Shown here in pieces: positions 1-40,193 of a stretch of 40,193 nt of DNA (within the stretch, counting starts at the first letter, position 1; every line of letters starts with the position of its first letter). The translations under genes and the position numbers were made by a program. A model generated the notes under the pieces. It was not told the origin of the DNA, searched no databases, and saw only the letters and a list, made by a program, of their open reading frames with translations. This stretch comes from Pseudomonadota bacterium (GTDB lineage: Bacteria; SZUA-182; DTGQ01). Where the stretch lies: contig DAOURK010000028.1 in NCBI GenBank assembly GCA_030625085.1, positions 1 through 40,193 on the forward strand, written 5' to 3'.

Positions 1-133
1 CCGATAATTATGTTGACAGTCAATTTAGAAAATTTATGTAAATACCCATTATCCTATTGTTTATTAAGGTAAAAATCTCCTCTCTGAGGTCAAATGAAAT
101 ACCCATGTATTTTCAATGAGTTAGAGCTACTCG

Positions 134-198
134 CAACATAATCAATCGACCAGACCGCCGGATAAAGCCCGGGCGGTAGGTCAGCCGTACGTTAGGAT
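134..198 (+). repeat. attC-like integron recombination site (site A)
   Basis: The site has an imperfect palindrome. GACC (148-151) pairs with GGTC (179-182), and ACCGCC (154-159) pairs with GGCGGT (172-177). Between the two paired blocks lie an A/A mismatch and one unpaired G, as expected of attC extrahelical bases. The right end is GTTAGGAT, one base off the GTTRRRY core, and the left end is CAACATAATC. The loop contains GATAAAGCC, which recurs in the sites at 5106 and 8078. It would be the left boundary of the cassette carrying the TIR-STAND gene. The right-hand spacer is longer than in the best site. Confidence 0.6.
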
Positions 199-930
199 CA
201 AGCGTATTAGAAGTTGGTGGTTATTTACTTAAGTTTCGCTAAGTTTTTATCCCGGTATGATATTGCCCATAGTTCCTTCTCCTGAATCCTAAATTGGAGA
301 ATTTTTTAATAACTATGTAATATTACTTTCGCAACTTATTGAAATTTTGCACAAAAAGTCAATTTAATAGTTATTAAAAAGGTAGTACTATGATGAATAT
401 TTTCTAAAAAAATAAAAATAAAAAAAACTAATTGAAAATAAATAAAAAAATCTTATTTCAAACGAATAAATTCGGGTCCGAATGGGAATGAAAATGTATG
501 TATGATCAAACCAAAAAAATAAATCATAATAATGTTTTAATTATCAAAAAATCAATAAGTTGATGACTCTTTATGATCGGTTATAATAATTCAATATAGA
601 GATTTGATGGATATACAGTATAGATCTGACTAGCTAAACCGCTTGATATCAAAAGGATATCCACACATACATAGTTACTAACTTATTTATCCAATTTAGG
701 CTGAATACAGTACTCCTAATGGGGTTTTACATGTACCTCTCGGATCAAAGATCGCGACATATTGAGAACCGCTAATTACTATTGCTCTTTACAGCGATAT
801 TTCCCCGATTTTCAAGGTCACCGAGTATGTCGCACAATTTTAAAAAGCATCTATAAAGCGTTACAACAAATAGGTTACGATTGAAGCAATGACGCTCGAG
901 GCAAATACTATGCAAGTAGGAGCAAGAAAA
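199..930. other. AT-rich gene-less leader before the TIR-STAND gene
   Basis: This stretch of about 730 bases has no supported coding sequence on either strand. It has many A/T runs (410-455) and a short inverted repeat GCGACATA/TATGTCGC at 754-761 and 824-831. It may hold the promoter of the TIR-STAND gene, but no -35/-10 pair was convincing. The length is unusual for an integron cassette, where the gene normally starts close to the preceding attC. Confidence 0.4.
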
Positions 931-3882
931 ATGAAAGATTTTTTTATCAGCTATAACAAGGCAGACCGATCATGGGCGGAGTGGATCGCTTGGCAGGTCG
1001 AAGAAATAGGATACAGTGTTATTCTTCAAGCGTGGGATTTTGGTCCTGGTAGTAATTTCGTGGTTGAAATGCAAAAGGCATCAACTGAAACAGAGCGGAC
1101 CATTGCAGTACTTTCTCCGGATTACCTAGCCGCGGAATTTACTGCAGCTGAATGGTCTGCTGCCTTCGCTAAAGACCCGACCGGGGAAAAGAGACTTCTT
1201 CTTCCAGTACGCGTCAGGGAATATGAACCGCGAGGTTTACTTCATCAGATCGTTTATATCGACTTGGTAAACATTGACGAATCGACAGCCAAGGAGTTGC
1301 TTCATGCTGGCATCAATCTTAATCGCGCGAAACCGATCCTAAAGCCGAAATACCCTAGAACTATAATGAATCAGCCTTCCTATCCCACTACGTCTGGGAA
1401 GTTGAGGTTGCACATAGACACCAATCAAATTAAACAACCACCCGAGTTGCCATTTCTATTTCGTAAAAAGATCCTTAGAAAACTTGACCATTACCTTTCG
1501 AGCGATAAAGTTAGCGTCGTCGGGATCACCGCCGATGGTGGCGTTGGTAAAACGGCCCTTGTTTGGGAATGGATAAAGAAAGTGGAATCGAACTATGAAA
1601 AGCTTGGGATAACAGATATTTTCGCTTATTCATTCTATGACAGAGCAAAGGGCTCGACAGCCGACACTTCAACTCAGTTTTTCGATGACAGCTTTGCTTT
1701 CTTTTTGGGAAGATATACGCCTGAATCGGGTGAGATTAATCAGCCTCACGATCGAGCCTTATATCTGTTTAATCGATTGCCAGCCAGATCGATCTTAATT
1801 ATTGACGGCATTGAATCTCTACAATCTCTTTCTGGCAACCTAAGAGGCGAAATTCCCTTGGACGAGGCGATGCGCGATTTCCTTGAGAGCGCCGCACGCG
1901 AGCAAGACAGCCAGAAAAACCGATTGATCGCAATAACATCAAGGGTGCCTCTGACTGATTTGGAAAACAAGCGAAACGGATACAGATCGATAGCATTAAA
2001 TAACCTTGAACCCAACGAAGGCGCAGCCTTGTTGCGGGAAATAGGCGTCAAATCCACGGAGGATGAGCTTAACACTGATGAACAGAAAGAAAAACAAATG
2101 GAATTAGCAAGTAAAGACATGGATGGGCATTGTCTGTCCCTTATTCTTTTGGGGAAACTTATTGTCTCCCATTTCCACAAAGATCCCGATATAAAATATC
2201 GACATGAAATATTCGAAATTTCTAAGGAAGAGAAAGAGGGCGAAGAGGAGGAGGAATATCAGAAGCATGCTCACCGTATCATGAGATACTATGACGATAT
2301 TGTTGCAAAGCCGTCTGACATGGTCGTACTGCAGATGATGGGGCTATTTCACTCAGCAATGACAATGGAGCAGCAAAATGCACTTACTAAAGCAGAATTT
2401 GCGAGAGGTTTCAAGCCGAATAGATGGGCCGCTATTGCGCAAAAGCTACAAAAATATGGGTTGATGACAGTGATAAATATAGATGGGGAAGAAATATGGA
2501 ACTGCCACCCCTTGGTTCGGGAACATTATCGGGACAAGCTCAAAGAAGATGACAAAAAATGGGTGAATGCTAACCAAATACTAATGAAATTCTTTGAAAA
2601 TTTTTTCCATAACCCGGTAAGGCTCCCTCAAAACCGAGACGAGTTTGTTCATTTTTATCGTGCCATTCATCATGGCTGTCTCGCAGGTCAGTTCACTGAA
2701 GCCCTTCGAATATACGACAAATATATAATACGGGATAGAGGAGAGGGCTATTCCACAAATGAATGTGGTTTGGCGGCGGACGATGTTGCAGCTCTCGATA
2801 GGTTTTTCAAACCGCCTGAATTCCTAGAACCTATAGACACCAATATAACTGCAGGAGACCTTGATTTTCTTTGGGGGCGTAAGGCTTTTTGCTTGACTTG
2901 TCTAGGTCTACTTGATGAGGCCATTAAGAATAGAGAACAGGAGCGTGACTTTTTCATCAAAAGGACGGGGGATCAGCAGACGGTTGTATTGGCTTGTGAA
3001 CAGTTGTCCGCCATTCATGTTATGCGTGGAAATTTAAGTATGGCCAGGGAGTCTGCTGAACAGTCCGTTAACTTTTCTAGTTTTCATGCATGTGGAGAGG
3101 GAGAGAGGGAACGGACACTGTGTAGACTTGGCGCGGTTTTTTATCTCACAAATCAGTTAAAAGAATGCGGTAAGGTGTTTGACGAGGCTAAAAGCTATGC
3201 CATCAATCGACCGCTTATATCGGATTACGGTATTTACTATCGTCTTTATAAACTCGATATAGCCGAGACTGACGATGATTATTTAGAAATACAGCGGGAT
3301 GCAATCGCGGCGTGGCGCTATGATCAGAAATGGTTGGTGCCGAGGGCGCTTGATTTAGTAATGCAGGCGATAGCCACTTATAGAATGCAAAACGGAAAAG
3401 ATGCTGAAAAGAAGGCGGTGGTCATAGAGTTGTTTAAGAAAGCGTTGCAAGATTTAAGTAAATCAGGGAGCGTTGTCTATTTGCCTCACTACTACCTTGC
3501 CGAAGCAAAATTTAATATCGACGTTAGACAAAATTTCAACCTCGCGCAAGATAGTCTAACAAATGCACGGAGAATTGCTGTCTCGCACGGGATGCGGCTT
3601 TTTTCCATCGACTGTAACTTGTTGCAGACAAGGATTTTTCTTGGAATGGAGAACTCCGAAGCTGCTAGAGCAAGCATCAGGAAGGCAAGCGAACAACTTG
3701 GCATCTTACCATGTTACTATTGTCTTCGAGATACTGATATCGCCTTATTGGAAGCAGAACTCGCCGTAGCGGAGAAAAATACTAAGGCTGAAGGTTTACT
3801 CAACCAAGCGAAAGAACTTATAAATAATTCGGGACGTAAAATGCTCGGCAAGCGATTGAAGATAGCTCGCGAAAAACTTTGA
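931..3882 (+). CDS. TIR-STAND NTPase-TPR protein, probable anti-phage sensor/effector
   Basis: The product is a three-part protein of 983 aa. Residues 1-125 are a bacterial TIR domain opening with KDFFISYNKADRSW; E46 in SNFVVEMQKA sits where TIR NADases carry their catalytic glutamate. Residues about 180-460 form a STAND/NB-ARC-like NTPase with Walker A DGGVGKT (K207) and Walker B ILIIDG (D292). The C-terminal 400 or so residues are helical with TPR-like repeats, probably the ligand sensor. In this architecture, sensing is expected to cause NTP-dependent oligomerisation and NAD+ depletion by TIR; that is family knowledge, not seen here. I chose ATG 931 because AGGAG lies 8 bases upstream and the TIR domain begins at once; an in-frame ATG at 889 would add 14 unconserved residues. 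An attC site follows 31 bases after the stop, so this looks like an unusually large cassette. Confidence 0.88.
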   Translation: MKDFFISYNKADRSWAEWIAWQVEEIGYSVILQAWDFGPGSNFVVEMQKASTETERTIAVLSPDYLAAEFTAAEWSAAFAKDPTGEKRLLLPVRVREYEPRGLLHQIVYIDLVNIDESTAKELLHAGINLNRAKPILKPKYPRTIMNQPSYPTTSGKLRLHIDTNQIKQPPELPFLFRKKILRKLDHYLSSDKVSVVGITADGGVGKTALVWEWIKKVESNYEKLGITDIFAYSFYDRAKGSTADTSTQFFDDSFAFFLGRYTPESGEINQPHDRALYLFNRLPARSILIIDGIESLQSLSGNLRGEIPLDEAMRDFLESAAREQDSQKNRLIAITSRVPLTDLENKRNGYRSIALNNLEPNEGAALLREIGVKSTEDELNTDEQKEKQMELASKDMDGHCLSLILLGKLIVSHFHKDPDIKYRHEIFEISKEEKEGEEEEEYQKHAHRIMRYYDDIVAKPSDMVVLQMMGLFHSAMTMEQQNALTKAEFARGFKPNRWAAIAQKLQKYGLMTVINIDGEEIWNCHPLVREHYRDKLKEDDKKWVNANQILMKFFENFFHNPVRLPQNRDEFVHFYRAIHHGCLAGQFTEALRIYDKYIIRDRGEGYSTNECGLAADDVAALDRFFKPPEFLEPIDTNITAGDLDFLWGRKAFCLTCLGLLDEAIKNREQERDFFIKRTGDQQTVVLACEQLSAIHVMRGNLSMARESAEQSVNFSSFHACGEGERERTLCRLGAVFYLTNQLKECGKVFDEAKSYAINRPLISDYGIYYRLYKLDIAETDDDYLEIQRDAIAAWRYDQKWLVPRALDLVMQAIATYRMQNGKDAEKKAVVIELFKKALQDLSKSGSVVYLPHYYLAEAKFNIDVRQNFNLAQDSLTNARRIAVSHGMRLFSIDCNLLQTRIFLGMENSEAARASIRKASEQLGILPCYYCLRDTDIALLEAELAVAEKNTKAEGLLNQAKELINNSGRKMLGKRLKIAREKL

Positions 3883-3913
3883 ATACTGCGACGATGCTCT
3901 TAAAACAGCTATC

Positions 3914-3982
3914 TCCTAACGAGACTTTAACCCGACCCTTCGCTCGCAGGCCCGCTCCGGTCGGGTTACGCATGGGTTAGGT
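3914..3982 (+). repeat. attC integron recombination site (site B, best example)
   Basis: The left box is TCCTAAC (3914-3920) and the right box is GTTAGGT (3976-3982), an exact match to GTTRRRY. A perfect inner stem AACCCGACC (3929-3937) / GGTCGGGTT (3959-3967) lies between them. The 69-base length falls in the usual attC range. It sits between the stop of one TIR gene and the ribosome binding site of the next, exactly where an attC belongs. Confidence 0.8.
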
Positions 3983-4002
3983 TTAAAAATGAGGTTCTGA
4001 TT

Positions 4003-4725
4003 ATGAAAATATTTCTATCGCATCGCAGTCGAGACAAGCCGCTAGTTCAAGACTTTAAGGAGCTTCTGCCTCCATTTCTGAACACTTGGCTCGATGACGA
4101 AAGCCTCTTATGGGGCGGTTCGCTTGCAACCAAGATTAAGTCTACCATCCAGTCGGAAATCGATTTTGTGGTGATTTTTCTGGATGACGATTCCCTTGGC
4201 TCCTCGTGGGTACGACAGGAGCTTGATTGGGCAATCCAACGAGAGCAGGAATTGAATAGAACATTTGTTCTCCCAATCTTGCTTCCTGAAGTTGTACCAG
4301 AACAGTTGCCTGGGCAACTCTCCGAGCGACTATGTCTGCGCCTTAGCGATTATGGTCTTGCATCAATTGAGGCGTTGGCCAGGCGAGCGAGTGAGAAACT
4401 ATTTCAGTTGATCGTTGAGAGTTACTCTTGTCTGCAATCGGAGATCCCACGCCGCAAGTCCAAGTCGCTCAAAGAGATTCATGATGAGCTTAGAGGCAGG
4501 CAAGTAATACTATTGGGCTATGTTGTTCAGCAATGCCAGGATGGGGCAGAGGTAACACAGCGATACATTGAAAAAGCTATGCGCGAATTTCACGCATCAG
4601 AACTATACTATCGCCTTGAGACATTGATACACCAGGGCTTCCTTGCTAAACGGAGAATCTCAGAAGACGGTTTGTTCTCATATAGGCTGACCGAGGACTT
4701 TCAAGCCGTACTTTCTGAAACTTAA
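4003..4725 (+). CDS. TIR-domain protein with C-terminal winged-helix-like domain
   Basis: The product is 240 aa. Residues 1-145 are a TIR domain: KIFLSHRSRDK at the N-terminus, WLDDESLLWGG at 29-39, hydrophobic strand DFVVIFLDDD, then SSWVRQELDWA, the typical S-x-W-V-x-x-E-L signature. A basic linker (PRRKSKS) leads into residues 155-240, which look like a winged helix-turn-helix (SLKEIHDEL, then ALxxLxxxGFL-like text and YRLTEDF). TIR proteins of this type are often NAD-consuming or signalling parts of immunity, but a catalytic glutamate cannot be assigned with certainty (E33 or E52). GAGG lies 8 bases before the ATG, and the start is 20 bases after attC site B, the standard cassette layout. 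It is probably an autonomous cassette, not a partner of the upstream TIR-STAND gene, although both could act in defence. Confidence 0.8.
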   Translation: MKIFLSHRSRDKPLVQDFKELLPPFLNTWLDDESLLWGGSLATKIKSTIQSEIDFVVIFLDDDSLGSSWVRQELDWAIQREQELNRTFVLPILLPEVVPEQLPGQLSERLCLRLSDYGLASIEALARRASEKLFQLIVESYSCLQSEIPRRKSKSLKEIHDELRGRQVILLGYVVQQCQDGAEVTQRYIEKAMREFHASELYYRLETLIHQGFLAKRRISEDGLFSYRLTEDFQAVLSET

Positions 4726-5105
4726 CTATGCATTACGCGTTTATGGCAGATAAGTTGGGTCTTGAAATTGGAAAATCGGATCTGCCCATCATATTCACGT
4801 GGATTATCCTTAGGTAATAATCGAGACTGATGAATAATAAGCGCTGGTATTCCAGAGATTGAAACTTTATTTGCGTTTGCTTCAGGGGTGTAGTAGAGCA
4901 AAAAGCTGGTAATCTAAAAGGCGGGAGATTATATTTGCGATTGGCATACAACTGGCGCGGTTAAGAAGATATTGCTTTTGTAAAACAAAGTGGGGAATTT
5001 TTATTGTGTTGGTGATTCAAATAGGCACAGTAAAAGTCAAAAACGGTTAGTAATCCAGAGGGAGAAAAGCATATAAGGTAAAAAAATTTCATTAAAAAAT
5101 AAAAA
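4726..5105. other. Gene-less stretch, possibly a decayed cassette
   Basis: No intact gene is supported. An open frame from ATG 4729 gives only 29 codons, and another short stretch near 4830-4877 reads as plausible protein but is then broken by stops. The base composition of 4740-4960 is less AT-rich than the following kilobase, which fits an old degraded cassette gene between the TIR gene and attC site C. Confidence 0.35.
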
Positions 5106-5166
5106 ACCTAACATAACTAATGAACCAGACGTGCCGATAAAGCCCGGCACGCTAGTTATTATGTTG
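5106..5166 (+). repeat. attC-like integron recombination site (site C)
   Basis: The left end contains ACCTAAC (5106-5112), a perfect RYYYAAC match, followed by AACATAAC. The right end is GTTATTATGTT (5155-5165), its approximate complement. The inner stem CGTGCCG (5130-5136) / CGGCACG (5145-5151) is perfect and closes on the loop ATAAAGCC, as in site A. The flank CTAATGAACCAGAC resembles CAATCGACCAGAC of site A, so the two sites are related. Confidence 0.62.
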
Positions 5167-5430
5167 TACTGAATAAAGGCATAAAAGATAAATAAAAAAT
5201 AATAGATTGGCTATGATTGTCCATATTTTGTAAGTAGAAGGCCAAACAAAATAATAAAAAAAAACAAAAGACATTAAAAAATTAAAAAGATAAATAAGCT
5301 ATTTTGTCCTTTAAGGTGGCAGATTATGCCCAAATGCTAAATAAAAATAAAAAAATATTTTAAAAAGCAATAAAGGCAAAGAATTAAAAGATTTCAGAAA
5401 ATATCAAGTAACTAATTGATAAATCATTAT

Positions 5431-5464
5431 TTGACGAAAATGGCAATGTTGCCATTTTCGTCAA
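5431..5464. repeat. Perfect 16-bp-arm palindrome, hairpin family copy 1
   Basis: TTGACGAAAATGGCAA (5431-5446) and its exact reverse complement (5449-5464) are separated by two bases. The core ACGAAAATG/CATTTTCGT relates it to the hairpins at 5836 and 9620. No U-tract follows, so a simple intrinsic terminator is not obvious. Confidence 0.75.
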
Positions 5465-5502
5465 TTGGGCAAAGGATATTTTTGTCTAAAAATTATCTTT
5501 TT

Positions 5503-5603
5503 GATGCAATCGTAAAAAGTCAGATTTATAAAAACAGTGTCTAATAAAATAAAATAGTTATAATAATTGAAATGGTTAATTTGGGACTTTTTACGAGATC
5601 ATC
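5503..5603. repeat. Inverted-repeat element, copy 1 (TCGTAAAAAGTC termini)
   Basis: GATGCAATCGTAAAAAGTC (5503-5521) is matched at the other end by the reverse complement of GATGATCTCGTAAAAAGTC (5585-5603), 16 of 19 positions. The same termini bound a second element at 13618-13760 with a different interior. It codes for nothing and looks like a MITE-type or other dispersed non-coding repeat. Confidence 0.65.
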
Positions 5604-5835
5604 ATCTTTTTAATTAAATATAAAAATACAAAGGCATTAAAAATAAAAAAGCATTAAATACAAAGGCATTAAAAGCATCAGAAGTAAAGGTATCAAAAAA
5701 AGAAAAAGTATTTAAAAAATAATAAGCAGCATTACGTTCAGGTTTTATAGACCTGATCAACATATAAAATAAATGTTGATAAAATAAATACAATAACTGC
5801 ATGAAAACATTAAAAAAACAAGGCATTTTTTATAT

Positions 5836-5875
5836 CATTTGGCGGAAATGCTAATGGTAGCATTTCCGCCAAATG
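5836..5875. repeat. Perfect 18-bp-arm palindrome, hairpin family copy 2
   Basis: CATTTGGCGGAAATGCTA (5836-5853), loop ATGG, and the exact reverse complement (5858-5875). It shares ATTTNNCGGAAATG with the hairpin at 9620 and a weaker form with that at 5431. No T-tract follows. Confidence 0.75.
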
Positions 5876-5973
5876 CTGAAAGGGACTAAAAAAAACATAA
5901 AACTCAAAATCAAAAAATCTATTTAAAACAAAATATTACAATCACCTTTCGTGCAGAATAAAACTGATCATAA

Positions 5974-6224
5974 AATAATGGCCAACCACCAACCACATTA
6001 GAAATTCCAATAGAAAAAAATATTTGGTTAGATATTACAGACTTTTCAGGTTCTTGGATGAAAAGCATGGCATATCAAATCGAAGATAATAATTTGCATG
6101 GTTAAATCAAAATTATTGTGCTGCATACATAACGCTTTTCCAATATCCCGGCAGTAACAATATGTTTGCCTGGTGGCATGAGCCCAAGGGTGGCATTCGT
6201 AAAGCAAAAAAAATCAAATCATAA
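5974..6224 (+). pseudogene. Frameshifted remnant of an unidentified cassette gene
   Basis: Two open stretches in different frames read as one protein. The frame from 5974 to 6105 gives LEIPIEKNIWLDITDF, GSWMKSMAYQIEDNN and then a stop. The frame from about 6106 to 6224 gives NQNYCAAYITLFQYPG, then NMFAWWHEPKGGIRKAKK, ending at TAA just before the next attC. The composition (W, H, P, G-rich turns) is protein-like, not random AT-rich translation. I do not recognise the family. It is probably the dead gene of the cassette bounded by attC sites C and D. Confidence 0.45.
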
Positions 6225-6300
6225 AGAAATAATAGTTTTCGGTTAAATGTTTCGATTTGGTAATCTAAAATTTTTATGATAAAGTAATAAAAAAGCGTAC

Positions 6301-6416
6301 AACATAACTACTGCACAAGCCTGGCTATTAGCGCGGCGAAATTTTTTGGTGTTATCAGCTTTTAACAGCATTAATTAATTCTGGTTGTGCGAACTACGCC
6401 AGCTTGTGAGTTAGTG
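6301..6416 (+). repeat. attC-like integron recombination site (site D)
   Basis: The left end AACATAACTACTG resembles site C, and the right end is AGTTAGTG. The stem CACAAG-C-CTGGC (6314-6325) pairs with GCCAGCTTGTG (6398-6408), leaving one extrahelical C at 6320, a hallmark of folded attC bottom strands. The variable terminal loop is about 70 bases, giving a 116-base site within the known size range. It lies 42 bases upstream of the SPOR-protein gene. Confidence 0.65.
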
Positions 6417-6458
6417 TCCAAAATAAGGATAAGTACCTATTTATAAAGGAGGAAGAAG

Positions 6459-7193
6459 ATGAAAAATAGAACTGCTTTGATCATGGGTGGTGTAGGTGGT
6501 TTGCTCCCCCTGATAATAACCTTGATAAACACTGACGCATCGACGATGTTTGAAGGGTTTGATCCATACGCGTTTGCAGGTTATTCCATTCAGGCAATTA
6601 TTCTCATTCTGTTAGGAGCGTTTTTCGTCTGGGTCAACTCTGAAACCGACTTAAAGAAAGCACTTCAAATCGGAATTATGGCACCCGCAATAGCGCTTAG
6701 CTATATGAATGGAACAAATCTCCATGATGCAAAAAAAGAGTTATTGGTTGCGCACCAAGAGCTTGCTGTTATTCAAGCAGATGAAACTTCTACCGATACC
6801 CCCAATGCAGGTAATCCAGCAGGCAGAACGGGCAGTCATATATTTAATATCACTTCTTTAGCTTATGCTACAAATCATACCAAAATGCCAAAGGGCTTAC
6901 ATAAGGAACCAGGTGCAGTTTCACGTTTGTGGTATGGACTAACTGGTAAGTCGGATAATGCATGGTTTGTAATTGTGGGTTCACACAAAACAGAAGAGGC
7001 CGCAAATGCCCATGTGAAAAGGCTTAAAACGAAAGGCTACGAAGCGATTGTCTACCCTCCTTATCGCAGCAATCCCTACTATGGTGTCATGATCGGTTCA
7101 TGGATAACTCTAAAAGAAGCAAATGCTTTGAAATCACAAGCTATTAAAGATGGCCTCCCAAAAGATACTTACCTTTGGAAATATAGGCCCTAA
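6459..7193 (+). CDS. Membrane-anchored SPOR-domain protein
   Basis: The product is 244 aa. Two hydrophobic segments, about residues 7-24 and 44-62 (IQAIILILLGAFFVWV), should anchor it in the inner membrane. A 60-residue linker follows (KKALQIGIMAPAIALSY, then charged and T/P/G-rich text). Residues about 170-240 form a SPOR-like domain: AWFVIVGSHKTEEAANAHV, GYEAIVYPPYRSNPYYGV, then GSWITLKEANALKSQA. SPOR domains bind denuded septal peptidoglycan glycans, usually in division or cell-wall proteins. A strong AAGGAGG (6446-6452) sits 6 bases before the ATG. The stop codon lies inside the next attC-like site, as in many cassettes. Its role as a cassette gene is unknown. Confidence 0.75.
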   Translation: MKNRTALIMGGVGGLLPLIITLINTDASTMFEGFDPYAFAGYSIQAIILILLGAFFVWVNSETDLKKALQIGIMAPAIALSYMNGTNLHDAKKELLVAHQELAVIQADETSTDTPNAGNPAGRTGSHIFNITSLAYATNHTKMPKGLHKEPGAVSRLWYGLTGKSDNAWFVIVGSHKTEEAANAHVKRLKTKGYEAIVYPPYRSNPYYGVMIGSWITLKEANALKSQAIKDGLPKDTYLWKYRP

Positions 7194-7247
7194 CCATGCT
7201 CTTGCAGCGGATCGCAAAAAACAGTGTCCGCTGAAGAGCGATAAAAT
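7188..7247 (+). repeat. attC-like integron recombination site (site E)
   Basis: CCCTAAC (7188-7194) overlaps the stop codon of the SPOR gene. The stem GCTCTT-G-CAGCGGA (7198-7211) pairs perfectly with TCCGCTGAAGAGC (7227-7239) except for one extrahelical G at 7204. The expected GTTRRRY right box is not evident; GATAAAA follows the stem. Hence it may be a degenerate site. The text GCGATAAAATA recurs near 7370. Confidence 0.52.
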
Positions 7248-7575
7248 AGCAATGAATGGCAAATAGAAAAAATTTGAATTTACAGTTAATCTATGCGGCC
7301 GCAGACATATCCTCAATATCTCGACAGCAACAATGATATTTAATTTTGGTGTCATTAAGCACCCGGCTAGCGATAAAATAAAAAAAATTGTGATATAATT
7401 TATAAAGAATTGGATGCGAGCGTTAATAATTTGAAATGTTCGAGTAGAGAAGCAGGAAATTTTTAATAATAAGATTCAGCAAAAACAAAAAGACGATAAA
7501 ATTTTGTTGGCATCCGAAATCACTTAATGGTCTTTATGCAGTTGATGCGGATATAATTAAAATTGGGAGGTAGAT
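7248..7575. other. AT-rich spacer before the toxin-antitoxin pair
   Basis: No gene is supported here. There is a TGTGATATAAT extended -10-like string (7390-7399) without a clear -35 box. The sequence AGCGATAAAATAA at about 7370 repeats the right flank of attC site E, so part of this spacer could be another worn site. Confidence 0.35.
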
Positions 7576-7863
7576 TTGGGAAGGCCGGAAGAATTAAAAA
7601 TTGCATGGTCTGGATATATGAAATATAGGACTGAGTTAAGAGGATTTGATCTCAGGAAGATCGCAGATATATTAAGGCATTCTAAAGAAAGGTATTTTGA
7701 TACAATAACACAAAGGTTGATTGTTGTAGGCAAGCATGATGAAAGAATGGTAGTTATTCCTTATGAGAAGAAAAACAATGAAATAATACCAGTCACTATT
7801 CATGCAATTACCCGCCAACAAATAAAATTCAGACTCAAGACAGGGAGGTTTATCTGTGAATAA
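7576..7863 (+). CDS. DUF4258/BrnT-like putative toxin of a type II pair
   Basis: A 95-aa protein starts at TTG, supported by GGGAGGT (7565-7571) just upstream and by the absence of an early ATG. Its core reads FDLRKIADILRHSKERYFD, then RLIVVGKHDERMVVIPYE, then VTIHAITRQQIKFRLKTGRF. This resembles small DUF4258-type proteins (RelE/BrnT-like fold) that are commonly encoded with DUF2283 proteins. The next gene starts inside its last codons (8-base overlap), so the two are translationally coupled. Toxic activity is inferred from the pairing only. Confidence 0.6.
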   Translation: MGRPEELKIAWSGYMKYRTELRGFDLRKIADILRHSKERYFDTITQRLIVVGKHDERMVVIPYEKKNNEIIPVTIHAITRQQIKFRLKTGRFICE

Positions 7864-8110
7864 GCCAAAAATGACCTATTTCAAAGATGAGGATATTTTG
7901 CACCTCGCCGTTTCTGATGAAAAAGAAGTGGGAAGTATTGAATTAAGCCCCAATATTACAGCAGAGTTAAATGATAAAGGGGAATTAATTGGTATTGAGA
8001 TTTTAGAGGCCAGCTCTTTCATTCGCGATTTTATTATGGAATCAGCACAAGCAAAAATACTAGATATTAAAAAGCCATATAACAAGTCAGTGCAGCAGAC
8101 CGGCGAATAA
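7856..8110 (+). CDS. DUF2283 family protein, putative antitoxin
   Basis: An 84-aa protein with the DUF2283 pattern: MTYFKDEDILHLAVSDEKE, then SIELSPNITAELNDKGELIG and IEILEAS. GGGAGGT (7843-7849) lies 6 bases before GTG 7856, which supports that start over ATG 7871. It overlaps the upstream putative toxin gene. The last ten or so codons lie inside the attC-like site at 8078, so the C-terminal tail is probably cassette-derived. DUF2283 proteins usually accompany small RelE-fold toxins; the antitoxin role is inferred. Confidence 0.65.
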   Translation: MNKPKMTYFKDEDILHLAVSDEKEVGSIELSPNITAELNDKGELIGIEILEASSFIRDFIMESAQAKILDIKKPYNKSVQQTGE

Positions 8111-8132
8111 AGCGCCCGCCCGCCGGTTATGC
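8078..8132 (+). repeat. attC-like integron recombination site (site F, degenerate)
   Basis: The left end TATAACAAGTCAGTGCAGCAG has the look of many attC left halves, and the right box is GTTATGC (8126-8132). The inner stem ACCGGCG (8099-8105) / CGCCGGT (8121-8127) is perfect, with AATAAAGC in the loop as in sites A and C. The right half is compressed: the stem runs directly into the right box, so the site may be damaged. Confidence 0.5.
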
Positions 8133-8325
8133 ATTCGGCTAAGAAAAATTAATAAAAAACAATTAAATTATCGAAGACAGTAATGGCCTATTACTTCAAC
8201 AGGCGGAAAAGATAAAAACTCCAAAGTTTAAAAACAATAAAAAGTCTAAAAATATTAAATAAGGCTTATGTATCTAAAGAAATCAAAATAATTGATACAT
8301 TTGGTTTTGTCAAGGAGGTATCTTT

Positions 8326-8586
8326 ATGATGACAGATACGGAAATAAAATTAAAAGGATTTCAGATATTAACCAAGTCTCTTGGAAATGTTGAGGCAGAA
8401 CGTTTTATTGCATTAATTCAACGAGAGCCATTTGATTATACAAGGTGGCGTGATGGTTTAGATGAGGATTTATCTATAAAAGAAATCAGTAATAGAGCGA
8501 TGAAATTGAGAAAAAAAACTGCCGAACCAGGCGCAAAAACCATTTTAAAACCATTAAATAATTTAGGAGGATATTATGGATGTTGA
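8326..8586 (+). CDS. Small conserved-type protein of unknown function
   Basis: The product is 86 aa and is preceded by an excellent AAGGAGGT (8312-8319) 6-7 bases before the ATG. The first 65 residues are charged and helical: TDTEIKLKGFQILTKSLG, then VEAERFIALIQREPFDYTRW and LSIKEISNRAMKLRKK. The middle phrase resembles small proteins of about 70 aa that I recall from cyanobacteria and other phyla, with no assigned function. The last 20 residues are low in conservation signs and overlap the start of the next gene by 11 bases, so the two genes are probably co-translated. It could be an antitoxin-like partner, but nothing proves that. Confidence 0.6.
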   Translation: MMTDTEIKLKGFQILTKSLGNVEAERFIALIQREPFDYTRWRDGLDEDLSIKEISNRAMKLRKKTAEPGAKTILKPLNNLGGYYGC

Positions 8587-9619
8587 ATTTCATTATTATA
8601 TTACATATCTAATTGCAAAGAAGGCGGGATTCTCTAATGAAGATTCATCAATTATTGCATACTCATCTCAATATGTTGATGACAATACAATGATTTTTAA
8701 AATTAATAAAGACACTGCCGAATATTATAAAAATTATATTAGTCAGACAATGAATATCTTAAAACCAAAAGCAAAATTGTTTCGTATTTATCCTCTTTTC
8801 CATTTTATTCCTGGTGATCCACTTTCTACAACTGCACTGAGACGTGATGGCAAGATGCAATGGTTAAATACAACTCCGGATAGTACAAATGCCAATAAAA
8901 TACTTGATAAAGCGCTAAATACAGATAATAAATATAGAATAGGAATAGCTATTCATTCTTTTGCTGATACATGGGCTCATCAAAATTTTATTGGCTATTA
9001 TGATGAATTTAATTCTATGACAGGTGTCTTAGAAAAAGCCATACCCGATATTGGTCATGCTGATGCAAGGCATAATCCGGATTGGCCCGGGCTTGTATGG
9101 AAAGATAAAAGGTTGCTTGGCCAAAATTCAAGAGTAAATAATAAAGAAAGATTTTGCTTAGCTGCAAAAAGGATTTTTGAAAAGTTGTATAGACATATAA
9201 ATGCAGAACCAAATAACTCAGAACTTACTAAAATGCAAAATGAATTAGTAGAAGACATTAAAATTGCATTAAAAGAAAGAGACCAGGATAATTCTTTGGA
9301 TAAAGTTCGGATTAATCGATATATCAGATTGTCAGAAACTGCGCCTTATGGAGGCAAAACTTTAATAGAATACGATGAAGACGAATGGTTCGATGATGCT
9401 GTAAATGAAGATGTTAGAGGTTTGAGAGATAAATCTGATTTCTCTTTATCTCGATGGGATCCATTTACAGATCAATATACATGGAAAAATATATTAAAGT
9501 ATAAAGAAAAGCCTTGGTTTAAATTTCAAGAGGCTGTAATTGCTCATCAAAATGATGCTTGGGATGTACTAAATGAAGTAACTTTTTCAAAACTAGATTT
9601 AGACATAAATACATTTTGA
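8576..9619 (+). CDS. DUF6765-type protein, probable zinc-phospholipase-C-like fold
   Basis: The 347-aa product begins MDVEFHYYITYLIAKKAGFS followed by SIIAYSSQYVDDN, and later has HFIPGDP, AIHSFADTWAHQNFIG and GHADARHNPDWPG. The spaced His and Asp residues are those expected of DUF6765-family proteins, which I place near the alpha-helical S1/P1 nuclease and phospholipase C fold that binds metal ions. The enzymatic activity is unknown. There is no signal peptide, so it is probably cytoplasmic. TAGGAGG (8564-8570) lies 5 bases before the ATG. The stop codon abuts a hairpin that may end transcription. The gene is AT-rich like its neighbours and may belong to the accessory cassette region. Confidence 0.62.
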   Translation: MDVEFHYYITYLIAKKAGFSNEDSSIIAYSSQYVDDNTMIFKINKDTAEYYKNYISQTMNILKPKAKLFRIYPLFHFIPGDPLSTTALRRDGKMQWLNTTPDSTNANKILDKALNTDNKYRIGIAIHSFADTWAHQNFIGYYDEFNSMTGVLEKAIPDIGHADARHNPDWPGLVWKDKRLLGQNSRVNNKERFCLAAKRIFEKLYRHINAEPNNSELTKMQNELVEDIKIALKERDQDNSLDKVRINRYIRLSETAPYGGKTLIEYDEDEWFDDAVNEDVRGLRDKSDFSLSRWDPFTDQYTWKNILKYKEKPWFKFQEAVIAHQNDAWDVLNEVTFSKLDLDINTF

Positions 9620-9655
9620 TTTATCGGAAATGCCAAGATTAGCATTTCCGATAAA
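9620..9655. terminator. Perfect 14-bp-arm palindrome, hairpin family copy 3
   Basis: TTTATCGGAAATGC (9620-9633), an 8-base loop, and the exact complement (9642-9655) start directly after the DUF6765 stop codon. The position fits a terminator, although no T-tract follows. It shares CGGAAATG/CATTTCCG with the hairpin at 5836 while the outer stem bases differ in a compensated way. Confidence 0.6.
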
Positions 9656-9701
9656 TAGCAGAAATGCCAAAGTATCAGATTAAAAAACTCTTATTTGGTG
9701 A

Positions 9702-11852
9702 ATGATGAATACAACACATATCGTAAAGATAGCTAAGGAAAACAAGTTACAGGAATCACAGGTCCGGGCTGTGGCCAATCTTCTTGAGGAAGGATCAACC
9801 ATACCCTTTATTGCTCGTTACAGGAAAGAAACAACCGGCTCTTTAGATGAAATGAGCGTAACAACAATCAGAGATCGACTTGCTCAGCTTAGTGAATTGG
9901 ACAGCCGGAGGGAATCTATCTTAAAGACTATCGAACAACAGGGCAAGCTCAGCAAAGAGTTACAAGAAAAAATCCTGGCTGCCGAAACACTTTCGGTTTT
10001 AGAAGATATCTATCTTCCTTACAAGCCCAAACGCAAAACTCGAGCCTCCATTGCCAGAGAAAAAGGGCTTGAGCCCCTTGCTTTGCTTATCTTCGAACAA
10101 AAAGGAAGACACCCCGCTCAAGAAGCCCAACCCTTTGTCAATGCTGAAAAAGGTATAGATTCTGTTGATGATGCGCTGGCCGGCGCACGGGACATTATCG
10201 CTGAAATCATAAACGAGGATTCACGCGCGCGCGCTGCCTTACGCCAACTATTTGCCTATCAAGGCGAATTTAAATCATCTGTTATATCAGGCAAAGAAGA
10301 TAGCGGTTTAAAATATACGCAGTATTATGATTGGCAAGAGCCTGTTACTAAAGCCCCCTCCCATAGAATACTGGCCATGAGACGAGGAGAAAAGGAAGAA
10401 ATTTTACGCCTCAGTATCCTCCCCCCTGAAGATAAGGCATATCAGATACTGGAAAAGCTTTTTATAAAAGGAAACAGGGAGGATTCACATCAGGTCGGGC
10501 TTGCTGTCACTGATTGTTATAAAAGGCTTTTATCTCGATCAATGGAAACGGAAACAAGGCAGGCTACCAAAGAGAAAGCTGATCTTGAGGCCATACGAGT
10601 GTTTGCTGAAAACCTTCGTCAATTGCTCCTAACGCCCCCCCTTGGGCCAAAAAGGGTTATGGGCATAGATCCGGGTTTCAGGACCGGATGCAAACTCGTC
10701 TGCCTGGACCGCCAGGGAAAACTCCTGCACCATGATGTCATATATCCGCACTTTTCTGAGAATGGGGCTCAGGAAGCGGGGGAAAAAGTGAAAAAGCTCT
10801 GTGCGCAGTTTGAGATTGAAGCCATAGCCGTTGGCAATGGAACCGCGGGAAGAGAAACTGAAGTGTTCATTAAGGGCCTTCAGTTGCCCAAGGAGATTCA
10901 GCTAATTCTCGTTAATGAAAGCGGGGCTTCGATCTACTCTGCATCCGAGGTGGCGAGAGAGGAATTCCCTGAATACGACCTTACAGTTCGGGGCTCAGTA
11001 TCCATTGGAAGACGCTTAATGGACCCTTTGTCCGAATTGGTAAAAATAGACCCGAAATCTATCGGTGTTGGTCAATATCAACACGATGTTGATCAGACTG
11101 CCTTAAAACACTCTTTAGATGACACAGTGATAAGTTGTGTAAACAATATTGGTGTTGACCTAAACAGAGCGAGCGTTCAATTGTTGACTTATGTCTCCGG
11201 ACTCGGGCCTCAGTTAGCTAAAAATATAGTGGCTTATAGAGATGAAAATGGTCCCTTTACCAACAGAACTAAATTGAAAAAAGTCCCTCGCTTGGGCGCG
11301 AAAGCATTTGAGCAATCTGCGGGGTTTTTAAGAATAAAGGAAGGGGACAACCCCCTGGACGGCAGTGCTGTGCATCCGGAGAGTTATCATATTGTTAAAG
11401 CTATGGCCAAAGACCTTAAATGTAATGTAGCCGACCTGATGAAAAACCCGGCCTTGAGAGAAAAAATCAATCCTGCCAAATATGTTTCGGACACTATTGG
11501 ATTACCGACCCTCCAAGATATCCTTGCTGAGCTGGCAAAACCCGGTCTTGATCCGAGGGAAAAATTTATAGAATTTTCATTTGCCAAGGGAATAGAAAAA
11601 ATTGAGGACCTTAAGGAAGGCATGAAAATCCCGGGTATTGTGACCAACATTACCGCCTTTGGGGTTTTTGTGGATATTGGTGTTCATCAGGATGGATTGG
11701 TTCACATCAGTGAAATGGCGGATCATTTTGTTAAAGACCCGGCCACCATTGTCAAGATACACCAGAAAGTAATGGTTACTGTAAAAAAGGTTGATCCGGA
11801 AAGAAAGCGAATCTCTCTTTCTCTTAAAAAAACAGCAAATTCACCAAATTAG
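9702..11852 (+). CDS. tex: Tex family transcription accessory / RNA-binding S1 protein
   Basis: The product is 716 aa, close to the usual Tex length of about 720-780. The N-terminal helical Tex domain has the typical phrase ARYRKETTGSLDE (38-50). A YqgF/RNase H-like domain begins near residue 318 with MGIDPGFRTGCK. A helix-hairpin-helix part follows (SGLGPQLAKNIVAYR, then FTNRTKLKKVPRLGAKAFEQ). A C-terminal S1 domain occupies residues about 638-710 (GIVTNITAFGVFVDIG, DGLVHISEMAD). Tex binds nucleic acid and is linked to transcript turnover and stress tolerance in other bacteria; it is cytoplasmic. The start at ATG 9702 has a weak GGTGA upstream, and ATG 9705 would serve equally. It is a monocistronic housekeeping gene and marks the end of the accessory region. 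Confidence 0.93.
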   Translation: MMNTTHIVKIAKENKLQESQVRAVANLLEEGSTIPFIARYRKETTGSLDEMSVTTIRDRLAQLSELDSRRESILKTIEQQGKLSKELQEKILAAETLSVLEDIYLPYKPKRKTRASIAREKGLEPLALLIFEQKGRHPAQEAQPFVNAEKGIDSVDDALAGARDIIAEIINEDSRARAALRQLFAYQGEFKSSVISGKEDSGLKYTQYYDWQEPVTKAPSHRILAMRRGEKEEILRLSILPPEDKAYQILEKLFIKGNREDSHQVGLAVTDCYKRLLSRSMETETRQATKEKADLEAIRVFAENLRQLLLTPPLGPKRVMGIDPGFRTGCKLVCLDRQGKLLHHDVIYPHFSENGAQEAGEKVKKLCAQFEIEAIAVGNGTAGRETEVFIKGLQLPKEIQLILVNESGASIYSASEVAREEFPEYDLTVRGSVSIGRRLMDPLSELVKIDPKSIGVGQYQHDVDQTALKHSLDDTVISCVNNIGVDLNRASVQLLTYVSGLGPQLAKNIVAYRDENGPFTNRTKLKKVPRLGAKAFEQSAGFLRIKEGDNPLDGSAVHPESYHIVKAMAKDLKCNVADLMKNPALREKINPAKYVSDTIGLPTLQDILAELAKPGLDPREKFIEFSFAKGIEKIEDLKEGMKIPGIVTNITAFGVFVDIGVHQDGLVHISEMADHFVKDPATIVKIHQKVMVTVKKVDPERKRISLSLKKTANSPN

Positions 11853-12132
11853 CAGCAAATCTAATTTTAGTATTTTTATGTGACTTTTTTAAAACAAAAA
11901 ATTTATAACAGAATTGCTGTCAAATTAGTCTTGAAATTTTTACTTTAATACTATATCATTTAAAGAGTTGTTATATATTAATATACTATCTTATGAACGT
12001 GGTAAAGTTAATTGAGTCCTTCAGGGGGGTAATTGAAGGAGGTGATTGTTGTAAGGATAAAGTAATTAAGCTTATCTTTTCCATTTTAGGCAATTTTAAT
12101 TTAAAAGAATAGAGAAATAAGAGGTAGGGCTT

Positions 12133-12696
12133 ATGGATATTAAAAATGTTAGCAATATAAAACTTTTTTTCCTCCTTATGGTCATCATGGTTTTAGGAAT
12201 TTTTCTGATTCAAAGTCCTTCCAGTGTAAATGCCTATTGGCAACCACTTCCCCCTTATAATACACTTTGGCCTTTATGGTCGCCGATCTTGTCCCCCATT
12301 GATCCTCTGACCGGGATCCCCGTGCCGATTATCAATGAACTGACCCCGGAGACAATCCTCCCGGTGCAACCCGCATTAACTTGGGACCCACGGCAAGTTA
12401 ATCCGTGGCTTCTCTATAACAGCCCTTATGGACTTTGTTATTACGACCCCTTATATGGAATAGATCTTTGGCCCCCCGATTCTCTTCTTGATCCTCTCAC
12501 AGGTCTCATTGCCCCCATTAATTTTCTTTTACTCAAAACCTATTATACCGCCTTAGCCCCAACCAGCGCTTCCTGGCTCACGAGCAATGTTCCCTTAGCC
12601 AATTTGTTCTTTTATAATACCTATCCCTCAATAACAGTGGCCTCCACCCCTGCATTCTCATCATTCCTGACTCCTGCTCAATTGCTGGGATTATAA
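12133..12696 (+). CDS. Exported Pro/Trp-rich protein of unknown function, paralog 1
   Basis: A 187-aa protein with a Sec signal peptide: hydrophobic FFLLMVIMVLGIFLI and a likely cut after SVNA, before YWQPLPP. The mature part is rich in Pro, Leu, Trp and Tyr, with PPYNTLWPLW, ILSPIDPLTGIPVP, TILPVQPALTWDP and GIDLWPPDSLLDPLTGL. No catalytic motif or membrane anchor is evident. The next gene is a clear paralog sharing nearly all these phrases. The DPLTG and WPP elements recur within the protein, suggesting an extended, repeat-based surface or envelope structure. AGAGGT lies about 8 bases before the ATG. I do not recognise a named family. Confidence 0.7.
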   Translation: MDIKNVSNIKLFFLLMVIMVLGIFLIQSPSSVNAYWQPLPPYNTLWPLWSPILSPIDPLTGIPVPIINELTPETILPVQPALTWDPRQVNPWLLYNSPYGLCYYDPLYGIDLWPPDSLLDPLTGLIAPINFLLLKTYYTALAPTSASWLTSNVPLANLFFYNTYPSITVASTPAFSSFLTPAQLLGL

Positions 12697-12801
12697 GCTG
12701 TTTACAGTATATTCCGGGGCTATAACTGTAACACACAATGAAAAAAAAATTTAAAGCCATGATGGGAAATTGCTAAAACAAAATACGAAAGGAGATTAAC
12801 A

Positions 12802-13422
12802 ATGAATTGGAAAAAAACATGGAAAAATATACTTTTTATCATACTGTTTTTGGGAGTATTAAGTATACTGGTTTCACCAATTGCCGAGGCACAATTCTGG
12901 CAAGCGCTTCCTCCTTACAACACCCTCTGGCCTTTGTGGAACCCGATCCTCTCCCCGGCAGACCCGGTTACCGGTTTCCCGACGCCTATCGTTAACAACT
13001 TAAGGCCCACTACTATACTACCGGTCCAACCTTGTCTGACCTGGGACCCAAGCTGGGCTTATCCTTTTCTTTTATATAATACGCCTTTGGGAATGGCCTA
13101 CTATGAACCTGCTCAGGGTGTAAACCTCTGGCCACCGAAATATCTGGTTGATTCGGTTACCGGCCTGCCTCTGCCTATTCCTCTGCCGACATTTTATGTA
13201 AACTATACCCCCTCTGCCGCTGATTGGTTACTCAATAATGTTCAAACGGCCAATCTCAGTTATATCGCCAACTATCCTTCTTTTGCCCTTACTGCTAATC
13301 CTATTGTACTGCCTCCTGTTCTTACCTCAGCTTTGCCGGGTTTGGATATTGCCTTAATCAACCTGGTTCAACCGCCCCCCAGCATAACCAGCCTATTAAA
13401 CGCCGGACAGCTTATTTATTGA
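12802..13422 (+). CDS. Exported Pro/Trp-rich protein of unknown function, paralog 2
   Basis: A 206-aa paralog of the upstream gene. The signal peptide (ILFIILFLGVLSILV) should be cut after IAEA, before QFWQALPP. Shared blocks are PPYNTLWPLW, ILSPADPVTGFPTP, TILPVQPCLTWDP and GVNLWPPKYLVDSVTGL. The C-terminal 60 residues diverge (Ala/Leu/Pro-rich, ending LNAGQLIY). AAGGAGA lies 7-8 bases before the ATG. The intergenic gap is 105 bases and both genes are followed by one strong hairpin at 13444, so they may form an operon made by tandem duplication. Function unknown; an envelope or extracellular role follows from the signal peptide. Confidence 0.7.
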   Translation: MNWKKTWKNILFIILFLGVLSILVSPIAEAQFWQALPPYNTLWPLWNPILSPADPVTGFPTPIVNNLRPTTILPVQPCLTWDPSWAYPFLLYNTPLGMAYYEPAQGVNLWPPKYLVDSVTGLPLPIPLPTFYVNYTPSAADWLLNNVQTANLSYIANYPSFALTANPIVLPPVLTSALPGLDIALINLVQPPPSITSLLNAGQLIY

Positions 13423-13443
13423 TAACATGTTGGTTTAATAATT

Positions 13444-13478
13444 CGGATAGGCATGGGGAAAAATCCCATGCCTATCCG
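13444..13478 (+). terminator. Strong hairpin after the paralog pair
   Basis: CGGATAGGCATGGG (13444-13457) and CCCATGCCTATCCG (13465-13478) form a perfect 14-bp stem with a 7-base loop, 21 bases after the second paralog's stop. A T-tract is lacking, but the position suggests transcription termination or mRNA stabilisation. Confidence 0.6.
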
Positions 13479-13933
13479 GCAGCACCCACCTCAACCAATA
13501 CCAACCCCAAAAATCATCTCTTATCATAATAAATAAAACCGCCGCCATAGCGCCCACCATTAAGCTTCAAAAATATATCACAGAATTTTTATAATCAATG
13601 CTCATGTTACCATTTTTGATGCATTCGTAAAAAGTCGTCTTTAGCAAATTTGTCATTTCGACCTCAGGGAGAAATCTTATGTTTTTCAGCATCTTGTGCG
13701 ATAAAGATTTCTCACACCCGTTCGAAATGACATTTAGATGAGACTTTTTACGAGACCATCATTTTGGGTAACAATTTATTTTAGCAAACCTTGTAGCTAT
13801 AAAATAAAAAAATATCCGAAAAATTATAAATACGTAAAATCAATTTGCCTAAATCTACTCCGGACAAATCAAAGAAAAAAATAGGTAATTTATTAACCGC
13901 AAACCCACAAAAACAAAATCTTTATATACCCTC
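13479..13933. other. Gene-less spacer with a dispersed repeat
   Basis: No coding sequence is supported. The centre is occupied by the inverted-repeat element at 13618-13760; the rest is AT-rich and probably contains the promoter of the PQQ-repeat genes, which I could not locate with confidence. Confidence 0.45.
13618..13760. repeat. Composite inverted-repeat element, copy 2
   Basis: The outer arms GATGCATTCGTAAAAAGTC (13618-13636) and GACTTTTTACGAGACCATC (13742-13760) match those of the element at 5503. The inverted match continues outward to GTTACC (13606) and GGTAAC (13767-13772). Inside lies a second inverted repeat: TGTCATTTCGA (13651-13661), GAGAAATCTTAT, then ATAAAGATTTCTC and TTCGAAATGACA (to 13732). 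The same inner unit recurs at 22899-22979 within different outer arms. Non-coding mobile or folded repeat. Confidence 0.7.
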
Positions 13934-13966
13934 TTGTATTTTGTGGTAAAAACGATGGAGAAAAAA

Positions 13967-15190
13967 ATGCTCAACAGCACATCCAAGCCCTATCAAGTAA
14001 AAACAAAAAAATATGTGTCTTTGTATTTATTTTTAGTATGCCTCATTCTCTTGACCCTCCCTGCTTGCGGAGGTGGCGGCGGCGATGCCGGCGTGGAGTC
14101 CGAAATCGGTACCCATGAAATCCCCATGGAGACCATAGGCTTGAAAAAAGAATGGTCCTTTTCTACGGGCAACAAAATCTATTCCTCCCCCGCGATCGCT
14201 CAAGACGGCACTATCTATATTGGCAGTAACGATGGTTATCTGTATGCTTTAGATCCAAATCGCACCTTAATTTGGCCACCATTTCAAACAGGAGGAGGAA
14301 TTTTTTCCTCCCCCACAATTGGAGATGACGGCATTATCTATGTAGGAAGTAATGATAAAAATCTCTATGCAATTTACCCTGACGGAACTCAAAAATGGTT
14401 TTATCCGACTAAAGATAAGGTTCTTTCAACTCCCGCGCTGGATCACAATGGCATTATTTATGTAGGAAGTAATGATGGAAACTTGTATGCAATCACTTCT
14501 GAGAAAGAAGAAAAGTGGTCAGTCGCTTTAGGAGGATGGGTTTCTTCTCCCATCATCGGAGAAGATAATACAATTTACGTTGGAGCCGGGAAGGTAAACC
14601 TGAATTATCCCGGTCAATCAACAGGGCGGCTTTATGCCCTGGAACCTGATAATGGCGTAATCAAATGGAAGACAGAATTTAACGTTTCCTCAAGACCGGC
14701 CATAGGTTCTGATGGAACCATTTATGCCGGAAGCACAAATAACAATCTTTATGCTCTTGATCCTGATGATGGTACAGAAATATGGAAATATACCACGGGG
14801 GGTCCGATCCTATCCTGTCCTAAGGTTCTTGAGGGTGAAACGGATATTATCATTATCGGCAGCGATGATAAAAATTTATATGCTTTTAACTCCGATGGGG
14901 GAATTATTTGGAGTGCTCAGCTAGGCGAGAAAATTCGCTCTTCAGCCGGAATAGGCCCGGACGGCACCATCTACATTGGCTGTCATGATAAGTGTTTGCA
15001 TGCTTTCGATGCGGAAGATGGTGCTCCTATAGGATATTTTCCAACACGCGGTTACATCACCTCCATTCCGGCAGTTAGCGAAGATGGGACTATTTATTTC
15101 GGCAGTCAGGACTCAAAAATCTACGCTCTTACAAGGATTACGGGGGAAAATAAAAATCGAAAAGGAAGAGATAACAATGTCCGGATTTAA
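13967..15190 (+). CDS. PQQ-type beta-propeller repeat lipoprotein (1)
   Basis: The product is 407 aa. The signal peptide SLYLFLVCLILLTLPAC has a clean lipobox (LPAC), so the mature protein is a lipid-anchored envelope protein beginning CGGGGGD. The rest is a run of about eight PQQ/BamB-like repeats of roughly 40 aa, each with a phrase such as GTIYIGSNDGYLYAL followed by a W and SSPAIG. Such propellers are usually structural or binding modules; there is no evidence that this one binds PQQ or is an enzyme. I chose ATG 13967 because GGAG (13957-13960) sits 6 bases upstream; ATG 13955 and TTG 13934 are alternatives. It overlaps the next PQQ gene by 14 bases. Confidence 0.82.
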   Translation: MLNSTSKPYQVKTKKYVSLYLFLVCLILLTLPACGGGGGDAGVESEIGTHEIPMETIGLKKEWSFSTGNKIYSSPAIAQDGTIYIGSNDGYLYALDPNRTLIWPPFQTGGGIFSSPTIGDDGIIYVGSNDKNLYAIYPDGTQKWFYPTKDKVLSTPALDHNGIIYVGSNDGNLYAITSEKEEKWSVALGGWVSSPIIGEDNTIYVGAGKVNLNYPGQSTGRLYALEPDNGVIKWKTEFNVSSRPAIGSDGTIYAGSTNNNLYALDPDDGTEIWKYTTGGPILSCPKVLEGETDIIIIGSDDKNLYAFNSDGGIIWSAQLGEKIRSSAGIGPDGTIYIGCHDKCLHAFDAEDGAPIGYFPTRGYITSIPAVSEDGTIYFGSQDSKIYALTRITGENKNRKGRDNNVRI

Positions 15191-18113
15191 AAAAATATAT
15201 AAGGCAACCCGCCCTTTTCCAATTAACCGGTATGTTAGCATAGCGCTCTTTTTAAGTTTCATTTTTCTTCTATCATCCTGCGGAGGTTCCGGTGGAAATA
15301 ATGTGCCATCTAATACATTTCTCCTATCCGGTCGAATCAACGGCCCCGTTCAAGAAGGAATCACCCTTCAGGTGAGGGAGGGAAACACTCCAATCAATAC
15401 TACGGTGACAGATGAAAATGGGCAATATTCCTTTACTCTACCCTCTGGTCTCTATACTATTATTCCCTCTCTAGACAAATATATTTTTACTCCCAGCAGC
15501 CAAAGCCTGACACTTAATGGAAACACTGAAGCTCATTTTATTTCTTCCTTTAAACCATATACATTATCAGGCGCTATTACGGGAGATATCCACGCAGAAG
15601 GTGTACTGCTCGATATAGAGGGTTATGATATTACAGGCAATATGGTAAATAAAAATATCACCTCCAATTCCGACGGCAGCTTTGAATTTACTGCTCTGCA
15701 AAGTGGATCTTATACAATCACACCCTGTCTTGAGGGATATGCTTTTACGCCTCCCTATACAGCGGTAGTGGTTACAGGAACAAGTGACATAATAGATAAA
15801 AATTTTGAAGCACGCTACCTATGGGATTTCCAACAATGGCCCTATTCAATACAAAATGCTGTTTTCTCTTCTCCCGCTTGCGCATCGAACGGTACTATTT
15901 ATATAGGTTGTGATGATTATACCCTCTATGCCTTTGATTCCGACGGCTCATTAAAATGGCACTACACAACCCAGGACAAAATACGTTCCTCACCGGCTAT
16001 CGGACCTGACGGGACCATTTATATTGGCAGCGACGATCAAAACCTTTATGCCCTCAGCCCTAATGGCAGCTTGAAATGGACCTATCCCACTCAGGACAAA
16101 ATTCAATCCTCACCGGGTATCGGACCTGATGGGACCATTTACGTTGGCAGCGATGACTATAACCTTTATGCCCTCAATCCTAACGGCGGCCTGAAATGGA
16201 CATACCCCACCCAGGACAAAATACGTTCCTCGGCGGCTATCGGACCTGACGGGTCCATTTATATTGGCAGTGATGATTATAACCTTTATGCCCTCAATCC
16301 TGACGGTTCCCTGAAATGGACATATCTCACCCGGGACAAAATTCAATCTTCTCCGGCTGTTGGCCCTGATGGAACCATTTACGTTGGCAGCGATGACTAT
16401 AACCTTTATGCCCTCAACCCCAATGGCAGCCTGAAATGGTCTAACCCTACCCTGGATAAGATACGATCATCACCGGCTATCGGACCTGATCGTTATATTT
16501 ATGTAGGTAGCGACGATGGTTGCCTGTATGCCTTTACTTCAAACGGCACCCTCAGATGGTCATATGCCACTCAGGGCAAAATCCGATCTTCACCGGCGCT
16601 GGGTGGTGACGAAACCATCTGGGTGGGAAGTGATGACCAGCGAATCTATAGTCTTAAAGCTGATGGTTCACTTAAGGCAATTTTCAGCACCCAAGGTCCT
16701 ATTCAATCCTCCCCTGCCATAACAAATGAGGATACACTCTTTATTGGCAGCAATGATGGAAACATCTACGCCTTGCCTGCTTATTGTCAGGGAATGCCCC
16801 AAGACTGTTGGCCCATGTTTAGAAAAGATAACCGGCACTCGGCTCAAAGCCGACAGATCTCCCTTTATACTATCTCCGGGGAAATTTCCGGTGATGCTGT
16901 AAAAGGAATTATGGTAAAACTCAAAAATAAATATAATGATGATTTGGTAAACGAGACCATCACAGATCAGGAAGGGGTATTCAGCCTAAGGGCCCCTAAT
17001 GAGGATTATACTCTCACGCCCACTAAATCAGGCTACCAATTCATACCCCCTTATATAACAATGAGCGTTAATGATTGGCCTAGTCCCGGTCATCAGTTCT
17101 CCTCAATTAGCCTGATTGGGACCTTTAAATGGAAACTTACCACCAATAATGCCATCTATTCTTCAGCGGCTATCGGCCCTGACGGCACTATTTATATAGG
17201 AAGTTACGATAAGAAACTTTATGCTGTTAATCCGAGCGGAAGATTTTACTGGGCCTATCCCACTCAGGAAGGCATCTTTGCCTCGCCAGTCGTTGACCCC
17301 GAAAAAGAAACCATTTACATAGGCAGTACTGATCATTATGTTTATGCGTTAAACTTCCAGGGAAATAGAAAATGGCGAACTCTATTGGGCGATAACATTC
17401 TCTCCACCGCCGCTATTGGTTCGGATGGGACCGTCTATATCGGATGTAACGACACATATCTCTATGCTCTTAACCCTGCGAATGGAGAAAAAATATGGTC
17501 GACACACCTGACCGACATGGTCTCCTCTCCAGCCATTGGCCCTGATGGGACTATTTATGTGGGAGCAGGCAGCTTCACCAAAAACACTGGGCTCTTTTAT
17601 GCTGTAAACCCTGGAGATGGGAGTATTAAATGGACCGCCGACAAATGTATTCTCTCGCGTCCGGCTATAGGAGACGATGGAATTATCTATGCGGGAAGCG
17701 TGGACACAAAAATCTATGCCCTTCACCCTGATACGGGTCTTCCTGAATGGAGTTATAAAACAGGGGGAAAGATATTTTCCTGCCCTGTCATAGGACCTGA
17801 CGGCATCATATACATTGGCAGTGACGATACGAAAATGTATGCCCTCACCCCTTCAGGATCACTCAAATGGGCTGCATATACTGGAGGAGAAGTCCGTTCC
17901 GCCGCCGCTGTCGGCCCTGACGGCACCATCTATGTCGGGAGCAGGGATCAATATTTATACGCTTTTGATCCGGATACGGGCAATCAAAAATGGCGTTTTC
18001 ACACAGATGATGTCATTACTTCCATTCCCGCCGTTGGAACAGACGGCACTATTTATGTAGGGAATCAAGAAGGTTTATTTTACGCCATATATGGTGAAGA
18101 CGAAGCATTATAA
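15177..18113 (+). CDS. Large PQQ-type repeat lipoprotein with CarboxypepD-regulatory-like domains (2)
   Basis: The product is 978 aa. The signal peptide ends with FLSFIFLLSSCGGSGG (lipobox LSSC). Two beta-sandwich domains follow (LLSGRINGPVQEGITLQV and LSGAITGDIHAEGVLLDIEG). Next comes a propeller with eight or so 40-residue repeats of the form DGTIYIGSDDxNLYAL, and a third CarboxypepD-like domain (YTISGEISGDAVKGIMVKL). A second propeller closes the protein. Between 15841 and 16680 the repeats are exactly 120 bp each with no indels, a sign of recent expansion or conversion. ATG 15177 has GGAAGAG (15164-15170) and overlaps the previous stop by 14 bases, so the pair is co-translated. Likely an envelope scaffold or adhesion/binding protein; activity unknown. 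Confidence 0.82.
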   Translation: MSGFKKIYKATRPFPINRYVSIALFLSFIFLLSSCGGSGGNNVPSNTFLLSGRINGPVQEGITLQVREGNTPINTTVTDENGQYSFTLPSGLYTIIPSLDKYIFTPSSQSLTLNGNTEAHFISSFKPYTLSGAITGDIHAEGVLLDIEGYDITGNMVNKNITSNSDGSFEFTALQSGSYTITPCLEGYAFTPPYTAVVVTGTSDIIDKNFEARYLWDFQQWPYSIQNAVFSSPACASNGTIYIGCDDYTLYAFDSDGSLKWHYTTQDKIRSSPAIGPDGTIYIGSDDQNLYALSPNGSLKWTYPTQDKIQSSPGIGPDGTIYVGSDDYNLYALNPNGGLKWTYPTQDKIRSSAAIGPDGSIYIGSDDYNLYALNPDGSLKWTYLTRDKIQSSPAVGPDGTIYVGSDDYNLYALNPNGSLKWSNPTLDKIRSSPAIGPDRYIYVGSDDGCLYAFTSNGTLRWSYATQGKIRSSPALGGDETIWVGSDDQRIYSLKADGSLKAIFSTQGPIQSSPAITNEDTLFIGSNDGNIYALPAYCQGMPQDCWPMFRKDNRHSAQSRQISLYTISGEISGDAVKGIMVKLKNKYNDDLVNETITDQEGVFSLRAPNEDYTLTPTKSGYQFIPPYITMSVNDWPSPGHQFSSISLIGTFKWKLTTNNAIYSSAAIGPDGTIYIGSYDKKLYAVNPSGRFYWAYPTQEGIFASPVVDPEKETIYIGSTDHYVYALNFQGNRKWRTLLGDNILSTAAIGSDGTVYIGCNDTYLYALNPANGEKIWSTHLTDMVSSPAIGPDGTIYVGAGSFTKNTGLFYAVNPGDGSIKWTADKCILSRPAIGDDGIIYAGSVDTKIYALHPDTGLPEWSYKTGGKIFSCPVIGPDGIIYIGSDDTKMYALTPSGSLKWAAYTGGEVRSAAAVGPDGTIYVGSRDQYLYAFDPDTGNQKWRFHTDDVITSIPAVGTDGTIYVGNQEGLFYAIYGEDEAL
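15841..16780 (+). repeat. Tandem array of 120-bp coding repeats
   Basis: Seven to eight consecutive units share the same 120-base phase, each containing text like ATCGGACCTGACGGGACCAT, GGCAGCGACGAT, CTTTATGCCCTCAA and TGAAATGG. Units at 16081, 16201 and 16321 are the most alike. The array encodes propeller blades of the lipoprotein at 15177. Confidence 0.85.
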
Positions 18114-18147
18114 AAAGATAATAGTCTTCAATAAATCATCTATCAAT

Positions 18148-19410
18148 TCAGCGATTCTCACTCAAAATCTCACGTGTTAATCCCATATTCTTCATATGCC
18201 GATAGAGAGTGGCTTTATGAATCCCTAACAGACGGGCAGCCTGTGTGATATTTCCCTTGGCAGCTTGAAAAGCACGGGTGATCAATTCTTTTGTCAATTC
18301 TTTTGGTCCGGATGAAGCCGCTGAAGGCTTGGTATAAAAAACATCAATAACTGGTGAGCCTTTCCCGTCCGGTAACCGGCCCGAATTATTCGAAACAGAT
18401 GATCCGGGAATACCTGTCTGAGAGGACCGCCAATTCGCATCTCCCAAACGGGGACTATCAGCATCAAAGGGAAGAAGGGCTACCCGGTTCGGAAATTGAT
18501 CTATCTGACTTGTGGGGCTTGGCAACCGCAATCCGGCAGGATATTGAGGCATAATAATAGCCGGCTTGCTTGCCTTTTGATTTTCCCATTGATACAAATT
18601 CCATTCTCCGGCGGCAAAATAATCCCTCTCTCGAATCCATTCATTAAAAGCATTATGCCCAATAATTCTCCCGCGAGATTCTACATAAACCCTTTCCAGA
18701 ACATTCCGCAACTCTCGTATATTCCCGGGCCAATGGTATTCTTTAAGCAATTTTAACGCCTCGGGAGTCAAACCAACCACCTGGCGGTTATAGCGATGAT
18801 TCAGCATCTTGAGGAAATGATTTACCAGTAAATCTATATCGCCGGTCCTCTCCCGAAGGGGAGGCACATGAATCCGAAATACGGCCAGACGATGATAGAG
18901 ATCAGCTCGGAAACGACCCATGGCCACGGCTTGCTCCAGGAAAATATTCGTAGAGGCAATAATCCGAACATCCACAGCATATTCCTCTTCTCCTCCAACG
19001 CGCTCAATAGTCCCTTCTTCCAGCACGCGTAACAACTTAGCCTGTGTTCTGGCAGGCATATCACCGATTTCATCAAGAAAAAGCGAGCCTTTGTCGGCTC
19101 GTTCAAAACGGCCTTTATGGGTCTTAATGGCTCCGGTAAAAGAACCCCGCTCATGTCCGAATAATTCAGACTCAAATAATTCTTCAGACAAAGCACAACA
19201 GTTTACAGCCACAAAGGACCTTACCCTGCGGGTGCTCAGTTGGTGAAGCGCTCTGGCAATAAGTTCTTTACCCGTGCCAGTTTCTCCGGTGATAATTACT
19301 GATGCCTCAGCCGGTCCATATATGTCGATCTTATGGAATACCCCCTTAATAGCGGGGCTTGCTCCGATAATACCTATAAAGCTAGGAATATGATCATCCA
19401 AATCTTTCAT
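18148..19410 (-). CDS. Sigma-54-dependent transcription activator without a sensor domain
   Basis: The product is 420 aa. The AAA+ module begins almost at the N-terminus: Walker A TGETGTGKE (41-49), the sigma-54 contact loop in the form GSFTGA (89-94, usually GAFTGA), Walker B SLFLDEIGD (109-117), then RLAVFRIHVPPLRER and YHWPGNIRELRNVLE. A linker of about 100 residues is rich in Pro, Ser and Gly. A Fis-type helix-turn-helix closes the protein (NITQAARLLGIHKATLYRHM). There is no receiver, GAF or PAS domain, so activity may be controlled by a partner protein or by expression level. It is convergent with the PQQ operon (34-base gap). Its target promoters are unknown; no clear -24/-12 element was seen nearby. 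Confidence 0.88.
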   Translation of the reverse strand: MKDLDDHIPSFIGIIGASPAIKGVFHKIDIYGPAEASVIITGETGTGKELIARALHQLSTRRVRSFVAVNCCALSEELFESELFGHERGSFTGAIKTHKGRFERADKGSLFLDEIGDMPARTQAKLLRVLEEGTIERVGGEEEYAVDVRIIASTNIFLEQAVAMGRFRADLYHRLAVFRIHVPPLRERTGDIDLLVNHFLKMLNHRYNRQVVGLTPEALKLLKEYHWPGNIRELRNVLERVYVESRGRIIGHNAFNEWIRERDYFAAGEWNLYQWENQKASKPAIIMPQYPAGLRLPSPTSQIDQFPNRVALLPFDADSPRLGDANWRSSQTGIPGSSVSNNSGRLPDGKGSPVIDVFYTKPSAASSGPKELTKELITRAFQAAKGNITQAARLLGIHKATLYRHMKNMGLTREILSENR

Positions 19411-20011
19411 GCCTTATCATTAGCTTATAACACTAAGACGCCCATATTAAATATATTCAAATATTGCACCAAAAATCATACCAAATGTCAAGTTAGATCC
19501 CTGCTTATATAGGGATGCCCTTTATACTACTCCCGATTACCAATTATCATATCGAACTCCTTTTTCCGGCTACACCTTCGCCTTTTTTGTGGCCTTCCCA
19601 ATTAGAAGAAAGCCCATTTCATCTAATCTGAACAAAAATTTAAACGATCGTTTTTACTATCCACAGAAGAAGATAAAAAGGTCTGACAAACTTCTTGGCA
19701 GGATATAAAAATTAAATCTATTTTGACGTTTTCTTCTAATCCTAAAATAGCGCCCCAGGGGGCACACTCCGAAGTGCTGTTGCGTCGGCTAAAAGTATAT
19801 CTTTTGGACCAGATATAAAAAAGGTTACGATAATGGTACTTTAAATAAAAATTCCTAACCCGGACAAGCCGGAACCAAAAAAGTTTTGAAATTTTCTATC
19901 ATAAAAATCACAAAATTCAGAACTAAATTCCTAATACTATCAAGATAAATGATCTGAATTACTGAGCCGGGTTAGCCGGGTTCTCATGCTTCAACACTAT
20001 GAACCAGGGGC
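19411..20011. other. Intergenic region between the activator gene and clpB
   Basis: This region is upstream of the activator gene and downstream of clpB, both on the minus strand. No gene is supported. CTAACCCGG (19855-19863) and CCGGGTTAG (19967-19975) form a distant inverted pair, AGCCGGGTT occurs twice at about 19965-19981, and the right end holds copies of a 28-bp repeat that continues into clpB. The activator promoter was not identified. Confidence 0.4.
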
Positions 20012-20066
20012 TCATGCTTCACTACCCTGAGTCGGGTTCTCATGCTTCACCACCAGTTTCCCATCT
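19983..20066. repeat. 28-bp tandem triplication across the clpB stop codon
   Basis: The string CTCATGCTTCA recurs at exactly 28-base steps (19983, 20011 and 20039), each followed by CCA/CTA-rich text and preceded by a GGG or GGTT run. The clpB stop (complement of 20012-20014) lies in the middle copy. The unit encodes VKHEN-like text on the minus strand, so the repeat extends or rewrites the ClpB C-terminus. Confidence 0.65.
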
Positions 20067-22642
20067 TCCATTTCCACCTTAATGCGAGCGTGATCAAGGA
20101 TATCGCCCTTGATAAGGGCCCGGCTGATGCGCGTCTCCAACTCCCTGGTGATAAAACGCTTCAGCGGCCGTGCTCCATAAACGGGATCAAATCCCTCATG
20201 GGCCAGAAAGCGTCGTGCCGGCTCGGACAATTCCAGGGTGATCTGACGGTTTTGGAGTCGCTTGCACAAATCAGCAACCAATAAATCGACTACCTTTTCA
20301 ATCTCCTCTAAAACCAAGGGTTTAAAAAGAATTATCTCATCCACCCGATTTAAAAATTCAGGCCGAAAGTGCATACGCAGCTCCTTCATAACAGCTTCGC
20401 GGGCAGGTTCCTTGATCTCTCCCTGATCGGTAATCCCTTCGATCAAAAATGAGGAGCCAATATTACTGGTCATGATAATCACTGTATTTTTAAAATCCAC
20501 CTTATGTCCCTGAGCATCGGTAATTCGGCCATCATCAAGGATCTGAAGCAACACATTAAACACATCATGATGGGCCTTTTCAATCTCATCAAACAAAATT
20601 ACCGAATAGGGCTTTCTACGTACTGCCTCGGTAAGCTGTCCCCCCTCCTCATACCCCACATACCCGGGAGGGGCGCCTATAAGACGAGACACTGTGTGTT
20701 TTTCCATATACTCGGACATATCAATACGCACCATGTTTTCTTCACTATCAAATAGGGCTTCAGACAGGGTCCTGGCCAGCTCTGTTTTCCCCACCCCGGT
20801 AGGGCCCAGAAAAATAAAAGAGCCGATTGGTTTTCGCGGATCTTTTATTCCGGATCTTGCCCTGATAACAGCATCAGCTACTAACTGCACGGCTTCATCC
20901 TGGCCTATCACGCGACGATGCAGGATCTCATCCAATTTTAAAAGCTTTTCCCGCTCACCCTCAACGAGCCGCTTTACCGGAATGCCGGTCCAGTGCGAAA
21001 CAATATCGGCAATTTCTTCTTCGGTTACCTCTTCACAAAGCATTTTCCCAACGCCCTGTTTCTGGTTCAACCGCGTCTCTTCCACTTTCAGTCGCCGCTC
21101 CACTTCAGGCAGCCGGCCATGTTTTAATTCAGCCGCCCTATTCAGGTCGTAGCTTCGTTCAGCCTTTTCAACCTCCCGCCGCAATTGCTCTATTTCCTCC
21201 CGAAGAGATTGAACTTTATGGATTGCCTGTTTTTCAGCCTCCCATTGAGCGCGCATAGCATCGGCTTTTCCTTTTAACTCTGTTAGTTCCTTGCGCAAGG
21301 TTGCCAAGCGCTCCTTGCCGGCGGCATCCTTTTCTTTTTTAAGGGCCGCTTCTTCTATTTCTAATTGCATAACCCGGCGGGTTACTTCATCCAACTCGGC
21401 AGGCATGGAATCAATTTCAGTGCGAATCATGGCACAGGCTTCATCAACCAGGTCAATGGCTTTATCCGGCAAGAATCGATCACTAATGTAGCGATTAGAC
21501 AGGGTAGCGGCAGCTACCAGGGCATTGTCCTGAATTTTAACGCCGTGATGGACCTCGAAGCGCTCGCGTAAACCACGAAGAATAGAAATAGTATCCTCGA
21601 CTGTTGGCTGTCCTACCAGAACAGGTTGAAAGCGCCTCTCTAAGGCTGCATCCTTTTCTATGTGCTTGCGATATTCATCCAGAGTAGTGGCCCCGATACA
21701 ATGAAGCTCTCCCCTGGCCAGCATTGGTTTGAGCATATTGCCGGCATCAATGGCCCCTTCAGCCTTCCCCGCACCCACAATGGTGTGCAGTTCATCAATA
21801 AACATCAAGATCCGGCCTTCACTTTGTTTTACCTCTTGCAACACTGCTTTCAAACGCTCTTCAAATTCTCCCCGATATTTAGCTCCGGCCAACAGGGCCC
21901 CCATATCGAGAGAAAAAATGCTTTTGTCTTTTAATCCTTCCGGTACATCCCCTCGCACGATTCGATGAGCCAGTCCCTCGACAACGGCCGTTTTCCCAAC
22001 TCCCGGGTCACCAATTAAAACCGGATTGTTTTTAGTTTTCCGCGAAAGAATACGAATAATGCGGCGAATCTCTGCATCCCGCCCAATAACCGGATCAAGC
22101 TTTCCTCGGCGGGCTTCCTGAACTAAATCCAGACCATAGCGCTCCAGGGCTTCGTAGGTGGATTCCGGATTGGCGCTTACTACCCTTTGGTTTCCCCGCA
22201 CATCACTTAAGGCCTGTAAAAATTTATCCCGGGTAATATTAAACTGCTTCAGCACTCGACCGGCAGCGCTTGAAGATCCCTCATCAATCATAGGCAAAAT
22301 AAGATGTTCGACAGAGATATACTCATCTTTGAGCCGTTTAGCTTCATCCTCGGCTTTCACCATGATCTGATTCAGCCTGGGCGTAATATACACCTTCCCC
22401 GACTCTCCACCAGGGCCGGAAACCCTGGGCCGCTTTTGCAACAACTGCTCTACCTCTGCTTTCAGTTCTTCAACGGGCACATCCATTTTATTCAATAAGC
22501 GCGGAACCAGGCCTTCGTGCTGTTCCAGCAAGGCCGCCAGAAGATGCTCTGCGTCAACCTCTGTGTGTCCAAAACGGATGGCTTTGGTCTGGGCTTGCTG
22601 TAAAGCTTCCTGTGACTTTTGCGTCAATCGATTCATGTCCAT
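20012..22642 (-). CDS. clpB: ATP-dependent disaggregase ClpB
   Basis: The product is 876 aa, a normal ClpB length. In order: the Clp N-terminal repeat domain ([20 protein letters not shown]), first AAA+ domain with Walker [14 protein letters not shown], Walker [11 protein letters not shown], a long coiled-coil M domain (about 400-525, rich in E/K/R), second AAA+ domain with [13 protein letters not shown] and sensor text [11 protein letters not shown], and a D2 C-terminal domain. With DnaK/DnaJ/GrpE it extracts proteins from aggregates in the cytoplasm. The M domain separates it from ClpA and ClpC. The start has AGGAG about 10 bases upstream; ATG 22636 is a second option. The extreme C-terminus ([10 protein letters not shown]) is encoded in a 28-bp tandem repeat and is probably not ancestral. 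A sigma-70-like promoter lies at 22739-22766. Confidence 0.96.
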
Positions 22643-22738
22643 ATTTTTTTAACTCCTGTAATTTTTATTCAGCGCTTCTCATTCTACCTTACTTTCGGTC
22701 TAAAGGTTCATTAATTCCTATTTCGACTTCAAAAAAAT

Positions 22739-22766
22739 ACTATACCAAATTTACAAAATATTTCAA
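22739..22766 (-). promoter_or_regulatory. Sigma-70-like promoter of clpB
   Basis: On the minus strand TTGAAA (22766-22761) and TATAGT (22744-22739) are separated by 16 bases, about 95 bases upstream of the clpB start. No sigma-32-type CCCCAT -10 element is apparent, so heat control is not shown by the sequence. Confidence 0.5.
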
Positions 22767-22868
22767 AGACTTAATATTTATTTTTCTTTTTATCAATTCC
22801 CCATACCAATCACTACCCTATGCCCCTTCCAAACAAATATTTTTTCTAAGCTACATTGACTTCAATGT

Positions 22869-23002
22869 CATTAACTTAAGCTATGATTAGCTCTCATTTG
22901 TCATTTCGAACGAATGTGAGAAATCTTGTACTGCTTTACATTTAAAGATTTCTCGTCGCTAACGCTCCTCGAAATGACAGTGTATAATTCCTTAAGTTAA
23001 TG
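22869..23002. repeat. Composite inverted-repeat element, copy 3
   Basis: The outer arms CATTAACTTAAG (22869-22880) and CTTAAGTTAATG (22991-23002) are perfect. The inner arms are TTGTCATTTCGAACGAATGTGAGAAATCTT split across 22898-22927 and AAGATTTCTCGTCG to TCGAAATGACA (22945-22979). The inner unit is the same as that in the element at 13618; the outer arms differ. It lies between clpB and the Phd/VapC pair. Confidence 0.7.
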
Positions 23003-23105
23003 CGCCGTCGCTTTAAAAAGTTGCACGCGACGGTAGGAGCACTAAAACTTTCACCTCTTCGCCACGCACTACCTCTGGTATAAACAAAAATTAGATAAAT
23101 CTAAA

Positions 23106-23134
23106 TTGACTATGGTCATTAACTATGGTATAAA
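23106..23134 (+). promoter_or_regulatory. Sigma-70 promoter of the Phd/VapC pair
   Basis: TTGACT (23106-23111) and TATAAA (23129-23134) have the ideal 17-base spacing. The spacer holds two ACTATGGT words (23110-23117 and 23122-23129), a likely operator for autorepression by the antitoxin. The start codon is 52 bases downstream of the -10 box. Confidence 0.65.
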
Positions 23135-23185
23135 AAGGAATGAAGATATGAAAAAAAAAGGAAAAATGAACCAGGGGTATTAAAT

Positions 23186-23440
23186 ATGGAAACTATTGCT
23201 ATTTCAAAATTTAAAGCCACATGTCTGGCTTTAATGGAAAAAGTCAGACGTACGGGGAAACCTATTTTAGTTACTCGAAAAGGCCAACCTGTAGCTCAGG
23301 TGGTGCCTCCACCTCCGGTTAGCAAACCAAAATCATGGTTGGGGTGTTTATCATCTAAAGGAAAAATAACCGGCGATATTATCTCTCCCGTCTGTAGTGA
23401 AGGTGAATGGGAGGCTTTCAAATCTTCCAAAAATGGTTAA
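23186..23440 (+). CDS. Phd/YefM-type antitoxin
   Basis: An 84-aa protein with the classic Phd/YefM N-terminus: METIAISKFKATCLALMEKV, then RTGKPILVTRKGQPVAQVVP. This half dimerises and binds DNA; the more variable C-terminal half (WLGCLSSKGKITGDI and SEGEWEAF) should wrap the toxin. The PIN-domain toxin starts 3 bases after its stop, the normal antitoxin-first order. The promoter at 23106 carries repeated ACTATGGT words that could be the autoregulatory operator. Confidence 0.87.
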   Translation: METIAISKFKATCLALMEKVRRTGKPILVTRKGQPVAQVVPPPPVSKPKSWLGCLSSKGKITGDIISPVCSEGEWEAFKSSKNG

Positions 23441-23443
23441 ATT

Positions 23444-23839
23444 ATGAAGCTTCTTTTAGATACTCACATATGGCTATGGAGTCTTTTAGATCCAAATCGT
23501 CTTTCCGAGAAGGTAGCTAAAGAATTAGAGCAACCTACAAATGAACTCTGGTTATCCCCTATTTCTCTGTGGGAGTCAATACTTCTTCACGAAAAAGGTA
23601 AGCTTCGATTGGAACCTGATGCTTTTGCCTGGATAAAATCTGCTTTACAGCGCGTGCCCCTCAACGAAGCCCCCATCAATTATGAAGTTGCTCTACAAAG
23701 CCGTAAAGTTGAATTAGCTCATCAAGATCCTGCAGATCGATTCATTGCAGCCACAGCTCAAATATACGAGCTCACTTTAGTCACTGCCGACGACCGCCTT
23801 TTCAATTCAGACACCTATTCTCTCTTAGCTAATAGATAA
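23444..23839 (+). CDS. VapC-type PIN-domain ribonuclease toxin
   Basis: A 131-aa PIN-domain protein. The acidic metal-binding residues are in place: D6 in LLLDTHIWLWSL, E44 in SLWESILLHEKGKL, D98 in HQDPADRFIAATA and D116 in LVTADDRLF. VapC toxins cleave tRNA or rRNA with Mg2+ when the antitoxin is lost; the target here is unknown. The gene is tightly coupled to the Phd-type antitoxin upstream. ATG 23444 follows the antitoxin stop and is in the expected position for the family's first beta-strand. Confidence 0.88.
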   Translation: MKLLLDTHIWLWSLLDPNRLSEKVAKELEQPTNELWLSPISLWESILLHEKGKLRLEPDAFAWIKSALQRVPLNEAPINYEVALQSRKVELAHQDPADRFIAATAQIYELTLVTADDRLFNSDTYSLLANR

Positions 23840-23878
23840 TAAAATCGCAACAAGATATCCCCAAACAGATTATATTCC

Positions 23879-24580
23879 CTAACGTTTTCCTTCAATAACC
23901 AGGGTAATTTCTCCCTTGATACTGGCCCGTTTTTGGAGAATCTCGAGAACATCGGAAATATCCCCACGGAGCACCTCTTCAAATTTCTTGGTCATCTCTC
24001 GGACTACGCATACTCGCCGGGGGCCAAAAACAGACTGAATATCTTCCAAACAAGCCAGGAGCCGATGTGGGGATTCAAAAAAGACCAGACTTCTACCCTC
24101 TTCTTGAAGGCGGGTTAACTGATTTTGTCTCTTTTTTTTTCGCCCATCTAAGAATCCCTCAAATACAAAACGATCCGTGGGCAACCCGCAAATACTGAGG
24201 GCCCCAGTCACAGCAGAAACCCCGGGGATTGTTTCCACAGGCACTTCCTTGTCAAGGGCTTCGCGTAAAATACGAAATCCTGGGTCAGAAATACAGGGTG
24301 TGCCTGCATCAGAGACCAGGGCTATGTTTTTCCCCTCTTGTAAATACTCTACCAATTGCCTGGTGCGTTTTTGTTTACTGTATTCATGATAGCTAATTAA
24401 AGGAGTATGGATATCATAGTGTGAGAGAAGCTTTCGTGTTCTTCGGGTATCTTCGGCCGCAATTAAATCTACTTCTTTCAAGGTACGCAAGGCCCGCAGG
24501 GTAATATCTTCCAAATTCCCAATAGGCGTGCCTACAATATATAAGGTCCCTGTTTCTTGCGGTTCCTGAGTTTTCTGCAA
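23879..24580 (-). CDS. rsmI: 16S rRNA (cytidine(1402)-2'-O)-methyltransferase, short form
   Basis: The product is 233 aa. It has the tetrapyrrole-methylase-type fold of RsmI: TLYIVGTPIGNLEDITLRAL, IAAEDTRRTRKLLSHY, ALVSDAGTPCISDPG, PGVSAVTGALSICGLPTDRF and FFESPHRLLACLED. These form the SAM and active-site loops. RsmI methylates the ribose of C1402 in 16S rRNA in the cytoplasm. The protein lacks the roughly 50-residue C-terminal helical domain of E. coli RsmI, as several lineages do; it ends naturally after ITLVIEGKR. The start is TTG at 24580, supported by AAAGGAGGT (24598-24590) 9-10 bases upstream. Confidence 0.92.
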   Translation of the reverse strand: MQKTQEPQETGTLYIVGTPIGNLEDITLRALRTLKEVDLIAAEDTRRTRKLLSHYDIHTPLISYHEYSKQKRTRQLVEYLQEGKNIALVSDAGTPCISDPGFRILREALDKEVPVETIPGVSAVTGALSICGLPTDRFVFEGFLDGRKKKRQNQLTRLQEEGRSLVFFESPHRLLACLEDIQSVFGPRRVCVVREMTKKFEEVLRGDISDVLEILQKRASIKGEITLVIEGKR

Positions 24581-24660
24581 TCTAAATTAACCTCCTTTAG
24601 CCTTTAAATAAAGGCATCTTTCATAAAGCACAATAAGTAATTTACAGTTTTTTAAGATAC

Positions 24661-24751
24661 CACACAAAGACACAGAGCCACAAAGAAAGAGTAAAAGAGA
24701 AAAATCTTGGACATAAAGCATAATCCTTTGTGATCTTTGTGTCTTTGTGTG
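24661..24751. repeat. Inverted repeat with CACAAAGACAC words
   Basis: CACACAAAGACACAGAGCC (24661-24679) followed by ACAAAG is mirrored by CTTTGTGATCTTTGTGTC (24726-24743) followed by TTTGTGTG. It is an imperfect 25-bp stem with a 40-base A-rich loop. The type is a commonly seen dispersed non-coding repeat. It lies between rsmI and the divergent sulfatase-superfamily gene. Confidence 0.6.
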
Positions 24752-24866
24752 AGGATAAAAACTATAATAGTCTACTTTTTTCAAAAAGTGTAAACTGATA
24801 AATAAATGATGCCTAAATAAAAACTATAAAATGAGAATTGCCGAAAAAAACTTGACAACTCTCCTT

Positions 24867-24914
24867 ATAATCATACATCATGATAATCATACAACATGGT
24901 AATCATACAACATG
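24867..24914. repeat. Three 16-bp iterons upstream of the sulfatase-TPR gene
   Basis: ATAATCATACATCATG (24867-24882), ATAATCATACAACATG (24883-24898) and GTAATCATACAACATG (24899-24914) are head-to-tail with no gaps. A TTGACA box lies just upstream at 24852-24857, so the iterons overlap the likely promoter and could be binding sites for a regulator. Confidence 0.7.
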
Positions 24915-24976
24915 TATAGAAAAAAATCTCCTCATCACTGGATTTTTTCATTATAATAAAAAGGGGCTATAGAATT

Positions 24977-27205
24977 TTGGATTCATTTTCTCAAGATCTC
25001 TGCGCGGGAATATCTATAAAAAATATCTATCCATCAAATCTGTTTTTCCGACTTTTACTTTTATTCACGGCCATAATGATTATTCTTTCTGCAGGCGGTT
25101 GTTCGCGAAATATTCCCCCTTTTGGTGATGATATCAGTAAATTGGCTGATGAACTCTTTCCCGAAAACAAGCCGCAAAATCTCTTACTGATAACTATTGA
25201 TACCTTGCGGGCAGATCATCTGGGATGCTATGGGAATAAGAGCATACAAACCCCAAATATTGACGCTTTGGCAGAACAGGGAATTTTATTTCAGCAAGCC
25301 TTCACCCCTGTTCCTCTCACCCTCCCCTCTCATGCTTCAATATTAACCGGTCTTTACCCGCCAGCCCATAAAATCAGAGATAATGGATATTTTATCCTGG
25401 ATGATCATCATCAGACCCTGGCCGAAATACTCAAAGAAAAAGGGTATGTTACCGGAGCAGTTGTGGCCGCCTATGTCTTAAACTCCCGTTTTGGTCTGGA
25501 CCAGGGATTTGATTTTTACGAAGATGATATTGTCCCTGATCCTAACTGTGAAGACCCCTTCCGATATGAGCGGAGGGCAGATCGAGCAGTAAGCCTGGCT
25601 GAAGACTGGTTGTCAAATAACAGGGAAGAAAAATTCTTCTTATGGCTGCACCTTTTTGACCCCCACGAATCCTATGACCCTCCGGAACCATATAAAAGCG
25701 CCTATGCCCAATCCCTATATGATGGAGAAATCGCCTTCACAGATGCCTGTTTAGGGCAACTCTTTAAAAAAATGGAAGAACTGAAAATCAGGGAAAATAC
25801 CCTGATCGTACTCACCTCAGACCATGGGGAGGGATTGGGAGAGCATGAGGAAAAAGCTCACAGCATCTTTATCTATGACACTACTTTGCACGTCCCCCTT
25901 ATTATCAACGCACCCGGCCTGAAACTTGCCGGCAAGTCTTTTGATTTTTTGGTGCGCACCATTGATATTTTCCCCACTACTTTAGGGCTTATGGGATTAG
26001 CTCAACCAGGGGAAAAATACGGGCAGGGAATAAACGTGATACCTTGGCTGATCAAAGATAAATCCAATCCGGACCTGCTGCTCTATTGTGAATCCTTATA
26101 TACCCAATTAAACTTCGGCTGGTCTCCTCTCAAAGGGATTCGAAGCAGGGAGTGGAAATATATCAAGGCCCCTGCCGCCGAATTATATCAAGCCTCCCTT
26201 GACCCGAAAGAAACCAATAATCTTTATGCCGACAAAACCCGCCTTGCTCAAGATTGGGAAGACCAGCTTCAAAAAATAGAAAAGGCTATTACCTCCACTG
26301 AAACAACCAAAGAGGCCAAGCCAAAAAGAGCGCCTGATTTGGAGGTTCGCAAGAGGTTGGAAAGTCTGGGCTATCTTTGCGCCCCCAGAAAAAACACCTC
26401 TGGCGATACAGCCCCTATTGATCCCAAAGATATGATACAAGCCATACAAGACATAGACCGGGGGCAGGACCTCTATGCTCAGGGAAAATTGGAGCTGGCT
26501 GCTCAACAATTTGAAAAAACTCTTGCCGTAGATTCAGGCAATATTTTTCTTCATTATCAATTGGGAGGCATTTACAAAAAATTAGAGAATTACGCCAAAG
26601 CGCTTGACCATTACCGGATTGTGCTTCAGGAGCAAGAGGATTACCTGGAGATACTCAATATCATTGGCTCTGTTTATGATCGGCTGGGAAAATACGACCT
26701 GGCCTTAAACCATTTTAAGCGAGCGGCCTCTCTCTATCCGGATCAACCCAGGGCTTACCACAATATGGGGATCATGTATATCAAAACCAGCCGGTTTAAC
26801 CGAGCCGAAAAATCCTTTTTACGCGCTTTAGCTTTAAGCCAAAACAATGACCAGAAAAAGGCCATCAATTATAAATGCCTTGGAGATACCTACCTTCGGT
26901 TGGAAGAGCTGCCAAAAGCGCGCCAATTTTACCAGTTGGCTCTCAACCTTCGACCCGGTATGGTGGAAATTTATCTGGAATTAGCTAGATACTATACGGC
27001 CAAGAGGCAATACCCTCTGGCCATTCCCCAATGGGAGAAGGCGGTCGCTCTTTCCCCGCAAGATGCCCAGGCCCATTTTACGTTGGGCCAATGTTACCTT
27101 CTTATTGGAGAGCGGGAGAAAGCCAGAAAATCCCTGCAACAATGCCTTCAAATTAAACCCGACCTGATCCAGGCCCGCAGGTTCCTGGAAAAACTGAATC
27201 AGTAA
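24977..27205 (+). CDS. Sulfatase/alkaline-phosphatase-superfamily protein with TPR repeats, envelope-anchored
   Basis: The product is 742 aa. An N-terminal hydrophobic segment (NLFFRLLLLFTAIMIILSAG) ends in AGGC, a possible lipobox at C42. Residues 68-400 are a sulfatase-type domain: LLITIDTLRADHLGCYGN with metal residue D75, and TSDHGEGLGEHEEKAHS further on. The catalytic position reads TLPSHASILTG, with T115 where formylglycine sulfatases have Cys or Ser. It therefore more likely acts as a phospho- or other transferase/hydrolase with a Thr nucleophile, or is inactive. Residues about 480-740 hold at least six TPRs (AAQQFEKTLAVDSGN, YPDQPRAYHNMGIMYIKTS). The start is TTG with AAGGGG about 10 bases upstream. 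Confidence 0.82.
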   Translation: MDSFSQDLCAGISIKNIYPSNLFFRLLLLFTAIMIILSAGGCSRNIPPFGDDISKLADELFPENKPQNLLLITIDTLRADHLGCYGNKSIQTPNIDALAEQGILFQQAFTPVPLTLPSHASILTGLYPPAHKIRDNGYFILDDHHQTLAEILKEKGYVTGAVVAAYVLNSRFGLDQGFDFYEDDIVPDPNCEDPFRYERRADRAVSLAEDWLSNNREEKFFLWLHLFDPHESYDPPEPYKSAYAQSLYDGEIAFTDACLGQLFKKMEELKIRENTLIVLTSDHGEGLGEHEEKAHSIFIYDTTLHVPLIINAPGLKLAGKSFDFLVRTIDIFPTTLGLMGLAQPGEKYGQGINVIPWLIKDKSNPDLLLYCESLYTQLNFGWSPLKGIRSREWKYIKAPAAELYQASLDPKETNNLYADKTRLAQDWEDQLQKIEKAITSTETTKEAKPKRAPDLEVRKRLESLGYLCAPRKNTSGDTAPIDPKDMIQAIQDIDRGQDLYAQGKLELAAQQFEKTLAVDSGNIFLHYQLGGIYKKLENYAKALDHYRIVLQEQEDYLEILNIIGSVYDRLGKYDLALNHFKRAASLYPDQPRAYHNMGIMYIKTSRFNRAEKSFLRALALSQNNDQKKAINYKCLGDTYLRLEELPKARQFYQLALNLRPGMVEIYLELARYYTAKRQYPLAIPQWEKAVALSPQDAQAHFTLGQCYLLIGEREKARKSLQQCLQIKPDLIQARRFLEKLNQ

Positions 27206-27374
27206 TACGTGCCCTTCCGGCAAGCCTGCATGACAGAGGGGCAGGGGTAGGAGTATCTAATGCCTATTTTCCAATCAGCATTGCTTTTGTTGGTTATAAG
27301 GAAAAGCTTGTTGTTAAGCTTCGTTGATAAAGGCATTCCCCACCATATAAATTTTCATAGATTAAATTTCATAC

Positions 27375-27430
27375 TTTAGCGTAAGGCTTTAGCTATGCAT
27401 TGTGGCAGGGCTAAAGCCCTGCTCTACTTT
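27375..27430. repeat. Short palindromic repeat, GGCTTTAGC / GCAGGGCTAAAGCCCTGC
   Basis: GCAGGGCTAAAGCCCTGC (27405-27422) is a near-perfect palindrome, preceded by GTAAGGCTTTAGC (27381-27393), an inverted copy of its core. It sits between the convergent sulfatase-TPR and cohesin-like genes and may act as a bidirectional terminator or a dispersed REP-like unit. Confidence 0.55.
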
Positions 27431-27482
27431 TGATTGAATATCGATTATGAAATTGTTTTTCTAAAAATCTATATTTACAGGG

Positions 27483-28103
27483 TCAATATACCTCACCAAT
27501 AAAACAACTCTGAAAGCTTGTTCCGCTTTCTTCATCCCAATTACCGGCAGTGCTTTCATAATCAAACGGTGTACCCCATTCATTAACGACCTTTAACATG
27601 GTCGCATCTTTTGTGTCTGCCTGATTTGGCCCCAAATTACTATCATAGTTAAAGTCAATAGAGTTTGCATCCAAATCAACGCCCGCCAACACCTTGAAGT
27701 TAATATAAAAAAGATCACCGGCAGGCAAAGGCTCTTCGTTAAAATCTTCCGCTCCCACGCTCACCTTAATTATTCCGGGATTATTTGGATCAATACTTGG
27801 ATAGACGACCTTATGATTGAGGGAAGAAGAAGAAACCACATCTGAACTTTGCACAGGTTGAAAAAGCTCCGGAACGTATCTGATAGCAGCGCTTAAACTG
27901 ACCGGAACTGCATTGGCATCTTTTTGGATAGTGAAATAAACTCGGCGAACTTGCCCGGTTTGCGTTGTCATATCCTCAAATCGAAGACCAAAGGACACTT
28001 CATTCGCTGCAGGGACAACAGCAGCATGTGCTTGAAGAATGAAAAAAGCAAAAATAAAAAAACCCAAAAAGCTCAAGCCGAACATCTTTACCAAAGACTT
28101 CAT
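27483..28103 (-). CDS. Exported cohesin-like domain protein
   Basis: The product is 206 aa. The signal peptide (FGLSFLGFFIFAFFILQAHA) is cut before AVVPA. The mature protein reads as one cohesin-like beta-sandwich: GQVRRVYFTIQKDANAVPVS, LSAAIRYVPELFQPV, GIIKVSVGAEDFNEEPLPAG and LFYINFKVLAGVD follow the usual cohesin strand pattern. Cohesins bind dockerin modules in secreted complexes; outside cellulosomes they occur in many surface proteins of unknown role. No dockerin was seen in this window. AAAGGAGT lies about 7 bases before the ATG. It might work with the large CarboxypepD-repeat protein nearby, which is also exported; that is inference. Confidence 0.65.
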   Translation of the reverse strand: MKSLVKMFGLSFLGFFIFAFFILQAHAAVVPAANEVSFGLRFEDMTTQTGQVRRVYFTIQKDANAVPVSLSAAIRYVPELFQPVQSSDVVSSSSLNHKVVYPSIDPNNPGIIKVSVGAEDFNEEPLPAGDLFYINFKVLAGVDLDANSIDFNYDSNLGPNQADTKDATMLKVVNEWGTPFDYESTAGNWDEESGTSFQSCFIGEVY

Positions 28104-28478
28104 ATTTCACTCCTTTGGATACTCATACGCAATTCCGAATTTTTTCTTTTTCCCGGTATAAAATTTTAAGACCTCTTTGGTCCCTGCTTCCCCGGATCAG
28201 GGGAGCAAAATACTAATCGGTAAACAGAATAAAACGCCTCTCCCATTTCTTGTTTACTTATCGCTAAAATTTACGCTGACTTTAAAAAAATATACCTATT
28301 CCATCTATTCAAAAAAACCTAACCTGAATTCATCTGCGCCGAAAAAGTCAAAATTCGACGTATAAAGCGTTGACTGTGAGCGATGCAATGGAAGAAAGTA
28401 AAGTATGAGGTTAGGTGAGCCTCGCTTTCGACTCTTTGTTGGAGACCATTTGTATGGTTTACCGGCGAAAAATCTTGA
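28104..28478. other. Spacer with no supported gene
   Basis: Several short open frames occur here on both strands, but none shows protein-like composition, a good ribosome binding site or a recognisable motif. The right end may be a more decayed part of the thioredoxin-like pseudogene that follows. Confidence 0.4.
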
Positions 28479-28765
28479 TTTTTGGCGGAGAGTAAAAACC
28501 TGCTTCAGGTGTGGAATAAACCAACCAGTATCCGAATATTGGTTACCCTCACATGCTCCATTGTTCTCAAGCAATAAAAACAGCCCACAAGCTCGCCTTT
28601 GAAAACGCCTTGATTAGTTCTGAACTGATTGATATAGGAACATTCCTTCATTTGGCAGGTAAATACCAGCTTCGTGGTATTCCCAAAGTGGTGATTAATG
28701 GAAGCGTGCATTTTGAGGGGGCGTTACTGGAAGCTCAATTCGTTGACCGGATTCTTCAAGCCTAA
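28479..28765 (+). pseudogene. Frameshifted thioredoxin/glutaredoxin-fold protein fragment
   Basis: The frame from 28479 reads KNLLQVWNKPTSIRILVTLTC up to the first cysteine at 28554-28556. The frame from 28559 continues HCSQAIKTAHKLAFEN, then GTFLHLAGKYQLRGIPKVVI and GSVHFEGALLEAQFVDRIL. Joined, this is the C-terminal domain of a protein-disulfide-oxidoreductase-like family, with a C-x-H-C active site and the cis-Pro loop GIPKVVING. One base is missing between the two active-site cysteines, so no intact product can be made without frameshifting. The N-terminal half of such proteins is absent. An open frame from ATG 28553 alone would give only the second part. The strong hairpin at 28786 is probably its old terminator. 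Confidence 0.68.
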
Positions 28766-28785
28766 TCCAATGTTTTCTTTAATCC

Positions 28786-28826
28786 ATATCGGCCTTGAGG
28801 ACGTTCTTCATCCTCAAGGCCGATAT
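28786..28826. terminator. Strong bidirectional-type hairpin
   Basis: ATATCGGCCTTGAGGA (28786-28801) and TCCTCAAGGCCGATAT (28811-28826) form a perfect 16-bp stem with a 9-base loop. It lies 21 bases after the thioredoxin-like pseudogene and between it and the convergent giant surface-protein gene. Confidence 0.75.
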
Positions 28827-28950
28827 AACCTCTTTGTATGACTAATAAAAAAAAATTTTAGTGCTTATCTGTTTGTAATAAACACCTATCACTAAAACAA
28901 AGGTAATATAGTTTCATATTTAACAATAGGCCTTCTGTAAGTGACAGTGC

Positions 28951-31900
28951 TTATAAAACAGCCGCCGCCTCCATCAGCAGCAGGAGATGTGGTTTCAATG
29001 CCTCATCAGTTTGAATAAAGGCGGCAAATTTGCTTAAATGATTTACATCGAAGGTAATAGTAAAATTGTTCCAATTTATCTTCGTATTGGATATCCCATC
29101 AGTCTGCCATTGTTGAATATTCACATTAAAATAGCGAACCTCAAAGGTGTTTTCGAATTCTTGGTGTGTCATGCCTGCGGGTAATTCGAAACTCATGGTT
29201 ACCGTTATTGAATGGTTTTCAGCAATAGAAACATTACCATCTTCAAAACAAAAATCATAGACAGCGCTAACCGACTGATCATTTGTTCCCTCAACATTTT
29301 CCCCAGGATCACCATAGCGCTCTATGGTTAAAGCGACAGCAGTAGTATCATCAGCCCCTGCCAAGGCAAAGGGCGGCACTGATACTTTCGTATTATCCTG
29401 TACACCCATCATAGTCAAATCGCCGCCAACGGCATTGGTTATATTAGTAGTCGTTGTGCAGGTGATATCAGAACTGACTTCAAAACTAAAAATCTTACCG
29501 CCCGACATTCCATTGCTTGTGCCTTCTATCTCTATCTCCACAACTATGTCATTACTATCCGCGGCATAGTTTATGGTAAACTGGGAATCTGAAACCTTAT
29601 TGGGATCGCTGAGCGTACCATCGCCTGTTATGATACTGAAATTGGGATCATCCACTAAGTCTACGTCAGAGAAAAAAACCATGGAAAGTTTTGGTGGTGT
29701 ATCATCGCTCACCGTGGAGCTAACTGTAAATTCGGGTGCAAAAGTAACTAATACAATGTTTTGATCCGTTAGCGCCTCACTTTCTCCCAGAGGAATGGTG
29801 CCTGTATCAGGGTAAACCGTCACCCCATAGCCGTCAGCATTAACTGCCAGCAAATATTCCCCTGGGATTAGCTCCTCAATCTTGAAAATGCCTCCGACAG
29901 TGGTTTCTTGCTTATGCGTAGCATCGGTTGTATTATACGCCACCACAGTAGCTCCATTCACATTTTCGCCATTAGCGTTTTTAACTGTTCCTTCAATAGA
30001 ACCAACTGAGGAGTCCAAAGTGAAATCTTCGGTTGTGGTTTGACCATCGATAATGGTAATAGCTTGTTCCAGCGTTGCATAGCCGGATTTAGTAATAGTG
30101 ACCGTGTAGTTCCCAGAATTCAGTCCTGTAATTGCATAAGAGCCCAATGCAGTCGTAACCGACGTCTTGCCATTTTCTTCGATCTTTACCACCGCGCCTG
30201 CAATGGAATTTGCATCATCCATAACATTCCCTGAAAGGGTCCCCCCTGAACCAAATAAGATATCCCGGGTAGTGACAGCATCTTGATTGACTACTATATT
30301 TTGATATACCTGTGTGGCATAACCGTCTGATATCGCGCGCACAGTATAAGTACCCACCGGCATTTGACCAATACTATAGGTAGATCCAACTTCAGGCATA
30401 GCAACTGCATCGGGAAAGACCGCATGGATATTATTCTGATTAAAAACCGCAATTATGGTTCTTTTAAGTGTGCAGCCCGTGGGAGCAGAAATATCTCCTT
30501 TCAGGGTCCCCAAAGTAGTACTCGCAGTAAGATTTTGATTCGACAATTCCGAGCCGGCGGTTAGACTCAATCTTTTCCAATCATCAAAGACAACAGAAAA
30601 ACAAGAGTCTGCTGCGGCAAAAAAACCTATACAAACATCAACATTGCCCGGGGGCAGGATAAAGGAATAACTTCCTTCTATCTCAGAATTACTGTCCTGA
30701 AAATAATCATCATACCCGTCATCCGGATCTGTCATCCCCACAAAGGAACTTCCCCCTAAATCAAGATAATCCTGGTCGGTATATTCAACATCAGATGAAA
30801 CAGCGAAAATACAACTAGTCCGGATGCCATATTCGTCATAATCCCCTTCATCGTATAATGGCAAAGGGATACCATCAACATCTTTTGGTTTGATGGCATC
30901 ATAATTGGTAATTTTCCCTGAAACAACCGCCGCCTGGTCGGGACTTTTCATAACCAGATCACAATCAGTTAAATTGCCTGAAGTAATGACAACTCCGGAC
31001 TTTCTGCCCATCATCCATCCGCTTTTTTCAGCACTTACATTATAGGTCCCGGGGGCAAGATAATCTATGGTATATTGCCCAAAAGCATCGGTATACACCT
31101 CATCTTGCCCTGATTCATATCCATCTTCATCATGTCCATTAACCTCTACCTCTGCTCCGGCTATCGGGACGCCATTTTCATCAGTGACTTGTCCTTTAAG
31201 GGTCCCGGCCACCAATACTGTCATATCAGGCGCTTCGACAGTTACCCCAGGCGTTATCGTAAAGGGACCGACATGCTGCCTGCCCCTTGCATATTTAACC
31301 TCATCCTGTGCCACTGCCTGGCCCCATAAATCTATATAAGCATAGGCGTGGTCGGTAACAGGCACACTTACCAGGGTGTAATAGCCGTTAGCATCGGTAA
31401 AGGCATCCGGGTCGTCAATCATGCCTACGCTTGGGTCTATCTCCACATCCGCAATACCCACGCCATTTTCATTGACCACACGTCCATGAATCCTGCCGCT
31501 TTCATTGAGAAAAAAATCAGGTCCACGAACACCATCTAAGGTGGCCTGATATAATCCCGGATCAACCTTGGCTTCATAATGTATTGGATCTGTATTAGTC
31601 CGGCCATCATTGCGGATATGAACTGTTAGGCTTGTGTTATTAGGATCAGGCTCAACCAGTATATATCCCCCCTCATCATCCCAATTCTGCCGATAATTGA
31701 TGGAAGCATATTGCCCGTCAGGCTCCCCATTAACATTTCCCCAACCATCTATATCCCCGCCTGAATCTATTCCATAATAATTATTATTTGAGCCTTCTAC
31801 AGCATCTACCTTAGTTAAATATCCAGGTTCGGCAATAATTATATAATAGTCGTAAGAGTCATCACCATTGAATGTGTCAGTGCCCGTACCGGTCCCTAAT

Positions 31901-32709
31901 AGTGTATACCCATGAGCTTCAGGGTTCAGTGCGTTTTCCCCATCGATATATTGTGAACCCCCATAGACTTTATACATTGTGCCGGGGGTCAAAGCCTGTT
32001 GGACATGTACAGGATAAAATTTTCCGGAGGATGGTAAAAGCCATAATTCATATATTCCAAGGCTCGAAACTTCATTAGTTTGGTGCCAATCAGTGCCATC
32101 TTCAGTATATGAACAATTAGCTACAACTCGCGCATATGGTATCGGATCACCGGCCGAGGTTTTAATATAGCCCCAGATGCGGCCTGCTCGGCGAAGGGTG
32201 AAATTAATATTGGGTGTTTCAGCTCCCTCAAAAACCTGAACATTATACATATCAGTATCAACATAATGTATACCCTGTGAATCTTGTGGATGATAGAAAT
32301 GGATATGATATTGCCGCTCGGTCAGTCCGGTAAACTCATAATAACCTAGATAGCTTGTATTGGTATTGTCAACCCAATTCCAGGCTTCACTACCGGCCCA
32401 ATAAGGATCATCACTCTCATTAAGATTAAACCAAACATTATCTATTGGGTTGCCATCTTCATCTTTTACATAACCTGAGATAAAGCCGGTCCCTCCGAGG
32501 CTATAACGCGTTGGGGATAATTGAGAGGTTTTTTGTAAAGAAGTCATATTTAGCCCCTCGCACACTTTTCCCCTTACCCTTACCATTACATCGTTATGAA
32601 TTTTACTTTCGAATAGATTTTTTGCCTTAACCCGCCCTGCACTAAATAAAAAAATGGCGCATAAAAGCCCGACAATTAATACCACTATCTTTGACCAATA
32701 TTTACTCAT
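28951..32709 (-). CDS. Giant exported CarboxypepD-regulatory-repeat protein, C-terminus frameshifted
   Basis: The product is 1252 aa. A Sec signal peptide (IVVLIVGLLCAIFLFSAG, cut near VKA) is followed by about eight CarboxypepD-regulatory-like beta-sandwiches. Examples are GFISGYVKDEDGNPIDNVWF, GRIWGYIKTSAGDPIPYARV, GRIHGRVVNENGVGIADVEI, GTLKGQVTDENGVPIAGAEV and GSIEGTVKNANGENVNGATV. A different C-terminal region follows (KVSVPPFALAGADDT, LSKFAAFIQ). I prefer ATG 32709, with GGGAGG 8 bases upstream, to ATG 32727. The last residues, HLLLLMEAAAVL, come from a shifted frame. The +1 frame reads IETTSPAADGGGGCFIST and would run to 28892. That matches the GGGG-CFIATA-type C-terminal tail common on such surface proteins, so a 1-base deletion near 28999-29001 is likely. 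Confidence 0.82.
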   Translation of the reverse strand: MSKYWSKIVVLIVGLLCAIFLFSAGRVKAKNLFESKIHNDVMVRVRGKVCEGLNMTSLQKTSQLSPTRYSLGGTGFISGYVKDEDGNPIDNVWFNLNESDDPYWAGSEAWNWVDNTNTSYLGYYEFTGLTERQYHIHFYHPQDSQGIHYVDTDMYNVQVFEGAETPNINFTLRRAGRIWGYIKTSAGDPIPYARVVANCSYTEDGTDWHQTNEVSSLGIYELWLLPSSGKFYPVHVQQALTPGTMYKVYGGSQYIDGENALNPEAHGYTLLGTGTGTDTFNGDDSYDYYIIIAEPGYLTKVDAVEGSNNNYYGIDSGGDIDGWGNVNGEPDGQYASINYRQNWDDEGGYILVEPDPNNTSLTVHIRNDGRTNTDPIHYEAKVDPGLYQATLDGVRGPDFFLNESGRIHGRVVNENGVGIADVEIDPSVGMIDDPDAFTDANGYYTLVSVPVTDHAYAYIDLWGQAVAQDEVKYARGRQHVGPFTITPGVTVEAPDMTVLVAGTLKGQVTDENGVPIAGAEVEVNGHDEDGYESGQDEVYTDAFGQYTIDYLAPGTYNVSAEKSGWMMGRKSGVVITSGNLTDCDLVMKSPDQAAVVSGKITNYDAIKPKDVDGIPLPLYDEGDYDEYGIRTSCIFAVSSDVEYTDQDYLDLGGSSFVGMTDPDDGYDDYFQDSNSEIEGSYSFILPPGNVDVCIGFFAAADSCFSVVFDDWKRLSLTAGSELSNQNLTASTTLGTLKGDISAPTGCTLKRTIIAVFNQNNIHAVFPDAVAMPEVGSTYSIGQMPVGTYTVRAISDGYATQVYQNIVVNQDAVTTRDILFGSGGTLSGNVMDDANSIAGAVVKIEENGKTSVTTALGSYAITGLNSGNYTVTITKSGYATLEQAITIIDGQTTTEDFTLDSSVGSIEGTVKNANGENVNGATVVAYNTTDATHKQETTVGGIFKIEELIPGEYLLAVNADGYGVTVYPDTGTIPLGESEALTDQNIVLVTFAPEFTVSSTVSDDTPPKLSMVFFSDVDLVDDPNFSIITGDGTLSDPNKVSDSQFTINYAADSNDIVVEIEIEGTSNGMSGGKIFSFEVSSDITCTTTTNITNAVGGDLTMMGVQDNTKVSVPPFALAGADDTTAVALTIERYGDPGENVEGTNDQSVSAVYDFCFEDGNVSIAENHSITVTMSFELPAGMTHQEFENTFEVRYFNVNIQQWQTDGISNTKINWNNFTITFDVNHLSKFAAFIQTDEALKPHLLLLMEAAAVL

Positions 32710-33426
32710 TGTACAACCCTCCCTCATTATTGTTTTATTTTTTCGACCTCCTCAATTGATATTATTGCAACCTACGCTGCATAATACATACTCCTTTCCC
32801 CTTAAAAATTAAAATCAAACCTTTTCGGTAATTCTCCATACAGTAAACCTCATTTAGGCAGTATCAAAAATCCGGCTCACATTCCTGCAAAAAGCATAGA
32901 TCCTTCTCCAATCGCCACCCTAAAAATTAGGGACGGTTTAGACTGCTAATAAACTGGCAACAAAAATGTCGATGGTTTAGGCCAAGAATTAAAAAATTTG
33001 ATCTGAATACAAAATTTTATTTCTTTGTATTAAATCCTTTTATGAATAGAGTGACCCTGGATTAGAAACTGGATATCTCACTTTATAGACTCAAGCATGC
33101 TGCTCATCAAAAAAAAATCAAAACCGCTGGACTAACTAACACAAAGAGCAACCTGCTTCCCTATGATTATTTAAATGTTGAGCCAACTAATTTAGTATAT
33201 TTATTATATTATCATAATAATAAAAGTCAATATTTATTTTGTATTAAATATAATAGGTATTCCGTGGTTTTTTAAAAATATAATAAATATAATAAGCGAT
33301 ATAATTTAATGTAGCCTCTATTATATTTCAGGATATATTTAATATGCAGGGCCTGAATATAGCCACTCGATGATAATACTACAACAAAGCATAATAAAAG
33401 TGATCCCAATTTTAAATGGAAAGCAA
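32710..33426. other. AT-rich divergent spacer
   Basis: No gene is supported between the divergent giant surface-protein gene and nifU. CCCTAAAAATTAGGG (about 32919-32933) is a palindrome. The stretch 33185-33345 is made largely of TATAAT/ATAATA-like words, which makes any single promoter call there unreliable. Confidence 0.4.
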
Positions 33427-33455
33427 TTGTCTTTTCAGTGATCGTATGGTAATAT
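33427..33455 (+). promoter_or_regulatory. Candidate promoter of nifU-nifS
   Basis: TTGTCT (33427-33432) and TAATAT (33450-33455) are 17 bases apart, about 80 bases upstream of the nifU start. The leader contains GGTTATTCTTTACC, a small dyad, but no recognisable IscR box. Confidence 0.45.
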
Positions 33456-33537
33456 ACTGAAGGTTATTCTTTACCTGAATATCCTTTTTCATAAAATTAT
33501 TTTCTCGGAAATCTATACAATAAATTAAGAGGCTTTT

Positions 33538-34383
33538 ATGTGGAACTATTCTGAAAAAGTAATGAATCATTTTCGTCATCCTCACAATGTGGGAGAAATT
33601 GAAAATGCTGATGCCGTTGGAGAAATCGGCAATATTGTCTGTGGGGATGCTTTAAAACTCAGTTTGAAAATCGACCAAAAAACAGAAACGATTTTAGACG
33701 CCAAATTCCAAACCTTTGGCTGCGGCAGCGCTATTGCCTCCTCTTCAGCCCTGACTGAGATGATAAAAGGCAAAACCTTGGATGAAGCCCTGAAAATCAA
33801 CAACCAAAATATCGCCAAGTATCTTGACGGGCTGCCGGAGGAAAAAATGCACTGCTCAGTTATGGGGATGGAAGCGCTGGAGGCAGCCATCAATAATTAT
33901 CGGGGAATTCAGGCCCCGGAAAAACAAGTTGAAGAGGGGACTATCATTTGCAACTGTTTTGGGGTAACAGATCAAAAGATCATCCGAATTATTAAAATGA
34001 ATAACCTCACCACAGTAGAGCAGGTAACGAACTACACCAAGGCAGGAGGAGGCTGTGGGCAATGCAAACCTGAGATCGAAAAAATTTTGGCCGAGGTGTT
34101 AAGAAAAGAAAAAGAAAAGAAAAAAACGCCCCCAAGAAAAATGACCAATCTGGAAAAAATCCGGTTGATTCAGGAAACCCTGGAAAAAGAGATCCGGCCG
34201 GCCCTGCGGGCGGACGGCGGAAATATCGAGCTGGTAGACGTTGATGGGAACACTGTTTACGTAAAACTGACCGGTAATTGTCAAAACTGTCCCAGCATGG
34301 GTTTTACTATCGAAACCTTTATTACGCAAAAACTGCAACGATCTGTAAATAAAGACTTAGAGGTTAAAGAGGTTAAAGAATGA
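33538..34383 (+). CDS. nifU: NifU-type Fe-S cluster scaffold protein
   Basis: The product is 281 aa and has the full three-domain NifU plan. Residues 1-125 are an IscU-like scaffold with cysteines C35 (NIVCGDAL), C62 (TFGCGSA) and C106 (KMHCSVMG). Residues 135-190 are a BFD-like [2Fe-2S] domain with C138, C140, C173 and C176 (IICNCFGVTD, GGGCGQCKPEI). Residues 205-281 are the NifU C-terminal domain with C248 and C251 (GNCQNCPSMG). It assembles clusters with sulfur from NifS, whose gene overlaps its stop by 4 bases (ATGA). No nitrogenase gene is in view, so the pair may be the general Fe-S system of this organism. A Lys/Glu-rich linker (189-203) joins the last two domains. Confidence 0.94.
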   Translation: MWNYSEKVMNHFRHPHNVGEIENADAVGEIGNIVCGDALKLSLKIDQKTETILDAKFQTFGCGSAIASSSALTEMIKGKTLDEALKINNQNIAKYLDGLPEEKMHCSVMGMEALEAAINNYRGIQAPEKQVEEGTIICNCFGVTDQKIIRIIKMNNLTTVEQVTNYTKAGGGCGQCKPEIEKILAEVLRKEKEKKKTPPRKMTNLEKIRLIQETLEKEIRPALRADGGNIELVDVDGNTVYVKLTGNCQNCPSMGFTIETFITQKLQRSVNKDLEVKEVKE

Positions 34384-35561
34384 AAACGATTTACTTTGAC
34401 AATAATGCCACCACCAAGCTAGCTCCGGAAGTCTTTGAAGAAATGCAGCCATATTTTTGTGACTTGTATGGAAACCCCTCCAGCATGCACCATTTTGGAG
34501 GCCAAGTTGCCAAAAAAATAATCGAAGCCAGAATGAGAATAGCTAAGCTATTGGGCGCCAAATCTCCCTCTGAGATCATCTTTACCAGTTGCGGCACTGA
34601 AAGCGACAATGCCGCCATTATTGGAACTCTGCGTTCCTATCCACAAAAAAAACACATTATCACCACCAAGGTGGAACATCCGGCTGTCTTAAATACCTGC
34701 CGCTATCTTCACCAAAAGGAAGGCTATCAAGTCACCTACCTTCCAGTTGACAGTTCCGGACAATTAGATCTCAATGAGTTAAGAGAAGCCATAACTTCCG
34801 ATACGGCTATTGTCTCCATTATGTACGCCAACAATGAGACCGGAGTTATCTTCCCCATCTCTGAAATAGCTCACATTGTTAAGGAAAAAGGAGCGGTTTT
34901 CCATACTGATGCAGTTCAGGCGGTGGGGAAAATTCCCTTTAATCTCCAAGAGAGCCCTATTGATATGCTCTCTCTCTCCGGCCATAAATTGCATGCTCCT
35001 AAGGGAATCGGCGCACTTTACCTGAAAGAAGGAACTAAATTTGAGCCCTTTCTTATTGGCGGCCACCAAGAACTAGGGCGTCGAGGAGGAACAGAGAATG
35101 TAGCCTCCATCATCGGACTGGGCAAAGCGTGCGAACTGGCTTCCCTGAACATCGCAGAAGAACAAAATAAAGTTAAGACTTTGCGGGATAAATTGGAAAA
35201 CAGCTTATTGCAAAGGGTGCCGAGCACCCGGGTAAACGGCGATCGAATGCACCGCCTGCCCAATACAAGCAACATCAGTTTCGAATTTATTGAAGGAGAG
35301 GCCATCCTGCTCTTGCTCAGCGATCGAGGGATTGCGGCATCTTCCGGTTCCGCCTGCACATCCGGTTCCCTGGAACCTTCCCATGTCCTTCGATCTATGG
35401 GGGTCCCTTTCACCCACGCTCATGGCTCTATCCGATTCAGTTTAAGTCGATATACCACCGAAGAGGAAATAGCTACCGTGATCAACGAGTTGATCTCTAT
35501 CGTTGATCGATTGCGGGCCATCTCTCCCTTTGGGCCCAAAAACAAAGTATCCATACATTAG
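34380..35561 (+). CDS. nifS: Cysteine desulfurase NifS
   Basis: The 393-aa product is a PLP-dependent class V aminotransferase-fold enzyme. It begins MKTIYFDNNATTKLAPEVFE; K203 in SLSGHKLHAPKG binds PLP. H100 (VEHPAVLNT) and D177 (FHTDAVQAVG) contact the cofactor. The catalytic cysteine is C326 in SSGSACTSGS. It removes sulfur from L-cysteine as an enzyme-bound persulfide and passes it to NifU. The ATGA overlap with nifU shows translational coupling. The C-terminus is about the usual length for NifS. A dispersed ~125-bp repeat begins only 5 bases after the stop. Confidence 0.95.
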   Translation: MKTIYFDNNATTKLAPEVFEEMQPYFCDLYGNPSSMHHFGGQVAKKIIEARMRIAKLLGAKSPSEIIFTSCGTESDNAAIIGTLRSYPQKKHIITTKVEHPAVLNTCRYLHQKEGYQVTYLPVDSSGQLDLNELREAITSDTAIVSIMYANNETGVIFPISEIAHIVKEKGAVFHTDAVQAVGKIPFNLQESPIDMLSLSGHKLHAPKGIGALYLKEGTKFEPFLIGGHQELGRRGGTENVASIIGLGKACELASLNIAEEQNKVKTLRDKLENSLLQRVPSTRVNGDRMHRLPNTSNISFEFIEGEAILLLLSDRGIAASSGSACTSGSLEPSHVLRSMGVPFTHAHGSIRFSLSRYTTEEEIATVINELISIVDRLRAISPFGPKNKVSIH

Positions 35562-35565
35562 AGCA

Positions 35566-35692
35566 TTAGAGCAGTATTATTAATTTTACCAAAATTGGTA
35601 TTATTAATAATTTGAGAGACTTTGCTCAGACCCCAGCCATTTTATAATCGTAATCCTCACCCATGAATACGCTTGCCCATTAATGTATAAAT
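35566..35692. repeat. Long direct repeat, copy 1
   Basis: This block is highly similar in order and sequence to 37717-37838. Shared landmarks include CAGTATTATTAATTTT, ACCAAAATTGG, AATTTGAGAGACTTTGCTCA, AATCCTCACCCATGAATA and a final ATAAAT. The two copies bound a segment holding a MazEF-like pair and an ORF6N gene. Confidence 0.75.
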
Positions 35693-35719
35693 CTTAAATG
35701 ATTTTCAGGAATGTAACGA

Positions 35720-35748
35720 TTGACGTTTATTACTGAAGTACCTATAAT
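35720..35748 (+). promoter_or_regulatory. Sigma-70 promoter and dyad of the MazEF-like pair
   Basis: TTGACG (35720-35725) and TATAAT (35743-35748) have 17-base spacing. The -10 box lies inside the dyad TACC-N9-GGGTA (about 35739-35755), a likely operator bound by the ribbon-helix-helix antitoxin. The start codon is about 50 bases downstream. Confidence 0.68.
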
Positions 35749-35799
35749 TAGGGTATAGAAATTGGACCTAAAACTAAACCCCTTTAAGAGGTACTAATT

Positions 35800-36033
35800 A
35801 TGCACCAAGCAAAATTTAGTATTGAAGAATCCCAAATCAGTTTCTTGAATCATTTCAAAAAATATGGATTTAAAGATAAAAGTTCTATGGTACGTAAAGC
35901 TCTGGAACGTTTAAAAGAAGAGCTTGAATTTCGATCTTTAAAAAAATCTGCTGAATTGTATGCAGAAGTTTATGAAGGGGATAATGAATTAAAAGAACTA
36001 ACAGAAACAGCAATATCGGATTGGCCTAAATGA
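35800..36033 (+). CDS. Ribbon-helix-helix-type antitoxin of a MazEF-like pair
   Basis: A 77-aa acidic protein. Residues 1-35 (MHQAKFSIEESQISFLNHF, DKSSMVRKALERLKEE) fit a ribbon-helix-helix DNA-binding half with a short first strand. The C-terminal half (AELYAEVYEGDNELKELTE) is helical and acidic, as expected of a segment that neutralises a MazF-type toxin. AGAGGT lies 7 bases before the ATG. Its stop overlaps the toxin start by 4 bases (ATGA). It probably represses its own promoter at the dyad over the -10 box. Confidence 0.75.
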   Translation: MHQAKFSIEESQISFLNHFKKYGFKDKSSMVRKALERLKEELEFRSLKKSAELYAEVYEGDNELKELTETAISDWPK

Positions 36034-36386
36034 ACAAAATAATGCGCGGCATGATAATAGATATAAATCTTGATCCTACCCCGGGATCGGAAACAGGAAA
36101 AATTCTTCCTTGTATAGTTGTAACTAACAATGTCTATAATGAACGAGTACCGGTAATCCAGGTTGTTCCCCTGACAGCCTGGAACCTTAAAAAAGGGGAA
36201 ATTAAAACTAACATAGAAATATCCCCCTCCCCTACCAATAATCTTTCAAAAAAATCTGTAGCTGACTGTTTACAAACACGTCCCATAGACCGACGTTTCA
36301 GATTAGTAAAAGTAAGGGGTAAATTAACTCAACAAGAAATAGATAAGGTAGATCAAGCCTTGAAAATCGTTTTTGGTTTGCGCTAA
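36030..36386 (+). CDS. MazF/PemK-type endoribonuclease toxin with an altered motif
   Basis: A 118-aa MazF-fold protein: MRGMIIDINLDPTPGSETGK, then LPCIVVTNNVYNERVPVIQV, VVPLTAWN and SVADCLQTRPIDRRFR. The loop normally reads G-x-E-x-x-K-x-R-P; here it is GSETGKILP, so L26 replaces the Arg that usually precedes the Pro. That Arg is often catalytic, so the protein may be weak or use another residue. MazF enzymes cut single-stranded mRNA at short motifs. The gene is coupled to the antitoxin by an ATGA overlap. It lies in the segment bounded by long direct repeats. Confidence 0.82.
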   Translation: MNKIMRGMIIDINLDPTPGSETGKILPCIVVTNNVYNERVPVIQVVPLTAWNLKKGEIKTNIEISPSPTNNLSKKSVADCLQTRPIDRRFRLVKVRGKLTQQEIDKVDQALKIVFGLR

Positions 36387-36582
36387 ATCCTGCCCGCGCA
36401 CGAGCTTTGTTCTTCGCAATTTTTTCAAGTAAGCCGCTCCGCGTTGGTTAAAAAATTGGATTATGTTTCTGCCGGAGAGAAGGGCTAAGAGCTATAAACT
36501 AAAAAAATATCTGCCATATTTTGAGCATTAAAACGGGGATAGTTTAATGGAAAGAAGGTATTTTTGTAAGGGGAAGAGATGT

Positions 36583-37161
36583 CTAATCTTTCTGAAATCC
36601 TATTTTCCCTTGTGGTTCGTCTGGTGGGGTCAATAATTTGTTTATCTTCTTAATTTCTTCAAAGACCTCATCAAAGAGATAACTGTTGATTTTGAATTGG
36701 TGGTCATATTTCCTTTCCATGTCCTGTATCTTCTGTTTGATCTCCTGATAATTCAGAAACATTTCCCGCATCTTGGTAAAGGTGCGCATAATCTGAATAT
36801 TTATCTGTATAGCACGTTTACTCTTCAGGACACTTGAGAGCATAGCAACGCCTTGCTCAGTAAAAGCATAGGGGAGTTTTCGTGTTCCTCCCCAACTTGA
36901 GCTTGAATCTGAACTTGATGTCACAAATCGTGATATCAAGTTTCTAAGTTCTTGATTTGTTAGTTGAAGCATAAAATCTTTCGGGAAACGTTCAATATTT
37001 CGCTTTACCGCTTGAATAAGGGCCCTGGTCTCTACTTTGTAAAGTATAGCCAAATCCCGATCAAGCATTACCTTTTTACCTCTAAGAACAAAAATTTTGT
37101 ACTGTATTGCTTCTTGAGGAATTAAGTCTGATTCCAAATTATTTACTCCCTTCTTTCTCAT
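36583..37161 (-). CDS. ORF6N-domain DNA-binding protein
   Basis: The 192-aa product begins with an ORF6N domain: IPQEAIQYKIFVLRGKKVML, DRDLAILYKVETRALIQAV, KRNIERFPKDFMLQLTNQEL and LPYAFTEQGVAMLSSVL. The C-terminal third is a coiled coil (MREMFLNYQEIKQKIQDMER). ORF6N proteins are common on phages and mobile elements and also occur as stand-alone chromosomal genes; the target is unknown. ATG 37161 has a weak AGGA 5-6 bases upstream. TTG 37137 has a better GGGAG and may be the real start. It is alone on the minus strand in the segment bounded by direct repeats. Confidence 0.8.
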   Translation of the reverse strand: MRKKGVNNLESDLIPQEAIQYKIFVLRGKKVMLDRDLAILYKVETRALIQAVKRNIERFPKDFMLQLTNQELRNLISRFVTSSSDSSSSWGGTRKLPYAFTEQGVAMLSSVLKSKRAIQINIQIMRTFTKMREMFLNYQEIKQKIQDMERKYDHQFKINSYLFDEVFEEIKKINKLLTPPDEPQGKIGFQKD

Positions 37162-37439
37162 AATTCCTGATCAGTATTTTAGAGGTTCAAGATTTATTTT
37201 AAAACAAAAAAGTTGCGCCGGTCAAGTTGGTTCCAGACTATAGCAATCATAAGACCCAGATTCTAAAAATCAAAATACGGCCAAATTTCAGGGACAAAAT
37301 CAAGCAATACCTCAGTCAAAGAGGTAAACCAGCCATATTTTGAGCAATTCAACAAAAATGTCGAAACCATACAAAAACATACGCCCCCAAATTCCTATCA
37401 TGCTGGAAGGCATCCTACAGGCGTCTCCAGGACCTAAAA

Positions 37440-37686
37440 TAAGCTATCTGACGACAAAAGAAGAACGACTTGGTTCTCAGAGGCCCTAAAATACCTAATA
37501 ATCTCAATATTACACTTATGCGGCGCGGCGGATTTCACCTCCGCCGGCGAGCTGGCCAAGCTGCCCCAGAGCAAACAGGAGCAGGCTTACCAATTAGCTC
37601 AGAAAATGGCTGAGCAGGACAGAAGACTAATCAAACAGGCATATATCACTGCCGATGAATTTATAAATGCATTTAAAAGCAGATAA
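37440..37686 (+). pseudogene. C-terminal remnant of an unidentified gene
   Basis: An open frame without a usable start reads RTTWFSEALKYLIISI, LHLCGAADFTSAGELAKLPQ, SKQEQAYQLAQKMAEQDRRL and ITADEFINAFKSR, then stop. The part around 37520-37590 is clearly more GC-rich than its surroundings. The regular helix-like pattern argues for a true coding past. I do not recognise the family. It abuts the second copy of the long direct repeat, so it could be a leftover of the element that the repeats bound. Confidence 0.4.
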
Positions 37687-37716
37687 CTAGCCGAGACGAC
37701 CGGACCTCGGGCATCC

Positions 37717-37838
37717 TTAGAACAGTATTATTAATTTTTACCAAAATTGGCATTATTTATAATTTGAGAGACTTTGCTCAGCCATTCTATTAAGCCTAAT
37801 CCTCACCCATGAATAAGCTTCGACAATAATGCATAAAT
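37717..37838. repeat. Long direct repeat, copy 2
   Basis: The partner of 35566-35692, in the same orientation, with the same landmarks (CAGTATTATTAATTTT, ACCAAAATTGG, AATTTGAGAGACTTTGCTCA, CCTCACCCATGAATA). It is slightly shorter, with small indels in the middle. Confidence 0.75.
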
Positions 37839-37925
37839 ATTTTTTGCGGATTACATCATGGACTTGATCTAAAAATTCATATAGTATAACGAACTCACTT
37901 TCGATATTTTAAATATTTTTTATAT

Positions 37926-37954
37926 TTGACATAATATACCGCCTGTAGTATACT
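37926..37954 (+). promoter_or_regulatory. Sigma-70 promoter of the thioredoxin-like lipoprotein gene
   Basis: TTGACA (37926-37931) and TATACT (37949-37954) are 17 bases apart, a near-consensus pair. Transcription would begin near 37961, upstream of every candidate start codon of the next gene. Confidence 0.7.
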
Positions 37955-38079
37955 CATTAAATAATTTTAGCATTAATTTTTCTACTAACTTTTTATTTTA
38001 TAAAGTGGTGCTCATGGCCTTTCCATTCAATACAAACCAAAAGAAAATTAATACCCCGCCAGCAAGAAACAATAAATTT

Positions 38080-39840
38080 ATGGTAAAAATATTAAAAATT
38101 TCACAACGAAATGTTTATATTCTTCTCCTATTCTCCATTATTGTGTTCATTACCTCGTGTGCTCCTTTAACTCAATTTACTCAAACTTCAAAATTAATAG
38201 GTCCTTCAAAAGATTCAAAAAGCTCTAAGCCTAAAATTGAATTATTTGTTATGAGCCAATGCCCCTATGCTGTTGAAGCTGAAAAAATTATTGTTCCGGT
38301 GATTAAAGAGCTAAAAGCAAAAATTGATTTTACTATCTGTTTTATTGCTGAGGAAAATAATAAAAATGCCCAAGAGAAATTTTCCCAACCCCCCAGTGAA
38401 ATTCCGGGAGAAATTGAAGAACAAGGTATGGATCAATGCAGTGGTGAATTTATCTCAGAAGGCGGCAAATTCAAGAGCCTTCATGGAAAATCTGAAATAG
38501 ATGAAAATATACGCCAGGTTGTAATGGCCAAATATTATCCGGACAAATACCTTGATTATCTTCTCTTACGAAGTGATAACTATGCAACTGACAACTGGGA
38601 GGAGTGCGCGACAAAAGCCTGGATGGATTGTAAATTTATAAGCCGGATTGCCCAAAGTGAAGAAGGGGAGATGCTTTTTAGGCAAAATTTCACAAGATCC
38701 AATGAATTAGGAATTAATGCTTCACCCACCCTTTTAATTAATGGGAAAAGATATAAAGGACAGATCGCACAAATTGGCATAAATCGGATAATCTGCAAAG
38801 AAGGGCCTACAAATCAATACTGTAAATCTATTCCTGTTTGCGGCACAGACTCAGATTGTGTGGCTGAGGGTAAAGTAGGGATTTGCATTGATCCTGATAC
38901 ACCTCAGGCAACCTGCAAGTTTACTGATCCTGTACATTTTACCTTGACGATCATCAAACCAAAAGAATGTCCTGCTTGCAACCCCGACCAATTAGTTAAG
39001 ATGATAAAAGAATTATTCCCAGGCGCACAGATTGAGGAACTTGCGAGTGATTCTATTAAAGCAGATAAGCTCATTAATGATTTAACCATCAAGGAACTTC
39101 CTGCCCTTTATTTTGATCAGGACATAACCAAAACGGCCAGATATGCAAAGATCAAAGATAGATTATCGGCAACAAAGACCGGCTTTTTATTAGACCCGCA
39201 ATATATACACATAAGCTATCTATTGGATAGAAATGAAAAAAAAGGTGATACAAAATTATTTGTGGAAAGTATGTCTCCCGGGGCAATTGCTACAGAAAAT
39301 TTTCTTATTAAAGATAGATTTTTCAAAGAAGCTAATATAAAAATTCACTATATTGCCAGCAAAGTAAATTCTCAAAGTAAAACCGAAGCGAAAATTTTAA
39401 CCATAAAACGTGATAGGGACAATCCGGGAGTATTACACCTTAGACCCCAACAAGAAAAAGTGATCTTTAAATCCCCCAAAGGATTAAAAGAGATACAGGA
39501 AAATATCAGACAGATATGTATAAATAAATACTACCCCGACCAGCACCTTGATTACCTTTCCTGTATCAATAAGGGCCTTGGAAAGAATGAAGGTACTATC
39601 GATTGGAGACAATGTCTTGTGGGAGAGAAAATAGATCATCAAAAGATAGACTCATGTACTAATGGAAAAGAAGGGATGAATTTACTTTTAAAGGACATAG
39701 CCTTGATTGAGGAATTGGGTATATCTTTATGCCCTACCTATTTGATTAATGACAAGATCTTATTAAAAGGTATTGATCCGCTTAGTTTTAAAAGAATTTA
39801 TGCTGAATTGATGGAAGGAGTGAATAATGGGGGAGATTAA
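38080..39840 (+). CDS. Lipoprotein with three thioredoxin-like domains
   Basis: The product is 586 aa from ATG 38080. The signal peptide NVYILLLFSIIVFITSC ends in lipobox ITSC; this start gives a normal 26-residue leader, while GTG 38005 or ATG 38014 would give about 50. Neither has a strong ribosome binding site. Domain 1 reads IELFVMSQCPYAVEAEKIIV, NIRQVVMAKYYPDKYLDYLL, then GINASPTLLINGKRYKG, with one active-site Cys. Domain 2 has CPACNPDQLVKMIKELFPG (a CxxC site) and a cis-Pro loop KELPALYF. Domain 3 repeats domain 1 (KLFVESMSPGAIATENFL, NIRQICINKYYPDQHLDYL, GISLCPTYLINDKILLKG) but has lost the N-terminal Cys. Possible roles are envelope disulfide chemistry or electron transfer; substrate unknown. 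Confidence 0.8.
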   Translation: MVKILKISQRNVYILLLFSIIVFITSCAPLTQFTQTSKLIGPSKDSKSSKPKIELFVMSQCPYAVEAEKIIVPVIKELKAKIDFTICFIAEENNKNAQEKFSQPPSEIPGEIEEQGMDQCSGEFISEGGKFKSLHGKSEIDENIRQVVMAKYYPDKYLDYLLLRSDNYATDNWEECATKAWMDCKFISRIAQSEEGEMLFRQNFTRSNELGINASPTLLINGKRYKGQIAQIGINRIICKEGPTNQYCKSIPVCGTDSDCVAEGKVGICIDPDTPQATCKFTDPVHFTLTIIKPKECPACNPDQLVKMIKELFPGAQIEELASDSIKADKLINDLTIKELPALYFDQDITKTARYAKIKDRLSATKTGFLLDPQYIHISYLLDRNEKKGDTKLFVESMSPGAIATENFLIKDRFFKEANIKIHYIASKVNSQSKTEAKILTIKRDRDNPGVLHLRPQQEKVIFKSPKGLKEIQENIRQICINKYYPDQHLDYLSCINKGLGKNEGTIDWRQCLVGEKIDHQKIDSCTNGKEGMNLLLKDIALIEELGISLCPTYLINDKILLKGIDPLSFKRIYAELMEGVNNGGD

Positions 39841-39941
39841 TGCTTTTATTAACAAATAAGAGGAGGTGAATATAAATAAGAATAAATTTATAGCAGGTTA
39901 AACTTATATTAAAACGCTGCATACTTAATGAGGTTAGAGAG

Positions 39942-40193
39942 ATGAAATTTTTAAAGTTATCAGCCATAATTTTATTAGTATCTTTATTAGCCGTTCCCTG
40001 TTTTGCCGAAGTGCCTAAGCTTATAGAGTATATTGGCACATTAGAGAAAGCAAACGAAAGTCCATATCCACAGGGCATCTATGATATTAATTTTCAAATC
40101 TGCACTGATGATACCTGTACTAACACTTTATGGTCAGAGACCCATACAGTGGAGATTTCAGCCAAAAACAAAAAGGACATAGATGGCGGGACA
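39942..40193 (+). CDS. Exported protein, 5' part only (runs off the window)
   Basis: The first 84 codons are visible. A signal peptide (KLSAIILLVSLLAVPCFA) is cut before EVPKLIEY. The mature start has IEYIGTLEKA, PQGIYDINFQICTDD and LWSETHTVEISAKN. This follows the pattern INYQGRLTD, dGxYxxxFxLYD, LWxExxxVxVxxG found at the N-terminus of many secreted proteins, including some with tail-fibre-like C-termini. GAGG lies about 8 bases before ATG 39942. The family function is unknown to me, and the C-terminus cannot be judged. Confidence 0.7.
   Translation, partial: MKFLKLSAIILLVSLLAVPCFAEVPKLIEYIGTLEKANESPYPQGIYDINFQICTDDTCTNTLWSETHTVEISAKNKKDIDGGT

Follow-up and report, generated by a model that had tools for sequence, protein, structure and literature searches.

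The two genes at 12133-13422 of the stretch analysed here, a contig of 40,193 nucleotides (the window), belong to an undescribed, lineage-restricted, multi-copy family of exported proteins. The best explanation, to which we give about even confidence, is that this is a lineage-specific exported structural coat family, part of it expressed from mRNAs that are stabilised in the manner of the STAB-SD element. The heuristic signal peptides, the composition, the copy number, the limits of the lineage, purifying selection and the enrichment of a leader element were observed directly; the structural role is one that we infer by reasoning. The greater surprise is the leader element.

The gene pair and its family

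Both ORFs were found on the same strand exactly as a prior sequence-only reading had called them, in the region starting at 12133, with a gap of 105 bp between them (Table 1). The two proteins are paralogs, with 52% identity over 161 aa (E 1e-53). The blocks that they had been said to share occur in the same order in both, after different N-terminal signal peptides, and the sharing is beyond chance – the same blocks were found again in 100 ORFs of five genomes. These 100 family ORFs, called as longest ORFs, come from the window plus 73 other regions that were retrieved; L123, one of the latter, gave none, its match being a fragment.

A downstream hairpin had been described as common to both genes. 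There is a strong one after the second gene, with a perfect 14-bp inverted repeat (13444-13457/13465-13478; z -4.73, 0 of 200 shuffles), but the first gene has none: there the folding equals that of shuffled sequence (z -0.16) and the inverted-repeat search found nothing, so a hairpin behind each gene was rejected. The single hairpin may terminate a transcript common to both genes.

Table 1. Positions of the gene pair, its sequence elements and associated genes (window coordinates, except for loci with an L number)
Feature	Position	Strand	Basis
Leader element TGAAGGAGGTGATT, about 99 nt upstream of first gene	12034-12047	+	Duplex energy -20.3 kcal/mol
First paralog, 187 aa exported protein	12133-12696	+	ORF calling, paralog comparison, family search
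Signal peptide of first paralog, putative cleavage after SVNA	12133-12234	+	Hydrophobic core, Kyte-Doolittle heuristic
Internal repeat unit A of first paralog (YNTLWPLWSPILSPIDPLTGIPVPI)	12256-12330	+	Duplication tested on family consensus
Internal repeat unit B of first paralog (YDPLYGIDLWPPDSLLDPLTGLIAPI)	12442-12519	+	Duplication tested on family consensus
Ordinary Shine-Dalgarno of second gene, AAAGGAG	12788-12794	+	Read from sequence
Second paralog, 206 aa exported protein	12802-13422	+	ORF calling, paralog comparison, family search
Signal peptide of second paralog, putative cleavage after AEA	12802-12891	+	Kyte-Doolittle heuristic
Hairpin 3' of second gene, probably ending the pair's transcript	13444-13478	+	Folding z, inverted-repeat search
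Unrelated Pro/Thr/Tyr-rich exported families	L052:357-1583, L073:12526-14413, L090:7678-10142, L096:1188-1736, L113:1612-3567		
Gly/Tyr-repeat proteins of the YYGGLYGG type	L131, L136, L138, L144, L166, L199, L202, L204, L227		

The window is contig C97 of a genome (G000) with 14 family copies. The profile search that the sequence-only reading had proposed was run on nine genomes of the phylum and found the family in five, all of one order, with 14, 20, 23, 33 and 13 matches (the count for G002 takes in a few short fragments). The family was missing from the four other genomes of the class in this search. A search of 60 genomes, G000 among them, matched these five and no others. A GTDB contig collection gave 26 loci, all from three MAG records (JAUWIR, JAILZY and JAFGSM), and no relatives were found among the phages, plasmids and viral contigs searched. 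Record JAUWIR (CSMAG_2299; loci L025 and L110) belongs to the same taxonomic family as G000, and its title, Pseudomonadota bacterium, may be a mislabel.

Most copies are lone genes scattered among unrelated neighbors, and there are arrays of five family genes at L073, L107 and L119. Between the two closest genomes, G001 and G003, 19 of 20 copies were reciprocal best hits, and 17 of these also had a neighbor family in common; the orthologs had a median identity of 82%, compared to 57.5% with the best paralog within the genome. From the reciprocal hits, the shared neighbors and the higher identity of orthologs than of paralogs, it follows that the paralogs are old and have each been retained. 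G002 (L110) and G003 (L070) each have an orthologous counterpart of the whole window pair; for its equivalent in G001, the contig starts just ahead of the second gene. Orthologous copies in different genomes had a dN of 0.06–0.29. The copies are under purifying selection, because dN/dS was about 0.07–0.17 in the ortholog pairs with unsaturated dS (0.78–1.9).

The proteins had been described as an unrecognised exported family rich in Pro, Trp and Tyr, and this holds: no match to a characterised family lay above the cut-off in Pfam, NCBIfam, PHROGs or the PDB. Neither window protein matched a Pfam family at the gathering score, and a Pfam scan of 28 members gave two single-member hits at chance level and nothing else. 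The sole NCBIfam/Pfam hit of the window proteins was VraH_fam (NF033835), at 12.9 bits and E 0.081 against a curated cut-off of 40, and it covers only residues 2-27, which are the signal peptide. PHROGs gave no match above cut-off, the best PDB sequence match was not significant (E 0.47), and the peptide PPYNTLWPLW occurred in no paper of the collection searched.

Protein composition and predicted structure

Each window protein has a hydrophobic signal peptide followed by a chain rich in Pro, Leu, Trp and Tyr. In the family alignment the order of conserved blocks is AQNW-PPYNTLWPLWSP-LSP-DPxTGLPTPI-LPVQPGLTWDP-PWLLYNTPLGMAYYDPLYGINLWPPSYL-DPxTGLPLPI, and a more variable C-terminal part follows. 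A signal-peptide core was found in 97 of the 98 motif-bearing ORFs, a count made with a hydrophobicity rule rather than SignalP and with two N-terminally cut ORFs left out. The mature chain is 17.3% Pro, 15.6% Leu, 5.9% Tyr and 4.6% Trp, while Lys, Arg, Asp, Glu and His together make up about 5.5%; the median for charged residues was 26% in a background of 676 non-family genes from loci picked around the family genes. The spaced DPxTG and WPP motifs, which had been taken for an extended binding surface, are real and are accounted for by an internal duplication: the first and second DPxTGxPxPI blocks align with a local score of 67, where shuffled sequences averaged 36.9 (sd 7.0) and a single one in 1000 scored as high.

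Structure prediction had also been proposed. AlphaFold2 on 28 members gave two models (pLDDT 75.8 and 73.6, pTM 0.68 and 0.73), but no similar solved fold was found with the first of them: the best Foldseek E was 2.0, and 0 of 142 chains reached Z 2 or more in VIA-align. Common to both models are a short beta-meander at about residues 58-79 and a helix at about 110-129, and in both the most conserved N-terminal motif is of low confidence.

Could these be secreted or surface proteins whose repeated Trp/Tyr/Asp-Pro segments bind carbohydrate, peptidoglycan or mineral, with a different ligand for each paralog? The W, Y, D and P columns that are invariant across the 28 aligned members, the small ordered meander and helix of both models, and the many paralogs with variable C-termini would all agree with binding. 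However, no similarity to a binding domain was found by sequence or fold, charged residues and His, which could serve metal or polar ligands, are nearly absent, and the extreme composition runs along the whole chain. We consider binding unlikely, if by no means far-fetched. The low charge, the copy number, the neighboring genes and a leader shared with flagellin and pilin-like genes (below) fit a structural coat better than a ligand-binding surface.

A leader element complementary to 16S rRNA

The first clue to the leader element came from upstream k-mers, which gave AAGGAGGTGA far from the start codon. In the window the element lies just outside 12133-13422, the coordinates of the sequence-only reading, and is complementary to the 3' tail of 16S rRNA; a check for start codons behind it turned up a single TTG, whose frame ends after one more codon. 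The expected 16S tail, GGATCACCTCCTTTCT, was found in the 16S of a relative, G003, and no 16S was found in G000.

Pairing energy with this tail was computed on leaders minus their last 30 nt, and elements below -17 kcal/mol were considered strong. Thirteen of the 100 family genes were left out (upstream sequence shorter than 70 nt, N present, or duplicate protein). A strong element was present in 35 of the 87 remaining family leaders and in 19 of 464 non-family leaders, likewise taken from loci picked around the family genes (Fisher p 2e-18); the rate was 4.3% in 1740 length-matched draws and 0.6% in 174 shuffled leaders. The 14-mer starts at a median of 124 nt before the start codon (range 51–344). 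Only 3 of the 12 G000 family leaders assessed had a strong element, that of the window's first gene among them. When the orthologous leaders of the window pair were compared across three genera, the block GGAGGTGAT was invariant, while most flanking positions differed; the sole difference just before it is an A to G change that keeps pairing with U, and a second orthologous leader has the same kind of change.

Strong leaders of non-family genes also tended to precede exported proteins (12 of 19, vs 128 of 445 of the others; p 0.003), though at a looser cut-off of -15 the enrichment was not significant (p 0.13). The element does not seem to sit within a conserved promoter or a structured leader: apart from A/T-rich words and a few with low counts, no word exceeded shuffles, and the search for gapped motifs gave nothing prominent. 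A sigma-54-type promoter upstream was rejected, matches to it being sparse (4 of 99 within the last 200 nt).

In the whole of G000, AAGGAGGTGA occurs 44 times, all of which were covered, vs 13 times for the reversed control. The distinct sites number 42: 22 are leaders, 5 are a gene's own Shine-Dalgarno, 7 lie within coding sequence, and 8 were unassigned. Sixteen of the 22 leaders precede exported ORFs, 11 of them charge-poor, and many of these charge-poor ORFs encode Gly/Tyr-repeat proteins. With the window gene excluded, 10 of 21 leaders precede charge-poor exported genes, compared to 33 of 658 background genes (p 8e-8). Of the 46 sites of the control Shine-Dalgarno AAGGAGGAAA, 30 were covered; 2 of these were leaders, and neither preceded an exported ORF. 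The AAGGAGGTGA leader also stands before a flagellin gene (L145) and a gene resembling a type IV pilin (L150). In G003, where 30 of 56 sites were covered and 2 of the 56 are the 3' ends of its 16S genes, 13 of 15 leaders precede exported ORFs. Since the same is true of 7 of 10 leaders in the four genomes without the family (G005–G008; 30 of 49 sites covered), the leader element is probably older than the family.

Exported Gly/Tyr-repeat proteins of the YYGGLYGG type, with almost no charge and unrelated to the family, were seen with the leader element at nine loci (Table 1).

A similar element is known from cry3A of Bacillus thuringiensis, where a Shine-Dalgarno near -129 (the STAB-SD) is bound by the 30S subunit but does not initiate translation, and RNase J1 is blocked (PMC4113751). 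The elements described above resemble it in lying far upstream (a median of about -124, about -129 in cry3A) and in their complementarity to 16S rRNA, strong in the 35 family leaders and judged here with the G003 tail. They may also be non-initiating; 30 of 39 strong leaders had no start codon 3–11 nt behind the core. A further likeness would be a place on mRNAs of very abundant products. They differ from the cry3A element in standing before many exported-protein genes in another lineage, and in the nuclease concerned. RNase J (TIGR00649) was over cut-off in 0 of the 5 genomes and was rejected as the blocked nuclease. Since RNase J was found in none and RNase E/G in all 5, any stabilisation by the leader would probably act against a nuclease other than RNase J.

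The element might instead open a leader peptide that has been missed, or be a GGA site bound by CsrA, rather than a non-initiating 30S site. Nine of the 39 strong leaders do have a start codon in range, mostly opening frames of 1–4 codons, but start codons there are no commoner than a chance rate that we put by hand calculation at roughly a third. CsrA controls flagellin mRNAs in other bacteria, which would favor a CsrA site; however, CsrA (PF02599) was found in 0 of the 5 genomes and was rejected as the reader of the leader, 3 of 35 strong sites lack any GGA, and the upstream flanks have no obvious shared motif. A leader peptide or CsrA site is improbable.

Genomic surroundings

Genes for charge-poor exported proteins are enriched next to family genes. 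They made up 14 of 127 immediate neighbors vs 19 of 531 genes farther away (Fisher p 0.002), and 20 of 237 genes within two positions vs 13 of 421 farther away (p 0.004); the statistic covers this class of neighbor only. The proteins are small, have hardly any charge, and are unrelated in sequence to the family, and such genes adjoin the arrays of five at L073 and L107.

More unrelated exported families, rich in Pro, Thr and Tyr, with about 0.5–3% charged residues and runs of Thr, were noted near or next to family genes (Table 1).

The commonest neighbor families were sigma-54 regulators with histidine kinases, sulfatase-like TPR proteins, and PQQ propellers; they look like large families in general and were rejected as functional partners. 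Directly downstream of the window pair (13934-18113) are genes for two large PQQ beta-propeller proteins that look exported or lipoprotein-like, and PQQ-propeller-like genes are also found near family copies in G001 and G003.

The propeller genes behind the window pair, together with mature chains that are Leu/Trp/Pro-rich and charge-poor, would be in keeping with hydrophobic envelope proteins that bind lipid or outer-membrane components, as packing factors in the periplasm or outer leaflet. We regard this as quite improbable, since sharing the leader with flagellin and a pilin-like gene suggests that the family forms structures outside the cell. Bacteriocin-like peptides or effectors against competitors, kept in many allelic copies, might also be small, exported, multi-copy and partly in arrays of five, but are very improbable here: the family proteins are anionic (median net charge -4) and strongly conserved rather than diversified, and the neighbors include no small gene that recurs and might confer immunity.

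A proposed structural coat

The proteins are best read as building blocks of an extracellular coat because they are hydrophobic, charge-poor and exported, are retained in many copies, and have other charge-poor exported proteins as neighbors. Removal of the signal peptide would leave a nearly charge-free chain, rich in Pro, Leu, Trp and Tyr and built from the internal duplication, that most likely leaves the cell. There the mature proteins most likely associate with one another by way of the invariant PPYNTLWPLW, TWDP, LYNTPxGMAYYDP and WPP segments, and the product would be an insoluble coat, sheath or matrix to which many paralogs and further charge-poor exported proteins contribute. Some family members would probably be made in large amounts from long-lived mRNAs, on many of which a putatively non-initiating extended Shine-Dalgarno could keep a 30S subunit bound close to the 5' end, protecting the message. 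Extracellular location, self-assembly, abundance and mRNA stabilisation are thus steps that we infer.

Some of the evidence weighs against this account. The conserved Trp, Tyr and Asp residues would equally suit ligand binding; the lack of a fold match, the low model confidence of the conserved N-terminal motif, and the scatter of most copies as lone genes among unrelated neighbors speak against a coat; and the small number of strong leaders in G000 and the missing RNase J speak against the leader part.

The chaplins and rodlins of Streptomyces and BslA of Bacillus are secreted coat proteins that self-assemble. The likeness is an analogy of working – these are small, secreted, hydrophobic proteins with several paralogs, restricted to a lineage, and thought to coat cells – and their secretion by signal peptide is matched, by the heuristic, in nearly all family ORFs. 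No relation in sequence or fold to chaplins or BslA was found (no Pfam or PDB match), the window family has far more copies, and it is Pro/Trp-rich with an internal duplication, whereas chaplins, rodlins and BslA have amyloid or Ig-like cap folds. The PE/PPE proteins of mycobacteria are expanded exported families, and share with the window family a conserved N-terminal part, a variable C-terminal part, many copies per genome and restriction to one lineage. Unlike PE/PPE, the window family is exported by a signal peptide; its composition is different, and no homology was found.

A wider proposal is put forward tentatively, as possible but doubtful: that this uncultured class tags messages for its extracellular proteins with an extended Shine-Dalgarno leader that does not initiate, so that stability across a whole coat regulon depends on 30S binding instead of a protein regulator, and that in one order a large charge-free extracellular coat rests on this system and includes the conserved, highly duplicated PPYNTLWPLW family. 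A family that is conserved, expanded and confined to a little-known lineage probably underlies an overlooked cell-surface structure. The leader element would offer a handle, read from DNA alone, for predicting the abundant extracellular proteins of these uncultured bacteria, and a ribosome-based mRNA stabiliser outside Gram-positive bacteria becomes a testable idea.

Other genes in the window

Two adjacent genes at 889-4725 encode TIR-domain-like proteins, the first with an NTPase and a TPR-like part (by eye), and are possibly a candidate defence system. A DUF6765 protein is encoded at 8576-9619. On the reverse strand, 27483-32727 encodes exported proteins that resemble, by eye, cohesin-type and carboxypeptidase-regulatory-repeat surface proteins.
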